The notes under the pieces were generated by a model. That model was not told the origin of the DNA and did not search any database. It was given only the letters and a program-made list of their open reading frames with translations. A stretch of 64,000 nt of DNA, from positions 105,409 to 169,408 of the forward strand of contig JAIOPL010000015.1 in NCBI GenBank assembly GCA_021413925.1. The letters run 5' to 3'. Below, piece by piece: positions 1 to 64,000 of this stretch (positions are counted from its first letter, which is position 1; each line of letters opens with the position of its first letter). Position numbers and translations under genes: made by a program. Source of the stretch: Verrucomicrobiota bacterium (GTDB lineage Bacteria > Verrucomicrobiota > Verrucomicrobiia > Chthoniobacterales > UBA6821).

Positions 1-61
1 TGGAGAAAATGGCCCTGTATTTACCGAGAGTTTCAAGGATCACGTTCGATGGATGCGGTGC

Positions 62-844
62 TTACTTCGCAGGAGGGAAGTATTGGTCGATCACGGGTTG
101 GATGGCATCGGCCCAGATCTGGTAACCCTTCGCACTGGGATGAAGAAAATCCGGCATGATCTCCGGGCTCATGGTCCCGTCGGGTTCGAGGAATTTGTCT
201 CCAAAATCAAGGAAGAGCAGCCTCTTCCCATCGGCATAACCGGCGACGATCCTATTGATCTCCTTGATGCGTTCGCGGATTGGATTTGTGGCACTCTGAG
301 TGCGTGGAAAGATCCCTTGGACTATGATCACGGCATCCGGACAGAGGCTTCTGTATTGGTTGATGATAGCCTTGATTCCCTCGGCAATCTGCTCGTTCGA
401 GTTCTTGGACAGATTGTTCGTCCCGATCATGAGGAGAATGAGCCTGGGATGGATCCCGTTCATCTGTCCCTGAGAAAGCCTCCATAGCAAGTGCTCGGTC
501 CGGTCGCCGCTGATTCCGAAATCAAAGGCACCCAGCTTGGCATAGCGTTCCTGCCATACCAGTCTCCCCTTTGACTGCCACCCGTCGGTGATCGAGTCCC
601 CGTCGAAGACCAACTGGATCGTGTTGGCGACTTTGGCCGCGTCGTTATTGTCTTTCTTCACGCGGCTGATCCAATCGAATTTTGGAAGTGGGCAGGCCGC
701 AGAGTTTTCCCCGGTTGGTGTCATCACGCCTAGGAACCAATCAAGCCCAGGAGGTGGTGTCGGGGCGGGCGAGGCGGCTGGATCTTCGGCATGCAGGAAT
801 GAAGCCGCTGTCAACAGAAGGACAGTGAGGAAACGATGGTACAT
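62..844 (-). CDS. secreted SGNH/GDSL-family hydrolase
   Basis: Encodes 260 residues with an N-terminal hydrophobic signal sequence ending near residue 19 (motif LHAE), so the product is probably exported. SGNH hydrolase blocks are in order: FDGDSITDG with the nucleophile Ser84 (block I), Gly in FGISGDRT near residue 110, GTNN at 141-144 (block III), and DFLHP with Asp232 and His235 completing the triad (block V). The layout resembles the platelet-activating-factor acetylhydrolase-like or rhamnogalacturonan acetylesterase-like branch, so an esterase or deacetylase acting on lipids or acetylated glycans is likely; the substrate cannot be read from sequence. It is transcribed away from the phosphohexomutase gene, with 135 bp between the two starts. 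Family assignment is firm; substrate is unknown. Confidence 0.88.
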   Translation of the reverse strand: MYHRFLTVLLLTAASFLHAEDPAASPAPTPPPGLDWFLGVMTPTGENSAACPLPKFDWISRVKKDNNDAAKVANTIQLVFDGDSITDGWQSKGRLVWQERYAKLGAFDFGISGDRTEHLLWRLSQGQMNGIHPRLILLMIGTNNLSKNSNEQIAEGIKAIINQYRSLCPDAVIIVQGIFPRTQSATNPIRERIKEINRIVAGYADGKRLLFLDFGDKFLEPDGTMSPEIMPDFLHPSAKGYQIWADAIQPVIDQYFPPAK

Positions 845-979
845 GGATCATTGAATATGTTGAACGCTTCGTGCCCTACAACTCAGAAATGTTGCCTGGG
901 AAGGCGTTTGCAGTTTTTGTGGGCTGGGACAGATCCTTTCCGCTTTCCAGTTTCAGGGTTCTCGTTTCATCCTTCCCTT

Positions 980-2935
980 ATGTCCACTCTCCTCGATTCC
1001 ATCGCCGCAGCCGAAGCCGCGGGTTCCCTCTTGAAGTCCTCCGCGGAGAATATCCGTACCATGCTTGGACGCGGATCCTCGCCGCTGGCTGAGGACGTCA
1101 TCACGGAGTTGGCGCAAGGCGGACTTTGGGACGAACTGAACAACCGCTTTTTCCGCGCCATGGCCTTTGGTACCGGCGGTCTCCGCGGCAAAACAATCGG
1201 TGAGGTGGTGACCAAGGCGGAAGCCGGACTCGGTCGTCCGGATGGCCGTCCCGAGCATGCCTGCATCGGCACCAACGCGATGAACGACTACAATATGGTC
1301 CGCGCCACACGTGGGCTTGCCACCTACGTGCGAGGGTGGCACGAGCGGAATAACCGCCCCGGCCGGCCCGCCATTGCGATCAGCTACGACACACGCTTCT
1401 TCTCCCGGGAATTCGCCGATCTGGCCGCCAAGGTGATGACCGACCTGGGTTGTGATGCGCTCCTCTTCGAGGGGCCACGTTCCACTCCGGAGCTCTCCTT
1501 TGCCGTCCGTTACAAGAGTGCCGCCGCCGGCATCAATATCACGGCCAGCCACAATCCCCCGGGCTACAACGGCTACAAGGTCTACTTCGACGACGGAGGG
1601 CAGGTGGTCGCGCCGCATGATCAAGGAATCATCGATTTGGTGAATGCCGGTGATGATTCCTACGACCCCCTTCCCGAGGCGCAACGAGGTCAGGTGATCA
1701 AGATCGGCCGTGAAATCGATGAGGCTTACATGGAGCGATTGGAGAAGCTGATCGTTGATCCGGAGCTTTTTCATCGCAAGCCGAAGCTCAAGACCGTCTT
1801 CACCCCACTACACGGAGTTGGAGGAGTGATCATTATCCCGATGCTCCATCGCCTCGGTGTCGAGTGTTGGCCTGTTCCCTCCCAGATGGTTCCTGACGGT
1901 CTCTTCCCCACGGTCAAGTCCCCGAACCCCGAGTATCCCGAGGCTCTCAAGCTCGGGATGGAACTGGCTGACATCGAGAAAGCCGATCTCGTCCAAGCGA
2001 CCGATCCCGATGACGACCGGATGGGTGTCGCTGCCCGCGATGCTTTAGGAAAACTGGTGCTGCTCACCGGCAATCAGATCGGTTCGCTCATGGTCTGGTA
2101 CCGTCTCAAGAGTCTCTTTGAAAAGGGTATCCTAACCGAGGCCAACCGCGATCATGCCGTCGTGATCAAGAGTCTTGTGACCACGGATCTTCAGAAAGCG
2201 ATCGCTCTTGGCTTCGGCGTGAAGTGCGTCGAGACCCTGACCGGTTTCAAATACATCGGTGCCAAGCAACGCGCCTACGAGGAGAAGCTTCCGGCGAAGA
2301 TCCAGGCCAACTACCGCAACCTCTCCGAGGAGGAGACCCGGGAGGCGCGACTCAAGGATTCCCTCTTCTTTGTCTTCGGCGGAGAGGAGAGCTACGGCTA
2401 CAACACTGGGGACTTCGTCCGCGACAAGGATGGCAATGCGGCCGTCATCTGCTTCGCTGAGGTTGCGGCCTTTGCTGCCAGCGAGGGAATCACGGTCGTG
2501 ACACTGCTCGATCGGATTTACTCGGAATACGGTTTCTATCTTGAGCGGGGAGAATCGCTCACCTTCGACGGGGCCGAAGGTGCTGCGAAGATCAAGAAGC
2601 TGGTCGATTCCTATGCCGGCAATCCTCCGGCGGAAATCGCCGGAGCCAAGGTTCTCTCTGTTCTCAACTATGCCACCCAGGATCTCTATGACTCGGAGGG
2701 AGAGTTGATTCCGAAGGAGGCGATGATCACTTTCGAAACCGAAGGCGGCTGGAAAGTCACAGTTCGTCCCTCTGGTACCGAACCGAAGATCAAATACTAC
2801 CTCTACGCCGCTGAAAAACCCTCTTCTGGAACCTTTACACCCGATGAGCTCGCCTCCACCAAGTTGCGAGTTGCCGAGGGACTCGAGACGCTCTGGCAGT
2901 GGCTCAAGGCGGATGCCGCGCTACGCGCGGCCTGA
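980..2935 (+). CDS. phosphoglucomutase/phosphomannomutase family phospho-sugar mutase
   Basis: A 651-residue alpha-D-phosphohexomutase, interconverting hexose 1- and 6-phosphates in the cytoplasm. All four active-site elements are visible: TASHNPPGYNG with the phosphorylated Ser190, the Mg-binding loop DPDDDR at 342-347, the sugar-specificity loop GGEESYG at 467-473, and the C-terminal phosphate-binding RPSGTEPK at 596-603. The open frame extends upstream to 836, but the first 48 codons look non-coding, and the start at 980 is where family similarity should begin. At about 650 residues it is longer than the usual 450-600. Glucose versus mannose preference is not decided by these motifs. Its closeness to a glycosyltransferase and a GH130 enzyme makes a role in supplying or recycling sugar phosphates for them plausible. 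Confidence 0.93.
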   Translation: MSTLLDSIAAAEAAGSLLKSSAENIRTMLGRGSSPLAEDVITELAQGGLWDELNNRFFRAMAFGTGGLRGKTIGEVVTKAEAGLGRPDGRPEHACIGTNAMNDYNMVRATRGLATYVRGWHERNNRPGRPAIAISYDTRFFSREFADLAAKVMTDLGCDALLFEGPRSTPELSFAVRYKSAAAGINITASHNPPGYNGYKVYFDDGGQVVAPHDQGIIDLVNAGDDSYDPLPEAQRGQVIKIGREIDEAYMERLEKLIVDPELFHRKPKLKTVFTPLHGVGGVIIIPMLHRLGVECWPVPSQMVPDGLFPTVKSPNPEYPEALKLGMELADIEKADLVQATDPDDDRMGVAARDALGKLVLLTGNQIGSLMVWYRLKSLFEKGILTEANRDHAVVIKSLVTTDLQKAIALGFGVKCVETLTGFKYIGAKQRAYEEKLPAKIQANYRNLSEEETREARLKDSLFFVFGGEESYGYNTGDFVRDKDGNAAVICFAEVAAFAASEGITVVTLLDRIYSEYGFYLERGESLTFDGAEGAAKIKKLVDSYAGNPPAEIAGAKVLSVLNYATQDLYDSEGELIPKEAMITFETEGGWKVTVRPSGTEPKIKYYLYAAEKPSSGTFTPDELASTKLRVAEGLETLWQWLKADAALRAA

Positions 2936-3049
2936 TTGGGCATCGGTGATAGGTCATGGGGCATAGGGAAGAAGACGCAACCCATCAACCGAACGCAGCC
3001 TCTTTTCTTTCCCCATCACCCAGCTCCTAATACTTACTCCCTAAATCCT
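2936..3049. repeat. purine-then-pyrimidine intergenic spacer
   Basis: The spacer starts after the mutase stop with a purine-rich stretch (words like ggtgatagg, catgggg, catagggaag). It ends just before the next start with a pyrimidine-rich stretch containing ccccatcaccc, which is close to the reverse complement of the first words. It is one of several spacers in this window with the same architecture but different words. It could form an imperfect long stem in the transcript. Confidence 0.5.
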
Positions 3050-3379
3050 ATGCTGGCCTCCACCACCTTTGACATTCCCGGCTACCGAATCACCGCCCAC
3101 AAGGGGATGGTTCGTGGCATCATCGTCCGCTCGCCGACCATCGCCCAGGGAATCCTCGGCGGACTCAAGAGCATTATAGGGGGCCGCATTGGAGCCTACA
3201 CCGAGATGTGCGAGCAGGGACGCCAGCATGCCTACGATGCCATGGTCTCTCATGCTGCGGAACTCGGTGCCAACGCCATCATCGGAGTCCGCTACGATGC
3301 CTCCGATCTCGGCGACTCGGCTACTACTGAGGTCCTTTGTTACGGAACTGCAGTGACGGTGGAATCTGCTAAAGCGTAG
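3050..3379 (+). CDS. YbjQ/UPF0145 family protein
   Basis: A 109-residue protein of the YbjQ (UPF0145, formerly DUF74, putative heavy-metal-binding) family. Recognisable features are the N-terminal IPGY segment, [27 protein letters not shown], the [14 protein letters not shown] helix and the [13 protein letters not shown] strand, together covering the whole usual family length of about 105 residues. The family forms pentameric rings in structures; its cellular role is not established. The frame is open from 2936 but the ATG at 3050 matches the normal family start, and the upstream codons lie in repeat-like spacer sequence. Confidence 0.9.
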
Positions 3380-3500
3380 CTTGGAGCATTCCCCTCCCAT
3401 CTAGTTCTTTTGCTTATTTACACAGCGGTAACGGGACGCTTCTTGTGCGGTGGTCTGACGGGGTTAGGCTGAATCTGGTTTGAGAGATTCTACTGACCCT

Positions 3501-5810
3501 ATGAGGATTGCTTTTCTTGGCGATTATTTGCCGAGGTTGTGTGGAATTGCGACGTTCACACACGATCTGTGCGAGTCAATCGCCTCGATTGTCCCAGATT
3601 GGGATTGCTTTGTCGGGGCAGTCAATGACCGCCCTGAGGGCTACGCCTACCCACCTCGCGTGCGCTTTGAGATCACGGAGAAAGATCTGGCCTCCTACCG
3701 GAGGATGGCCGATCTCTTGAACTTCAATAATACCGACCTGCTCTGCGTCCAGCATGAGTTCGGCATCTACGGGGGGGCGGCCGGCAGTCATCTACTGGCA
3801 TTGCTGAAGGAGGTTCGGATGCCTGTGGTGACGACACTTCATACGATACTCAGCGATCCCGATGCTGTGCAGCGCAGGGTAATGGAGACCCTGCTGGCGC
3901 GCAGCAGTCGTCTCGTCGTGATGTCCCGCAAGGGGCGCGAGATCCTGAAGGAAACCTACGGGGTCTCCGATGAGAAGGTGGATGTCATTCCGCACGGCAT
4001 ACCTGATCTCGACTTTGTGGAATCTAGACTCTGCAAGGAGCAGTTCGGCGTGGAAGGACGCCAGGTGCTTCTCACCTTCGGCCTCATCGGTCCGGGCAAG
4101 GGAATCGAGCACGCAATCGAAGCCCTACCTGAGATCGTTCGGAGGCATCCGAATGTCGTGTATCTGGTACTTGGAGCAACGCACCCACACCTGATGGCCA
4201 GCGAGGGGGAGCGTTACAGGTTGAGTCTCGAGCGACTGGTCCAGGAGCTGGGCATGAAAGAGCATGTGATCTTTTACAACCGATTTGTCTCATCGGATGA
4301 CCTGAAAGATTTTGTGGGTGCGACCGACATTTATCTTACCCCTTATCTTAACGAGGCGCAGGTCACCTCGGGCACCCTCGCCTATGTGATCGGAGCGGGG
4401 AAGGCCGTTGTCTCCACTCCTTATTGGCATGCACAGGAACTGCTTGCGGATGGACGTGGCGTCCTGGTTCCGTTCCATAATCCCCAGGCTATCGCGGAGG
4501 GAGTTTGCGGCTTGCTCGATAATCCTGTGCGAATGGAAAAGATCCGCAGAGATGCCTATGCTATGGGGCGAGAAATGATCTGGCCGACTGTCGCCAAGCG
4601 CTATCTTCAAACCTTTGAGGAGGCCCGACGAGATCGCCGCCATGATCCCCAGATTGCAGTTCCCTTCGATCGCAGGACCACTCCGCGTGCGGCTTTTGCG
4701 GGCTGGACGCTTGCCAGTCGCCCCCTGGAGCTCCCTCCCCTGAGGCTCGACCACATCATCCGCATGAGTGACGGCACGGGTATCTTCCAGCACGCCATTT
4801 TCAACGTTCCCAACTTTCACGAGGGCTATTGCACGGATGACAATGCGCGGGCCTACATACTCTGCAATCTGCTCGATGAGATCGGTGCCCAGCCTCCCAT
4901 GGAGAATCTGGCCGCCCAGTCCACCTGCTATCTTGCCTTTCTGGCTGCAGCTCTTGATCGGAAGAGCGGACGCTTCCGTAACTTTATGAGTCACGGGCGC
5001 CAGTGGCTTGAGGACGCCGGTAGCGAAGACAGCCATGGGCGTGCCCTGTGGGGTCTGGGCTCAGGAGTGGGACGTTCGCGGAATGAAGGTCATCGGAAGC
5101 TGGCCGCACAGATTTTCGAGCTCGGGCTTGCAGCTGTTGAAGAATTCACCTCACCCAGGGCCTGGAATTTTGCCCTCCTGGGGATTCACGAGTATCAGCG
5201 CCGTTTTCCGAACGAGGAAAAGACGAGCCTCCTGCGCGAAGTCCTCGTGGAAAGGCTCATCAGTCTCTGGAAAGAGTATTCATCGGAGGACTGGCCCTGG
5301 TTTGAGGCGAGTCTCACCTATGACAATGCCCGCTTTTCGCAGGCGATGATCCTCAGCGGAGACTCCATGAACCATGAAGAAGCTCTCGCCATAGGACTCA
5401 AATCCCTTCGCTGGCTTGCCTCGATCCAGACAACTCAGCGTGGATGCTTCCGTCCCATCGGCAGCAATGGATTCTACCGTCGCGATGGCGCGCGCGCAGA
5501 TTTCGACCAGCAGCCCTTGGAGGCCCTTGCTATGGTGTCGGCCTCCTGCGAGGCATTCCGGGTAACCGGGGATGCCATCTGGTCGCCGGAGGCAAGACGT
5601 TCCTTCGAGTGGTTCCTAGGACGCAATGACCTGGGTCTCCCTCTCTACGATTTCAGCACGGGCGGATGCAGTGACGGGCTCCATCACGACAGGGTTAGTG
5701 AAAATCAGGGGGCAGAATCCTCGCTAGCCTTCCACCTTTCGCTCGCAGAAATGAAATCAGCTGAACATATCACGCCCCTCATGCCTCTCCAACCCGTATC
5801 CACGCGATGA
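3501..5810 (+). CDS. GT4 glycosyltransferase fused to a C-terminal helical (alpha/alpha-barrel-like) domain
   Basis: A 769-residue two-part protein. Residues 1-375 are a GT-B fold glycosyltransferase of family 4: MRIAFLGDYLPRLCGIATFT start, the HGIPD segment at 165-169, the second-domain glycine-rich strand LTFGLIGPGKGIEHAIEAL at 191-209 and the donor-site stretch EAQVTSGTLAYVIGAGKAVVS at 285-305. Residues 410-760 form a second domain starting RMSDGTGIFQHA and containing EGYCTDDNARA at 441-451; its repeated helices and aromatic and acidic residues resemble (alpha/alpha) barrels of glycoside hydrolases or lyases, but I cannot name the family. A TTG 21 bp upstream is an alternative start. The stop overlaps the GH130 start by four bases (ATGA), so the two are probably co-translated and work on the same glycan. 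Confidence 0.85.
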   Translation: MRIAFLGDYLPRLCGIATFTHDLCESIASIVPDWDCFVGAVNDRPEGYAYPPRVRFEITEKDLASYRRMADLLNFNNTDLLCVQHEFGIYGGAAGSHLLALLKEVRMPVVTTLHTILSDPDAVQRRVMETLLARSSRLVVMSRKGREILKETYGVSDEKVDVIPHGIPDLDFVESRLCKEQFGVEGRQVLLTFGLIGPGKGIEHAIEALPEIVRRHPNVVYLVLGATHPHLMASEGERYRLSLERLVQELGMKEHVIFYNRFVSSDDLKDFVGATDIYLTPYLNEAQVTSGTLAYVIGAGKAVVSTPYWHAQELLADGRGVLVPFHNPQAIAEGVCGLLDNPVRMEKIRRDAYAMGREMIWPTVAKRYLQTFEEARRDRRHDPQIAVPFDRRTTPRAAFAGWTLASRPLELPPLRLDHIIRMSDGTGIFQHAIFNVPNFHEGYCTDDNARAYILCNLLDEIGAQPPMENLAAQSTCYLAFLAAALDRKSGRFRNFMSHGRQWLEDAGSEDSHGRALWGLGSGVGRSRNEGHRKLAAQIFELGLAAVEEFTSPRAWNFALLGIHEYQRRFPNEEKTSLLREVLVERLISLWKEYSSEDWPWFEASLTYDNARFSQAMILSGDSMNHEEALAIGLKSLRWLASIQTTQRGCFRPIGSNGFYRRDGARADFDQQPLEALAMVSASCEAFRVTGDAIWSPEARRSFEWFLGRNDLGLPLYDFSTGGCSDGLHHDRVSENQGAESSLAFHLSLAEMKSAEHITPLMPLQPVSTR

Positions 5811-7294
5811 ACTCCATCAGTATCCGACGCCATGAGGTGGTACTTCTACCGGATAGCGCGCGCGTCATTATCCGCCCCTTTATTCCCGAGGATACCTTTC
5901 GGATCACCACCATTATAGGTCGCGCGCTTGCCCTGAGTGATGAGGAGGTCGGAAGCGAACTGGATTCCGTCCTGAGCGAGTTCGACTCACGCCATTTCGA
6001 TATTGAGTCGTTACTCGAAGGGCACTTTGCAAAGGTGAGTCACCATGTCTTCACTCAGCGGCCGCTTTCCCGTGAGCGTCAGTTGCTTATAGGGGCGCTC
6101 TTCTCGGGAGAATATGCGCTCGAATCAGCGGCCATCTTCAACCCCTCTATCGTCCCTCATCCGGATCAAGGCGGAGTCCCGGAAGGTGGACTTCGGTTCA
6201 TTATGAGCCTTCGAGCCACGGGAGAGGGTCATATCTCCTCCATTGAATTTCGATCAGGAATTATCGCCAACGATGGAGGGATCACCCTAGATCCCGTCTC
6301 ACGTTTCGTTACGGTTCCCGAAGTCCTGCCCAATCCCAGCTACTACAAAAAACGTTTTACTATCAAGCTGGCAGAGATGGGATTCGGTGAAAGAAACGAA
6401 AAGGGAGAGCGTCGTGAAAGCCATGCCGCCGCGGTGATGGATCAGCTTTCGGAAAACTTCACGCGTCATGATCTGAACGCGAGGGTGGATGCCGTGCGAG
6501 TTCAAACCCAGCCCCCGACTCGCGACCTCGACCGGACGCTGGACTGCATCCAATGGTTGGCCGATTCCAATTACGAACTCTGTTTTTCGGACAAGCTCGC
6601 AATGAGCGAACGGATCATCTTTCCGGTTTCGTCTAGCGAGTCCTCCGGCATTGAGGACGCGCGGTTCGTCCGGTTCATCGAGGATGACGGTTCGGTCATG
6701 TATTATGCGACGTACACGGCTTATAACGGACGATCCATTCTGCCACAGCTCATCGAAACCAAGGATTTCCTGCACTTCCGCATCCTGACGCTCAACGGGA
6801 GTGCCGTGCAGAACAAGGGGATGGCACTTTTTCCCCGTCGCATCAACGGGCGTTACGCCATGCTCTCTCGCCAGGACGATGAGAACCTCTTCATCATGTT
6901 CTCGGATAGCCCTCATTACTGGAGTGATCCGCAAGTGATCCTGCGCCCTTCCGAAATGTGGGAGTCGGTGAAGATCGGCAATTGCGGCTCACCCATGGAG
7001 ACGGAGGCCGGTTGGCTGGTCATCACACACGGGGTCGGGCCCATGAGGAAATACTGCATCGGCGCCGCCCTGCTCGACCTGAACGATCCTACGAAGGTAA
7101 TCGGGCGTCTTCGTGAGCCACTGCTCTCTCCCGTGGGGGCGGAGCGTGAGGGATATGTCCCCAATGTCGTCTACAGTTGCGGTTCGCTCCTCCATGGTCA
7201 TGAACTTATTCTTCCATTTGCTGTGAGCGACCGTGCCTCGGCCGTGGTCAGCGTTCCGCTGGATCCCTTGATCGCGTTGCTGAAGTCCGGTTAG
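5807..7294 (+). CDS. GH130-family glycoside phosphorylase/hydrolase with N-terminal extension
   Basis: A 495-residue protein whose C-terminal 260 residues carry the five-bladed GH130 pattern: SGIEDARF at 280-287 (the family's ED-x-R region holding the catalytic Asp, here Asp284), KGMALFPRRINGRYAMLSRQ at 337-356, FSDSPHYW, and CGSPMETEAGWLVITHGV at 393-410. Characterised GH130 members mostly phosphorolyse beta-mannosides to alpha-mannose 1-phosphate; some are plain beta-1,2-mannosidases. The first 230 residues are an extra domain absent from the small 300-350-residue enzymes. No signal peptide is seen, so it acts in the cytoplasm. It overlaps the GT4 gene by four bases. The exact linkage and phosphorylase-versus-hydrolase choice are undecided. 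Confidence 0.85.
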   Translation: MNSISIRRHEVVLLPDSARVIIRPFIPEDTFRITTIIGRALALSDEEVGSELDSVLSEFDSRHFDIESLLEGHFAKVSHHVFTQRPLSRERQLLIGALFSGEYALESAAIFNPSIVPHPDQGGVPEGGLRFIMSLRATGEGHISSIEFRSGIIANDGGITLDPVSRFVTVPEVLPNPSYYKKRFTIKLAEMGFGERNEKGERRESHAAAVMDQLSENFTRHDLNARVDAVRVQTQPPTRDLDRTLDCIQWLADSNYELCFSDKLAMSERIIFPVSSSESSGIEDARFVRFIEDDGSVMYYATYTAYNGRSILPQLIETKDFLHFRILTLNGSAVQNKGMALFPRRINGRYAMLSRQDDENLFIMFSDSPHYWSDPQVILRPSEMWESVKIGNCGSPMETEAGWLVITHGVGPMRKYCIGAALLDLNDPTKVIGRLREPLLSPVGAEREGYVPNVVYSCGSLLHGHELILPFAVSDRASAVVSVPLDPLIALLKSG

Positions 7295-7367
7295 GGAACG
7301 GTTTATCAGAGGTGCCCTAGACGCTTCTTGCACATTCCCGACCAATAAGGGTAAGGTATTTCACCTC

Positions 7368-7441
7368 CGGGGCGTAGCTCAGCTTGGTAGAGCGCTTGGT
7401 TTGGGACCAAGAAGTCGCAGGTTCGAATCCTGTCGCCCCGA
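7368..7441 (+). tRNA. tRNA-Pro (anticodon TGG)
   Basis: Folds as a complete cloverleaf: acceptor CGGGGCG (7368-7374) with CGCCCCG (7434-7440), D-arm GCTC...GAGC, anticodon stem CTTGG/CCAAG around loop TTTGGGA giving anticodon TGG, and T-arm GCAGG-TTCGAAT-CCTGT. The discriminator base is A at 7441 and no CCA is encoded. It stands alone between the GH130 gene and the palmitoyltransferase-like gene. Its last bases are repeated downstream. Confidence 0.97.
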
Positions 7442-7446
7442 TTTTT
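7426..7446 (+). repeat. direct repeat, copy 1 (inside the tRNA-Pro 3' end)
   Basis: These 21 bases, the 3' half of the T-stem, the acceptor 3' strand and five following T residues, recur exactly at 7540-7560. A 3'-end copy of a tRNA is the usual trace of site-specific integration or of tRNA duplication. This copy also takes part in an inverted repeat with 7451-7459 (atcctgtcg / cgacaggat). Confidence 0.9.
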
Positions 7447-7539
7447 CTTTCGACAGGATGAGAACTTCAGTTCGACTGCCCGCGCTGTGCGCATTGTTCC
7501 TGAGCGAAGCGATTTTTGCAGAGCCCAGCCTGCTGGGAT

Positions 7540-7560
7540 AATCCTGTCGCCCCGATTTTT
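7540..7560 (+). repeat. direct repeat, copy 2 (orphan tRNA-Pro 3' end)
   Basis: Exact second copy of 7426-7446. The 93 bp between the two copies hold no gene I can recognise, only a small hairpin (cccag-cctg-ctggg near 7523-7536). Consistent with an attachment-site pair left after element loss or with a decayed tandem tRNA. Confidence 0.9.
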
Positions 7561-7650
7561 TTACTGCTTCCTACTCTGTTTCCGCTCTGCGCGGATGCAT
7601 GAAAGCATTTACACGTCCGACGATTCCTGCGATTTTCCCAACAGAAAGCA

Positions 7651-8982
7651 ATGGCCAGAGACCTCTTCCAGAAGTGCCGAGAGTATAGCGATTCGGCAGA
7701 TGCCCGAGCTCAGGGATTCTACCCGTATTTCCGCTGCATCGAGCAGAGCTACGGGAACCATGTTGTCTGCGGCGGTGAGGAGAAAATCATGATCGGGTCG
7801 AATAACTACCTCGGCCTGGCCCAAGATCCCCGTATTGTCGAGGCGGCCTGTGAGGCGACTCGCCAGTTTGGTGCCGGATGCACCGGTTCCCGCCTGCTCA
7901 ATGGCACGATCTCCCTCCATAATGAACTGGAGGAGGCGTTGGCTGCTTTCCTTGGCCGCGAAAGTGCTCTGCTTTTTTCCACCGGATTCTTTGCCAACCA
8001 AGGTGCCCTTGCCGCCCTGACCGAGGCCGATGACTTCATCCTTTGCGACCGCGAGAACCATGCCTCCATTATCGAGGGGTGTCAGGTAGCCCCAGCCAAG
8101 CTGGTTCCCTACCGTCACAACTCTGTGGATGCTCTTCGCAACCGACTCAAGCGCATCCCTGATGAGTCGGGCCGTCTCATTATCATGGATGGCGTCTTCA
8201 GCATGTCCGGTGATATGGCCGACCTGCCGCCAATGGTGAAGGCAGCCAAGGAATATGATGCCATCATGTATGTCGACGAGGCCCATTCACTCGGTGTGGT
8301 CGGCCCTCAAGGGCGCGGCGTGGTCCATCACTACGGGGTCAATGACGATGTCGAAATCGTCATGGGAACCTTTTCCAAGTCCTTCGGCTCCATGGGTGGT
8401 TTCATCTCCGGTTCGCATGAGATGATAGAATTTGTGAAGCATAAGGCCCGTTGCTTCATCTTCACCGCCTCCCTTGCTCCTGCCGTGGTGGGTGCCGTTC
8501 TCAAGGCCCTCGAAATCATGCAGTCCGAGCCTGAGCGCATCGAAATGCTCTGGCGCAACACTCGCAAGATGCACGAAGGGTTCAGGTCGATCGGATTCAA
8601 GATCGGCTCGACCCAGAGCCCGATCGTTCCGATCCTTATAGGCAGCGAGGCCAAAGCGTTCGCCTTCGCCCAGCGCCTCTTCGAAGAGGGAGTCTTCGCC
8701 ACGCCTGCCATCTATCCTGCCGTCCGTTATGGCGAGGCGATCGTCCGCACCAGCTTCATGTCGACCCACAGTGAGGAGGATCTCGACAAGGTGCTCGACA
8801 TTTTCGCAAAGATTGCGAGAGAACTAGGGACTTTCGATGACCCAGCATACACAGAACCAGGCCGCCGCCGGAACGTTTTCGATTTTGCCCTGCCACAGCG
8901 CGGCGGACCTGAAGAAGTTCGAGTCGATTCCGGAAATTCTTCACGGAACGGATCCGAGCTTCACGCCGCCGTTTCCCGGTAG
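7651..8982 (+). CDS. serine palmitoyltransferase-like alpha-oxoamine synthase
   Basis: A 443-residue PLP enzyme of the alpha-oxoamine synthase family (SPT, BioF, Kbl). PLP-site residues: His137 in RENHASI stacking on the cofactor, Asp209 in YVDEAHS, and the Schiff-base Lys243 in GTFSKSFGSMGG. The segment IGSNNYLGL near 48-56 is also typical. These enzymes condense an amino acid with an acyl thioester; with the two genes that follow, L-serine plus palmitoyl-CoA or -ACP giving 3-ketosphinganine is the best guess. BioF or Kbl activity cannot be excluded from motifs. The last 47 codons overlap the next gene in another frame and look non-homologous, so the conserved enzyme ends near residue 396. 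Confidence 0.8.
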   Translation: MARDLFQKCREYSDSADARAQGFYPYFRCIEQSYGNHVVCGGEEKIMIGSNNYLGLAQDPRIVEAACEATRQFGAGCTGSRLLNGTISLHNELEEALAAFLGRESALLFSTGFFANQGALAALTEADDFILCDRENHASIIEGCQVAPAKLVPYRHNSVDALRNRLKRIPDESGRLIIMDGVFSMSGDMADLPPMVKAAKEYDAIMYVDEAHSLGVVGPQGRGVVHHYGVNDDVEIVMGTFSKSFGSMGGFISGSHEMIEFVKHKARCFIFTASLAPAVVGAVLKALEIMQSEPERIEMLWRNTRKMHEGFRSIGFKIGSTQSPIVPILIGSEAKAFAFAQRLFEEGVFATPAIYPAVRYGEAIVRTSFMSTHSEEDLDKVLDIFAKIARELGTFDDPAYTEPGRRRNVFDFALPQRGGPEEVRVDSGNSSRNGSELHAAVSR

Positions 8983-9988
8983 TGTCGTCGGCCTTATTGG
9001 CCCAAAGTCCGTTTTCTTAAAGAAGCACGGGGAGATAATTCCTCTCATCGCTTACCGAGACGGAAAGCCTGTCGGGCGTATCGCCGCCATCGTCAACCGC
9101 TCTCACAACAACTATAACAAGGACACGGTCGGCTTTTTCGGATTCTTTGATTTCATCAACGACTCCACGGTGGCAAGAGCGCTTGTCGATGAGGCAGCCA
9201 AGATCCTGAAGGAGAAGGGCCTGACCATCATGCGCGGTCCCTACAATCCCACCATCAACGACGATTGCGGGGTGCTGACCGAGGGGAATGACAGGCCGAC
9301 CTCTGTTTCGATGCCTTGGAATCCCCCTTATTATGAGGAGGTCTACAAGGCAGCGGGCCTGGAGGTCGTACGCACTCTTGCCGCCTATGATGTTCCGCTG
9401 CACAACGATCCTCCTGAGCGAGTGAGCAAGATCGTGGATCGCATTAAAAATCGTAACAGCGTTACGGTGCGGTCCCTCGATATGAAAAATCTGCCGAAGG
9501 AGATGGAGATCATCCACCGGCTCTACAACATCACACTGGATCGGAACTGGGGCTTCTATCCGATCGCGTTGGATGATTTGCTTCACTCTGCTGATGACCT
9601 TAAGGCGATCGCAGATCCCAAGATGATTTTCTTTGTCTGCATGGATGGAAAGGAGGTCGGATTCTCACTCACCCTCCCGAATGTGAACGAGGTGTTCCAT
9701 GCCTCCCGAGGCCGCAAGGGGATCCTCCGCTTTCTGGAGATGGCGCTACGACTACAGATCTGCAAGCCAAAGACCAGCCGCCTTTGCGTATTGGGTGTCG
9801 AGCCCGATTATCGCGACAAGGGACTGAGCGCCCTGCTCTTTTATGAGAGCTTTATGGTTTCAAAAGTGAAGCACAGCGTGGTGGAAGTCTCCTGGGTAGA
9901 AGCCAACAATGTGGAGATTCTTGAGGCCGCGAAACTCATGGGCGGCCATTGTTCCCGCACCTACGAGATTTTCGAGAAGGCTCTCTAG
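8837..9988 (+). CDS. GNAT-like acyltransferase, candidate bacterial ceramide synthase
   Basis: A 383-residue protein of the large two-lobed GNAT-like family that includes E. coli YghO. Recognisable parts are the opening PCHSAADLKKFESIPEILHGTDPSFTPPF, the KPVGRIAAIVNRSHN strand-helix near 75-90, the FGFFDFINDSTVARAL segment and MRGPYNPTINDDCG near 133-146. Bacterial ceramide synthase of Caulobacter is described as a GNAT-like acyltransferase, and this gene sits between an SPT-like and a CerR-like gene, so N-acylation of 3-ketosphinganine is the inferred role. The start at 8837 is kept because the conserved N-terminus begins immediately after it, which forces a 146-bp overlap with the preceding gene. 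Confidence 0.7.
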   Translation: MTQHTQNQAAAGTFSILPCHSAADLKKFESIPEILHGTDPSFTPPFPGSVVGLIGPKSVFLKKHGEIIPLIAYRDGKPVGRIAAIVNRSHNNYNKDTVGFFGFFDFINDSTVARALVDEAAKILKEKGLTIMRGPYNPTINDDCGVLTEGNDRPTSVSMPWNPPYYEEVYKAAGLEVVRTLAAYDVPLHNDPPERVSKIVDRIKNRNSVTVRSLDMKNLPKEMEIIHRLYNITLDRNWGFYPIALDDLLHSADDLKAIADPKMIFFVCMDGKEVGFSLTLPNVNEVFHASRGRKGILRFLEMALRLQICKPKTSRLCVLGVEPDYRDKGLSALLFYESFMVSKVKHSVVEVSWVEANNVEILEAAKLMGGHCSRTYEIFEKAL

Positions 9989-10032
9989 CCTCTGCAAAGC
10001 TTCTCCTGCTCGAGATCGGGAATCACTTTTTT

Positions 10033-11031
10033 ATGGAACTTCTGCTGACCGGCTCCACGGGATTCGTCGGACGGAATCTGTTGCTTAAGCTTCATCGTGA
10101 CTCCCGCTGGAGCCGGATCATTCTTCCGGTTCGTGATCCGCAGAAACTCCGTGCTCAGCTTCAGGGTGAGGGGATTGATGACGACGGGCGCTTCGAGATC
10201 TGCCGGGTCACGGGGGATTTTTGGGAGCTTCCGCAGGGTATCTCTCCTGATCTGGTGATCCACGCCGCAGGACTTCTCTTTGGGCGCCGGAAGGAGGATT
10301 ACTTTGGTACCAATGTCGACGGGAGTATCCGTCTAGCCGCTCAGTTGCCCCGGACGGCCCGGATGATCGTTCTTTCCTCACTGGCCGCCGGAGGGCCGAC
10401 TCCGGCCGACTCCTCGCATCGCACCATGAATCACCAGGATAATCCTGTTTCGTTCTACGGCGCCTCGAAACTCACCATGGAGAGGGAACTCCGCAATCGG
10501 CTTGGTCGTCGCCTCCTTATTCTCAGGCCGCCGATGGTGCTCGGGCCGCGCGATGCCGCCACGCTACCGCTCTTCAAGATGGCAGCCGCTCCGATCCGCA
10601 TCAAACCGGGTTTTGCTCCCAAGCATTACAGCTGGATCGATGTCGGTGATCTCTGTGACGCCATGCTGTCTGTCGCCGTGGTTGCGCCTGCTGACTGGGA
10701 GAAGCACGGGCCCTTCTATCTTGGCTCGGAGCAACTCATCACGGATTCCGAACTGATTGCGACCGCAGCCGAAGTGATCGATGCCCGCGGCATCACGCTT
10801 TCGGTTCCCCAGGTTGCAATCCAACTAGCCTCCCTAGTGATCGACGCAGTTCCTGCCTGGCGTGCCGCTGCCCCCAGTCTCGGGCGTGACCGTGTGCGTG
10901 AGATCCTTCCCTCACGATGGGTCGCCGAAGGAACGCCCTTTGCCGAGCACTTCGGCTGGAGCCACCGCCGCACGCTTGCGGAGACCCTCGCGGAAACCGC
11001 CGCATGGCTGAAGGGGCAGGGGAAGATCTGA
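10033..11031 (+). CDS. extended SDR / NAD(P)-dependent epimerase-dehydratase, candidate ceramide reductase
   Basis: A 332-residue extended short-chain dehydrogenase. The Rossmann dinucleotide loop is TGSTGFVG (Gly7, Gly10, Gly13), the catalytic Ser lies in VLSSLAAGG near 114-116 and the YxxxK pair is Tyr142/Lys146 in FYGASK. In the described bacterial ceramide pathway the last step is reduction of the 3-keto group by an epimerase-like SDR (CerR), which this gene would supply. A generic sugar-nucleotide epimerase is the alternative. The frame is open 84 bp upstream, but MELLLTGSTG is the expected SDR start. Its last codons belong to the segment that recurs at 15554. Confidence 0.72.
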   Translation: MELLLTGSTGFVGRNLLLKLHRDSRWSRIILPVRDPQKLRAQLQGEGIDDDGRFEICRVTGDFWELPQGISPDLVIHAAGLLFGRRKEDYFGTNVDGSIRLAAQLPRTARMIVLSSLAAGGPTPADSSHRTMNHQDNPVSFYGASKLTMERELRNRLGRRLLILRPPMVLGPRDAATLPLFKMAAAPIRIKPGFAPKHYSWIDVGDLCDAMLSVAVVAPADWEKHGPFYLGSEQLITDSELIATAAEVIDARGITLSVPQVAIQLASLVIDAVPAWRAAAPSLGRDRVREILPSRWVAEGTPFAEHFGWSHRRTLAETLAETAAWLKGQGKI

Positions 11032-11150
11032 ACTGAAAACCTGAAAGCGGAAACTTGAAACCTGAGTGGGTAATAGAGATCCCGGTTCTGAATTTCAGCT
11101 TTCAGGTCTCAAGTTTCACCCTTCTCTGCTCAATTCAACCCCGGATCATC
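11009..11150. repeat. left copy of a duplicated gene-junction segment
   Basis: Begins inside the last codons of the SDR gene with 27 bases (11009-11035) found identically at 15554-15580, and ends with 19 bases (11132-11150) matching 15706-15724 at 17 positions. Read on the minus strand, that end encodes DDPGLN and a stop, the C-terminus of YqgE. Between the two matches the content differs: here the words are acctgaaa and gaaacttga with their reverse complement at 11094-11120. This copy and 15554-15724 bracket the ECF sigma operon. Confidence 0.75.
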
Positions 11151-11458
11151 AGCAAAAGGGTCAGTCCCGTGTATTGACGACTAATCGAAACCAGCAACCG
11201 TGCCAGCCAAGGTGGGGGAGGAGAACCTCAGAAGGATTATTGCAATGCGTGTCCTGAATAGCTCGAAAGAGTCGGCCGTTGGTGTTTACCGATTTTGCGG
11301 ACCATTTCTGATTGATACATGCCAAAAAGCGATCATCCCCCTGCCCCCATCCCCATAGGCCAATACCTCAAAGTAGAAAAGCCACCATTTGCGAAAGGGT
11401 GAATCCAATAAATGGGCTCTTTGGTAGCGATGGAAAAGGCTTCATGGGTTTGCTCCTT
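11151..11458. other. 308-bp spacer without recognised gene
   Basis: No convincing open frame, RNA or terminator was found. It lies just inside the left boundary of the inserted-looking block and downstream of the last gene of the minus-strand operon. Confidence 0.5.
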
Positions 11459-12544
11459 TTACTTTTCCCCGTGGCGTTCGCGCAGCCAGCGGAGGGCTTC
11501 AAGTTCGCCGTAGAGTTTTTGGCGGTCGAAGTAAGCAACGGCTTCGGCGCCGTCCATGTTCACCCATGCCTGACTGCCAGCCATGTGTTGGAGGTATTTT
11601 TTACGCGCATCCATCTCGGCCAGTCGGGCCTGGCGGGCGGCGGGATCGAGTAGCCCGAGGAATTTTTTTTCGATGCTGGCGCCGACGAGTTCATCAATCA
11701 AAAAGTTGCTGTCCTGCGCCTGCCGACCAAGGTTGATCCCCATGTCGGAAACGGTTTGCGCGGAGGTCCGGTCTCCCATTTGCAGGTAGCGGTTTTGGAG
11801 TTCGCTCATTTGCTTCGACAGGTCTTGGAGTGGTTCGATTTGTTGGCGCGTGAGGCCGAGCATCGCGGCGGCTTTGGCCTCGACCACGCTATAGCCTGCT
11901 GCCATGTAGGCCTCCTCCGAAGTTTGAAGCGCGGAGAGCGCGTAATCATCAAGCTTGGTTTTATCGGCGGCGGCGACAAGGTCGTTGAGCGCCGCTTCCG
12001 TGCGTCCGGCCCGGAAATGTTCGCGCGCGGAAAGGTAGTCGCCCATGGTGTTATCGGGATCATTTTTGCGAAGCGCTTCGATACCACGGCGACGCTCGCC
12101 GGGGTCACCGCTGCTGAAAGCGAGCTGGAGCTGCACTTGCGGGTCGTTGGGAAATTGCGTCACTGCTTGACGAAGCGAGTTCATATCTCCCGTCAGCCGG
12201 AACACGGCAACCAGGGCTTTAGCGTCGCCCTGATTTTCACTCAAATACTTGGAGAGTTGTGCCGGGGTGAGTTTCAAAAGCTGATTCTCCTTGAGCAGAC
12301 GGGCGATCGGTCCACCTGTGGGTTTTTCCGGCAACACGACGGGAGGCGGCGTTGCCGCCGGCATCGGGGCAAGTTCGGGGGCGGGCAAAGCGGGGAGCGC
12401 CACTTTCACCGGCTTGACGACAGGCCGATTGACTTCAGGCGAGGAGCTTTTCGTTGTGCCGCCAATCCCCGAGAGAAGGAAAATCGCCAGCATGACGAGC
12501 AGAACAGAGCCAGCGGTTAGGAGAATTCGCGTGTTAGGTTTCAT
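11459..12544 (-). CDS. membrane-anchored protein with Pro-rich linker and TPR-like helices
   Basis: A 361-residue protein of unknown function. Residues 8-27 form one transmembrane segment (LLTAGSVLLVMLAIFLLSGI), followed by a Pro/Ala/Val-rich linker to about residue 75 and a long helical region in which FPNDPQVQLQLAF, NTMGDYLSAREHFRAGRTEAALNDL and DDYALSALQTSEEAYMAAGY look like tetratricopeptide helices. It is therefore probably anchored in the inner membrane with a periplasmic helical domain. It is the last gene of a four-gene minus-strand operon starting with an ECF sigma factor; the gap to the gene before it is 26 bp. Confidence 0.7.
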   Translation of the reverse strand: MKPNTRILLTAGSVLLVMLAIFLLSGIGGTTKSSSPEVNRPVVKPVKVALPALPAPELAPMPAATPPPVVLPEKPTGGPIARLLKENQLLKLTPAQLSKYLSENQGDAKALVAVFRLTGDMNSLRQAVTQFPNDPQVQLQLAFSSGDPGERRRGIEALRKNDPDNTMGDYLSAREHFRAGRTEAALNDLVAAADKTKLDDYALSALQTSEEAYMAAGYSVVEAKAAAMLGLTRQQIEPLQDLSKQMSELQNRYLQMGDRTSAQTVSDMGINLGRQAQDSNFLIDELVGASIEKKFLGLLDPAARQARLAEMDARKKYLQHMAGSQAWVNMDGAEAVAYFDRQKLYGELEALRWLRERHGEK

Positions 12545-12570
12545 TGGTTATCGGGTATATTTCGGAGTTC

Positions 12571-14283
12571 CTAGAACTTCATTAGCACGCCCCAGTCGGC
12601 TTGATTTTCGAATCTTGAGGAGAGTCCTGTGATGGCAGTTACGCCGGAGCCGGCGTTGTCCGTCTGGTCCCAGCCCGTACCGTAGATCAGATACGATCTG
12701 CTCTCTGATGGCCTGTAGCAAAGCGGCTTGCCGGTGAGCGGGTCTGTGGGGACCGATGGCAGGAAGGCTGGCACGAGGTCTTCTAGGGTTGCGGGAAGGC
12801 GCCCGTGGGCCATGCGATAGCGCTCGACCGCGCAGGCGGTGGCGAGGCTTTGGAGGATTGTCTGGGTGGCTGCAATCTGCTTGGCTGGGCTCATAATAGC
12901 CGGCATCGCCACCTGAGATAGGGGATTCCGGATCTTATTCCAAACGGAGGAACCGGCACGCGCGGCCTCGATCTCTGTGAGGGTTGACGGAAGTTCCTTT
13001 GGCTGCTTCACGGCGTCGATATACCGCTGGATGGTGCCGATGTATCCGGCTTTATCCTCGTTGAACCATCCCGCTGGCCAGATTGCCCATGTGGCCCGGA
13101 GCGCCGCATTTTGTAGTCTCAGCGTGCGGGTGTCGGGGAGTCCCTGCAGCGTCAATAGATCTGTTCTGGAAGCATCGAGCTGGAGAAGAGATGCTCTCTC
13201 CCCGCGAAGACCGTTGGAAAGGCGTGCCAGCAGATCGATGCGGGAGAGCTCGCTGGAGAGGGCCGCCAATTGAGCATCGGTCCATGCGTGCCTCTCCAGA
13301 CCATCGCTAATCACCTGAGATGCCCGGTCCAAGATGCTTCTTTCAACAAGCACCGTAATGAGAAAAGGGGAGGACCCAGCGGCGCGTGCCAGACCCAAAA
13401 GCGTCTGGACATCTTGAAAGGCATTCTCCGGACGGCCAGTCGCCAGTTTGGCGAGCGCTCTCCCTTGGAAGACCTTGGAGGCATTCACTGTCTCTGGGAG
13501 GTAGGTCATCGGCATCTCGAAACCTTTTGAGTAATCAAGCGGCCAACAAACCCCCGGTCGACGGACCGCCTGGGCGACTTCCTCAAGCAGAGGGGCTGAG
13601 GGGGCAAGACTCTTTAAAACCAATTCCCCAGCGGCCTGATCGTCGCCCTTGAAATCGGGATTTAAGAACCTTGCTGTGAAATGGATCGTGCTCTCGCCCG
13701 ACTTAGGTTTTCCAGTGATTTTTTTCCAAGGCACATCCAGCTTTCCAAGTCGCGAATCCTTCGCGGAAACAAAGACTTCCTGAAAGACCGGTGCGGCGGC
13801 CGCGTTGTCGGCATCGGGCATCGGTGCCGGCACGATTTCCTCGAATCGCGTGGGCTCGTTCTTTTCCCGGAGCACGGCCAGGGCGGCGCTCAGCTTTCTT
13901 GCACCCCACCAGTTCGTCCATGAATAGAACAGGGTCACAAGGGTGACCAATGTGACAACGGCCAACAGGAGGCCCTTTGTCCATCCGCCTCGCCGGTCGC
14001 ATTCCTCGTAACGCGCAAAGTTCCACGGCAACACCACTCCGGTGATCACAAGAATGCCGAGGAAAATCGCGGCAGCCAGCCAGAGCGTTATCGTGCGGGA
14101 GAAAACCATATCTCCCAAAGCAAAAACGATGGGCAATCCGATCACGACGTGCAGCATCGCCTGCAGGTAGAAACCGGCATATCGCAGGTGTACATGGCAG
14201 TTTTCACATTCTTTTGTCGGGCCTGGCCACAGAACCCAAGACTTAAACGGAGCAACGCGTTGATGGCATTTGGGGCATTTCAT
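12571..14283 (-). CDS. zinc-ribbon membrane protein of unknown function
   Basis: A 570-residue protein. The N-terminus has a four-Cys zinc ribbon, CPKC at 3-6 and CENC about 20 residues later, then three hydrophobic segments (near 40-60, 68-90 and 103-125) and a long soluble part. Near the C-terminus the stretch HGRLPATLEDLVPAFLPSVPTDPLTGKPLCYR resembles the tails of pseudopilin-like and other large hypothetical proteins common in Planctomycetes and Verrucomicrobiota. I cannot assign a function. It lies 39 bp downstream of the small membrane protein of the sigma operon and is probably co-transcribed, which suggests it belongs to that regulon. Confidence 0.7.
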   Translation of the reverse strand: MKCPKCHQRVAPFKSWVLWPGPTKECENCHVHLRYAGFYLQAMLHVVIGLPIVFALGDMVFSRTITLWLAAAIFLGILVITGVVLPWNFARYEECDRRGGWTKGLLLAVVTLVTLVTLFYSWTNWWGARKLSAALAVLREKNEPTRFEEIVPAPMPDADNAAAAPVFQEVFVSAKDSRLGKLDVPWKKITGKPKSGESTIHFTARFLNPDFKGDDQAAGELVLKSLAPSAPLLEEVAQAVRRPGVCWPLDYSKGFEMPMTYLPETVNASKVFQGRALAKLATGRPENAFQDVQTLLGLARAAGSSPFLITVLVERSILDRASQVISDGLERHAWTDAQLAALSSELSRIDLLARLSNGLRGERASLLQLDASRTDLLTLQGLPDTRTLRLQNAALRATWAIWPAGWFNEDKAGYIGTIQRYIDAVKQPKELPSTLTEIEAARAGSSVWNKIRNPLSQVAMPAIMSPAKQIAATQTILQSLATACAVERYRMAHGRLPATLEDLVPAFLPSVPTDPLTGKPLCYRPSESRSYLIYGTGWDQTDNAGSGVTAITGLSSRFENQADWGVLMKF

Positions 14284-14321
14284 CTATTTATTGGTTATTG
14301 GGTTTTGGTTTTGGGAATCTT

Positions 14322-14702
14322 CTAAGCTGCAGGTTGGGATGCTTGGGGAGTGGCCTTTGGCAGGCGAAAATGCAATTCGATCTGAAGGGGTTGCTGGATC
14401 GGAGAGTCATCCATCTCCTGAGGAAATTGTCCGGTTGCGATGATGCACTTGAGCGTTGCGGCTCGCGCCAGAAATGCCTCGCGGTCGAAGGGCAGAGTCC
14501 CATTCGGAACGTCCGGCGTAGTGGCTCGGAGAAGAACGATCAACGACCAGCACACAGCCAACGAAGTCCATGCAAACCGTGGAGCCCAGGCGATGGGCTC
14601 CGCGTTTTGTCGCGCGGCCTGTAGAATCCGGTGCTTCAACCCGGCTGGCAGCTCATGCGGGCGCGCCCGGCGGAGAAGGGATTCGATTTCCTCGTTGTTC
14701 AT
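14322..14702 (-). CDS. small single-pass membrane protein paired with the ECF sigma factor (possible anti-sigma)
   Basis: A 126-residue protein starting MNNEEIESLLRRARPHELPAGLKHRIL, then one hydrophobic segment (FAWTSLAVCWSLIVLL, about 43-58) and a polar C-terminus. The start overlaps the sigma gene's stop by four bases, the typical arrangement for a cognate anti-sigma factor. The zinc-binding His-x3-Cys-x2-Cys motif of ZAS-type anti-sigma factors is absent, so the role rests on position, topology and coupling alone. Confidence 0.6.
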   Translation of the reverse strand: MNNEEIESLLRRARPHELPAGLKHRILQAARQNAEPIAWAPRFAWTSLAVCWSLIVLLRATTPDVPNGTLPFDREAFLARAATLKCIIATGQFPQEMDDSPIQQPLQIELHFRLPKATPQASQPAA

Positions 14703-15190
14703 GTTTCATCCTCCAGACGCATGGCGTCGCGTAATTTGTCTAATGCGTAGCGATATCTGCTCGCGGCTGTGTTTGCCGGGATGCCAAGGATGCCGGCGAT
14801 CTGCCGGAAGGTCCTCTGCTCCCATGTCTTCAAATGGACCACCACGCGCTGCTCCTCCGGCAGGACAGCCAACTGTTCGAGTAACTCCGCGATCTTCTCA
14901 TCCTCGCCGGGCTTAGGTCGGAAGGGGGTCTGCGCTTCCAAAGCGAAGTTTTCCAGCATCTGCCGCCGGGTCGCATCGCGGCGCACAACATCCACATGGG
15001 CGCGGTAAATGCACCGCAACACAAAGGAGCGAGGGTTCAGAATGGTAAACCTCGGCCGCCGGGCCAGACGCAGGAAGACATTCTGCACAAGATCCTGCGC
15101 CGCATCGGGATCCCGTGTCAGTTGCAGCGCAAACGCATAGGCCGCGGGAGCGAATTCGTCGTAAAGGGATTCCAATTCTCGAAGGTCCAT
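14699..15190 (-). CDS. ECF-type RNA polymerase sigma factor
   Basis: A 163-residue sigma-70 family protein of the extracytoplasmic-function type. Region 2 is clear: LYDEFAPAAYAFALQLTRDPDAAQDLVQNVFLRLARRP, including the DAAQDLVQNVF -10 recognition helix. Region 4 follows: LPEEQRVVVHLKTWEQRTFRQIAGILGIPANTAASRYRYALDKLRD, a helix-turn-helix for the -35 element. I chose the ATG at 15190 because it starts just before region 2; the frame is open up to 15463 and an ATG at 15256 is possible. It heads a four-gene operon and probably drives its own expression in response to a signal relayed by the next, membrane-bound product. Confidence 0.87.
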   Translation of the reverse strand: MDLRELESLYDEFAPAAYAFALQLTRDPDAAQDLVQNVFLRLARRPRFTILNPRSFVLRCIYRAHVDVVRRDATRRQMLENFALEAQTPFRPKPGEDEKIAELLEQLAVLPEEQRVVVHLKTWEQRTFRQIAGILGIPANTAASRYRYALDKLRDAMRLEDET

Positions 15191-15553
15191 GAATGGCAGT
15201 CTGTCAACCAGACGCGATGGTAAGGGGATTTGTCTATCCTGCGGGAACCTTTTCATCACCGGCTTTCGAGTCGACTGAACTCGGGCCCGATCACGCCGGG
15301 GCGTGAGGATGATTACTTCGTGGTTCGAAGCGTCCCAAGCGAACGGCCTTCGGCGGCTTACAGAGTGAAACCCGCACGGTTTCGCCGCATCCTCCAGCTT
15401 CAGAGTGGAACCCATCAATAATCTCACGGCGAGACCGGTGCGCAGTTGCATCCTGCGCTCCACCGGCGAATACCCCCGATTTTCAGCATTGCAGGATTCC
15501 CGTGCTGAACCCTTGGTCGCCGAAACAACGTTAGTGGACGTATGCGGAGTGGG
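15191..15553. other. 363-bp region upstream of the sigma operon, no recognised gene
   Basis: The sigma factor frame stays open through part of it, but the translation has no family features. The operon promoter should lie here; I see no convincing -35/-10 pair. It lies just inside the right boundary of the inserted-looking block. Confidence 0.45.
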
Positions 15554-15724
15554 TGAAGGGGCAGGGGAAGATCTGAACTGGAAAAAGTTGGAAGGTGGGA
15601 AGGTGGGAAAGTGGGAAAGTGGGAAGGTGGGAAGGTGGGAAGGTGGGAAGGGGTATTACGGATGGTTCGCGACCTTTTACGTTCTTACTTTTATACCTTC
15701 TCACTAATTGAGCCCCGGATCATC
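15554..15724. repeat. right copy of the duplicated gene-junction segment
   Basis: Carries the same end sequences as 11009-11150: 27 identical bases at the left (15554-15580) and a 19-base match at the right (15706-15724) that is the real 3' end of yqgE. The interior differs completely: seven 8-bp units at 15593-15648 and a loosely complementary pyrimidine-rich part at 15671-15703. Confidence 0.75.
15593..15648 (+). repeat. 8-bp tandem repeat, seven units
   Basis: Seven consecutive units aggtggga, two of them aagtggga. The purine-rich tandem is followed about 20 bases later by a pyrimidine-rich stretch (ccttttacgttcttac, then ataccttctcac) that could pair loosely with it. Confidence 0.93.
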
Positions 15725-16294
15725 CGGTGCCTGGGCGAGGAGATGATATGTCGGTCCAAGTTTTTTCATGATCGCTTTCCAGCGCTTGATGCCATCCTCA
15801 GTAGTGCTCACAGGATACAGCATCTCGGCCGTGGGTTTAAGGAGATGCCATGATTGTTCGGCGACCTCTTGCTCGAGTTGCCCTGCCGTCCATCCTGCGT
15901 AGCCGGTAAAAGCCCTGAGATTCCGATGCGGGTCATGATCGTGGTCGCCATCCGGACCCTCTTCAGAATTCAGTTGGAAAAGATCTTCCTCCCCGAGCGA
16001 TTGGAAGCGGACAGCGTTCTCCAGCCAGAGCAGGCGGGTCAGGATCAGATGCTGCTGTTCTACAGGGCCGCCCTCGAAGACAGGCACCGCAGCTAGATCC
16101 ATCGGTGATTCGGCTAGTTCCCCCAGGCTCTCATTCCTAGGGCGGTTCAGGATGAAGCCCATGGCACCCTCCTGATCGTGGTGGGTCAGAAAGAGGATCG
16201 CCCGCCGGAAATTGGGATCGAGCAGGGAGGGGAGGGCGACCAGCAGTAAGCCCGTAAGCCGCGTATCGGTAGGATGGGTTTCCTGAGGTAGCAC
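15704..16294 (-). CDS. YqgE/AlgH family protein (UPF0301)
   Basis: A 196-residue protein from the chosen GTG start. Diagnostic segments are TGLLLVALPSLLDPNFRRAILFLTHHDQEGAMGFILNRP near 13-51, VFEGGPVEQQHLILTR in the middle, and AFTGYAGWTAGQLEQEV near 133-149, all conserved in E. coli YqgE (187 residues). The function is not settled; AlgH of Pseudomonas is linked to alginate regulation. An in-frame ATG at 16471 would add 59 residues unlike the family and would run into the rplK promoter region, so the GTG at 16294 is preferred. It is divergent from rplK. Confidence 0.88.
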   Translation of the reverse strand: MLPQETHPTDTRLTGLLLVALPSLLDPNFRRAILFLTHHDQEGAMGFILNRPRNESLGELAESPMDLAAVPVFEGGPVEQQHLILTRLLWLENAVRFQSLGEEDLFQLNSEEGPDGDHDHDPHRNLRAFTGYAGWTAGQLEQEVAEQSWHLLKPTAEMLYPVSTTEDGIKRWKAIMKKLGPTYHLLAQAPDDPGLN

Positions 16295-16541
16295 GGGGGT
16301 ATTTTGATCCCAGTCGAGAGACAGATCAATCCGAACTTGGATGATTGAGAGGGGAGGGATTGCTAGTTTGGAAAGTGAAAAAGATTGCGGATGGAGGGCC
16401 CTAATTGGAACTTCAATAAAAAAATCAAGAAATCTCTTGCCCCTAAGGACCGGATCAGCTTTTATTTCCACCCTTTTTCGCCGGAAACGTCGGCAGAAAC
16501 ATTCTCGAATCCCTTTCTACAACCTTCTCAAAACTCGAACC
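16295..16541 (+). promoter_or_regulatory. divergent region upstream of the rplK operon
   Basis: 247 bp between yqgE and rplK must carry the promoter of the ribosomal and RNA polymerase operon. It contains an A-rich tract (aataaaaaaatcaag near 16414-16430) and then a C/T-rich leader ending cttctcaaaactcgaacc before the ATG. There is no Shine-Dalgarno-like purine run within 20 bases of the start. I cannot pick a single -35/-10 pair with confidence. Confidence 0.45.
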
Positions 16542-16967
16542 ATGGCCAAAGAAATCACAGGACAGATCAAACTTCAGATCCCGGCAGGACAGGCTAATCC
16601 AGCCCCTCCGGTAGGTCCCGCTCTCGGTCAGCAGGGTGTCAATATCATGGCATTCTGTAAGGAGTTCAACGCCGCCACGCAGAAGCAGGCAGGCGATATT
16701 CTGCCTGTCGTCATTACCGTCTATAAGGACAAATCCTTTACCTTCATCACGAAACAGCCTCCATCCGGAGTGCTCCTGAAGAAAGCCGCTGGGATCGCTT
16801 CAGGTTCCAAAGAACCGAACAAGGTCAAGGTAGCCAAGCTCACCAAGAAGCAGGTTATGGACCTCGTGAAGATCAAGATGAAGGACATGAATGCCAACAC
16901 CGAGGAGGCGGCCTTCCGCACCCTCTGTGGCACCGCCCGCCAGATGGGGATCGAGATTGAGGCATAA
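16542..16967 (+). CDS. rplK: 50S ribosomal protein L11
   Basis: 141 residues, the exact usual length. The N-terminus [43 protein letters not shown] is the L11 signature that binds the GTPase-associated centre of 23S rRNA, and the C-terminal RNA-binding domain ends [13 protein letters not shown]. The frame is open from 16341 but MAKEITG is the standard start. It is the first gene of the operon; the usual upstream partners secE and nusG are absent here. Confidence 0.98.
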
Positions 16968-17039
16968 AAAAGCGAGACAGAACTTTTAACAAAAAACCAA
17001 CCGCAGGAGGTCTTCGGATCGCTTGAACTGCAACACACC

Positions 17040-17741
17040 ATGCAAAACACCCGCAGCAAACGTTACCGCGCCGCCAATGAGCTCGTTGAGCAGGGGCGCA
17101 AATATCCTTTGAGCGACGCCCTGACCGTCCTCAAGAAGATGCCTCCCACCAAGTTCGACCAGACGGTCACCGTCTCAATGCGACTTGGTGTTGACCCCAA
17201 GCAGAGCGACCAGATGGTCCGTGGTACCTGCCCACTGCCCCATGGTAGCGGCAAGAATGTTCGTGTTCTTGTCTTTGCAACTGGTGCAGCCGCTACAGCA
17301 GCGCAGGAAGCAGGAGCAGAGTTTGTTGGTTTTGATGATCTTCTCAAGAAAGTCCAAGGCGGATTTTCCGATTTCGATGTCGCCATCGCGACCCCGGCAG
17401 CCATGACCGAAGTCCGCAAGCTTGGTAAGGTTCTAGGACCCAGGGGTTTGATGCCGAATCCCAAGACCGGAACGGTCAGTGATGACACCGCCAAGGCAGT
17501 CCAAGAGGTGAAGGCTGGACGCGTCGAGTTCAAGCTTGATAAGAATGGCAATATAGCCGTTCCCGTCGGAAAGTTCTCCTTCAGTGAGTCACAACTTCTC
17601 GACAACGGTCGCGCCGTGATCGAGGCGGTCATCAAGTCTCGCCCGGCAACCGCCAAGGGTGCCTATGTCGAGTCTTTGACAATCGCTGCCACGATGTTGC
17701 CTGGCATTCTCGTGGATGCATCCCCCTTCCTGAAGAACTAA
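17040..17741 (+). CDS. rplA: 50S ribosomal protein L1
   Basis: 233 residues, the normal length. It carries the conserved rRNA-binding segments RSKRYRAANE at the N-terminus, KFDQTVTVSMRLGVDPKQSDQMVRGTCPLPHGSGK near 38-72 and the domain II LGKVLGPRGLMPNPKTGTV near 129-147. L1 shapes the E-site stalk and in many bacteria also represses its own operon by binding mRNA; no L1-like stem was identified in the leader here. It follows rplK by 72 bp. Confidence 0.98.
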   Translation: MQNTRSKRYRAANELVEQGRKYPLSDALTVLKKMPPTKFDQTVTVSMRLGVDPKQSDQMVRGTCPLPHGSGKNVRVLVFATGAAATAAQEAGAEFVGFDDLLKKVQGGFSDFDVAIATPAAMTEVRKLGKVLGPRGLMPNPKTGTVSDDTAKAVQEVKAGRVEFKLDKNGNIAVPVGKFSFSESQLLDNGRAVIEAVIKSRPATAKGAYVESLTIAATMLPGILVDASPFLKN

Positions 17742-17777
17742 ACCCATCAACGGAACCAGGAACCTAGGACTACTACC

Positions 17778-18437
17778 ATGCGCCCCGAGAAACCCACGAT
17801 CGTAGAGGACGTCAAGCTGCGCCTCAACAACTCTCCCTTCCTCATCGTCGTCGAATACGGCGGGATGAACGTGAATCACTTTGCAGAACTCCGCAACCGC
17901 CTCGGTGGCGCTGGAGCCACGCTGACCGTCATCAAGAACACCTTCCTCCGCCGTTCCATTAAGGACGCCGGCCTGCCTGATTTGGATGCCCACCTGGTAG
18001 GTCAGACGGCTTTTGTTGTCGGCGAGAAGGACATCTGCGCCGCCGCTAAGATCCTCAAGACCTTTGCCGCAGAGTTTGAGAAGCCAACAATCCGTGTTGC
18101 TATCCTCGATAACGCCATCCTCGAGACTGCTGAGGTGATTGCTCTCGCCGACCTTCCCCCGAAGGAAGTTCTTCAGGCACAGCTCCTCGGTCTTCTGCTC
18201 AGCCCTGCCACCAAGCTGGTGCGCACGCTCAACGAACCAGCCGCCAGTCTGGCACGCGTTCTCGCGGCCATGGCGGAGAAAGCTCCTGCCGCCCCTGCTC
18301 CAGAAGTTGTGGAAACCCCCGCAGTTGCTGCTGTGGAGGCTCCCGTAGCTCCAGCTGTCGAAGTTGCTGCAGAAGTCCCATCAGCAGAAACCACCGCAGT
18401 TGAGGAAGCCGCCCCAACGGAGGCCCCGGCCGCCTAG
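17778..18437 (+). CDS. rplJ: 50S ribosomal protein L10 with Ala/Pro/Glu-rich tail
   Basis: 219 residues. The N-terminal RNA-binding domain is standard (MRPEKPTIVEDVKLRLNNSPFLIVVEYGGMNV, then LRNRLGGAGATLTVIKNTFLRRSI), and the helix that anchors L7/L12 dimers follows (LLSPATKLVRTLNEPAASLARVLAAMAEK). After residue 172 there is a roughly 48-residue tail built almost only of Ala, Pro, Val, Glu and Thr. Typical L10 is 165-180 residues, so the tail is an addition. It lies 36 bp after rplA. Confidence 0.97.
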   Translation: MRPEKPTIVEDVKLRLNNSPFLIVVEYGGMNVNHFAELRNRLGGAGATLTVIKNTFLRRSIKDAGLPDLDAHLVGQTAFVVGEKDICAAAKILKTFAAEFEKPTIRVAILDNAILETAEVIALADLPPKEVLQAQLLGLLLSPATKLVRTLNEPAASLARVLAAMAEKAPAAPAPEVVETPAVAAVEAPVAPAVEVAAEVPSAETTAVEEAAPTEAPAA

Positions 18438-18541
18438 CAAGCAGAGTCTGCAGTCCCTATTTCAACCTTTTAACCAAAAATAATTTCTCCCGGCGTACGA
18501 AGCCACGACGGGTGAAGGAAACACAACACGATGACCTGTCG

Positions 18542-18559
18542 GTCCGGCAGCTGCCGGAC
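18542..18559 (+). promoter_or_regulatory. perfect palindrome in the rplJ-rplL spacer
   Basis: GTCCGGCAG/CTGCCGGAC is an 18-bp perfect palindrome in the 174-bp gap between rplJ and rplL. As RNA it could form a GC-rich hairpin. No T-run follows, so it is not a classic terminator; a processing site, attenuator or protein-binding site adjusting L7/L12 dosage is possible. Confidence 0.5.
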
Positions 18560-18611
18560 TCAAATGTCCTGAGGCTTCGGGACGCGACAGCATCAAAATC
18601 CAAACAACACC

Positions 18612-18995
18612 ATGTCTGACAACACCGCAATCGTAGAACAGCTCAGTAATCTCACCGTCCTCCAGATCGCCGACCTCGTGAAGGCCCTCGAAGAGAAGTG
18701 GGGCGTGAGCGCCGCCGCTCCCGTAGCCGTCGCCGCCGCTGGCGGTGCACCAGGCGCGCCCGCCGCAGCAGCCGAAGAGAAGACCGCCTTCGACGTGATC
18801 CTTAAGGATGTCGGATCCAACAAGATCGGCGTCATCAAGGAAGTCCGCGCCGCAGTCCCAGGACTCGGCCTCGCAGAGGCAAAGGCCCTTGTCGAGAGCG
18901 CTCCCAAGGCTATCAAGGAAGGCGCCACCAAGGAAGAGGCCGAGGAGATCAAGAAGAAGATCGAGGCCGCTGGAGCCAAGGTCGAGATCAAGTAG
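18612..18995 (+). CDS. rplL: 50S ribosomal protein L7/L12
   Basis: 127 residues: an N-terminal dimerisation helix ([27 protein letters not shown]), an Ala/Gly-rich hinge (residues 36-57) and the C-terminal factor-binding domain ([48 protein letters not shown]). This is the full family layout. It forms the flexible stalk that recruits translation GTPases and is anchored by L10, encoded just upstream. Confidence 0.98.
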
Positions 18996-19334
18996 TCTCC
19001 GACTACACACGCCATTCATTTCCGTTTATCGTTGTCAACTGGGTTTTCCCGGTTGACACGATGGACGGAAGGGCGTACAACGAAAAGTTCCACCTGTCCC
19101 GAGCCCTGCAACACGGTCACAAGAAGCTTAGTCAATCACATCCCTTCGCCGCCCGCGCGGATTTCCATGTTTCTTTTGGGGATCCCACAGCTGGCGGCTC
19201 TTTTGCCTACCGTTTTTCCAGTTCCTCCCCGGAGTCCACAACACTCTTACCGCTCTCCCTTTTCCGTCGGCGCTAGCCGGCAAAGAAAGGACCGCCATTA
19301 AGGCAACCCGTATCGCCACCCAAGATCCTGTACC
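18996..19334 (+). promoter_or_regulatory. rpoB leader with hairpin
   Basis: 339 bp between rplL and rpoB without a supported gene. At 19034-19057 it holds GTCAACTGGG-TTTT-CCCGGTTGAC, a 10-bp stem with one G-T wobble and a four-base loop. No T-run follows. In many bacteria the rplL-rpoB gap contains an attenuator or RNase III site that sets RNA polymerase levels below L7/L12 levels; this hairpin is a candidate for the same job. Confidence 0.55.
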
Positions 19335-22300
19335 ATGTCTGAAAGAATCAACTTCGGAAAACTCTACGAGGCCATCCAACCGCCCAACCTCATCGAACTG
19401 CAGATCAAGTCCTACGAGGAGTTTTTCCAGACAGGCGTCGAGCCCTCCAAGCGAAAGAACGTAGGCCTTCAGGCCGTCTTCCGTGAATTCTTCCCGATCT
19501 ATGGCTTCGAGGAGAAATCCTCGCTTGATTTTGTGAGCTATCACATGGACGAGCCGAAGATCGGCCCTTTTGAATGCCAGATCGAGGGAGAGACCTACAG
19601 CGCTCCCCTTTACGTCACCTTCCGGTACAAGGACGAAAAGTCCACTAAGGAAGAAAAGGTTTACATGGGTGAGATCCCTCTCATGACCAAGTCCGGAACC
19701 TTCATGGTCAATGGTGCCGAGCGCGTCGTGGTCAGCCAGCTTCACCGTTCTCCAGGCATCTGCTTTGAGTCCGATATTCACCTCAACGGAAAACTGCTCT
19801 TTGGTTTCCGGATCATTCCCGACCGGGGTTCTTGGACCGAGGTGCAGTTCGACACGAATGACCTTCTTTATGTCTATCTTGACCGCCGCAAGCGCCGTCG
19901 CAAGTTCCTTGCGACCACCTTCCTGCGCGCACTTGGATTCCCTACGGACGAGGAGATTGCAGCTCTCTTCTACAAGATCGAAAGCCTCAAGCTCTCGGAC
20001 AAACTCGACGAAGAGGAAATCGGCACCAAGGTCCTGCTCGCTGATGTCCGCGAGGGCGACGCGATTATTGCCCGTGCCTACGAGCCCCTGACTCCCGCCG
20101 TCATTCGCGATCTGATCCGTGCCGGACACAACTCAGTCAAGGTCATCGACACGAAGGATGACGATACGATCGTCAAGTCCCTTAAGCGCGATCCCGCCCA
20201 CAGCGAGGAAGAGGCACTCAAGGACATCTACCGCAAGCTCCGTCCCGGCGATCCTCCGACAGTGCAGAATGCCCGAGGCATGCTCAAGCGCCTCTTCTTT
20301 GACTCCAAGCGCTACGACCTCGGTCGCGTTGGCCGTCACAAGATCCAGCAGAAGCTTGGTCTTGATCCTAAGATCGATGACCGTGTCCTTCGCAAGGAAG
20401 ATATCGTTGAGTCGATGCGTTATCTTCTCAAGCTTCGCAAAGGTGACGGGATGCTCGATGATATCGATCACCTCGGCAGCCGCCGTGTCCGTACGGTCGG
20501 AGAACTGCTTGCCAACCAGTGCCGCGTGGGACTCTCCCGCACGGAGCGTCTCGTCCGCGAGCGCATGGCCCTCTACGATCCTTCCGTCGATCACATCACG
20601 CCTCAGAAGCTGATCAATCCGAAGTCCCTGAGCGCCGTCGTGCGTGATTTCTTCGGCCGTTCCCAGCTGAGCCAGTTCATGGATCAGACGAACCCGCTCT
20701 CCGAGCTCACCCACAAGCGCCGTCTCTCGGCTCTTGGGCCTGGAGGTCTCTCCCGTGAGCGCGCTGGATTCGAGGTTCGCGACGTCCATCCATCCCACTA
20801 CGGCCGCATCTGCCCGATCGAGACCCCTGAAGGTCCGAACATTGGTCTGATCAGCTCCTTGAGCACGTACGCCCGTGTGAACGACTTCGGATTCATCGAG
20901 ACCCCGTACCGCAAGATCATCAATGGCAAGGTAACCGACGAGATCGAGTACCTCACCGGTGACCGTGACGAGAACTTCTACATTGCTCAGGCGAATTCAC
21001 CCCTCGACAGTAAGGGGAAATTCCTTGGCGAGACGGTTTCCTCGCGTTACCGCGGAGACTTCGTCGAGATTGAGCCCGAGAAGATCCAGTATATGGATGT
21101 CTCTCCGAAGCAGCTCGTTTCAGTAGCCGCGGGTCTTATCCCCTTCCTCGAGCACGATGACGCCAACCGTGCGCTCATGGGCTCAAACATGCAGCGCCAG
21201 GGTGTGCCGCTCCTCATCTCCGATGCCCCGATTATCGGGACCGGAATGGAGGGACGCGTCGCCCGTGATTCGCGTGCGGTGATTGTTTCCGAGTCGAACG
21301 GCAAGATCGCTTCCGTGGACGCACTGCGCATTATTGTTACCAAGGATGGCGAGCTTCCCGAGGGGAAGAAGAAGATCAAGGATGATCCCGAGAACGGCGT
21401 GCACGTCTATGACCTGCGCAAGTTCATGCGCTCCAACAGCAGCACCTGCATCAACCAGAAGCCCATCGTCAAGAAGGGCCAGGTGATCAAGAAGGGTGAC
21501 GTGCTTGCAGACGGTCCGAACACGGAGAACGGAGAGCTCGCGCTCGGCCGCAACGTGCTCGTCGCCTTCATGCCCTGGAACGGTTACAACTTCGAGGACG
21601 CCATCATGATTTCCGAGCGAGTGGTCAAGGAGGATGTCTACACCTCCATCCACATCGACGAGTTCGAGATTGGGGCCCGTGATACAAAGCTTGGGCCTGA
21701 GGAAATCACTCGTGACATCCCGAATGTTAGCGAGGAAGCTCTTCTGAACCTTGGACCCGACGGAGTCATCCGCATCGGCGCCGAGGTGAAGCCGGGCGAT
21801 ATCCTTGTTGGAAAGATCACTCCGAAAAGTGAGACCGAGCTGGCTCCTGAGGAGCGCCTCCTGCGCGCCATCTTCGGCGAGAAGGCAGCCGATGTGAAGG
21901 ACACCTCCCTCACCGTTCCGTCCGGAACCTACGGCATTGTCATGGACGTACGCGTCTCCTCCAAGGAGAAGGCCGCTAAGATCAAGATGACCCCATCCGA
22001 GTCGAAGCGTCAGCAAAAGATGATCCAGGACGACAACAAGAAGCGTAAGGAAGAACTCTTCGAGCAGCTCACGGAAGGCCTGGCCAACGTGCTCCTCGGC
22101 GAGAAGATCCCGCTCGACGTCGTCAACGGCGAGTCAGGAGAGATCATCATCCCAGCCAACCGCAAGATCACCAAGATGCTCCTGCGCAAGCTGGCCGGCG
22201 TCTACAATGTGGTCGAGATCGATCCGAGCCCGATCCGCAACAAGATCCGCGAGATCATCGGACAGTTCGAGCACCGCTTCGCCGACCTCGATAACGAGAA

Positions 22301-23135
22301 GGAAGAGAATCTCGGCCGCGTCGAGAGTGGTGATGATGTCGATCCCGGTATCATCAAGCAGGTCAAGGTCTTCATTGCCAGCAAGCGCAAGCTCTCTGTC
22401 GGTGACAAGATGGCAGGCCGCCACGGTAACAAGGGCGTTGTCGCCAAGATTGTTCCCGAGGAGGACATGCCCTTCCTTTCCGACGGTACCCCCGTCGATA
22501 TCGTGCTCAACCCGCTCGGTGTGCCTAGCCGTATGAACGTTGGTCAGGTTCTCGAAACCCATCTGGGTGTCGCGGCCAAGGCCCTCGGTTTCAAGGTTGC
22601 CACCCCCGTCTTCGACGGAATTCCCGAGAGCCGCATCCGCGAGTACCTCAAGGAAGCCGGTCAGAAAGAGGGATTCTCCTGGATTCAGGAGAACGGCAAG
22701 TCGCAGCTCTTTGACGGTCGTACCGGCGAGGCGTTCGATCAGGAGGTCGTTGTCGGCATCATCTACATGCTCAAGCTCGGTCACCTCGTGGCCGACAAGA
22801 TCCACGCCCGTGCCGTCGGTCCCTACTCCCTCGTCACCCAGCAGCCGCTCGGTGGTAAGGCTCAGTACGGAGGCCAGCGTTTCGGAGAGATGGAAGTCTG
22901 GGCACTCGAGGCCTATGGCGCCGCTTACACGCTGCAGGAATTGCTCACCGTCAAGTCCGACGATGTGCAGGGCCGTACGCGTATCTACGAGAGTATCGTC
23001 AAGGGTGACAACTCCCTGGAGGCCGGTATCCCCGAGTCCTTCAACGTGCTCATCAAGGAAATGCAGGGACTCGGACTCGATGTCCGCGTCGGCAAAAAGG
23101 ACGAAGCCCGTTCCTTCATCGATACCGCCGCTTAA
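19335..23135 (+). CDS. rpoB: DNA-directed RNA polymerase subunit beta
   Basis: 1266 residues. Starts [27 protein letters not shown], typical of beta. The rifampicin-binding cluster near residue 445 reads [19 protein letters not shown], the drug-sensitive consensus at the visible positions, followed by [29 protein letters not shown]. Active-site segments [11 protein letters not shown] and [11 protein letters not shown] are present, and the C-terminal clamp part [32 protein letters not shown] is intact. It assembles with the beta-prime product of the next gene. Confidence 0.99.
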
Positions 23136-23201
23136 CCCAAGCGACCAGGCACACGCGAAGCAGATCATACCACTCACCAAGCCAGCAGCATTCCACTTAC
23201 C

Positions 23202-27335
<4,134 letters not shown>

Positions 27336-27376
27336 TCAATTAATCAGCAACAAAGCCCTAAAAACCACGCATTCCC

Positions 27377-28117
27377 ATGTCCGTAGAAGCAATGACCGAA
27401 CTCCTCGAAGCCGGTGTCCATTATGGTCACCAGACCAAGCGCTGGAATCCCCGTATGCGGGATTTCATCCTTGAGGAGAAAAACTCCATCCACATCATCG
27501 ACCTTTCCAAGACGGTCGAGCAGCTCGCCAAGGCAGGAGAGTTCCTCGCAGACATCTCGGGCCGTGGCGGCAAGATCCTCTTTGTGGGCTGCAAAAAGCA
27601 GGCCCAGGAGGCTGTGAAAGAGGCTGCGCAGGCCTGTGGACAGTACTATGTCAACCAGCGTTGGCTCGGTGGCACCCTCACCAACCTCGTCACCATCCGC
27701 AAGAGCGTTTCCAAGCTCCGTGACTTTGAGGCCCTCGAAAAGAGCGCTGGATTCAACAAGATCAACAAGGCCGAGGCTTCCGCCCTGCGTCGCGAAGCCA
27801 CCCGCATCCGCCACAATCTCGAGGGAGTCCTCGACATGGACAAGCAGCCGGATGTCATCGTCATTATCGACACCGTCAAGGAGACGATTGCGGTCGCAGA
27901 GGCCCGCCGCCTTGGTATCCCCATCGTTGCCATTGTCGACTCCAACAGCAACCCCGAGGAGATAAACTATCCCATCGCGGGTAACGACGACGCGATCCGC
28001 GCGATCCGCATCATTCTTCAGAAGCTGGTCGATGTGATCGCCAAGTCCCGTGTTGGTGCGCGAGCCCCTATCGCCGCCCCTACCGAGACCGAAGAGCTTG
28101 CTGCCGTGGCTGAATAA
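27377..28117 (+). CDS. rpsB: 30S ribosomal protein S2
   Basis: 246 residues. Signature segments are LLEAGVHYGHQTKRWNPRM at 9-27, IFVERNNIHIIDL-like (ILEEKNSIHIIDLSKTVEQL), GKILFVGCKKQAQEAV, and the second signature PDVIVIIDTVKETIAVAEARRLGIPIVAIVDSN. S2 binds the head-body hinge of the 30S subunit late in assembly. It sits 41 bp after rpoC and 61 bp before tsf; rpsB-tsf is a near-universal pair, but attachment to rpoBC is less usual. Confidence 0.98.
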   Translation: MSVEAMTELLEAGVHYGHQTKRWNPRMRDFILEEKNSIHIIDLSKTVEQLAKAGEFLADISGRGGKILFVGCKKQAQEAVKEAAQACGQYYVNQRWLGGTLTNLVTIRKSVSKLRDFEALEKSAGFNKINKAEASALRREATRIRHNLEGVLDMDKQPDVIVIIDTVKETIAVAEARRLGIPIVAIVDSNSNPEEINYPIAGNDDAIRAIRIILQKLVDVIAKSRVGARAPIAAPTETEELAAVAE

Positions 28118-28178
28118 GCCAGGACCGAAGCAACTCGTTTACTTAAACCAACCATTCCTAGAATAACCGCTTATAACC

Positions 28179-29087
28179 ATGGCTGATATCACACCAGCAA
28201 TCGTCAAGGCTCTCCGCGAGAAGACCAACGCCGGCATGATGGACTGCAAGCGCGCTCTCACCGAGGCGGGCGGCGACATCGAGAAGGCCGAGTCTCTCCT
28301 GCGCCAGAAGGGCATCGCCAGCGCCGGCAAGAAGGCCTCTCGCCATGCCAAGGAGGGAGCGGTCGTCGCTTTCATCCAGCCAACTGGCAAGGTGGGCGTG
28401 CTTGTTGAGATCAACTGCGAGACCGACTTTGTTGCCAAGAACGAGATTTTCACAAGTTTCACCAAGGAAATCAGCGAGGAGATCGCCGCCGCCAAGGCTG
28501 AGAGCGTCGAGAGCCTACTGGAGGTGCCTACATCATCCGGCGTACTTTTCAAGGACGCGATTGCTTCCAAGATTGCTGCTCTCGGCGAGAATATGGTCAT
28601 CCGCCGTTTTGCCCGCTTTCAGATCGGACAGGGCAATGGGGGCCTTGTGGCTTCCTACATCCATCTTCAGGGCAAGGTGGGCGTGCTCGTGGAGATCAGC
28701 TGCGGCTTGGAAGCCACGGCTCAGCACGAGGGATTCCGCGATTTCGTGAAGGACATCACACTCCAGATCGCCGCCGCGCATCCTACCTGCGTCTCCCGCG
28801 ATGAGGTGGATGCATCTCTTGTGGCTTCAGAGCGTGAGATCTACAAAGCACAGGTCGCCGGCAAGCCCGAGAATATCGTTGAGAAGATCGTCGATGGGAA
28901 GATGGACAAGTTCTACAGCACGACGTGTCTCCTCGAGCAGGCTTGCATCAAGAACCCTGACATCAGCGTCAAGGATCTCGTAGCTACCAAGGAGAAGGAA
29001 CTGAGCGACAAGATCGTGATCAGTCGCTTTGTCCGCTACGGTTTGGGCGAAGAGTCGGGCGAGGCCCCTCTCGAAGAACAGGCATAA
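28179..29087 (+). CDS. tsf: translation elongation factor Ts
   Basis: 302 residues. The N-terminal UBA-like domain and TDF loop are present: ITPAIVKALREKTNAGMMDCKRALTEAGGDIEKAESLLRQKG, then VGVLVEINCETDFVAKNEIF, the EF-Tu contact. A second core subdomain has VGVLVEISCGLEATAQHEGFRDFVKDI and the C-terminal helix part ends DKIVISRFVRYGLGEE. It exchanges GDP for GTP on EF-Tu. Confidence 0.98.
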   Translation: MADITPAIVKALREKTNAGMMDCKRALTEAGGDIEKAESLLRQKGIASAGKKASRHAKEGAVVAFIQPTGKVGVLVEINCETDFVAKNEIFTSFTKEISEEIAAAKAESVESLLEVPTSSGVLFKDAIASKIAALGENMVIRRFARFQIGQGNGGLVASYIHLQGKVGVLVEISCGLEATAQHEGFRDFVKDITLQIAAAHPTCVSRDEVDASLVASEREIYKAQVAGKPENIVEKIVDGKMDKFYSTTCLLEQACIKNPDISVKDLVATKEKELSDKIVISRFVRYGLGEESGEAPLEEQA

Positions 29088-29134
29088 AAACGCTCTTTTA
29101 GATCCGTTTGTTCCCTTTTGCGGGATCTCCTTCT

Positions 29135-29596
29135 ATGACACTCGCAAGCCTCCTCTCCGAGGAACTGATCATACCCGAGATGGTTGCCACTGATCGGTGG
29201 CAGGCCATCGAGGAGATCGTGAACCGGCTTGTTGAGGAGGGACAATTGGACGTTGCTCACAGGGATGAGGCGATCGTCTCACTGCGTCACCGCGAGGAGA
29301 CGATGAGCACCGGGATCGGTTTCGGGATCGCGATCCCCCATGCCAGTTGCGACGCTGTCCCCGAGGTGACCGCCTGTTTCGGTCGCTCCAAGACCGGGAT
29401 CGATTTTGAGTCCCTGGACAACAAGCCCGTACACTTCATTGTTCTTTTCCTGGTGCCGAAAGATCAATTTCAGACACATCTCAGGACCTTGGCCGCTATA
29501 GCCAAGTTCTTGAACGATCCCGCCGTTCGCTCGGACCTTGCGGAAGCGAGCGACGCCAAGGCCATCCTTTCAGTCTTCGACCGAAAGACGCAGTAG
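29135..29596 (+). CDS. PTS EIIA type-2 (PtsN-like) domain protein
   Basis: A 153-residue single-domain PTS EIIA of the fructose/nitrogen type. The phosphorylated His lies in GFGIAIPHAS near residue 76, preceded by SLRHREETMSTGIG, and followed by VHFIVLFLVPKDQFQTHLRTLAAIAKFL, all standard. No EIIB or EIIC domain and no HPr are encoded nearby, so a regulatory role like EIIA-Ntr is likelier than sugar transport. The ATG at 29135 (MTLASLLSEELI) is preferred over the in-frame ATG at 29108. It follows tsf by 47 bp. Confidence 0.88.
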   Translation: MTLASLLSEELIIPEMVATDRWQAIEEIVNRLVEEGQLDVAHRDEAIVSLRHREETMSTGIGFGIAIPHASCDAVPEVTACFGRSKTGIDFESLDNKPVHFIVLFLVPKDQFQTHLRTLAAIAKFLNDPAVRSDLAEASDAKAILSVFDRKTQ

Positions 29597-29621
29597 GCGT
29601 TCTTGTCAGCTGGGCTGACAG

Positions 29622-29820
29622 CGAAGGATGAGACCTGAAACTTGAAACCTGAAAAGAATCTGGGATCACTGGGATCTTCTAAGTTCCACCTCAAGACCTT
29701 TTAGGCGAAGTGGCTTCCTCCTAAAGTCCATTCCGGCTAGAATCAATTCATATCTGCTACCGGATCGTTGTGGTCTGAATTCAGAACCTTCAGCTTTCAG
29801 GTCTCAAGTTTCATCCCTCT
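29622..29820. repeat. inverted purine/pyrimidine words flanking the ptsN-argS spacer
   Basis: 29622-29655 is a run of gatgagacctgaaacttga-type words; 29781-29820 is close to its reverse complement (ctttcaggtctcaagtttca). The same words occur at 11031-11120 and 55812-55845. The 125 bp between the arms shows nothing recognisable. The 3' arm ends a few bases before the argS start. Confidence 0.75.
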
Positions 29821-29828
29821 CTTTTCCC

Positions 29829-31541
29829 ATGTCTCTCCCCTCCACCCTCAGCGACCGCCTTGCCGCCGCACTGCGTGCCGCAGGAATCGATGACTCGCTG
29901 GCGGTCGTAACTCCTGCTGCCGACACACGCTTTGGGGATTTTCAAACAAATGCGGCGATGGTAGCCGCGAAGGCATTGAAGAAGAATCCCCGTGAAGTAG
30001 CGGCCTCCATCCTTACTCATCTGAAAGTTGAGGATCTCTGCGAACCGCCGACGGTGGCCGGTGCAGGATTCATCAATTTCAAGATGCTCGACACAGCCCT
30101 TTCTGAGGCCGTCAATGTCGTTCGGAACGACAAGCATCTCGGTGTCGAATCGTTGAAGATGCCGAAGACCATCATCATCGATTTCAGCTCGCCGAATGTC
30201 GCCAAGCCGATGCATGTCGGCCATATCCGCAGCACGATCTTGGGGGACTCCCTCGCCCGGATCGCCAGTCATCTCGGCCACCACGTCATTACTGACAACC
30301 ACATCGGCGACTGGGGCACCCAGTTCGGGAAGGTGATCTACGGCTGGAAGCACCTACTCAACCGCGAGGCGCTGGAGCAGACCCCGATTGATGAACTCGT
30401 CAGACTTTACCGCGAGGTCAATGCGCTGGAGGAGAATGACCCTGCTCTGAAGGAAATTGTCCGCCATGAGCTGGTGAAGCTCCAGCAGGGGGATGTCGAG
30501 AACCTCGAGATCTGGAAGCAAGCCGTTGCCCTCTCTTGGAAGGAATTTGAGCGTCTCTACGGACTGCTCGACATCAGCTTCGATGAGCGATTGGGAGAGA
30601 GCTTCTACAACGACGCCCTCGCTCCCTTGGTGGACCGCTTGCTTGCAGAGGGCATCGCACAAGTCAGCGAAGGAGCCGTCTGTATTTTCTTCCCCGATAT
30701 TCCCGCTCTTGAGGAAAAGCCGTGCCTCATCCGCAAGAGCGACGGAGGCTTCCTCTATGGCACGACTGATCTGGCCACCCTCGAGTACCGAGAGCAGCGC
30801 TGGAAGCCCGACTCCGTCTGGTATGTAACAGGAGCACCGCAGCAGCTTCATTTCGAGCAGGTCTTTGCCGCGGGGCGTAGGATGGGTATCACCACCGACC
30901 TCCGTCACATCGCCTTCGGCAGTATCCTAGGCGAGGACCGCAAGATGATGAAGACCCGCTCCGGCGAGAATGTCGAACTGGGGGGACTGCTTCACGAAGC
31001 GATGGAGCGGGCCCTGGCTGTCGTTGCGGAGAAGAACCCCGATCTTCCCAAGGCCGAGCAGTTGGAGATCGCCCGCCTCATCGGCCTCGGTGCCGTGAAA
31101 TACGCCGACCTGATGCAGCACCGGCTTACCGACTATGTCTTCTCCTGGGAGAAGATGCTCTCCTTTCAGGGGAATACCGCCCCCTACCTTCAGAATGCCT
31201 ACGTCCGCATCCGCTCTATCTTCAGGAAGGCAGAGACCGAGGGGATCTCCTTGGAGTCAGCTCCCATTGTCATTGCCGACCCGGCTGAGCGTGCCCTCGC
31301 TCTCCAGATCCTCAAGTTCGGAGAGGTGCTGCACGCCGTTCTGGATGACCAGCGCCCGAATCTCCTCTGTCTCTATCTCTACGAACTAGCGAATGCCTTC
31401 CACAGCTTCTACGAGGCGTGTCCGATTCTGAAATCAGAAGATCCAGTCCGCTCTTCCAGACTGACGTTGGCTGGAATCACGGCAGAACTACTGAAATCTG
31501 GCCTTTCGCTGCTGGGGATTGGTGTCCCCGAGCGGATGTAG
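29829..31541 (+). CDS. argS: arginyl-tRNA synthetase
   Basis: 570 residues, class I synthetase. The N-terminal Add-1 domain (residues 1-110) precedes the HIGH-type motif in FSSPNVAKPMHVGHIRSTILGDSLARI near 116-142. Downstream are DNHIGDWGTQFGKVIYG, YGTTDLATLEYREQRW, and the KMSK-like loop in GEDRKMMKTRSGENVELGGLL. The C-terminal DALR anticodon-binding domain ends LLKSGLSLLGIGVPERM. It charges tRNA-Arg in the cytoplasm. Confidence 0.98.
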   Translation: MSLPSTLSDRLAAALRAAGIDDSLAVVTPAADTRFGDFQTNAAMVAAKALKKNPREVAASILTHLKVEDLCEPPTVAGAGFINFKMLDTALSEAVNVVRNDKHLGVESLKMPKTIIIDFSSPNVAKPMHVGHIRSTILGDSLARIASHLGHHVITDNHIGDWGTQFGKVIYGWKHLLNREALEQTPIDELVRLYREVNALEENDPALKEIVRHELVKLQQGDVENLEIWKQAVALSWKEFERLYGLLDISFDERLGESFYNDALAPLVDRLLAEGIAQVSEGAVCIFFPDIPALEEKPCLIRKSDGGFLYGTTDLATLEYREQRWKPDSVWYVTGAPQQLHFEQVFAAGRRMGITTDLRHIAFGSILGEDRKMMKTRSGENVELGGLLHEAMERALAVVAEKNPDLPKAEQLEIARLIGLGAVKYADLMQHRLTDYVFSWEKMLSFQGNTAPYLQNAYVRIRSIFRKAETEGISLESAPIVIADPAERALALQILKFGEVLHAVLDDQRPNLLCLYLYELANAFHSFYEACPILKSEDPVRSSRLTLAGITAELLKSGLSLLGIGVPERM

Positions 31542-31828
31542 AAGCTAGGGCTTGGTCCTTTGCGCCATAGTGGCGTTGGCCTGCGCTTGCAGTAGTGCAC
31601 TACAGCTGCGCTTGGCCGCCTAACTCTGGCATCAAATTACCGTCGCCCTGACCGAGGACAGGCAGGCAGCTAGGACACTCTGTGTCTGTTCGAGATGATA
31701 GGCTTGTATGGATTCGAACCATGAATACTAATCCATTCCCTTCTCGTCATTCGCCTTTCTGAGCGTTATCTGTCGGACACCGTTTTTGGATTCAATGGAC
31801 CATATGAAGTCACTTCTCATTTTGATTC
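31542..31828. other. spacer between argS and hsdR with palindromes and a tRNA T-arm-like motif
   Basis: No gene is supported. It holds a small hairpin cgcca-tag-tggcg (31563-31575), a perfect palindrome GTAGTGCACTAC (31592-31603) flanked by two copies of ctgcgcttg, and at 31707-31722 a sequence whose minus strand reads ATGG-TTCGAAT-CCAT, matching a tRNA T-arm. The rest of a tRNA cannot be folded around it. Confidence 0.45.
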
Positions 31829-34800
31829 ATGAAGTTTAACGAGGATTCCAGGGTCAAGATCCCAGCTATCCTCCATCTCACGAGGCTGGGCTACACCTAT
31901 CTGTCCCTAAAGGGGCTGGAGTGGGATGCGTCGAGCAACATCGTCCCCTCGATTTTTCGCAAGAGCGTCTCCTCCCTGAATCCCCAGGCCTCGACTCACG
32001 AGATCGACAACGAGCTGTCAAAGCTGGATCTCCTCTTGGACAACGAGGATCTGGGTAAGCAGTTCTACGAGAGGATTACCCAAACCTCTGGATTGAAGAT
32101 TATCGACTTCGACAATTTCAATCGGAACTCCTTCCATGTGGTGACCGAGTACACCTGTAAGAAGGATGACGAAGAGTTCCGCCCTGACATCACTCTGCTG
32201 GTCAATGGACTTCCTCTCGTTTTCATCGAGGTGAAGAAACCCAACAACCGCGATGGCATTCTCGCCGAGCGTAAACGAATCGCCACGCGATTTCAGAACC
32301 CCAAATTCCGACGCTTCATCAATGCCACCCAGCTCATGGTGTTCTCGAACAACATGGAGTACGACGATGGTTCGCCTGAGCCTCTCGAGGGAGCATTCTA
32401 CGCATCCACCTCCTATTCGGAGCCCAAGTTCAATTACTTCCGTGAGGAAGAGAGCCTGAACCTCGACGAGATACTGGGACCGCTCTCCCAGGGAACCGAA
32501 GATTTTGTTCTCTCAGACAACAATCTCATCAGCATCAGACACTCGCCTGAGTTCGAGACCAATAAGAGACAGGGCACCCCCACCAACCGCCTCAGCACCT
32601 CCCTCTTATCCCGTGATCGCTTGGCCTTCCTCCTCCGCTATGGGATCGCCTATGTGCGGACTGAAGCCGGTATCGAGAAACACATCATGCGGTACCCCCA
32701 GATATTCGCCACCAAGGCGATTGCCCAGAAAATCGATCAGGGAGTCCGCAAAGGCATCATCTGGCACACACAGGGTAGTGGGAAGACGGCTTTGGCCTTC
32801 TACAATGTTCATCACCTCACCGACTATTTTCGGAAGAAAGAGACCATTCCAAAATTCTACTTCATCGTCGATCGCCTCGATCTTCTCGATCAGGCCAGCC
32901 GGGAGTTTCGGAGTCGGGGGCTGATTGTCCACAACATCAGTTCCAAGGAAGAGTTTGCCGCTGACATCAAGTCGAGCTTGGCGATCCACAACGACTCAGG
33001 AAAGCCGGAGATTACCGTCGTGAACATCCAGCGCTTCGAGGATGACCCCGATGTCATCAGGGGAACGGATTACGCCCTAGGCCTTCAGAGGATCTACTTT
33101 CTGGATGAAGTCCACCGGAGCTACAACCCCGAGGGTAGCTTCCTTGCGAATCTCAACCAATCCGATCCTGACGCCATCAAAATAGGACTCACCGGCACCC
33201 CTCTGCTCAAGGCGGCACTCCCTGCTCAGAAACAATCCGATGGGACCCCTTCTGGAAAAAAGACTTACAACTCTCGAGTACTCTTCGGGGATTACATTCA
33301 CAAGTACTACTACAATCGCTCGGTAGCCGACGGCTATACCCTCCGTCTGATCAGGGAAGAGATCGAGACGCAGTACAAACTTGAACTCAAAGAGGCTCTT
33401 GAGCAGATCAAGGTGCTGAAGGGTAGTAACAACCGAACCCTTCTCTACGCTCACGAGAAGTTCGTTGATCCGATGCTTACCTACATCGTTGATGATTTTG
33501 AAAATGCTCGGCTCATGAAGGGCGACACGTCAGTGGGAGCCATGGTCATTTGTGATTCTGCAGAGCAGGCGAGAGAGATGGCTCGGCTGTTTGAGAAGAA
33601 ATATGCCTCCCTGAGCTCTCCGATGATTGCTGAGGATGTTCCGCTCGCCTATGCCGCAGAGCCTCCCTCCCTCTACGCGCTTCCCGATCGCACGGTCACC
33701 TCATGCGCCCTCATTCTTCATGATGCAGGCACCAAGGAGGAGCGAAAGACCCTTGTGGAGAAATTCAAGGAGGGGAAGATCGATATCCTCTTTGTCTACA
33801 ACATGCTTCTCACGGGGTTTGACGCAGCCCGGCTGAAAAAGCTCTACCTTGGTCGTACGATCAAGGACCACAACCTTCTCCAGGCCCTCACACGGGTGAA
33901 TAGACCCTATAAATCGCACCGCTACGGCTACGTTGTAGATTTCGTCGATATCACTTCAGAGTTCGAAAAGACCAATAAGGACTACTTCGACGAGCTCCAG
34001 TCAGAGTTGGGTGACGAGCTGCAGAACTACTCCAATCTCTTCAAGACCGAGGAGGAGATCATCGCGGACATCGATGCGATCAAGGATGCCCTCTTTCACT
34101 TCGACATTGGAAATGCCGAGACCTTTTCACAGCAGATCAGTCAGATCGAGGACCGATCCGAGATGCGCACGATTCTCAAGGCTCTCAACGATGCCAAGAG
34201 CCTCTACAACCTGATTCGTCTCTCTGGCCGCTACGAACTCCTCGCCCAGCTTGATTTTCGGAAGCTCAATCAGCTCTTTACCGAGGCAAACAACCGCCTG
34301 GCACTTCTCAATCAGCGCGAAGCCCTCGAGCATGCTGATGAGAACGTGAACATCCTGAACATCGCCCTTGAGGATATTCTCTTCAAGTTCCGCAAGGTCT
34401 CCGAGTCTGAGATGGTGATTGCTGACGAGCTGAGGGAAAACCTTCGACGCACCCGCGAGGGGCTAGGTGGCAACTTCGACCCTGGTGATCCAGCCTTCAT
34501 AACCCTGAAGGAAGAGCTCGAGCGCATCTTCCTGAAGAAAAACCTCTCTGAGATCTCCCAGGGGGAAATGGTTCAAAACATCGCCACCCTGAAAGGAATT
34601 GATGTCCGAGCCCGAGAGTTGGAGCGCAAGAACCAGTTGTTGCGGGCTAAATACGCGAATGACGAAAAGTACGCCCGCCTCCATAAGCGCCTCCTAGAGA
34701 AAGGCGAGCCAACCGACAATGAGAGGAAGCTCTTCGAGGCCCTCAGCGCCTTCAAGGCCGAGGCCGACGCTCGTATCTCCCAGAACTCCCGAATCCTGAC

Positions 34801-34957
34801 CAACGAAGCCTTTGCGAAGGCCGAGATGACACGAATCATCATCGACCAGCTCAAAAACAAACACCACCTTCCCCTGACCGCGGAAAGCACCCAGTTCATT
34901 AACTCCCTCGTCATGAAGGAGTACCTGGCTGAATTTCACGGCGTCCAAGCCGCATGA
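31829..34957 (+). CDS. hsdR: type I restriction endonuclease R subunit
   Basis: 1042 residues. The N-terminal nuclease domain has the PD-(D/E)xK pattern: Asp120 in RPDITLL and Glu134-x-Lys136 in FIEVKKPN. The SF2 motor follows: Walker A GSGKT at 316-320 in HTQGSGKTALAF, and DEVH at 426-429 in FLDEVHRSYNPEGSF. Helicase motif VI-like sequence is in LLQALTRVNRPYKSHRYGYVVDF. The helical C-terminal part probably binds the MTase core. It overlaps hsdM by four bases. All three subunits look complete. Confidence 0.95.
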   Translation: MKFNEDSRVKIPAILHLTRLGYTYLSLKGLEWDASSNIVPSIFRKSVSSLNPQASTHEIDNELSKLDLLLDNEDLGKQFYERITQTSGLKIIDFDNFNRNSFHVVTEYTCKKDDEEFRPDITLLVNGLPLVFIEVKKPNNRDGILAERKRIATRFQNPKFRRFINATQLMVFSNNMEYDDGSPEPLEGAFYASTSYSEPKFNYFREEESLNLDEILGPLSQGTEDFVLSDNNLISIRHSPEFETNKRQGTPTNRLSTSLLSRDRLAFLLRYGIAYVRTEAGIEKHIMRYPQIFATKAIAQKIDQGVRKGIIWHTQGSGKTALAFYNVHHLTDYFRKKETIPKFYFIVDRLDLLDQASREFRSRGLIVHNISSKEEFAADIKSSLAIHNDSGKPEITVVNIQRFEDDPDVIRGTDYALGLQRIYFLDEVHRSYNPEGSFLANLNQSDPDAIKIGLTGTPLLKAALPAQKQSDGTPSGKKTYNSRVLFGDYIHKYYYNRSVADGYTLRLIREEIETQYKLELKEALEQIKVLKGSNNRTLLYAHEKFVDPMLTYIVDDFENARLMKGDTSVGAMVICDSAEQAREMARLFEKKYASLSSPMIAEDVPLAYAAEPPSLYALPDRTVTSCALILHDAGTKEERKTLVEKFKEGKIDILFVYNMLLTGFDAARLKKLYLGRTIKDHNLLQALTRVNRPYKSHRYGYVVDFVDITSEFEKTNKDYFDELQSELGDELQNYSNLFKTEEEIIADIDAIKDALFHFDIGNAETFSQQISQIEDRSEMRTILKALNDAKSLYNLIRLSGRYELLAQLDFRKLNQLFTEANNRLALLNQREALEHADENVNILNIALEDILFKFRKVSESEMVIADELRENLRRTREGLGGNFDPGDPAFITLKEELERIFLKKNLSEISQGEMVQNIATLKGIDVRARELERKNQLLRAKYANDEKYARLHKRLLEKGEPTDNERKLFEALSAFKAEADARISQNSRILTNEAFAKAEMTRIIIDQLKNKHHLPLTAESTQFINSLVMKEYLAEFHGVQAA

Positions 34958-36573
34958 CATCCCAAGAATTCAAAACAAGGGCGACCGCCCTCATCGACGA
35001 CCTTAAAGGCGTCTGTGCCAACTACGGCCTCGGAAACGACGGTAACGAGTTCAAGATCATCACTCAGATCTTCCTCTACAAGTTCCTGAACGACAAATTC
35101 GCCCACGAGGTGAAGCGGATTGAGCCTTCGCTTACCAAGGCTGAATCTTGGGAGGAGGCCCTCCATCAAAAGTCAGCGGACGAATACGAGCTACTCCTCA
35201 TGCAGCTCGGGGCTGATACAGCTCGGCTCCGGCCCGAGCACTTCCTCTCTAGTCTGTGGAGCAAGCAGAACGACGACAACTTCGCTGCTACCCTTGATTC
35301 CACCCTGCTGAGTATCGCCACGCTGAATTCCGACATCTTCTCCGTCATGACCAATGACGGCCAGAAGATCGTCCTCTTCGAGGCAGTCACCCAGTATGTC
35401 GCTTCCCAACGTGACGATTTTGCCAAGGCAATCATCAATAAGCTGATCCCCTTCAGCTTCGAGCACATCTTCGCTGAGAAGTTCGACTTCTACGCCACCC
35501 TCTTCGAGTACCTGATTAAGGACTACAATAAGGACGGAGGCGGCAAATACGCCGAGTACTATACTCCCCATGCCGTGGCGAAGATCATGGCCTCCTGCCT
35601 TGTGCCTGAAGAGGTACAGAATGTCACCTGCTACGACCCCTCGGCTGGCTCCGGTACCCTCCTCATGAATCTCGCCCATGCCATTGGCGAGGATCGCTGC
35701 ACCATCTACACCCAAGACATCTCCCAGAAGTCCTCGAGCCTGCTCCGGCTTAATCTCATCCTCAATAACTTGGTCCACTCGATTCCCCACGTGATCCAGG
35801 GGAATACGATCCTGGAGCCCTATCATAAAGAGGATGGCGGTCATGACCTGCGGAAGTTCGACTTCATCGTCTCCAATCCGCCGTTCAAGCTGGATTTCTC
35901 CGACTTCCGCGACCAGCTCGACAGCAAGGCTAACCAGCAGCGCTTCTTTGCCGGCATACCGAACGTCCCCAAAAAGGATAAGGACAAGATGGCTATCTAC
36001 CTTCTCTTTCTTCAACACATCATCCATTCCCTCGCAAAGAATGGAAGGGCGGCTGTGGTCGTCCCCACCGGGTTCATCACAGCCCAGTCAGGCATAGAGA
36101 AGGGAATCCGAGAGCACCTCGTGAAGCATAAAATGCTCGGGGGAGTCGTCTCGATGCCGAGCAACATCTTCGCCACGACCGGCACCAACGTCTCGATCCT
36201 CTTCCTGGATGCTATGAATAAGGAGGATGTCATCCTTATTGACGCTTCCAACCTTGGAGAGAAGGTCAAAGAGGGAAAGAATCAGAAGACACTTCTTAGC
36301 TCAGAGGAGGAGCTCCGGATCATCCAGACATTCAATGCGAAGCAAGCCATTGAGGATTTTTCCGTCGTCGTCAGCTACGAGGAGATCGAGGCCAAGAACT
36401 ATTCACTGAGCGCTGGGCAGTATTTTGATGTCAAGGTAGAGCACGCGAATATTACACCAGATGAGTTTGATGAGAGGCTTTCCGATCATCGAATAGCCTT
36501 AAAAAAACTGTTTCTAAAAACTAGAGATTTGGAATCACAGATAGAAAAGAATCTAAATAAATTGCACCTGTGA
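34954..36573 (+). CDS. hsdM: type I restriction-modification DNA methyltransferase M subunit
   Basis: 539 residues, an N6-adenine methyltransferase. The SAM-binding motif I is DPSAGSGTLL from residue 228 and the catalytic motif IV is NPPF at 308-311 in FIVSNPPFKLDF. The N-terminal helical domain (LIDDLKGVCANYGL to about 150) and the stretch GKYAEYYTPHAVAKIM are standard. It overlaps both neighbours by four bases (ATGA with hsdR, GTGA with hsdS). The last 30 codons are noticeably A/T-rich compared with the rest, matching the start of hsdS. Confidence 0.96.
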   Translation: MTSQEFKTRATALIDDLKGVCANYGLGNDGNEFKIITQIFLYKFLNDKFAHEVKRIEPSLTKAESWEEALHQKSADEYELLLMQLGADTARLRPEHFLSSLWSKQNDDNFAATLDSTLLSIATLNSDIFSVMTNDGQKIVLFEAVTQYVASQRDDFAKAIINKLIPFSFEHIFAEKFDFYATLFEYLIKDYNKDGGGKYAEYYTPHAVAKIMASCLVPEEVQNVTCYDPSAGSGTLLMNLAHAIGEDRCTIYTQDISQKSSSLLRLNLILNNLVHSIPHVIQGNTILEPYHKEDGGHDLRKFDFIVSNPPFKLDFSDFRDQLDSKANQQRFFAGIPNVPKKDKDKMAIYLLFLQHIIHSLAKNGRAAVVVPTGFITAQSGIEKGIREHLVKHKMLGGVVSMPSNIFATTGTNVSILFLDAMNKEDVILIDASNLGEKVKEGKNQKTLLSSEEELRIIQTFNAKQAIEDFSVVVSYEEIEAKNYSLSAGQYFDVKVEHANITPDEFDERLSDHRIALKKLFLKTRDLESQIEKNLNKLHL

Positions 36574-37853
36574 AAGCAGAATACTTGAAAATCGGAGATT
36601 TTTCTGAAGTCTTCGATGGGCCCCATGCAACGCCTACTAAAACGGATAAGGGGCCCTACTATCTCAGTATCTCAAGTCTTGAGAATGGAAACCTTGAGTT
36701 GAATAAGTCTGCACATCTCAGTTCCAAGGATTTTGAGAAGTGGACAAAAAGGGTAGTTCCTAGAAAGGGAGACCTCCTATTTTCATATGAAACCCGACTT
36801 GGAGAAGCGGCCTTAATGCCGGATGGCATACAAGCCTGTTTGGGCAGAAGAATGGGCATTCTACGACCAGATACCTCAAAAATATCTTCTGAGTTTCTTC
36901 TCTACTCATATCTATCTCCCGAGTTTCAAAATATAATAAAGGCTAATACAATCACAGGAGCTACGGTTGATCGGATCCCGCTTACGGATATGCCAACCTT
37001 TCGGATGCGAGTTCCTGAACTAAAAAAACAGGAGAATATCGTCTCGGTCCTCTCAACGCTTGATGCCAAGATCGAGCTTAACAACCAAATCAATGCCGAG
37101 TTAGAGGGGGTGGCGAAGCTGCTCTACGACTACTGGTTTGTGCAGTTTGATTTTCCGATCACTGCCGATCAAGCCGCAGCAATGGGAAAACCCAAGCTCG
37201 AAGGCAAACCCTACCGCGCTTCCGGCGGAAAGATGGTCTACAACGAAAAGCTCAAACGCGAGATTCCCGAGGGATGGGCTGACGGAAATATTTTGGCTGT
37301 TTCGGATATTGGCGGTGGTGCCACTCCAAGCAAAAAAGTACCCGAGTTCTGGGGTGGGGAGGTCCCTTTCTTCACGCCGACAGACGCCAAGAGTGAACCA
37401 TTCTGCCTCGATACGGAGGATCATTTATCCAATCTCGGGTTGAAGAACAATTCCACTCGTCTTTACCCTAAGGGCACGCTTTTCATAACCGCACGCGGAT
37501 CAGTGGGAAAAGCTATGATTATCTCAAAGGAGATGGCGATGAATCAATCTTGCTACGCCTTGTCCCCCCACGATGGAGTAGGCTCCGCCTTTCTTTACTT
37601 CCATACGCTGAGCCTTATGGACTATTTGCACGCAAAATCTAGCGGCTCAGTTTTTAATTCTATAGTGACAAACGACATTAACTTCACTCCCGCTGTCGTG
37701 CCTGCAACACAGCAACTCGTTACCTTCGATAAAGTCACAGAGCCCATGTATGAATCCATACTGAACCATCAAGAGCAAAACCAAGAACTCACCCAACTCC
37801 GCGACTGGCTTCTCCCCATGCTCATGAACGGCCAAGTCACTGTGGGTTCATAG
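36570..37853 (+). CDS. hsdS: type I restriction-modification specificity S subunit
   Basis: 427 residues with a GTG start. Two target-recognition domains (about 1-145 and 225-395) alternate with conserved helical spacers: LKKQENIVSVLSTLDAKIELNNQINAELEGVAKLLYDYWFVQFDF near 151-195 and QNQELTQLRDWLLPMLMNGQV at the C-terminus. The TRDs set the two halves of the recognition sequence, which cannot be deduced here. The first TRD is clearly more A/T-rich than the central spacer, suggesting that domain came by recombination. Confidence 0.94.
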   Translation: MKAEYLKIGDFSEVFDGPHATPTKTDKGPYYLSISSLENGNLELNKSAHLSSKDFEKWTKRVVPRKGDLLFSYETRLGEAALMPDGIQACLGRRMGILRPDTSKISSEFLLYSYLSPEFQNIIKANTITGATVDRIPLTDMPTFRMRVPELKKQENIVSVLSTLDAKIELNNQINAELEGVAKLLYDYWFVQFDFPITADQAAAMGKPKLEGKPYRASGGKMVYNEKLKREIPEGWADGNILAVSDIGGGATPSKKVPEFWGGEVPFFTPTDAKSEPFCLDTEDHLSNLGLKNNSTRLYPKGTLFITARGSVGKAMIISKEMAMNQSCYALSPHDGVGSAFLYFHTLSLMDYLHAKSSGSVFNSIVTNDINFTPAVVPATQQLVTFDKVTEPMYESILNHQEQNQELTQLRDWLLPMLMNGQVTVGS

Positions 37854-37985
37854 GGGAAAGTAGATCAACATGAGATCCTCTTTTCAGGCAACATTCAGCA
37901 CTCCTCGCGAGGTGATCTGGGATGAGGCCATTAGGACACTCTCTGGTACTAAGGAGATTCATGAGTTGAGGAACGTTCTCTTCTG

Positions 37986-39152
37986 TTACTTGAGCCGGAT
38001 CTTTCCGATGTCGCGAAGCGGGAGTGCGGTGATCTTCTCTGTGAGGGGGTAGCTCTTTTCTCCCGGATAGAGCACCCAGAGATGTTCCAGGTCGAGGCTC
38101 TCGATGGCGCTGTGCATTGATTTGGAGGTGGATGGGGCATCGGCGCATTTGAATTCAAATCCCCACTTCTTCCCTCCACGCAGGAGCAGGAGGTCGAGTT
38201 CCGCCCCGCCTTGTGTGGCCCAGAAATAGGCATCCTTTTCCCCGTGAGCGATCAGCGTCTGCTCCAAGGCGAACCCTTCCCAACTTGCGCCATAGCGCGG
38301 ATGGGCTCGGAGGGACTGCATATCCTCGATTCCGAGCAGGTGATTCAGCACGCCGCTGTCACGGAGGTAGACTTTGGGAGACTTCACCTGTCGTTTGCCG
38401 ATGTTCTCGTGCCACGGCTGAAGAACCCGTGCCATGAAGGTTCCCGAAAGCAGGTCGCGATAGTGATTCGCGGTGAGTGGGCTCACTCCCATGGATCGGC
38501 CGATCTCCGAGGCATTCCAGACCTGCCCATGATAATGGGCCATCATGGTCCAGAATCTGCCGAGCGTCGCCGGGGGGATCCTGATCCCGAGAGAAGGAAT
38601 ATCACGCTCGAGAAAGGTCGTGCGAAAGCCTTCGATCCAACGTTCTGCCGCTGCATCGGAATCGGCACAGTAGCTTCTCGGGAAGCCTCCCCTGAGCCAG
38701 AGCTTGTCCTGATGACTCGCGTTGACCTCCTCGAGAGAGAACCCCGGCACCGGCACGAACTGGATCCGTCCCGCGAGTGACTCCGAAACGCCTTTCACCA
38801 GATCAGGGGAGGCGCTTCCGAGAAGCAGAAAGCGTCCCGACTGGCGTGAGTCATCGCAGAGCGGTCGCAGAATCTCGAAGAGCTCCGGCATCCGCTGCAC
38901 CTCATCGATGACCACCAATCCCTTGCAGGATCGAAGGGTGAGTTCTGGGGTTGCCTCCAAAGGGGCACGGCTTGTGGGACTCTCCAGATCAAACAGTGTG
39001 GTCGAGTCTCCCAGCGTAGCGCACACCTCCTTGGCCAGTGTGGTCTTGCCTACCTGACGGGCTCCAAGCAACGCCACGGCTGGGGATTCCTGGATGCGCT
39101 GGGAAATCTTACTGAGAAGCTTTGTCCTTGGTATAGATCCTGACATATCCAT
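37986..39152 (-). CDS. AAA ATPase with C-terminal DUF4143 domain
   Basis: 388 residues. The N-terminal ATPase has Walker A GARQVGKT at 30-37 and Walker B LVVIDEVQ ending Asp83-Glu84, then LLGSASPDLVKGVSESLAGRI, a sensor-like region. The C-terminal half is DUF4143, with KVYLRDSGVLNHLLGI and the nuclease-like stretch GGAELDLLLLRGGKKWGFEFKCADAPS, which keeps an E-x-K pair. The family is widespread and of unclear role, often next to defence or mobile genes. It is convergent with hsdS, separated by 132 bp. A start six bases further in (MSGSIPRT) is equally possible. Confidence 0.9.
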   Translation of the reverse strand: MDMSGSIPRTKLLSKISQRIQESPAVALLGARQVGKTTLAKEVCATLGDSTTLFDLESPTSRAPLEATPELTLRSCKGLVVIDEVQRMPELFEILRPLCDDSRQSGRFLLLGSASPDLVKGVSESLAGRIQFVPVPGFSLEEVNASHQDKLWLRGGFPRSYCADSDAAAERWIEGFRTTFLERDIPSLGIRIPPATLGRFWTMMAHYHGQVWNASEIGRSMGVSPLTANHYRDLLSGTFMARVLQPWHENIGKRQVKSPKVYLRDSGVLNHLLGIEDMQSLRAHPRYGASWEGFALEQTLIAHGEKDAYFWATQGGAELDLLLLRGGKKWGFEFKCADAPSTSKSMHSAIESLDLEHLWVLYPGEKSYPLTEKITALPLRDIGKIRLK

Positions 39153-39331
39153 ATACTATCTATTGATATACAAGGATAATAGCTAAATCTTAGAGTGATC
39201 CGATTGTTTTTTAGCTATTCTTGTGGATACGCCTGTGAAGGGCCAGAAATTCCCCAAGTCTATCCAATGGGAAGTGATGGGAGTTTTTTTAGCACTTCAA
39301 TGCTTCTGGTATCTCGCTATCATAACGATTC
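39153..39331. promoter_or_regulatory. A/T-rich divergent spacer between the ATPase gene and tmk
   Basis: 179 bp with a distinctly A/T-rich part next to the ATPase start (catatactatctattgatat near 39152-39171), a likely promoter region for the minus-strand gene. No clear operator or hairpin was seen on the tmk side. Confidence 0.4.
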
Positions 39332-39991
39332 ATGGCACAAGCCGGTCTTTTCATCACATTCGAGGGTTCGGAGGGGTGTGGCAAATCCACCCAGATTCGT
39401 CGCCTTTCTGAATTTCTGCGTTCCTTGGAACGTGAGGTGGTCGTGCTGAGGGAGCCGGGCGGCACTCCCATCGGCGAGTCGATCCGGAATCTACTCCAGT
39501 ATGACGAGTCTGCCGGAGCGATGACGCCTGAGGCTGAGTTGCTCCTGTTTGCCGCCAGCCGCGCCCAGTTGGTGAGAGAAGTCATTAGGCCTGCCCTGGC
39601 CCGAGGAGCGGTTGTTTTGTGCGATCGGTTCCTCGATTCCACAACGGTCTACCAGGGGGTTGCGAGGGCGTTGGATTCGCATGAGGTATCGAGGATCAAT
39701 GACTTTGCGGTGGGAGAGACGCTTCCCGATCTGACCCTTCTGCTGGATCTGGATGCCACCGAGGGGCGTTCCCGCGCCTCCGCGCGGAAGGGACCCGCCG
39801 ACCGTATGGAGCAGGAGAATGAATCATTCTACGAAGCAGTGCGACAGGGTTATCTCAAGCTGGCTGCGGAGCATTCCGGACGCTTTGAACTGATCGATGC
39901 CTCATCGGATGAGGAGAGTGTGGAGTCTGCCATCAGGAAGGTTCTGATGGAGCGTTTTCAGATTCAGGGAGGGGCTCATGGCATTCACTAG
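39332..39991 (+). CDS. tmk: thymidylate kinase
   Basis: 219 residues. P-loop EGSEGCGKST at 11-20, the DR(Y/F) motif as LCDRFLDSTTVYQG near 95-108, LREPGGTPIGESIR near 40-53, and the LID-like RSRASARKGPADRMEQEN region. Phosphorylates dTMP to dTDP. It overlaps holB by 14 bp; tmk-holB is a common bacterial pair. Confidence 0.97.
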   Translation: MAQAGLFITFEGSEGCGKSTQIRRLSEFLRSLEREVVVLREPGGTPIGESIRNLLQYDESAGAMTPEAELLLFAASRAQLVREVIRPALARGAVVLCDRFLDSTTVYQGVARALDSHEVSRINDFAVGETLPDLTLLLDLDATEGRSRASARKGPADRMEQENESFYEAVRQGYLKLAAEHSGRFELIDASSDEESVESAIRKVLMERFQIQGGAHGIH

Positions 39992-40925
39992 GGAAGAAGC
40001 CTTCCGTCTGCTGGAGAAGGCCCTTGCGGAGGGGCGCCTCGGTCATGCCTATCTGATTTCGGGATCCCCCGGATCCGGGGTTCAGGAGTTTGGCAATGAG
40101 CTAGCCGCTCTTTTTCTGGGTTCAGGCGAAATCACCGTGGAGAAGGATCCCGACTTCCATGCTATCGAACCAGAATCCAAATCCCGCAAACTCCTCACCG
40201 AGCAGGTGAGGGAACTGGAGCATGCGATCCACCGCAAGCCAGAGCGAGGCTCCCGCAAGGTGGCGGTAGTCCGGGATGCGGATCGCCTCATGCCCCAGGC
40301 CGCGAATGCATTCCTGAAGACGCTAGAAGAGCCGCCGGATGGGACTCTCCTGATCCTCACGACGGAACTCCCGGAGGCACTGCTGGAGACCATCCGATCG
40401 CGCTGCATCTCCGTGGTCCTGCATTCATCCACTCCCCGTGCGGTGGGATCAAGGGAGGAACGTCTCGCGAGGAAACTGACTGAGTTCTTCGGGCCTGGAT
40501 CGAAAACCGATGCCACGGCTGCCTTCGGCCTCACGCGGGTGTTCCGCGACCTCATCGAGGAGGTGCGCGAAGAAGCTGCCGAGAGAACCAAGGAGGAGCT
40601 GGCAGCGGAGAAGGCTCACTTCGGAAAGACCACCGAGGGAGACTGGGAGAATCGAGAGGAGGTTCTCAAGGCAAGCTCCGAGGCCGAGGTCCTGCAGGAG
40701 CGTTCACTCTTACTCGGAGTAGTGGCTGATTATTTCGGTGGCCTGCTCCGTAAGATCCATGCCCATCATGAGGGAGACTCCGCGGCATTGGATGAATCCC
40801 GAAGACTGATCCGCTCTCTTGATGCTGTGGAAAAGCTCCGAAGCAGTCTGGAGCGTGGCATTCAGGAGGGGCTCGCCCTGGAGGCGGGATTTCTGGAACT
40901 GATGATGGCTTCTAAGCAACAATAA
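39978..40925 (+). CDS. holB: DNA polymerase III subunit delta-prime
   Basis: 315 residues. It begins with the clamp-loader AAA fold: LGHAYLISGSPGSGVQEFGNELAALFLG, in which the P-loop lacks the ATP-binding Lys (Val instead), as expected for the non-hydrolysing delta-prime stator. Then VAVVRDADRLMPQAANAFLKTLEEPPDGTLLILTTELPEALLETIRSRC, the classic sensor region of the family. No Cys4 zinc module is present between the strands. Overlaps tmk by 14 bp and is 10 bp from proB. Confidence 0.93.
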   Translation: MAFTREEAFRLLEKALAEGRLGHAYLISGSPGSGVQEFGNELAALFLGSGEITVEKDPDFHAIEPESKSRKLLTEQVRELEHAIHRKPERGSRKVAVVRDADRLMPQAANAFLKTLEEPPDGTLLILTTELPEALLETIRSRCISVVLHSSTPRAVGSREERLARKLTEFFGPGSKTDATAAFGLTRVFRDLIEEVREEAAERTKEELAAEKAHFGKTTEGDWENREEVLKASSEAEVLQERSLLLGVVADYFGGLLRKIHAHHEGDSAALDESRRLIRSLDAVEKLRSSLERGIQEGLALEAGFLELMMASKQQ

Positions 40926-40935
40926 CCCGTATCCC

Positions 40936-41793
40936 ATGAAAAAGCGTCCCGTTGTCCTGAAGTTCGGTACCGGCATCCTCGCCCGCGAGGGGGGATGCTC
41001 TTTGGATCCAAGCCAGTTCCGCAACCTCTGCGGGGAAATCGCCCGACTTGTGAAGCAGGGAATCCCCGTCATTGTGGTCTCCAGCGCCGCGGTCGCGGCT
41101 GGGGTCGATGCCCTTGGATTAAAAAAACGCCCCTCGGATCTGGCTGGAAAGCAGGCCTGCGCTGCAGTGGGTCAACCGGTCCTGATGACGGCCTATGCTC
41201 GCCATCTCGGCAGGCATGGACTGCGCCCCGCCCAACTTCTGCTAACGCACGACGATATTTTCGACGCGGGTCGCAGGCGCAACGCGAGTGTCACGCTTTC
41301 CAAACTGCTGCAGTCTCCGGGAGTGGTTCCGATCATCAACGAGAATGACTCTGTCGCCGTTGAAGAGCTTCGCTTCGGTGACAATGACCGCCTCTCCTCG
41401 GAAGTTGCCCAGTTGGTGAAGGCGCGCCTCCTGATCCTGCTGACCAGCGCGGATGGTCTGATGGCCAGCTCATCGCCTGCTTCAAAGAATTCCTCGAATC
41501 CCCCTTCTAAGCTCTCCTCTAAGAACACCTCTAAGAACACTTCTAAGCTGCAGCGCATTCCCGTGGTGACGGAGATTCGCGACGCATTCCGCCATGTGAC
41601 ACCCGACAAGGGGGAGCACTCCACCGGCGGGATGCAGGCCAAACTTCAGGCGGTTCAATCCGCCGTGGACGCCGGAATCGAGACAATGATCGCTCATGGT
41701 CGCAAGCGGGAACAGATTGCCGGTGCCATCGCTGGAAAGGATGTCGGAACCCGCTTTCCTGTCCGCAAGAAAAGAAAACAATCGAATTCATGA
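40936..41793 (+). CDS. proB: glutamate 5-kinase with low-complexity insertion, lacking PUA domain
   Basis: 285 residues. The amino-acid kinase fold is clear: RPVVLKFGTGILAREGG at the N-terminus, VIVVSSAAVAAGVDALG, AAVGQPVLMTAYARHLG, PIINENDSVAVEELRFGDNDRLSSEVA and GGMQAKLQAVQSAVDAGIETMIAHG. It catalyses the first step of proline synthesis. It lacks the C-terminal PUA domain of the long enzymes. Where other kinases read DGLYTxxP, here DGLMA is followed by about 28 Ser/Lys/Asn/Thr-rich residues encoded by tandem DNA repeats (41481-41550). The stop overlaps the next start by four bases. Confidence 0.92.
   Translation: MKKRPVVLKFGTGILAREGGCSLDPSQFRNLCGEIARLVKQGIPVIVVSSAAVAAGVDALGLKKRPSDLAGKQACAAVGQPVLMTAYARHLGRHGLRPAQLLLTHDDIFDAGRRRNASVTLSKLLQSPGVVPIINENDSVAVEELRFGDNDRLSSEVAQLVKARLLILLTSADGLMASSSPASKNSSNPPSKLSSKNTSKNTSKLQRIPVVTEIRDAFRHVTPDKGEHSTGGMQAKLQAVQSAVDAGIETMIAHGRKREQIAGAIAGKDVGTRFPVRKKRKQSNS
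41500..41550 (+). repeat. short tandem repeat inside proB
   Basis: Contains repeated cttctaag, ctctaag and aacacctctaagaacac words, about 12-bp periodic at 41518-41541. It encodes the Ser/Lys/Asn-rich insertion. The ctctaag word recurs in the spacer at 42661-42700. Confidence 0.8.
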
Positions 41794-42665
41794 ACGGAGC
41801 ATTTCTTACCCCGACTCGGATCCAGGCGATCGGCAGGAATACCTTCACGGAACTTGTCCGCCAGAAGGTCTTTTACTTCCTGCTGATCTTCGGCCTGATC
41901 GTGATCGGCAACTCGGCCTTCCTGGCCAAGTTCTCGTTCCAGGAGGAGTTCCAGATGCTCAAGGATGTCTCGCTCGGAGCCATGTCCGTCTTCCTGAGTT
42001 TGCTTTCCATCTTGGCTACGGCCACCCTGCTGCCTCGGGATTTGGAAGACCGTACGATTTTCACCATCCTCTCCAAGCCGGTGCCACGCTATGAGTACCT
42101 CTTAGGCAAGCTCCTAGGGGTCGTCATCCTCCTGACCGTGTCGACGCTTATCATGGGTCTCCTTTTCCTGGGTGTCCTCTTCCTGCGTGAGAACATGGCT
42201 CTTGGAGAGACCCGGATTTCCCTTGCGGGATCGCCTCAGGAACTGGCTGCCGCTCTAGCCGAAATCAAAAAAGCCGCCTTCAGCTGGGACCTCATCCCGG
42301 CTATGGCGATCCTGCTCATGAAGGGAATCCTGCTCTCCTCCCTGACTCTTCTTGTCTCGACGTTCGCGACCTCGGGGATCTTTGCGATCCTTGTTTCTGC
42401 CTCCGCTTATTTCATCGGTCATCTCCAGGTGACGGCCCGGGAATACTGGATGAGTGGTATCGGCATCCATTGGTGGACGCGGATCTTCACCGCCTTCGTG
42501 GCACTCCTCTTTCCCGACCTTCAGGCCTTCAACCTCAGCGATGATATTGTGGCAGGAACGGCTCTGCCGATGGGCATCTTCTGGCAGACAATTGCGCTCG
42601 GGGCGGTCTACACGTCCGTTTATTATGCCGTTGCGTGTTTTGTCTTCGAGAGTAGGGAGCTCTAA
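41790..42665 (+). CDS. ABC-2 type transporter permease
   Basis: 291 residues with six predicted membrane segments: FYFLLIFGLIVIG near 28-40, a long one around 66-84 (SVFLSLLSILATATLL), VVILLTVSTLIMGLLFLGVLF near 111-131, LLMKGILLSSLTLLVSTFATSGIFAILVSASAYFIGHL near 174-210 as two, and the last in TIALGAVYTSVYYAVACFVF. The segment PRDLEDRTIFTILSKPVPRYEYLLGKLLGV is the amphipathic coupling region of ABC-2/NosY-like permeases. No ATPase partner is encoded within the window near it. Substrate unknown. Overlaps proB by four bases. Confidence 0.85.
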   Translation: MNGAFLTPTRIQAIGRNTFTELVRQKVFYFLLIFGLIVIGNSAFLAKFSFQEEFQMLKDVSLGAMSVFLSLLSILATATLLPRDLEDRTIFTILSKPVPRYEYLLGKLLGVVILLTVSTLIMGLLFLGVLFLRENMALGETRISLAGSPQELAAALAEIKKAAFSWDLIPAMAILLMKGILLSSLTLLVSTFATSGIFAILVSASAYFIGHLQVTAREYWMSGIGIHWWTRIFTAFVALLFPDLQAFNLSDDIVAGTALPMGIFWQTIALGAVYTSVYYAVACFVFESREL

Positions 42666-42710
42666 GGACGCTCTAAGTAAGCCCTAAGATCCTTAAGATC
42701 AACCCACGCC
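42666..42710 (+). repeat. spacer with repeated ctaag words
   Basis: The 45-bp gap contains ctctaag, ccctaag and ccttaag in close succession, resembling the words inside proB 1.1 kb upstream. No Shine-Dalgarno sequence precedes the next start. Confidence 0.5.
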
Positions 42711-43508
42711 ATGTCAGGCCTGTCATCGCTCCGCCGGAATCTCATCGCCATCCTGATGCTGGCTGTCGTGGGTGCCGTTCTTCTGCCGTGGCAGGGAAAA
42801 CTTCAACGTGAGTCCCAAGCAGCCCATTTCCGGACGATACCGATGAATCTTACTCTCCGGGAACAGATCGGTCAGTCGGGATTCCTGGCCGCATTGAGCG
42901 GATTCCGGGCGCCACTAGCCGCCTTTCTCTGGATCGATGCGCATTCCGCCTGGGAAAAGACCGAGTGGGGGCGTATGGCGGGGCTGTTCAATACGGTCAC
43001 CACGCTCCAACCCCACACGCTTCTCTACTGGGATATCGCCGCCTGGCACATGGCCTGGAATGCCAGTATCGCCGCCCTTCACGATACCAAGCAGCAGAGC
43101 GAGGTGCTGCGGGAGAGGGCGCGTCGGCAATACATCGATCTTGGCCGCGATTTCCTAGAACGGGGTATCCGCAACAATCCCGATAACTATCTTCTCTATG
43201 AGCGTCTCGGAATCCTGCTGCGCGACAAGGTGGAGGATCATAGTGCTGCGGCCGATGCCTTTGCCAAGGCTGCCTCCTTTCCGGATGCGCCCTCCTATAT
43301 CGGCCGCTTTGCAGCTTATGAGCTGGAAAAAGTTCCCGGCAGGGAACGCGAAGCATACGACAGACTCCTGACCCTTTATCACCAGGGAAAAAAACAATGG
43401 ATGCCTTCCCTTCTTACTAAGATCCGGAAGCTGGAAATCAAACTGAAGATTCCCCCTGATCAGCGCATTCCCGACGTAGGAGTAAAAGATTCTTCCCCTT
43501 CACGCTGA
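42711..43508 (+). CDS. membrane-anchored TPR-like protein of unknown function
   Basis: 265 residues. One N-terminal hydrophobic segment (LIAILMLAVVGAVLLPW, 11-27) probably anchors it, then a helical domain with LREQIGQSGFLAALSGFRAPLAAFLWIDAHSAWEKTEW and a TPR-like pair LGRDFLERGIRNNPDNYLLYERLGILLRDK / AAADAFAKAASFPDAPSY. I do not recognise a named family. It follows an ABC permease gene by 45 bp, and its stop directly abuts the next start, so the genes are co-transcribed and a role with the transporter is possible. Confidence 0.7.
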   Translation: MSGLSSLRRNLIAILMLAVVGAVLLPWQGKLQRESQAAHFRTIPMNLTLREQIGQSGFLAALSGFRAPLAAFLWIDAHSAWEKTEWGRMAGLFNTVTTLQPHTLLYWDIAAWHMAWNASIAALHDTKQQSEVLRERARRQYIDLGRDFLERGIRNNPDNYLLYERLGILLRDKVEDHSAAADAFAKAASFPDAPSYIGRFAAYELEKVPGREREAYDRLLTLYHQGKKQWMPSLLTKIRKLEIKLKIPPDQRIPDVGVKDSSPSR

Positions 43509-44237
43509 ATGCGCTGCGCGATCCTAGGCGATATCCATGCCAATCTGCAGGCGCTGGAGGCGGTGCTTGCTGATGCGAGGGAGTACGGGTGCACCGAGTT
43601 CCATTGCCTCGGGGATGTGGTCGGTTACAACGCGAATCCCCGCGAGTGCCTGGAGATCGTGAGGAATCTCACCGGGGCCTGTGTGCTCGGGAATCATGAC
43701 AAGGCCGCTGCCGGAGAGGACTCCCTTGAGGGGTTCAGTTCCTCAGCAGCGATCTCCCTGGAATGGACGAGAAGAGTCTTGGACGCCGATCAGAAGGCCT
43801 GGCTTGGCTCACTTCGTCTGCAACGGCAGATCAGGAAAACGACTCTTGTCCATGCGACACTCGATTCGCCGGAGTCTTGGGGATATGTCCGGACAGTGTC
43901 TGAGGCTGAAATGAGTATGGCCTGTCAACGGACCCCACTCTGCTTCATCGGCCACACCCATGTTCCCCAGGTTTTCGGACAAGGGATTGGCGAGATGCTG
44001 CTCTTTGAAAGCATCGACGGCGTGGAACTTCCCAGGTCACCCAAGCTGCTAATCAATGCGGGTTCCGTGGGCCAGCCCCGGGACAATGATTGGAGAGCCG
44101 CCTACATGATCCACGACGAGGAGAGCGGAGGTCTCTGGCTCCGCCGCGTGGAGTATGATGTCGAGTCGGCAAGCCGGGCTGTCCTGGAGGCGGGACTTCC
44201 AAGCCTACTGGCTGAGAGGCTCCATACTGCAGCATAA
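43509..44237 (+). CDS. calcineurin-like metallophosphoesterase
   Basis: 242 residues. All metal-binding motifs are visible in order: GDIHAN at 7-12, GDVVGYNANP near 36-45, GNHDKAA near 61-67, VHAT near 118 and GHTHVPQVFG near 150-159. This arrangement matches the YfcE/DUF2436-like single-domain phosphoesterases, whose substrates range from phosphodiesters to nucleotides. The start follows immediately on the previous stop with no gap, and its own stop shares a base with the GT9 start. Confidence 0.9.
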   Translation: MRCAILGDIHANLQALEAVLADAREYGCTEFHCLGDVVGYNANPRECLEIVRNLTGACVLGNHDKAAAGEDSLEGFSSSAAISLEWTRRVLDADQKAWLGSLRLQRQIRKTTLVHATLDSPESWGYVRTVSEAEMSMACQRTPLCFIGHTHVPQVFGQGIGEMLLFESIDGVELPRSPKLLINAGSVGQPRDNDWRAAYMIHDEESGGLWLRRVEYDVESASRAVLEAGLPSLLAERLHTAA

Positions 44238-45253
44238 TGCGGAACATGAAGAAGATCATGAAAGCCCCGGGACGCATCCTGCTGGTGAAGCCGAGCTCAC
44301 TTGGCGATGTCATTCAATCTCTTCCTGTTGTCTCGGCTATCCATCGTCACTGGCCTGAAGCCGAGTTGCGTTGGCTCATTCATCCGGCATGGCGCTCCTT
44401 GGTGGAGCATCATCCGGGGGTCTCCGGAACAGTGCTTTTTCCCCGTGATAAATTCCGGGGGCCGAGGGGATGGATCCGTTCGTTGGCCTGGCTGAAGACC
44501 TTGTCCGATTGGAAGCCTGATCTGGCGATAGATCTCCAGGGATTGCTGCGGAGCGCCCTGTTTGCACGACTTTCCGGAGCCCCGCGCGTCGTAGGGCTCT
44601 CCGATGCTCGCGAGGGAGCACGTCTGCTGCATGGCGAACGGGCAATCGTCAACCGAGCTGCTCATGCCGTGAGCCGGTATCTCTCCGTGCTTGATCTTCT
44701 GGGGATACCGTGTCCCACACATCCCGAATTCGAACTGCCGGAGGGAAGGCTGCCTGTGGGATTTTCCCCGGAGCAACCGTATGTGGTGATACATCCTTAT
44801 TCTCGTGGTGAGGGAAAGAGTCTCACGCCGGAAATGATCAGGTCCTTTGCTGCAGGCGCCGCTCCTGTTCGTGTCGTGATCGTAGGGAAGGGAGATCCTG
44901 GCAATAAATGGCCTCAAAACGTCGAAGACTGGAGCAATCGTACCGACCTTCTGGAACTCACGGCCATTCTTCGAGGAGCCTCCTTCATCGTCAGTTCCGA
45001 CAGTGGACCAATGCATCTTGCGGCGGCGCTACATCCTGAAAGAACACTCGCCATCCATCTCTGGAGCGATCCCTTGAAAGTTGGGCCCTGCTTTCCCGAA
45101 TCACTGGTCTGGAAAAACGGCCGTATCAGCAGGGTTGCAGAGCTTGATGATTCCTGGCGTGCCGAGGGGAGGGCACCCTCCGCGATCGAGATGGAGGAAC
45201 TCGGTCAACTCGGCCGCCTGGCAGCGGCTAAAAGTATGAAGTCCGAAGGATGA
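44237..45253 (+). CDS. glycosyltransferase family 9 (heptosyltransferase-like)
   Basis: 338 residues, GT-B fold. The N-terminus RILLVKPSSLGDVIQSLPVVSAIHRHWPEAELRWLIHP is the standard WaaC/WaaF opening; further on come DLAIDLQGLLRSALFARLSGAPRVVGL and the donor-site SDSGPMHLAAAL near 255-266. Such enzymes add heptose or related sugars to the LPS core at the inner membrane, which suggests an LPS-bearing outer membrane. ATGs at 44246 and 44258 are alternative starts. The last codons lie in a sequence that is inverted near 45305. Confidence 0.9.
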   Translation: MRNMKKIMKAPGRILLVKPSSLGDVIQSLPVVSAIHRHWPEAELRWLIHPAWRSLVEHHPGVSGTVLFPRDKFRGPRGWIRSLAWLKTLSDWKPDLAIDLQGLLRSALFARLSGAPRVVGLSDAREGARLLHGERAIVNRAAHAVSRYLSVLDLLGIPCPTHPEFELPEGRLPVGFSPEQPYVVIHPYSRGEGKSLTPEMIRSFAAGAAPVRVVIVGKGDPGNKWPQNVEDWSNRTDLLELTAILRGASFIVSSDSGPMHLAAALHPERTLAIHLWSDPLKVGPCFPESLVWKNGRISRVAELDDSWRAEGRAPSAIEMEELGQLGRLAAAKSMKSEG

Positions 45254-45313
45254 ATGATGGCAAAGTCCTCAGTGACTTCCGTTTGAAGTAGTCATCGGGT
45301 TATTCTTCATACT
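45233..45313. repeat. inverted repeat spanning the GT9 stop and the thiH leader
   Basis: AGTATGAAG (45233-45241, inside the last GT9 codons) and CTTCATACT (45305-45313) are perfect reverse complements. Around them the words gaaggatgaatgatg and caaccttcat extend the loose complementarity up to the thiH start. Same architecture as other spacers in the window. Confidence 0.65.
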
Positions 45314-45343
45314 TTATCGCTCAACCTTCATAATTTTCAGTTC

Positions 45344-46468
45344 ATGGGATTCTCTACACAGATCGATTCGGTTCTGGCCTCTCCACCTACGGAACTGAGG
45401 GCCTTTCGTCGTTTGCTGGAACCTTGTAGTGACAGGGAGTTGGAGGAACTTGCCCGTCGCTCGGCTTCGGTCACGCGCCGGAATTTCGGACGGACGATGC
45501 GGATGTTCGCTCCCCTCTATCTCTCCAACGAGTGCATCAATTCCTGCGCCTATTGCGGTTTTTCCCGGGATAATGCCATCCTTCGCGTGACCCTCGAGAT
45601 CGAGCAGGTCGCCGCCGAGGCGCGACATCTTGCCGCTGAGGGATTCCGCAATGTGCTGCTTGTTGCCGGCGAACATCCCAAGTTCGTCTCGGGAGGATAT
45701 TTGCAAAAATGCCTCGAACGCCTTTCCGGAGAGATCCCGAGCCTTTCACTCGAGGTGGCTCCGATGGAGACTGAGGAGTATCTACCGCTCGTTGCGGCTG
45801 GAGCAGAAGGCCTTGTTGTCTACCAGGAGACCTATGACCGCTCGGTTTACCCGGAGCTCCACACTGCGGGGCCCAAGAAAGATTACGACTGGCGTCTGGA
45901 TGCTCCGGAGCGAGCCCATGCCGCAGGATTCCGCAGGCTTGGCATCGGAGTGCTGTTCGGTCTCTCGGAATGGCGCAGCGAGGCCACGGCCCTGGCGGCT
46001 CATCTGCTCCATCTTCAGCGTGTCTGCTGGACTTCCCAGATCACGGTGAGTCTCCCGCGACTCCGTCCCGCAGCCGGATCCTTCGAGCCGAAATTTTCCT
46101 TCGACGATCGCGACCTCACCCAGCTCATTTGTGCCCTCCGTCTGACCTTTCCGCAGATCGGCATCATCCTGAGCACGCGTGAACCAGCTTTCTTGCGCGA
46201 TGCTCTGGCGCCTCTTGGAATCACGATGATGAGTGCGGGAAGTCATACTGAACCGGGCGGCTACACCGGACAGGGGGCTGATCAGCTCCATCAGACAATA
46301 AAAGGGAAAATGGTTGAGGCAACGTGTGGAAGCACCTCCGCCACTGAGCAGTTCTCAATCAGCGATGATCGCACCCCCGCCGAGGTCGCCGCCATGTTGA
46401 CGACGCGTGGCCTGGAGCCGGTCTGGAAAGATTGGGATGCCGCGATCCTCACGACGAGCGCCGCATGA
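45344..46468 (+). CDS. thiH: 2-iminoacetate synthase ThiH
   Basis: 374 residues, radical SAM enzyme. The iron-sulfur motif is CINSCAYC (Cys64, Cys68, Cys71), preceded by RMFAPLYLSNE. Tyrosine-lyase features of ThiH are LVVYQETYD near 166-174 and the C-terminal signature EPVWKDWDAAIL. It cleaves tyrosine to dehydroglycine for the thiazole moiety of thiamine. The stop overlaps thiS by four bases; thiG, thiF and thiE are not in the window. Confidence 0.95.
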   Translation: MGFSTQIDSVLASPPTELRAFRRLLEPCSDRELEELARRSASVTRRNFGRTMRMFAPLYLSNECINSCAYCGFSRDNAILRVTLEIEQVAAEARHLAAEGFRNVLLVAGEHPKFVSGGYLQKCLERLSGEIPSLSLEVAPMETEEYLPLVAAGAEGLVVYQETYDRSVYPELHTAGPKKDYDWRLDAPERAHAAGFRRLGIGVLFGLSEWRSEATALAAHLLHLQRVCWTSQITVSLPRLRPAAGSFEPKFSFDDRDLTQLICALRLTFPQIGIILSTREPAFLRDALAPLGITMMSAGSHTEPGGYTGQGADQLHQTIKGKMVEATCGSTSATEQFSISDDRTPAEVAAMLTTRGLEPVWKDWDAAILTTSAA

Positions 46469-46665
46469 CCGCGATCATTGTCAACGGGGAGCAAAAGGAG
46501 TCTAGGGCCGAGAGTTTGGAGGGTCTCTTGGTTGAACTTAGCCTGAATCCGTTGCTGATTCTGGTGGAATACAATGGCCAAGCATTGCCTCGATCGGAGT
46601 GGGAGGGGGTCAGGATTGTGACGGGTGACAAACTAGAACTCCTTTCCGTTGCCGCCGGGGGTTGA
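46465..46665 (+). CDS. thiS: thiamine biosynthesis sulfur carrier protein ThiS
   Basis: 66 residues, the family length, with the ubiquitin-like pattern: MTAIIVNGEQKE, the SLEGLLVEL helix, LILVEYNGQALPRSEW, and GDKLELLSVAAGG ending in the obligatory Gly-Gly that is converted to thiocarboxylate. The ATG overlaps the thiH stop, so the two are coupled. The frame is open from 46432 but that would add residues absent from the family. Confidence 0.94.
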   Translation: MTAIIVNGEQKESRAESLEGLLVELSLNPLLILVEYNGQALPRSEWEGVRIVTGDKLELLSVAAGG

Positions 46666-46684
46666 TTGTTCTTTTACAAACGTC

Positions 46685-47128
46685 ATGAGACCAATCGCTC
46701 TTCTCTGGGCTAACCGCCATCGTTCCCCTTCCTTAAGGGTAGATCTCCCCTTGATCCGCAGGATCGTGGAGGCGGCCTTGCCTCTCTGTGTCGCCAAGCC
46801 TCGGCACAAGGGCATACAACTTCCTCCCGAGGTGGAGATCACACTCCTGGGTGAGAGTGCAATCGCCAAGGTGCACGGGGAGTTTCTCGATGACCCGACA
46901 CCGACTGATGTCATCACCTTCGAGCATGGAGAGATCCTGATTGGCGTGCCGATCGCGGCGGCCAATGCCTGCAAGTTTAGTCACCCGGCAGACCACGAGG
47001 TGGCCCTGTGCGCTATCCATGGCCTTCTTCACCTGCTGGGCTACGATGATCTGAGCGCGCAAGAACGCACAATCATGCATGCCCGTCAGGAGGAAATTTT
47101 AGAGGCTGCCCTTCGGGAGGTGTGCTAG
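46685..47128 (+). CDS. ybeY: endoribonuclease YbeY (rRNA maturation)
   Basis: 147 residues. The metal-site signature is HGLLHLLGYDD: His112 and His116 are kept, but the third expected His is Asp122. The upstream DDPTPTDVITFEHGEILIG segment is standard (usually TDVLSFP). YbeY matures the 16S rRNA 3' end and takes part in ribosome quality control. The start MRPIALLWANRH at 46685 is chosen over 46649, which would overlap thiS. It is 20 bp from thiS. Confidence 0.92.
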   Translation: MRPIALLWANRHRSPSLRVDLPLIRRIVEAALPLCVAKPRHKGIQLPPEVEITLLGESAIAKVHGEFLDDPTPTDVITFEHGEILIGVPIAAANACKFSHPADHEVALCAIHGLLHLLGYDDLSAQERTIMHARQEEILEAALREVC

Positions 47129-47138
47129 CGTTCGGCTC

Positions 47139-47744
47139 ATGAGAGAGGCTGCCGTTCAGCGCGAGGAAATTCCCGATACGGGGGATTACGCCGTTGTTGC
47201 CCGCGCCGCCGAGCTCTGCAATCCCTTTCTCGATGCATTGGGTGAGGTGACCCTTTCGATCCGGGGGCCGGTGGCCTCCTCGGTGCTGAACTGGAATGCA
47301 TCCCTCTTCACCCCGATCATTTATCCGACACTTCTAAAGGTCATCGTCTTGGCGGCCGAGGGGGGGAGTTTCGAGCTCACGGCTCTGGATTGCACATTGG
47401 ATCAGGCGCTCCCCTCGTCCGTTCGACTGACGAGCCGCGACGAAGGAAGGAGGCTTTTGCTCGGTTTACTGGCTCCGCGTGGTGACCGTTTGATCGAGCG
47501 CTATCGTACAGCCGTCCTGGCGGGGAACTCACCCGGACATCACGCGATCACTCATGCTCTGCGGGCCAATCTGTTTCATCTTCCTCCGAGGGTGATGATC
47601 ACCTCGTACCTTTTGCAGGAGGGAATCGGTGCCGGTCTGGATGGCCGGGACATCTCCCGCTTCCTGATCGATGGGATAGGGGCGTCAAGAGACCTTCCCA
47701 GTCCCGAGCGCATCATACCCATGAGTCAGCCATGCAGGGAATGA
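47139..47744 (+). CDS. protein of unknown function upstream of clpS
   Basis: 201 residues, soluble, no signal peptide or membrane segment. Distinct stretches are LNWNASLFTPIIYPTLLKVIVLAAEGGSFELTALDCTLDQ and LANSPGHHAITHALRANLFHLPPRVMITSYLLQEG-like helices. I cannot name a family. The last 13 bases overlap the clpS frame and the gene starts 10 bp after ybeY, so it is part of the same transcript. A role in protein turnover is only suggested by neighbours. Confidence 0.65.
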   Translation: MREAAVQREEIPDTGDYAVVARAAELCNPFLDALGEVTLSIRGPVASSVLNWNASLFTPIIYPTLLKVIVLAAEGGSFELTALDCTLDQALPSSVRLTSRDEGRRLLLGLLAPRGDRLIERYRTAVLAGNSPGHHAITHALRANLFHLPPRVMITSYLLQEGIGAGLDGRDISRFLIDGIGASRDLPSPERIIPMSQPCRE

Positions 47745-48028
47745 ACCAACCGGGGCTTCTCGAGGCTCCCGAAGTAGAGCTCTCTGAGAATCTCGATCTC
47801 CCCTGGCTTGTCGTGGTGCACAACGATCCCGTGAATCTCATGAGCTATGTCGCGATGGTCTTCCGCCGGATCTTCGGATGGACGCGAGAGCGCTCCGAGA
47901 GGCACATGATGGAAGTCCATACCAAGGGGCGCTCGGTTGTTTGGGGCGGCGGCAGGGAACAGGCGGAGCACTATGTGCAGCAGCTCCACTCCTTCCTCCT
48001 GCTGGCGACTCTTGAGAAGTCTTCCTGA
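47732..48028 (+). CDS. clpS: ATP-dependent Clp protease adaptor ClpS
   Basis: 98 residues. The N-degron binding motif is WLVVVHNDPVNLMSYVAMVFRRIFG, followed by HMMEVHTKGRSVVWGGGREQAEHYVQQLHSFLLLATLE. It delivers N-end-rule substrates to ClpAP or ClpCP. HNDPVNLMSYV and RSVVW are the form common in Actinobacteria, where clpS is followed by a DUF2017 gene, exactly as here. The internal ATG at 47741 is an alternative start that would remove the overlap with the previous gene. Confidence 0.93.
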   Translation: MQGMNQPGLLEAPEVELSENLDLPWLVVVHNDPVNLMSYVAMVFRRIFGWTRERSERHMMEVHTKGRSVVWGGGREQAEHYVQQLHSFLLLATLEKSS

Positions 48029-48051
48029 GTCACCTTGAGGGACTAACGCCG

Positions 48052-48558
48052 ATGATCTTCGAACGCTCAAAAAACGGAAACTTCCGCTTTAGCAGGATCC
48101 ATCCTTTGCTGGGCGAATTACTGCAGGCTGTTGCGATGGACCCCTGGGAGCGCTACCCCGAGGGGAGTATGCGCCTATTGCCCTCGCCCACCGAAAGTGA
48201 GGATCTTGAGGATCTACGTCTTGATTGGCAGGATCATGTGCAACCGGGCCTGCGGCATCATTTTGACCTGGAGCGGGCCGTGGTGTCGGAGGACCTTGCT
48301 TGCATGATTCAGCGGAAAGGGAAGATTCCTTCCTGGACCTTGGAGATTTCTACCGATCACTCCGACGCCTGGTTGACGACGCTGAACGCCCTACGACTGG
48401 CCCTTGCCGAGGAGCATAGGTTCACCGAAAAGGATCTCTCTGAAAAAACGCCCTCTGATCTCGAGACTGAGCGTGGCCTTGCCTTGATGCAGGTGAACTT
48501 CTACGCCTTCATCCAAGAGTGTCTTCTCCAGGCGATGGACGACGAGTTGGGCGAGTAG
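48052..48558 (+). CDS. DUF2017 family protein
   Basis: 168 residues. The segments RLLPSPTESEDLEDLRLDWQDHV near 41-63 and DAWLTTLNALRLALAEEHRF near 107-126 resemble DUF2017, a family best known as the downstream neighbour of clpS in Actinobacteria. Function is unknown; conserved pairing with clpS suggests a role in ClpS-dependent proteolysis. Starts 23 bp after clpS. The assignment is by motif and context, so moderate. Confidence 0.75.
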   Translation: MIFERSKNGNFRFSRIHPLLGELLQAVAMDPWERYPEGSMRLLPSPTESEDLEDLRLDWQDHVQPGLRHHFDLERAVVSEDLACMIQRKGKIPSWTLEISTDHSDAWLTTLNALRLALAEEHRFTEKDLSEKTPSDLETERGLALMQVNFYAFIQECLLQAMDDELGE

Positions 48559-48586
48559 TTGGGAATTAGGAATGGGAAGTTGAGCT

Positions 48587-49123
48587 ATGGAAGAGGCGCG
48601 CGCCATTCTGCTGCGACGGTATAAATTCTCGGAGAATAGTCTCGTCGTGATCTGGCTGACCGACCGGCATGGCAAGGTGAAGACGACGGCCCGCAGTGCC
48701 ACCAAGCCGGGAGGGCCGTTTTCCGGGAGATTGGAGCTCTTCACCGTCGCTGGAATTACCTTTAAATCTCCCAAGAACGGTGATCTTCACACTCTCAGCG
48801 AGGTGGTGGTCGAGACAGAAGCACTTCTTCCCGCGACCTATTCCACTATCCTTTCAGCGTCCTACTTCTCCGAACTCTGTGATCTTTTCACCGAACCGAT
48901 GCATCCGGTTCCCGAAGTTTTTGCCTTGTTGGAACGCGCTTGGGGATTCCTGCGCACGCAGGCACCGAGTCGTCGTGCTGTTGCCCATTTCGAGACCGAA
49001 TTGGCAAAGTCTCTTGGCATCCATGATCCCTCTATTCCCGCCCACAGATCCCTGGCGTCCGTCGCGCATAAGCTGCCGGAAAGCCGCCCGCGCCTGCTGG
49101 AGCAACTTGCCGAGAGCCCGTGA
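48587..49123 (+). CDS. recO: DNA repair protein RecO (short form)
   Basis: 178 residues. The N-terminal OB fold is visible: ARAILLRRYKFSENSLVVIWLTDRHGKVKTTARSATKPGGPFSGRLELFTVAGITF, followed by the start of the helical domain (TYSTILSASYFSELCDLFTEPMHPVPEVFALLERAW). RecO usually has 230-260 residues with a further C-terminal helical part, which is reduced here; the gene ends at the GH8 start with a four-base overlap (GTGA). It would load RecA on gapped DNA with RecR. Confidence 0.85.
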   Translation: MEEARAILLRRYKFSENSLVVIWLTDRHGKVKTTARSATKPGGPFSGRLELFTVAGITFKSPKNGDLHTLSEVVVETEALLPATYSTILSASYFSELCDLFTEPMHPVPEVFALLERAWGFLRTQAPSRRAVAHFETELAKSLGIHDPSIPAHRSLASVAHKLPESRPRLLEQLAESP

Positions 49124-50313
49124 ACCTTCATTCCTCAACCCTCAAGGTTGTTTTGTTACTCGTACTCGCGGGGATGGCTGTTTCCACAGTTCATCCACTC
49201 AATGCGGGCGATGTCTCCGCCGCAAGCGCCCCCCTTCTCAAGGCTCCTTCTGATTATTATTCCTACTGGAAGCAAAAATACCTGAACCCCTCCGTGCGGT
49301 TCCCTGGAGACTGGAAGGTCAATTATGACGGGAAGGGGACGACTGTTTCGGAGGCGATCGGCTATGGGATGCTGATCACCGCACTCATGGCCGACACCGA
49401 TTTCGAGTCAAAAAAATACTTCGATGGTCTGAATAGATTCAGGAAGCGCTTCCCCTCGTCGATCAATCCCGCCTTCATGTGCTGGAAAATCCCTCCTCAT
49501 GAAAGGCCTGGGAAAAACGATTGCGCCACCGACGGTGAACTCGATATCGCCTATGCCCTCCTGTTGGCCCATGCGCGGTGGGGGGATGAGGCCTATCTGG
49601 CGGAAGCCAAGAGTCTGATCGGGTCCATCGGAGCCTCATTGGTACGCCCCGATTTTTCACTGCGCCTGGGCGATTGGAACGATGCGCCCGGTCAGACGCG
49701 CCCTTCTGACTTCATGCCGACTCATTTCCGAGCCTTCGGTAAAGTAACGGGTGATCCTCTCTGGAAGAAGGTTGAGGATCGTTCCTATGAAATTCTCACG
49801 GAGTTGCAACTTGAGAAAGCACAAGCTGGGACCAAGACGACGGGGCTTATTCCTGATTTTGCAGTTCAAAAAAACGGATGTTGGGTTCCTGCTCGGCCCG
49901 GCTTCCTGGAGGGGGGGCATGATGGCGACTTCTACTACAATGCCTGCAGAGTGCCTTGGCGAATCGGTTGGGCGGCTCTTGCCTCCCGTGACAAAGGAGA
50001 TGATCGTGCCAAGGAGGTTCTGGGACGCTTCATGCAGTGGGCCCTCATGAACGTGAAAGATCCCGAGCAGTTCAGGGCAGGCTACCGGCTGGACGGGAAG
50101 CCGGTGCATAAGAGCGACTTTAACACAGCTTGCTTCATTTCTCCGACAGGGGTGGCCGCGATGGCCTTGGGCATGGAGTCTTGGAAAGCAAAGGTTGAGC
50201 GCTATGCACTGGGTAGCAGGGAGGAGTATTATGAAGACTCAATCAATCTGCTCTGCCTGATCCTGATGTCAGGTCAATCGCACGGGTTCATCCGTCAGAA
50301 TTCCCCTCAATAA
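49120..50313 (+). CDS. secreted glycoside hydrolase family 8
   Basis: 397 residues with a GTG start and a signal peptide (VVLLLVLAGMAVSTVHPLNA, to about residue 29). GH8 features: TTVSEAIGYGMLI with the general acid Glu78, CATDGELDIAYALLLAHARW near 135-154, LRLGDWNDAP, and YYNACRVPWRIGW near 270-282. The family signature normally reads A-T-D-G-D; here the last Asp is Glu140. Members are endo-glucanases, xylanases or chitosanases, and BcsZ-type GH8 accompanies cellulose synthase; no bcs genes are nearby. Overlaps recO by four bases. Confidence 0.88.
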   Translation: MNLHSSTLKVVLLLVLAGMAVSTVHPLNAGDVSAASAPLLKAPSDYYSYWKQKYLNPSVRFPGDWKVNYDGKGTTVSEAIGYGMLITALMADTDFESKKYFDGLNRFRKRFPSSINPAFMCWKIPPHERPGKNDCATDGELDIAYALLLAHARWGDEAYLAEAKSLIGSIGASLVRPDFSLRLGDWNDAPGQTRPSDFMPTHFRAFGKVTGDPLWKKVEDRSYEILTELQLEKAQAGTKTTGLIPDFAVQKNGCWVPARPGFLEGGHDGDFYYNACRVPWRIGWAALASRDKGDDRAKEVLGRFMQWALMNVKDPEQFRAGYRLDGKPVHKSDFNTACFISPTGVAAMALGMESWKAKVERYALGSREEYYEDSINLLCLILMSGQSHGFIRQNSPQ

Positions 50314-50325
50314 TCTTCAAGACAC

Positions 50326-50347
50326 ATTCTTTATTTAGAATAGTTCT
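50326..50347 (+). promoter_or_regulatory. overlapping palindromes upstream of the Fur-family gene
   Basis: ATTCT-TTATTT-AGAAT (50326-50341) and AGAA-TAG-TTCT (50337-50347) overlap in an A/T-rich stretch 50-70 bp upstream of the regulator start. Position and A/T-rich dyad symmetry are what is expected for a Fur/PerR autoregulatory operator. Confidence 0.45.
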
Positions 50348-50397
50348 TGATTGATCTTGAATGAGTCTGGCCGGGTGCTAGATTGAGAAACCATCTC

Positions 50398-50889
50398 ATG
50401 AAGAAGCCGGCAGCCATTCCATCCAACGAAAGCGCTATGGGACACTATGCGTCCGCCATGGTGCAGGGAGGTATGCGTCTTACGCCTCAGCGGCGGCAGG
50501 TCTATGAGGTGCTCATGGACAAGAGGGATCATCCGACGGCCACGGAGGTCTTCATCCGGGCTCAGAAGCAGATGCCCTCCATCTCGCTCGCCACTGTGTA
50601 TAACTGCCTTGAAACGATGGTTGGAAGCGGTTTGGTGAAGGCCGTCCATGTCGACCGTGAGCCAACCCGATTTTGTGCGAACCTCCAGGAGCACGGTCAC
50701 TTCCACTGCACGGAATGCGGTCATGTCTCCGACATCGGATTTTCCCACACCCGCGAGAAGGGATGGAAACTCCCCTCCGGATTCCTCGTCACTCAGCACG
50801 ATGTCACCCTCCGGGGACTCTGCGCCGACTGCGGAACATCTTCTAAAAACACGAATCATTCCAAATCAAAAATCCCATTCTCACACTAA
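50398..50889 (+). CDS. Fur/PerR-family transcriptional regulator
   Basis: 163 residues. The winged helix is GGMRLTPQRRQVYEVLMDKRDHPTATEVFIRAQKQMPSISLATVYNCLETMVGSGLV near 24-80. The dimerisation domain has HFHCTECGHV (Cys104, Cys107) and LCADCG (Cys142, Cys145), a structural zinc site. PerR-like peroxide sensing versus iron sensing is not decided by what is visible. The gene lies 34 bp before sufC and is probably co-transcribed with the suf genes, so it likely regulates Fe-S assembly. A TTG at 50383 is an alternative start. Confidence 0.93.
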   Translation: MKKPAAIPSNESAMGHYASAMVQGGMRLTPQRRQVYEVLMDKRDHPTATEVFIRAQKQMPSISLATVYNCLETMVGSGLVKAVHVDREPTRFCANLQEHGHFHCTECGHVSDIGFSHTREKGWKLPSGFLVTQHDVTLRGLCADCGTSSKNTNHSKSKIPFSH

Positions 50890-50923
50890 TTCCAACGACA
50901 AACCATTAACCCAGTAACCGCCC

Positions 50924-51709
50924 ATGTCCGCCCATTCCTCTTCGTCACTTTCCATCCGAGACTTGCACGCCTCCATCGGCGATAAGCCGATCCTCAAGGG
51001 CCTCACGCTCGACATCCCCAAGGGAGAAGTCCACGCCATCATGGGCAAGAACGGAGCCGGCAAGAGCACGCTCGCCAAAATCATGGCCGGCCATCCCGAC
51101 TACACGGTAACCTCGGGTGATGTCCTGATGGATGGTGAGAGCATCCTGGGTTTGGAACCCGATGTCCGCGCCCGTCTTGGTCTCTTCCTTGCCTTTCAGT
51201 ATCCGATGGAGATCCCCGGGGTCACTATCGCCAACTTCATCCGCGCAGCCCTTCAGGCCCGCCTTCCCGAGGGGGAGGAGTTGGAGGCAACCGACTACTA
51301 CGCCAAACTCTATGCCAAGATGGATGCCCTGAGCGTGCCTCGGAACTTCACTTCCCGCTCGGTGAACGAGGGCTTCTCTGGTGGTGAGAAGAAGCGCTGC
51401 GAGATTCTCCAGATGGCGATGCTCGAGCCCTCCTATGCCGTGCTTGACGAGACAGACAGCGGTCTCGACATCGACGCGCTCAAGATCGTTTCAGCGGGAG
51501 TGAACGCCCTTCGCGGTCCGAATATCGGCATGCTTGTCATCACCCATTACCAGCGTCTGCTCGACTACATCGTGCCCGATAAGGTGCATGTCATGTCCGA
51601 GGGGCGCATCATCCACAGCGGCGACAAGGATCTTGCCCTCAAGCTTGAGGCTCAGGGCTATGACTGGGTCGAGAAGGAATTTGGGGGATCCGGCACCAAG
51701 GCCGCCTAA
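50924..51709 (+). CDS. sufC: Fe-S cluster assembly ATPase SufC
   Basis: 261 residues, ABC ATPase. Walker [11 protein letters not shown] at 40-49, Q-loop [12 protein letters not shown], the ABC signature [14 protein letters not shown], Walker [15 protein letters not shown] and H-switch TH near 205. The insertion FSGGEKKR and [14 protein letters not shown] are SufC-specific. It powers the SufBCD scaffold in the cytoplasm. It follows the Fur-family gene by 34 bp. Confidence 0.98.
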
Positions 51710-51715
51710 AAGGGC

Positions 51716-51813
51716 ATTAGCAGTTTAGACTATTAGACTATTAGCCAGAACCTATCAGAACCAAGACTCAGAACCTAAAAGTCTAACAGACTTCAGCCTA
51801 ACCTACCTTTTCT
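51716..51813. repeat. sufC-sufB spacer with 9-bp tandem words and complement
   Basis: 51725-51744 reads ttagactattagactattag, two and a bit 9-bp units; gtctaa at 51781-51786 is the complement of the repeated ttagac. The segment before the sufB start is C/T-rich (cagcctaacctacctttt). The words differ from all other spacers but the arrangement is the same. Confidence 0.65.
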
Positions 51814-53226
51814 ATGAGCACCGAGACCAAACCAGACATCGATATTGACCGTTCCGTCGGCGATTTCCGCTACGAGATGGACTACGCCTTCGATGCGGGC
51901 GTCGGACTGACCGAGGCGACGATCGACTACATCAGCGACGTGAAGGGTGACCCTGATTGGGTTCGCGCTTTCCGCAAGGAAGGTTACCGAAAGTTCCTGG
52001 AGAAGCCGATGCCGACTCACTGGGCTACCAAGGACCTGGAGAGCATTGTCTTCGAGAACATCCGCTATTACCTCTCGCAGGGACAGGTTCCCAAGCGGAC
52101 CTGGGACGAGGTGCCCGATGACATTAAGAGGACCTTCGAGCGGCTTGGTATTCCCGAGCAGGAGCGCAAGTTCCTCTCCGGTGTAGAGGCCCAGTTCGAC
52201 AGCGAGGCGGCCTATTCGAATATCAAGGCCGCGGTCGGCGAGCAGGGAGTCATCTTTGTCGGATCCAGCGAGGGTCTTAAGGAGCATCCCGAGATCTTCA
52301 AGAAGTGGTTCGGCAAGGTAATCCCGAGCGGTGACAACAAGTTCTCCGCGCTGAACTCCGCAGTCTTCAGCGGCGGCAGCTTCATCTATGTGCCGCCAGG
52401 AGTTAAGGTAAAGCACCCGCTCCAGGCTTACTTCCGAATCAACGCCCAGAACTTCGGACAGTTCGAGCGAACCTTGATCATCGTCGACGAGGGGGCTGAG
52501 CTCACTTACATGGAGGGTTGCACCGCGCCGAAGTTCGAGACGGCCACGCTGCACAGCGCCGTCGTAGAGCTTGTCGCTATGAAGGGGGCCAAGATCCAGT
52601 ACATCACCGTCCAGAATTGGAGTTCGAACGTCTTTAACCTCGTGACCAAGCGCGGCATCGCCCATGAAGATGCCGAGGTTAAGTGGATCGATTGCAATAT
52701 TGGATCCCGGCTCACCATGAAATATCCGGGAGTCGTGATGAAGGGGAAGGGTGCGCGTGGCGAAGTCGTCTCGATTGCCCTGGCTGGTGATGGCCAGCAC
52801 CAGGACACCGGTGCCAAGATGATCCATGCGGCCGACAACACGACCAGCAACATTATCTCCAAGTCGATCAGTCTCGGAACAGGCCGCTCCACCTACCGTG
52901 GCATGGTCCATGTGCCGAAGCACCTGAAGGGTTGCAAGAACAACACCGAGTGCGACGCCCTGCTTATCAATAGCCACAGCCGCACCGACACCTACCCAGC
53001 TATCAGCGTGCGCGGTCAGGGAAATGCCGTTCAGCACGAGGCGAGCGTCAGCCAGATCAGCGCGGAGCAGATCTTCTACATGCAGCAGCGCGGTCTGAGC
53101 GAGGCCGCTGCCATGAGCCTCGCGGTCAATGGCTTCGTCAATGACCTGGTTCAGCAGTTCCCGATGGAATACTCGGTCGAGCTGAAGCGCCTTATCGATC
53201 TCGAGATGGAAGGATCCGTCGGATGA
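51814..53226 (+). CDS. sufB: Fe-S cluster assembly protein SufB
   Basis: 470 residues. Standard SufB segments: [28 protein letters not shown] near 66-93, [85 protein letters not shown], and [22 protein letters not shown] near 390-411, which includes the cluster-binding Cys. It forms the scaffold with SufC and SufD. It overlaps sufD by four bases. Confidence 0.98.
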
Positions 53227-54506
53227 GCATCACCACGACCTCTCCCGCCGAGACCGGCAACTCTACTAATTGGCCCGAATGGTTCAGCAAGGACCAGAAT
53301 GAGGCCTGGGAGCTTTTCCAGTCACTACCGCAGCCAAAGCGCAACGATGAACCGTGGCGCTTTGCGAATCTCAAGGCGCTCGACCTTTCCGATTTTCATC
53401 TCGCTGTGCCCGTCCAGGATGCTGCGTCACTTATCACCCGTTCCTCGGCGCACACCAACCTCGCCGCGAAGCTCATCTTCGCGAATGAAGTTCTCATCCA
53501 CAACGATCAGTCTGAATTGCCTGCCGGGGTGCTTCTCTTGCCGCTTGAGCAGGCCGCTAGGGATCACGAAGAACTCTTCCGCAAGAGCTTCATGACTTCC
53601 GATGTGCGCCTCGGTTCGAAGAAATTCGCCGCCCTTCATCGAGCCCATCTACGCTCTGGGGCTTTCGTCTATGTTCCCAAAGGAGTCGTTATCGAGCAAC
53701 CCATCGAGATCTGGCATTGGGTCGAGGGGGAGAATGCCACCATCTTTCCCCACACTCTTATCGTCTTGGGTGAGGGTGCCTCCGCCACCGTGATCGATCA
53801 CTTCGTCTCATCGCGGGATGAGCGTTCGCTGGCTATTGCCGTGAATGATCTCACGCTGGGAACGAATGCGAAGCTGCATTACGTCGGTGTCCAGGAGTGG
53901 AGTGACAAGGCAACCGCCTTCCACATCAACACCACCGAAGTGGAGAAGGAGGGTGTTTCGACAGCCCTTCAGATGAACCTCGGAGGAGCCTATATCCGTG
54001 GAGAGAGCGACAGTCATCTGCTGGGTGAAGGATCGCGTAGCGTCATGCTCTCGATCAATCCCGCAAGCGGGACCCGCGAGATCGATCAGCGAACCTTTCA
54101 GGATCATTTCGCCCCGCGTGCGACCAGCGACCTCCTCTACCATAATGCCCTGGCGGATTCGTCGCGTACGATCTTCGCCGGCCTGATCAAGGTCGAGGAG
54201 CATGCCCACGAGACGGATGCTTACCAGAAAGTCCGCAATCTGATGCTTAGTGATGAGGCCGAAGCCAACTCCATGCCTGGTCTCGAAATTCTAGCTGATA
54301 ATGTTCGCTGCACGCACGGCGCGACGTCCGGCGAACTCAACGAAGACGAACTCTTCTACATGATGGCCCGCGGTATAGGTCCTAAGCAAGCGGCACAGCT
54401 AATCGTGAGGGGCTTCTTCGGAACTGTCCTTGAGCGTCTTGAGAATGAGGAACTTCAAGCCCATCTGGGCGAGATCCTGGATAAAAAATTATCAACCTCT
54501 GAATAA
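53223..54506 (+). CDS. sufD: Fe-S cluster assembly protein SufD
   Basis: 427 residues. Family features: [18 protein letters not shown] near 41-58, [23 protein letters not shown] near 143-165, a beta-helix core, [84 protein letters not shown] near 290-373, and [14 protein letters not shown]. It joins SufB and SufC in the scaffold. The cysteine desulfurase sufS is not encoded in the window. Confidence 0.97.
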
Positions 54507-54542
54507 ATCTCCCGCAACCGTAACGGCTGCGAATCAATGGCC

Positions 54543-54580
54543 GGGCTAGCCAAGGGGATGAACGGGATAGCCCTCTTTTA
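54543..54580 (+). terminator. possible intrinsic terminator after sufD
   Basis: GGGCTA (54543-54548) and TAGCCC (54568-54573) can pair around a 19-base loop and are followed by TCTTTTATT. It lies 37 bp after the sufD stop, between convergent genes. The loop is long, so the call is weak. Confidence 0.4.
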
Positions 54581-54621
54581 TTCCACTCCGCGCCTCTGCG
54601 CCTCCGCGCGATACATTCAGT

Positions 54622-55785
54622 TCAAAGTACGCCAATCCCCGGGCGCGCATATTTGAAGCAGCCGAGGGGAGGCTCTGCAGGGAAGTCTTTCCCAAGGGCA
54701 ATTGCCTTGAACTGAATACCCATCGAGCCGGGGTTGAGAAGGGTCTGAAGGGCGCCGAGATCCCGTCTAGCCGCGTCACTCTGGTCAGTGAAGTCTCCGA
54801 GTGAACGCAGCCAGGGTTCGGCTGCTCCCACGAGAAAGTGGTGCTGGTCGCTGTAGCCGAGAATCTCGAAGCCGACCTCACGTGACGATCGGGCAAGTGC
54901 AGTAAAATCGACCTGGGCTGTGATATCGCGAAGTCCCGGTTCGCCCAGAGGATCGTTGAACCGCTCGTGTTTTTTGAATGCAAGCAGGGTTCCATCGGCG
55001 CGATGGGGTGCGTAGCGATCCTCTCCCGACTGACCGTAGTCGATGGTCAGCACGAGCCCGCGCTCTAGCCGCTTATGGAGAGTCGTGAGCCAAGGGTTCA
55101 TGGCCCGGTTGATCTCTGCACGGAAGCCCTTGGTAAGATGATTCGGGAGTTTGGTTGCCTCTGCATGGAGTTCAGGGTCCTGGATCGGCCGAGTGGTCCA
55201 TACCAGAGCCCCATCATGGTATGCCACGCACTCCTCCTCCCATGCGGTTCCGTTCCAGCGCACGGAATCTACTGGGAAGGCATCCAGCAATTCGTTGGAG
55301 AGGTGGATGCCGGTGAACGTTGGCAACTCTTCCAGGGAGGGCACCCAAGTGACGTTTGTGAATCCCGCCAGCTTTTGTTTCTGGCGATCCCTATTCACGG
55401 GGAAAGGCTCCACGATGATGAGTCGAACTGCTTGGTTGTATGAGTCCCCAGCTTTAGCGAGCGCTCCGAGAATATCGGTCGCCATGCTTCCGTCATTTGC
55501 GCCCTGCTCGACGATTGTGAATTCAGAGGGTTTTCCCAAGCGCTCCCAGACGTCGCGACAGACCGAGGTAAGAAGACGGCCGTAGATGCTGCCGACGCTG
55601 ACGCTTGTGAAGAAGTCCCCTTCTTTTCCGACCCTAGCCCGACCTGAGCCATAGTAGCCGTACTCCGGATGATAGAGTGCCAGCTCCATGAACCGCCGGA
55701 ACGGGATGACGCCATCGACATCGGATATCTCCTGGTGGATGACTTGAAGGAGCGGCGTTTGGGAAACCTGAAGTTCTGAGATCAT
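54622..55785 (-). CDS. MidA-like SAM-dependent methyltransferase (DUF185)
   Basis: 387 residues. Typical opening: IPFRRFMELALYHPEYGYYGSGRARVGKEGDFFTSVSVGSIYGRLL near 27-72. SAM-binding glycine-rich motif FTIVEQGANDGSMATDILGAL, then FTGIHLSNELLDAFPVDSVRW and RGLVLTIDYGQSGEDRYAPHRADGTLLAF. Mitochondrial relatives (NDUFAF7) methylate an arginine of complex I; the bacterial target is unknown. It is convergent with sufD, and 78 bp from the next minus-strand gene upstream. Confidence 0.93.
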   Translation of the reverse strand: MISELQVSQTPLLQVIHQEISDVDGVIPFRRFMELALYHPEYGYYGSGRARVGKEGDFFTSVSVGSIYGRLLTSVCRDVWERLGKPSEFTIVEQGANDGSMATDILGALAKAGDSYNQAVRLIIVEPFPVNRDRQKQKLAGFTNVTWVPSLEELPTFTGIHLSNELLDAFPVDSVRWNGTAWEEECVAYHDGALVWTTRPIQDPELHAEATKLPNHLTKGFRAEINRAMNPWLTTLHKRLERGLVLTIDYGQSGEDRYAPHRADGTLLAFKKHERFNDPLGEPGLRDITAQVDFTALARSSREVGFEILGYSDQHHFLVGAAEPWLRSLGDFTDQSDAARRDLGALQTLLNPGSMGIQFKAIALGKDFPAEPPLGCFKYARPGIGVL

Positions 55786-55811
55786 GAAGAGCAGAGGTTC
55801 CTTAGGTTAGT

Positions 55812-55859
55812 TTTTTCAGGTCTCAGCCTTCAGCTTTCATCCTTCGCGGCCTTGGCCGC
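55812..55859. repeat. repeat words plus GC hairpin in the spacer
   Basis: Read on the minus strand, 55812-55845 is gaaggatgaaagctgaagg and related words ending in gagacctgaaa, the same vocabulary as at 11031-11120 and 29622-29820. Next to it GCGGCC-TT-GGCCGC (55846-55859) forms a compact hairpin just past the stop of the gene ending at 55864. Confidence 0.65.
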
Positions 55860-55863
55860 TCGG

Positions 55864-57441
55864 TCACTGCCCACGAGTGATCTCGCGGGCGTAGATGTTG
55901 ATCTGGCCGTCATCCCCGCGTTTGACAGAGGTGATCTGGAAAGGTCGGAGGCCTTCTCTGGAAATCACATTCCCCTCAGCCGGAGGAGTCGCACCTGCAG
56001 GGAACTCCACGATCACACGCACCTTCGCATTAGGCCCAAGTGGAACTCCGGCGATGGCCCCCTGCGGACGAAGCACTGCGCGTCCATTGCCCGAGGCCGT
56101 GACGGCAAAGTGCCCCTTGAGGTAATGACGCTCGCCACCGATACCCCGAGAGGCGATATCTTGCGCATCCGAGGATTCCACGAGGCGGCCACGCGGCATT
56201 TTCCCGGGCTCAAATACAGGCCATATTTCTGAAGGAGTGGTGGCAACGGGTTGGTTGGTCGCTGTCATCGCAGCAGCGTTTGTCGGAAGCGGCCCCGACG
56301 GGATGGCGCTTGGTTTCGGCGATGCTTTGGGTGTTGGAGTGGCGATTGGCGTGCTGATCGGGGTTGGGATCGGAGTTGGTGTGGGTAGCGGTGTTCCCAC
56401 AGGTATGGCCCTAGGTACTGCTGTGGAGGAGTCAGCTCCAATCGGCGTGCTCACGGGGATAGCCGGTAATATGGTCGGTTCATTCACAGGAATAGCCCGT
56501 GCGATCGGGGTGGTGACTTCTTCAACAGTTCGGGACTGCTTGACTGGAATGGCCTTCGCAATCCTGGGTTCGGGAGTGGGTGTCGCCATTTCCTCGGCGA
56601 TTCTGCTCAGGTGACCTGATGGTTTCTCGCCATTCTTGCCAGCCATCTCTTTGTCTCCGGTGATCTTTCCGCCCGAGAGTTTGGCGATGTTGGCCGAGGA
56701 GATAATCGGCAATCCCGCTTCCAGATTCAGTCCCTCAGGAGGTTCCAATGAGAAGCTGGCCTCACCCTTGGCTGCACCGTAGGTGCCGTAGAGCAGGGGC
56801 ATCGTCGTCAGTAGAATTTTATTTTCCGAAAGCCGCTCGATATGAACTACAGCCGAGAGATCGAGAGGCTTCTCGAGTTTGATCTGCTGGCCCGTCACCA
56901 GGGATCGTTTGAGTCCGGGGAGATCCTTCTCCTGGGCTGTGAATGGCTGTTCCAGAAGCACCTCGGGCTGTTCCACCGCCTGGAGCAGGGCTACCAATCC
57001 CGGTTTGCAGAACGTCTCGTCCGTCAGGGGCAAGGTCCCGAGCACCCGATAGGTGCCGACGGCATAGGGAACAAGTTCGCGGACCTGGTGGTAGTTGCGA
57101 ATGAAGTGGCGCAGAAGGTTTGAATTGGCCCTGCGGATTTCGGAGGTGGTCATCGATCCGAATCTCTCGAGTAGCTGACCCGGCTTTAGGAATTCACCAC
57201 GTGGCGCCAGTGTGATCTCAAATCTGATGGGAGGCTCGATCTTGTGCATCCGAATGAGCAACCGGTAGTTGGCCGCTTTTTCGGGATTGGCAAAGATGTA
57301 GTAGCTTCCCATCCAGCAGAGAAAGACGAAGCCGAGCAGGAGAAAGATGAAGACGGTCCACCCGAAGAGACCATCTTTTGATCCGCCCCCCCTTCGGTGT
57401 CCCGACCCTCCTTGATATCCGTAATAGCGCTTGCCTGACAT
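55864..57441 (-). CDS. membrane-anchored protein with long Pro/Thr-rich AIPV-repeat linker
   Basis: 525 residues, unknown function. A Gly/Arg-rich N-terminus (residues 1-22) precedes one transmembrane segment (GWTVFIFLLLGFVFLCWMGSYYIF, near 27-50). Residues 60-260 form a soluble domain. From about 285 to 400 the chain is Pro/Thr/Ile-rich with repeated AIPV and TPIxTP words. The last 110 residues (RHYLKGHFAVTASGNGRAVLRPQG... ITSVKRGDDGQINIYAREITRG) form a second folded domain. It resembles a surface or periplasmic protein with a flexible spacer. It is followed by the MidA-like gene. Confidence 0.65.
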   Translation of the reverse strand: MSGKRYYGYQGGSGHRRGGGSKDGLFGWTVFIFLLLGFVFLCWMGSYYIFANPEKAANYRLLIRMHKIEPPIRFEITLAPRGEFLKPGQLLERFGSMTTSEIRRANSNLLRHFIRNYHQVRELVPYAVGTYRVLGTLPLTDETFCKPGLVALLQAVEQPEVLLEQPFTAQEKDLPGLKRSLVTGQQIKLEKPLDLSAVVHIERLSENKILLTTMPLLYGTYGAAKGEASFSLEPPEGLNLEAGLPIISSANIAKLSGGKITGDKEMAGKNGEKPSGHLSRIAEEMATPTPEPRIAKAIPVKQSRTVEEVTTPIARAIPVNEPTILPAIPVSTPIGADSSTAVPRAIPVGTPLPTPTPIPTPISTPIATPTPKASPKPSAIPSGPLPTNAAAMTATNQPVATTPSEIWPVFEPGKMPRGRLVESSDAQDIASRGIGGERHYLKGHFAVTASGNGRAVLRPQGAIAGVPLGPNAKVRVIVEFPAGATPPAEGNVISREGLRPFQITSVKRGDDGQINIYAREITRGQ

Positions 57442-57507
57442 GAATCACTTAAGAAGAGCGAGGCTCTCGATGGGTGGCAACCGAAAACAGGGAAATCCCT
57501 CCTGACC

Positions 57508-57843
57508 TTACAGAGGTTTTTCTTGAGGTGCCGGCTCGAACGAGGTGCCGCAGCCGCAGCTCCGTGAAGCATGGGGGTTGATCACCCGGAAACCCGCGCC
57601 CGTGAGTTCGTCGACATAGTCGATAGTGCAGCCATCGAGTTGTTCGCTGCTCTCCGGATCGATGGCCACCACGGCGCCGTTCTGTTCGGTCACTTCGTCA
57701 CCCGGCAGGGGGCCACCCAGACTCATGGCGTATTGTAGGCCGGCACACCCCCCTTTCTCCACAGCGAGCCGAAGCCCTGAGTTGCCATTTTCAGAGGCAA
57801 GCTCCCTGAGCTGTTTCGCCGCCGACTCCGTGATATGAATCAT
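57508..57843 (-). CDS. A-type Fe-S carrier protein (HesB/IscA/ErpA family)
   Basis: 111 residues. The three cluster-ligand cysteines are present: Cys33 in KGGCAGLQY and Cys96/Cys98 in SRSCGCGTSF. The opening MIHITESAAKQLREL and DELTGAGFRVINPHA are family features. It carries Fe-S clusters from the scaffold to apo-targets and would cooperate with SufBCD, encoded 3-7 kb upstream. ErpA, IscA and SufA cannot be told apart from this sequence. Confidence 0.94.
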   Translation of the reverse strand: MIHITESAAKQLRELASENGNSGLRLAVEKGGCAGLQYAMSLGGPLPGDEVTEQNGAVVAIDPESSEQLDGCTIDYVDELTGAGFRVINPHASRSCGCGTSFEPAPQEKPL

Positions 57844-58009
57844 GAACTTACCTTTCAGGATGCATCACCTGAAGTCAACCGGAGTCCTTTGGGTTTTTGA
57901 GAGCAACCAAGGGTTTTTGAGAGCCGTTTCGACCAGGACGTTCTAAAAATAGAGCTTTTTTCCATTTTGGCTTGTCCGCTTAGCCGGTTGGCCCGATTTT
58001 CCTTAGCTC
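57844..58009 (+). promoter_or_regulatory. divergent region upstream of purS with 14-bp direct repeats
   Basis: GGGTTTTTGAGAGC occurs at 57891-57904 and again at 57911-57924, a 20-bp period, i.e. about two helical turns. It lies 86-119 bp upstream of purS and 48-81 bp upstream of the Fe-S carrier start. Spacing fits a pair of binding sites for one regulator on the same DNA face. No purine riboswitch fold was seen. Confidence 0.5.
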
Positions 58010-58240
58010 ATGAAAGCCGTCGTTACCGTCATGCCGAAACCCGCCATCCTCGATCCAGCCGGAGTCGCTACCGGTCAAGCCATGGAGCACCTTGGCCTCA
58101 AGGGAGTCCGCTCCGTCCGTATCGGGAAATCGATCGAGATCGAAGTCGATGGCGCCGACGAGAAACAACTTCACGAGATCTGCCACGACCTCCTCTCCAA
58201 TCCCGTGGTCGAGGATTACAAGCTCGAGATTCTCTCCTAA
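58010..58240 (+). CDS. purS: phosphoribosylformylglycinamidine synthase subunit PurS
   Basis: 76 residues, the usual PurS length. Sequence [46 protein letters not shown] and [18 protein letters not shown] match the family. PurS bridges PurQ and PurL in the three-part FGAM synthase found outside Proteobacteria with the large PurL. Its stop is two bases before the purQ start. Confidence 0.95.
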
Positions 58241-58242
58241 CG

Positions 58243-58959
58243 ATGGCGCCGATCATGAAGGTTGCCGTCATTCAGTTTCCCGGTTCGAACTGCGACACCG
58301 ACTGCCAGGCTGCGCTTGCTTCTTTCCCCGGCGTTCAGGCAGAGATCGTCTGGCACAAGGAAACTTCCCTTGCCGGATATGATGCCGTGGTTCTCCCCGG
58401 CGGCTTCTCCTATGGCGATTACCTCCGCTGCGGATCGATCGCCCGGTTCTCCCCAATCATGGGGGCCGTCCGTGTCGCGGCCGATTCCGGCGTTCTGGTG
58501 CTCGGCATCTGCAATGGCTTCCAGATTCTTTGCGAAGCAGGGCTTCTGCCCGGGACGTTGATGCGTAACAACGGCCTGCTCTTCCGCTGCGAGCGCCTTC
58601 AACTGCGTGTCGAGAATACGGACTCTCCCTTCACCTCCATGCTTCATCAGGGACAGGTGCTCGACATCCCGATCGCTCATGGCGAGGGAAACTACTTTGC
58701 CGATCCTGAGACCCTGGCTCAGATCGAGGCCAATAACCAGATCCTAGTCCGCTACTGCGATGCCTCGGGGAATGTGACCCCCGAAGCCAATCCCAACGGC
58801 TCACTTGGCAACATCGCCGGCATCTGCAGCCATGGCCGGAATGTCTTCGGCCTCATGCCCCACCCGGAGCGCGTCTGCGATCCGATACTGGGTGGCATTG
58901 ATGGGCGCGGTATCTTCCAGTCGATGATCGAGGCGGTTCAAAAGACGAAGGCAAAATGA
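58243..58959 (+). CDS. purQ: phosphoribosylformylglycinamidine synthase subunit PurQ
   Basis: 238 residues, class I glutamine amidotransferase. [10 protein letters not shown] at the N-terminus, [14 protein letters not shown] near 51-64, nucleophile Cys90 in [10 protein letters not shown], and the His-Glu pair in GLMPHPERV near 207. It supplies ammonia to PurL. The second ATG at 58255 ([12 protein letters not shown]) equals the commonest family start and is equally likely. Confidence 0.96.
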
Positions 58960-59106
58960 AGAATGAAGAATGAAGAATGAAAAAGAGAGTGATGTCTCCA
59001 CTTCACCCCTCTTCGCATTCTGCCCTTTTAACCTTCTAACTTTTTAACCTGTCACTTTCCCACTTCCCCCCTTCTGCAGTTCCTCTTTCCTAACAGCCTT
59101 TCACCA
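58960..59106. repeat. purQ-purL spacer with repeat words
   Basis: The spacer starts with tandem gaagaat words (aatgaagaatgaagaatg, 58954-58980 region) and goes over into a pyrimidine-rich second half with cttcgcattct and cactttcccacttcc ending just before purL. It follows the same purine-then-pyrimidine pattern as other spacers and breaks an otherwise tight purSQL operon by 147 bp. Confidence 0.6.
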
Positions 59107-61332
59107 ATGTCCAATCCCGCTATCACGCCAGAACTTATCGCCAAGCACGGACTCTCCCCCGAAGAGTACGAAAAAGTTCTTTCCATCCTTGGCCGCGAGC
59201 CGAGCTTCGAGGAGCTCGGCGTCTTCTCGGTCATGTGGAGCGAACACTGCTCCTACAAGAACTCCCGCCCCGAGCTCCGGAAGTTCCCCACCACAGGACC
59301 CAGCGTCCTGGTCAAGGCGGGCGAGGAAAATGCAGGTGTCATCGATATCGGGGATGGATGGGCGGTCGCTTTCAAGATCGAGAGTCATAACCACCCGAGC
59401 GCCGTCGAGCCATTCCAGGGTGCGGCCACCGGAGTCGGTGGTATCATCCGCGATATCTTCACCATGGGAGCGCGTCCCGTTTTCCTCATGGATTCACTCC
59501 GCTTCGGCCCCATCGAGGGGGACTCGGAGCAGGCCAAGACCAATAGACGCCTCTTTGCGGGAGTGGTCGCTGGCATCGCCCACTATGGCAACTGCATCGG
59601 TCTGCCGACCATCGCCGGTGAGGTTTATTTCGATGAGAGCTATAGCGGTAACCCGCTGGTGAATGCCTTCTGCCTCGGCATCCTGCGTCACGAGCAGATA
59701 GCTCGAGGAGCAGCCGAGGGCGTGGGAAATCCTGTCTTCTATGTCGGCGCTGAGACCGGCCGTGATGGTCTGGCTGGCGCCGCCTTCGCCTCCCGCGAAC
59801 TGACCGAGGAATCAAAGGCTGATCGTCCCGCCGTCCAGGTCGGCGATCCCTTCCGTGAGAAGCTTTTGCTTGAGGCTTGCCTCGAGCTCCTTGCTACCGA
59901 TTGCGTCGCCGGCATCCAGGACATGGGTGCGGCGGGACTCACCTGCTCCACCTGCGAGACCGCCAGCCGCGGAGGTACTGGTGTGGAGATCGATATCCAG
60001 CTGGTGCCTCAGCGCGCCAAGGGGCAGACCCCCTATGAGGTTCTCCTAAGCGAATCTCAGGAGCGCATGCTCGTTATCGTCAAAAAGGGCCAGGAGGCCA
60101 TTGTGAAACAGATTTTCGAGAAGTGGGATCTGCCCTATGCCGAGATCGGCAAGGTCACCGACGACGGCATGATGCGCGTCCGCAACGGGAACGATGTCGT
60201 GGTGAACGTCCCTGCCCGGGCGCTTGCCGATGACGGCCCGCTCTATTCCCGAGAGGCCGCTCCGTTCACCCCACCTGCCCAGCTTGATTTGGCCACGGTG
60301 CCCCAAGCTGATCCCGAGACTGCTCTGCCGAAGCTTCTCGCTCATCCCAGCATCGCCAGCAAGCGCTGGGTCTGGCTCCAGTACGACCACATGGTCCGCA
60401 CCGGTACCGCAGTTCTTCCGGGTTCCGATGCAGCGGTCTTCATTGTCCGCGAGGCGAACAAGATCTTGGCGGCCGCTACCGACTGCAATGCCATCTATTG
60501 CAAACTTGATCCGGGTGTCGGAGCACGTATTGCTGTCGCAGAGTGTGCCCGCAATCTTGCCTGCTCCGGCGCTGTGCCGATCGGCGTCACCGACAACCTG
60601 AATTTCGGCAATCCGCACAAGCCCGAGAACTTCTACCAGCTCCGCGCCGCCGTGGAGGGAATCTCTGAAGGGTGCCGTGCATTTGGTGTGCCGGTCACAG
60701 GCGGCAACGTCAGCCTCTACAACGAGAGCCCCGCCGGGGCGATCGACCCAACCCCGACCATCTCCATGGTTGGAACCATTGCTGATGCAGCCAACATCAC
60801 CACCCAGGCCTTCAAGGAGGCCGGTGATCAGATCTTCCTGATCGGCGAGACCGGCAGTGAGCTTGGTGCTTCTCATTATCTCTTGGCCATTCATGGCCGC
60901 AAGGAGGGTGCCCCTCCAGCGATGGACTTTGCTAAGGAAATCGCCATCCACAACGCCCTACTCGGAGTCATCCGCAAGGGGCTTGTCCAGAGCGCCCACG
61001 ACTGCTCCGAGGGCGGCCTGGCCGTAACTATTGCCGAGTCCTGCTTCGGCAACTCCCTTGGTGCCTCCATCGATTTCGGTGCCACTGATCAGCGTCCCGA
61101 CGTCGTCCTCTTCAACGAGACCCAGGGGCGTATCGTCATCTCGGTGAAATCAGCTGATGTGGCTGCCATCGAAAAAGAGCTATCCGCCACAGGCGTCCCC
61201 TTCCGAAAGATCGGCGAGGTTACGGCCAAGGCAGAGCTCTCCATCAAGACGGGAGCAAATTCCTACAGCTGGTCGGTTTCTTCGCTGAATGAGACCTTTG
61301 AAGTGGCTATTCCGAAGCTGATGGAAGGGTAA
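59107..61332 (+). CDS. purL: phosphoribosylformylglycinamidine synthase subunit PurL
   Basis: 741 residues, the size of the small PurL that works with PurS and PurQ. The catalytic His is in [13 protein letters not shown] (His47). ATP/Mg segments include [23 protein letters not shown] near 90-112 and [18 protein letters not shown] near 275-292, and the second half repeats the fold with [16 protein letters not shown] and [11 protein letters not shown]. It converts FGAR to FGAM in purine synthesis. Confidence 0.98.
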
Positions 61333-61360
61333 CGAAAGGGCTGTTTTTTGAGAATGCTTC

Positions 61361-61376
61361 GGGTGTGGCGACACCC
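61361..61376. terminator. hairpin between convergent purL and recQ
   Basis: GGGTGT-GGCG-ACACCC is a six-bp stem with a four-base loop, 28 bp after the purL stop and 19 bp before the recQ stop. No T-run follows on either strand, so intrinsic termination is uncertain. Confidence 0.35.
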
Positions 61377-61394
61377 CGTACCATTTGTTGAGTG

Positions 61395-63251
61395 TTATTT
61401 ACGTTCGGCCAGATGATCCCTGATGGCGGAGATAAAGGTCTCGCCGAATTCGGAGAGCTTTTTCTGACCGATGCCGCTGATCGAGGACATCAGTTCGAGA
61501 GTGCTTGGCTGTTCTCGGGCCATGAGCCGGAGGGTCACATCCGAGAAGATGACGTAGGCGGGCACATTCCGCTCGTCGGCGAGTGTTCGTCGGAGGGCTC
61601 GGAGCGCGTTGAAGAGTTGCTCATCGCAGACGATGTCACCCCGGTCTAACGCCCTAGAGGGAGTCCGTGTTGCTTCAGTGTTTGGCGTTATGGGTTTGGT
61701 GAGGCGGATCTGACGGCGATCTCTCAGGATGGCCATTCCTTCGGAACTCAATTCGATGGTGGCAAAGCCGCTACTTGTTGATTGCTGTTGGAGGATCCCC
61801 ATGCGAAGGAGTTGGCGTCCTATTTCTTGCCACTGGCGACGGTCGATGTCCCTGCCTATTCCGTAGGTAGAAAGCTGATCATGGTGCCAGCGGCTGATCT
61901 TCTCAGTTTTCGCTCCGACCAGGACCTCAGCGATGTGGGCCATGCCGACAGAGAACCCTGCCGCCTGCCGGATGCGCAAAACGCAGGAGAGTAATTTCTG
62001 AGCGAGGAGCGTTCCTCCGTCGCCGGGATACGGTTCACGCGGCAGGATGCAGTTATCGCAGCCGCCACAGTTTCCCTCGCTACCCGTCTCACCGAAATAA
62101 TCCAAGAGAGTGGCTCGTCTGCATTGCTCAGCCTCGGCGTAGTGGAGGATCTGCTGGAGTTGCTCAAGCGCGATCCTTCGTTCCTCGGGATCGGTTTTTT
62201 CGTCGATAAAGCGGCGCTGTTTGACAGCATCACCGGAGCTGTAAAGCAGGAGGCACTCGGAGGGAAGACCGTCGCGCCCCGCGCGTCCCGTCTCCTGATA
62301 GTAGCCCTCGATATTTTTAGGCAGATCGTAATGGATCACGAAGCGGACGTTCGATTTGTTTATCCCCATGCCAAAGGCGATGGTGGCGCAAATCACATGT
62401 GTCTTATCTCGCAGGAAAAGCTCCTGATTCTTCGCCCGCTCTGTCGTGGTGAGTCCCGCGTGGTAGGGGAGCGCAGGGATGCCGTCGTCGGAGAGTTTGC
62501 TGGCCAGTTCTTCGGCCCCTTTGCGGCTCTGGCAGTATATAATACCGGCTTCGCTGCGGCGGGACTTGATGAAGAATCTAACTTTTTCGTATGCCTTCGC
62601 CTTCGCCTCAACCCGGTAGGTGAGATTTGGCCGGTTGAAGCTGGCCACAAAGCGGTGAGCCTTCTCAAGCCGGAGTTGCGTTACTATATCTTCCCGGACG
62701 CGGGGTGTCGCAGTGGCGGTTAGGGCAAGGAGGGGTGTTTTTGGGAAGAGATTACGTAGTGCGGCTATCTGCCTGTATTCGGGCCGGAAATCGTGGCCCC
62801 ACTCACTGATGCAGTGGGCCTCATCGATTGCTAGCAGGCTGACGCCCCAACGCTGGAGATCCTCCAGGACGCCGGAGAGCATCAGGCGCTCCGGGGCAAG
62901 GTAGAGCAACTTGTATTGGCCCGCATGAAGTCCTCGGAGACGTGCACTCGACTCCGCCGCAGTGAGCGAAGAGTTCAGATAGGTCGCCGCCACGCCCGCC
63001 GCATGGAGGGAATCGACCTGGTCCTTCATCAGGGCAATGAGAGGGGAGACTACAACGGTAAGTCTTGGCAGGAGGAGTCCCGGAATCTGAAAGCAGAGAG
63101 ATTTTCCTCCCCCTGTCGGCAGAAGCGCAAAGGCATCCCTACCTGCAAGGATCTCCTCCATGATCTCCCGCTGAAGTGGGCGGAATGTATCAAATCCGAA
63201 GATCTGCTTGAGAGAGTTAGCAAGCGAATCGGGAGGCGTAGTAGGCATCAA
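61395..63251 (-). CDS. recQ: ATP-dependent DNA helicase RecQ
   Basis: 618 residues, complete. SF2 core: Walker A LPTGGGKSLCFQIP with Lys50, DEAH box AIDEAHCISEWGHDFRPEY at 142-160, motif V/VI region VICATIAFGMGINKSNVRFVIHYDLPKNIEGYYQETGRAGRDG. The RQC zinc-binding part has Cys residues in EQCRRAT and NCGGCDNC near 375-400. The C-terminal HRDC domain is LFNALRALRRTLADERNVPAYVIFSDVTLRLMAREQP. It unwinds DNA 3' to 5' in recombination and fork repair. Confidence 0.97.
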   Translation of the reverse strand: MMPTTPPDSLANSLKQIFGFDTFRPLQREIMEEILAGRDAFALLPTGGGKSLCFQIPGLLLPRLTVVVSPLIALMKDQVDSLHAAGVAATYLNSSLTAAESSARLRGLHAGQYKLLYLAPERLMLSGVLEDLQRWGVSLLAIDEAHCISEWGHDFRPEYRQIAALRNLFPKTPLLALTATATPRVREDIVTQLRLEKAHRFVASFNRPNLTYRVEAKAKAYEKVRFFIKSRRSEAGIIYCQSRKGAEELASKLSDDGIPALPYHAGLTTTERAKNQELFLRDKTHVICATIAFGMGINKSNVRFVIHYDLPKNIEGYYQETGRAGRDGLPSECLLLYSSGDAVKQRRFIDEKTDPEERRIALEQLQQILHYAEAEQCRRATLLDYFGETGSEGNCGGCDNCILPREPYPGDGGTLLAQKLLSCVLRIRQAAGFSVGMAHIAEVLVGAKTEKISRWHHDQLSTYGIGRDIDRRQWQEIGRQLLRMGILQQQSTSSGFATIELSSEGMAILRDRRQIRLTKPITPNTEATRTPSRALDRGDIVCDEQLFNALRALRRTLADERNVPAYVIFSDVTLRLMAREQPSTLELMSSISGIGQKKLSEFGETFISAIRDHLAERK

Positions 63252-63283
63252 TAAGTGAGTGAAAATTACCCGTCGTTTTGCTG

Positions 63284-63385
63284 TTACCCTTCCGGAACCT
63301 CGGCGGTGACGTGTTCAGAAGCCGCTTTCTGATCGCCTATGGCCGTATTGAGGCGATCGATTTCCAGCCAGCCGAAAGAGATCAT
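63284..63385 (-). CDS. possible 33-codon gene coupled to the toxin gene
   Basis: An ATG at 63385 overlaps the toxin stop by four bases (ATGA) and opens a 33-residue frame beginning MISFGWLEIDRLNTAIGDQK and ending TAEVPEG. The composition looks protein-like and it fills most of the toxin-recQ gap on the same strand. A perfect 8-bp inverted repeat, GATCGCCT/AGGCGATC (63331-63338 and 63351-63358), lies inside it, so part of the sequence may instead be a hairpin. No homologue is known to me. Confidence 0.35.
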   Translation of the reverse strand: MISFGWLEIDRLNTAIGDQKAASEHVTAEVPEG

Positions 63386-63711
63386 TTTTCCCGTCCAGTT
63401 AATTCGTCCAGGTGAAAGAGTCTTTCTCCCCGCATGACGTAGATGATGAAGATTTGGTTGCCCTGAAGGCGGTAGAAGATGCGGAGGGGAGGAATCACCA
63501 GATGTCTGTAGGTGGTTCCACGCAATTCCTTGGGACAGGATCCTGACTTAGGAAAGTTGGCGAGTCTCTCCACTGATTCAAAAACTCTGTGGACCAGTCG
63601 TTTTGCCGCATCGGGCTTATCCAGAGCTATGTAATCGGCGACACGGTCGAGATCCGCCAGCGCGGGCTCAGTCCAGATAACGCTCAGGGAGGTATTCCCT
63701 AAGCCAGCCAT
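63382..63711 (-). CDS. RelE/ParE-family toxin
   Basis: 109 residues. ParE/RelE features: VIWTEPALADLDRVADYIALDKPDAAKRLVHRVFESVERLANFPKSG, then ELRGTTYRHLVIPPLRIFYRLQGNQIFIIYVMRGER. The fold matches type II toxins that act on ribosome-bound mRNA (RelE) or gyrase (ParE); the sequence does not settle which. It starts 13 bases inside the antitoxin gene, the usual coupled order. Confidence 0.88.
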   Translation of the reverse strand: MAGLGNTSLSVIWTEPALADLDRVADYIALDKPDAAKRLVHRVFESVERLANFPKSGSCPKELRGTTYRHLVIPPLRIFYRLQGNQIFIIYVMRGERLFHLDELTGREK

Positions 63712-63956
63712 CGTTTCATACGCTTTCTGGCGTCCGTGTTAGAGAGAGTCCTTCCTTCCTGCACGGCCTTTTCGCCTCGGGCGATGCCTTCCAAAAGAGA
63801 GATCTTTTTCCGCATTTCCGAGAAGGTATCGACATCGATCAGGAAAGCGACTGGGAGGCCGTGCTGAGTGATCATGATGGGCTCTCGATCTTCTGAAATC
63901 TGATCGATCAGATCAGTGGCCTTGCGCTTCAGGGTGGTGACGAGTTCTGTTCGCAT
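63699..63956 (-). CDS. Phd/YefM-family antitoxin
   Basis: 85 residues. The N-terminal DNA-binding part, ELVTTLKRKATDLIDQISEDREPIMITQHGLPVAFLIDVDTFSEM, is characteristic of Phd/YefM antitoxins; the C-terminal part would wrap the toxin. It probably also represses the operon. The frame is open to 63992, but the ATG at 63956 (MRTELVTTL) fits the family start. The promoter lies near the end of the window, where gtgacactaaagtgatact contains a short direct repeat of gtga. Confidence 0.87.
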   Translation of the reverse strand: MRTELVTTLKRKATDLIDQISEDREPIMITQHGLPVAFLIDVDTFSEMRKKISLLEGIARGEKAVQEGRTLSNTDARKRMKRWLA

Positions 63957-64000
63957 CAAAGTGACACTAAAGTGATACTCTTTTTGACACAAGCGGTTTT

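Follow-up and report, generated by a model that had tools for sequence, protein, structure and literature searches.

A linked and overlapping gene trio with a predicted role in ceramide synthesis in a Verrucomicrobiota genome

The ceramide genes of Caulobacter crescentus are aasR, cerR, acpR, spt and cerS. The genes aasR-cerR-acpR-spt lie together, and cerS is found in a separate operon. For proteobacteria it has been stated as a generalisation that cerS always lies outside the operon of the de novo genes (PMC11324152). The enterobacterial yghO cluster (acyl-AMP ligase, SDR, ACP, Spt, YghO and LptFG; locus L072) is laid out differently and is ACP-dependent. Sphingobacteriaceae and relatives, that is Sphingobacterium, Pedobacter, Mucilaginibacter and Dyadobacter, carry a serine palmitoyltransferase (Spt), a bacterial ceramide synthase (bCerS) and a CerR-type SDR in this order on one strand; that Sphingobacterium produces sphingolipids is known.

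The acyl donor of Spt is acyl-CoA in Bacteroidetes, and a dedicated ACP in proteobacteria (PMC11324152). Whether reduction comes before or after N-acylation is disputed in bacteria generally (PMC11087976; PMC11324152). Within the Verrucomicrobiota, Spt-like proteins have been reported from 22 genomes that were metagenome-assembled from the Black Sea (PMC11334938).

The DNA analysed here is a stretch of 64,000 nucleotides, called the window below. It contains three genes of the families just named (Table 1), which very probably make up a Bacteroidota-type pathway for the de novo synthesis of ceramide, the sphingolipid backbone. This is the phylum, and the predicted pathway, of the Black Sea genes. 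Because Spt-like genes were reported earlier in those 22 genomes, the pathway is no first for Verrucomicrobiota, and the trio is an extension of a known pathway, not a new kind of system. That the window is of Verrucomicrobiota origin, as the first-pass annotation had supposed, agrees with its rpoB (19335-23135), which is 74% identical to that of a Verrucomicrobia subdivision 3 genome and 48-53%, over the full length, to those of Bacteroidota and Planctomycetota genomes.

Table 1 Features of the predicted ceramide locus, in window coordinates.
Feature	Position	Strand	Size	Basis
Spt-type alpha-oxoamine synthase (spt)	7651..8982	+	443 aa	NF047600, PDB match, tree, invariant residues
bCerS/YghO-family tandem-GNAT acyltransferase (bcerS)	8837..9988	+	383 aa	28-34% to sphingolipid-cluster homologues, single copy, GNAT tree, predicted fold
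Extended SDR, predicted 3-ketosphinganine / 3-ketoceramide reductase CerR	10033..11031	+	332 aa from ATG	CerR-position profile, motifs
spt/bcerS dual-frame overlap	8837..8982	+	146 nt	stop position in relatives, codon-position pattern, predicted fold
tRNA-Pro(TGG), neighbour, not a functional part of the trio	7368..7441	+		ARAGORN

The three open reading frames do lie together on one strand, and the genes downstream of them are on the opposite strand. The first-pass annotation had also described overlap or short gaps between the genes. Both are present, but the spt/bcerS overlap is longer than that description implied. From acyltransferase to SDR the gap is 44 nt, counting the SDR from the ATG at 10033. 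The SDR reading frame is already open from a TTG at 9949 (9949-11031, 360 aa); the alignment of homologues begins at the ATG, which makes the ATG the more likely start.

The spt product is a PLP-dependent alpha-oxoamine synthase. Its catalytic part covers approximately residues 1-394 and is followed by a C-terminal extension of 49 aa. The top NCBIfam model is NF047600, serine palmitoyltransferase (CFB), at 493.6 bits, the best of three SPT models; the model for the BioF/Kbl subfamily (TIGR01825) scores 408.9 bits and that for BioF 387.6 bits. NF047600 is a curated equivalog model with a cut-off of 640 bits, which no genome in the phylum sample passed. Since the spt product is below this cut-off, it is called 'Spt-type' here, and not a strict NF047600 equivalog. 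Among solved structures, the best PDB match is the SPT of Sphingobacterium multivorum (405 bits), followed by a Bacillus-type BioF/Kbl enzyme (314), Sphingomonas SPT (310) and Kbl (267 bits). Lower still are cysteate-C-fatty acyltransferase, the sulfonolipid enzyme CFAT (237), and BioF (202 bits).

The SPT-type Lys243 site, noted in the first-pass annotation, lies within the motif GTFSKS. Lys243 is invariant, as are His137, Asp209, His212 and Arg366. All five have matching counterparts in an alignment with S. multivorum SPT, where Lys243 falls on the PLP lysine. In a careful tree, a branch with 100/99 support groups the spt product with the SPTs of S. multivorum and S. wittichii, both characterised Spt types. 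Outside this branch are BioF and Kbl of E. coli, the Bacillus-type enzyme and the BioF that the genome itself encodes. A quick tree gives the same split between Spt and BioF/Kbl (SH-aLRT 98). Within the Spt side, a tree in which the window's clade branches first is not rejected (p-AU 0.35). Taken together, gene 1 is well supported as an Spt-type enzyme, predicted to condense serine with acyl-CoA.

Pfam barely recognises the product of gene 2, through Acetyltransf_1 at an E-value of 1e-4. Sphingobacterium bCerS as a query finds exactly one relative in the genome, and this is gene 2 (E 3e-53, 34%). Along nearly all of its length, its product is 27-34% identical to proteins encoded in clusters of the Spt or LptFG2 type, where the bCerS reference proteins are assigned by synteny. 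The relative in E. coli is YghO, next to genes for acyl-AMP ligase, SDR, ACP, Spt and LptFG. A relative in Roseomonas has LptFG, a lipid kinase, a CDP-alcohol phosphotransferase and a nucleotidyltransferase as neighbours, a locus that resembles the Caulobacter region described in PMC11324152. Relatives on Rubrobacter and Streptomyces plasmids are part of trios of Spt, acyltransferase and SDR.

In a tree of GNAT proteins, gene 2 falls among the Spt-linked proteins, away from the distant GNATs of two other loci. The predicted structure is a tandem GNAT (mean pLDDT 82). A structure search with this model returned tandem GNATs, FemX and N-myristoyltransferases, which use acyl-CoA (the last at Z ~15), and no solved ceramide synthase was among the matches. 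The likeness to bCerS, for which the first-pass annotation had suggested a profile check, is thus borne out by homology, by the tree and by the single copy in the genome. Membership of the bacterial ceramide synthase (bCerS/YghO) family is well supported, with N-acylation of a long-chain base as the predicted reaction.

The product of gene 3 has the NAD(P)-binding motif TGSTGFVG (TGxTGFxG) and the residues S117, Y143 and K147 of the Ser-Tyr-xxx-Lys pattern, all invariant. Against a profile made solely of SDRs in the CerR position in other phyla it scores 173 bits, and the genome's next SDR scores 83. With the CerR-position SDR of Sphingobacterium as the query, gene 3 is the sole match in the genome at E 1e-5. 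Its assignment as a CerR-type SDR, also proposed at the outset, rests on these two results, and a role as ceramide reductase CerR is a well-supported prediction. Caulobacter CerR is reported to be periplasmic; on visual inspection, the SDR shows no evident signal peptide from either start.

The overlap of spt and bcerS is conserved. Almost all relatives of the genus share the position of the spt stop within it, and so do several families of the order. In a few relatives the overlap is shorter (74 nt) or, going by the coordinates, absent. Some relatives miss the first bcerS start; beginning instead at the ATG found 36 nt further on would give them an overlap of 110 nt. Mismatches at the three codon positions, counted in the Spt frame, are 0.14/0.09/0.52 before the overlap. 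Inside it they are 0.19/0.12/0.36 and then 0.29/0.19/0.19, and after it 0.58/0.31/0.23. This pattern is consistent with the Spt frame being constrained in the first half of the overlap and the GNAT frame in the latter half. The overlap encodes residues 12-48 of the GNAT, which are folded in the structure model. When the N-terminus of the GNAT is shuffled synonymously, the Spt frame stays open in 25% of the shuffles, so the case for the overlap rests on its conservation and not on the open frame alone.

As the genes are coupled by a conserved overlap, Spt and bCerS are probably translated together. A more far-reaching idea is that the overlap, whose DNA specifies the C-terminal extension of Spt as well as the folded N-terminus of bCerS, enforces 1:1 translation, perhaps with a physical channel between Spt and bCerS for the reactive 3-keto base. 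In this view, the long-chain base made by the divergent Spt of this Verrucomicrobiota order would be a non-standard one. This is speculative and rather unlikely.

The trio is conserved as a group throughout the genus and in most of its order. A close homologue of gene 2 was found in 36 of 58 genomes of relatives, and Spt is found in those same 36 (36/36 genomes of the order), where one Spt is truncated at a contig end and one pair is on different contigs. The remaining relatives comprise 18 genomes without a homologue of the acyltransferase and four with a distant one only. These four (G029, G040, G048 and G056, family f9 of the same order) have an acyltransferase homologue of 26-29% identity, and no close Spt homologue at E 1e-100. 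They may have a different Spt, or the acyltransferase may have a different role there.

Given how widely the linkage is conserved in the genus and its order, the adjacency of the trio is not due to chance. The tRNA-Pro gene upstream recurs near the same locus in relatives (L010, L014, L029, L031 and L032), including in other families of the order. It marks a stable chromosomal location, and the locus looks old and vertically inherited. Further afield, the context of 80 loci from named genomes, found by means of the Spt alignment, was surveyed. The order spt-bcerS-cerR on one strand was found in Sphingobacterium, Pedobacter, Mucilaginibacter and Dyadobacter, in one Acidobacteriota genome and in Gemmatimonadota. 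At many other loci among the 80, one or two partner genes adjoin spt.

The first-pass annotation had recognised the enzyme set of Spt, bCerS and CerR, and had likened it to the ceramide genes of Caulobacter. The set stands, as sequence tests favour all three family assignments, and the activities predicted for it are the same three as in Caulobacter. The closest arrangement is however that of Bacteroidota, for example Sphingobacterium, and the closest solved Spt structure, that of S. multivorum, is also from a Sphingobacterium. Identity to clusters of the Sphingobacteriaceae type is ~42-47% for Spt and ~32-34% for the acyltransferase. The window's trio differs from these clusters by its spt/bcerS overlap and by the C-terminal extension of Spt. 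With the enterobacterial yghO cluster it shares the Spt, SDR and YghO families, the acyltransferases being 28% identical.

If the families act as their relatives do, the Spt homologue would join L-serine and a long-chain acyl-CoA through a Schiff base of PLP with Lys243, yielding 3-ketosphinganine. The GNAT-fold bCerS homologue would add a second acyl chain to the long-chain base by N-acylation, and the SDR would use NAD(P)H to reduce the 3-keto group, giving dihydroceramide. What is shown for the trio is its membership of the three families, the catalytic residues, the order of the genes, their conservation and their inheritance together; the substrates, the order of the steps, translational coupling and the presence of the lipid in the envelope are inferred. 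That the organism makes sphingolipids is a prediction.

The first-pass annotation pointed out that neither an acyl carrier protein nor an acyl-ACP synthetase is encoded next to the trio, in which the window differs from Caulobacter. This is confirmed by the whole genome, where all of the three PP-binding and three AMP-binding matches are on other contigs. It is to be expected and is no gap in the pathway, because Spt of the Bacteroidota type uses acyl-CoA. An AMP-binding protein elsewhere in the genome (L166) resembles long-chain acyl-CoA ligases, with scores below the cut-offs, and could supply Spt with acyl-CoA. A distant set of the Caulobacter AasR-AcpR kind was considered and rejected, as the sole pair of ACP and AMP-binding genes (contig C26, L168) keeps unlike company. 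This cluster (C26:105000-122000) has two ACPs, an AMP-ligase, two halogenase/FAD-type proteins, an acyltransferase and a glycosyltransferase, and has the look of a pathway of the aryl-polyene or resorcinol type. Next to the trio there is no head-group gene.

In another reading of the locus, the synthase might take another amino acid, such as alanine or glycine, to form a 1-deoxy-type base that the acyltransferase and the SDR would finish to a ceramide-like lipid. The Spt clade rests on few characterised members, the window's Spt is divergent and below the NCBIfam cut-off, and the Black Sea study has a (1-deoxy)ceramide backbone pathway with the same three proteins (PMC11334938). However, the protein is most similar to a characterised serine palmitoyltransferase, and the residues of the PLP site and those binding the carboxylate are conserved, which makes this reading improbable. 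The synthase could also be a cysteate acyltransferase, with N-acyl capnine as the product of the trio. Sulfonolipid synthesis is postulated to run parallel to sphingolipid synthesis (PMC9304779), and the cysteate enzyme is indeed among the PDB matches; yet its score, 237 bits against 405 for S. multivorum SPT, disfavours sulfonolipid (capnine) synthesis, which is very unlikely here.

Least credible of all is a synthase of the BioF/Kbl type that happens to lie beside unrelated acyltransferase and epimerase genes. The general fold and the TIGR01825 match to the BioF/Kbl family would allow for it. The tree, however, puts the spt product apart from both BioF and Kbl; a firm grouping with either was what the first-pass annotation had named as refuting its reading. 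In addition, the genome has a separate bioF at another locus (L005; TIGR00858, 427 bits, over the cut-off). On the tree and the separate bioF, a BioF or Kbl identity for the protein is rejected. Nor does such a reading fit the linkage of three genes kept within the order, or a gene order that recurs in several further phyla. The ceramide pathway remains the preferred reading.

What is added here is a linked, overlapping set of predicted ceramide genes that several families of a single Verrucomicrobiota order have retained; the phylum's earlier record, as found in the literature, consists of metagenomic reports of Spt-like genes only. With the trio, a lipid test has a defined set of genes to start from. 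The locus further illustrates that bcerS can overlap spt tightly, so the remark on a separate operon, made for proteobacteria, fails here and in Bacteroidota loci.

The window has further features of note. A 570-aa protein at 12571-14283, on the minus strand, has no significant Pfam match. Upstream of the trio, at 836-7294, are genes for a phosphoglucomutase/phosphomannomutase-like protein, a 776-aa GT4 glycosyltransferase, whose C-terminal half (~390 aa) is without a Pfam match, and a GH130 mannoside-phosphorylase-like protein. This is possibly a pathway for a mannose glycan. Finally, hsdR, hsdM and hsdS-like genes lie in a row at 31829-37853 and form a set of Type I restriction-modification genes.
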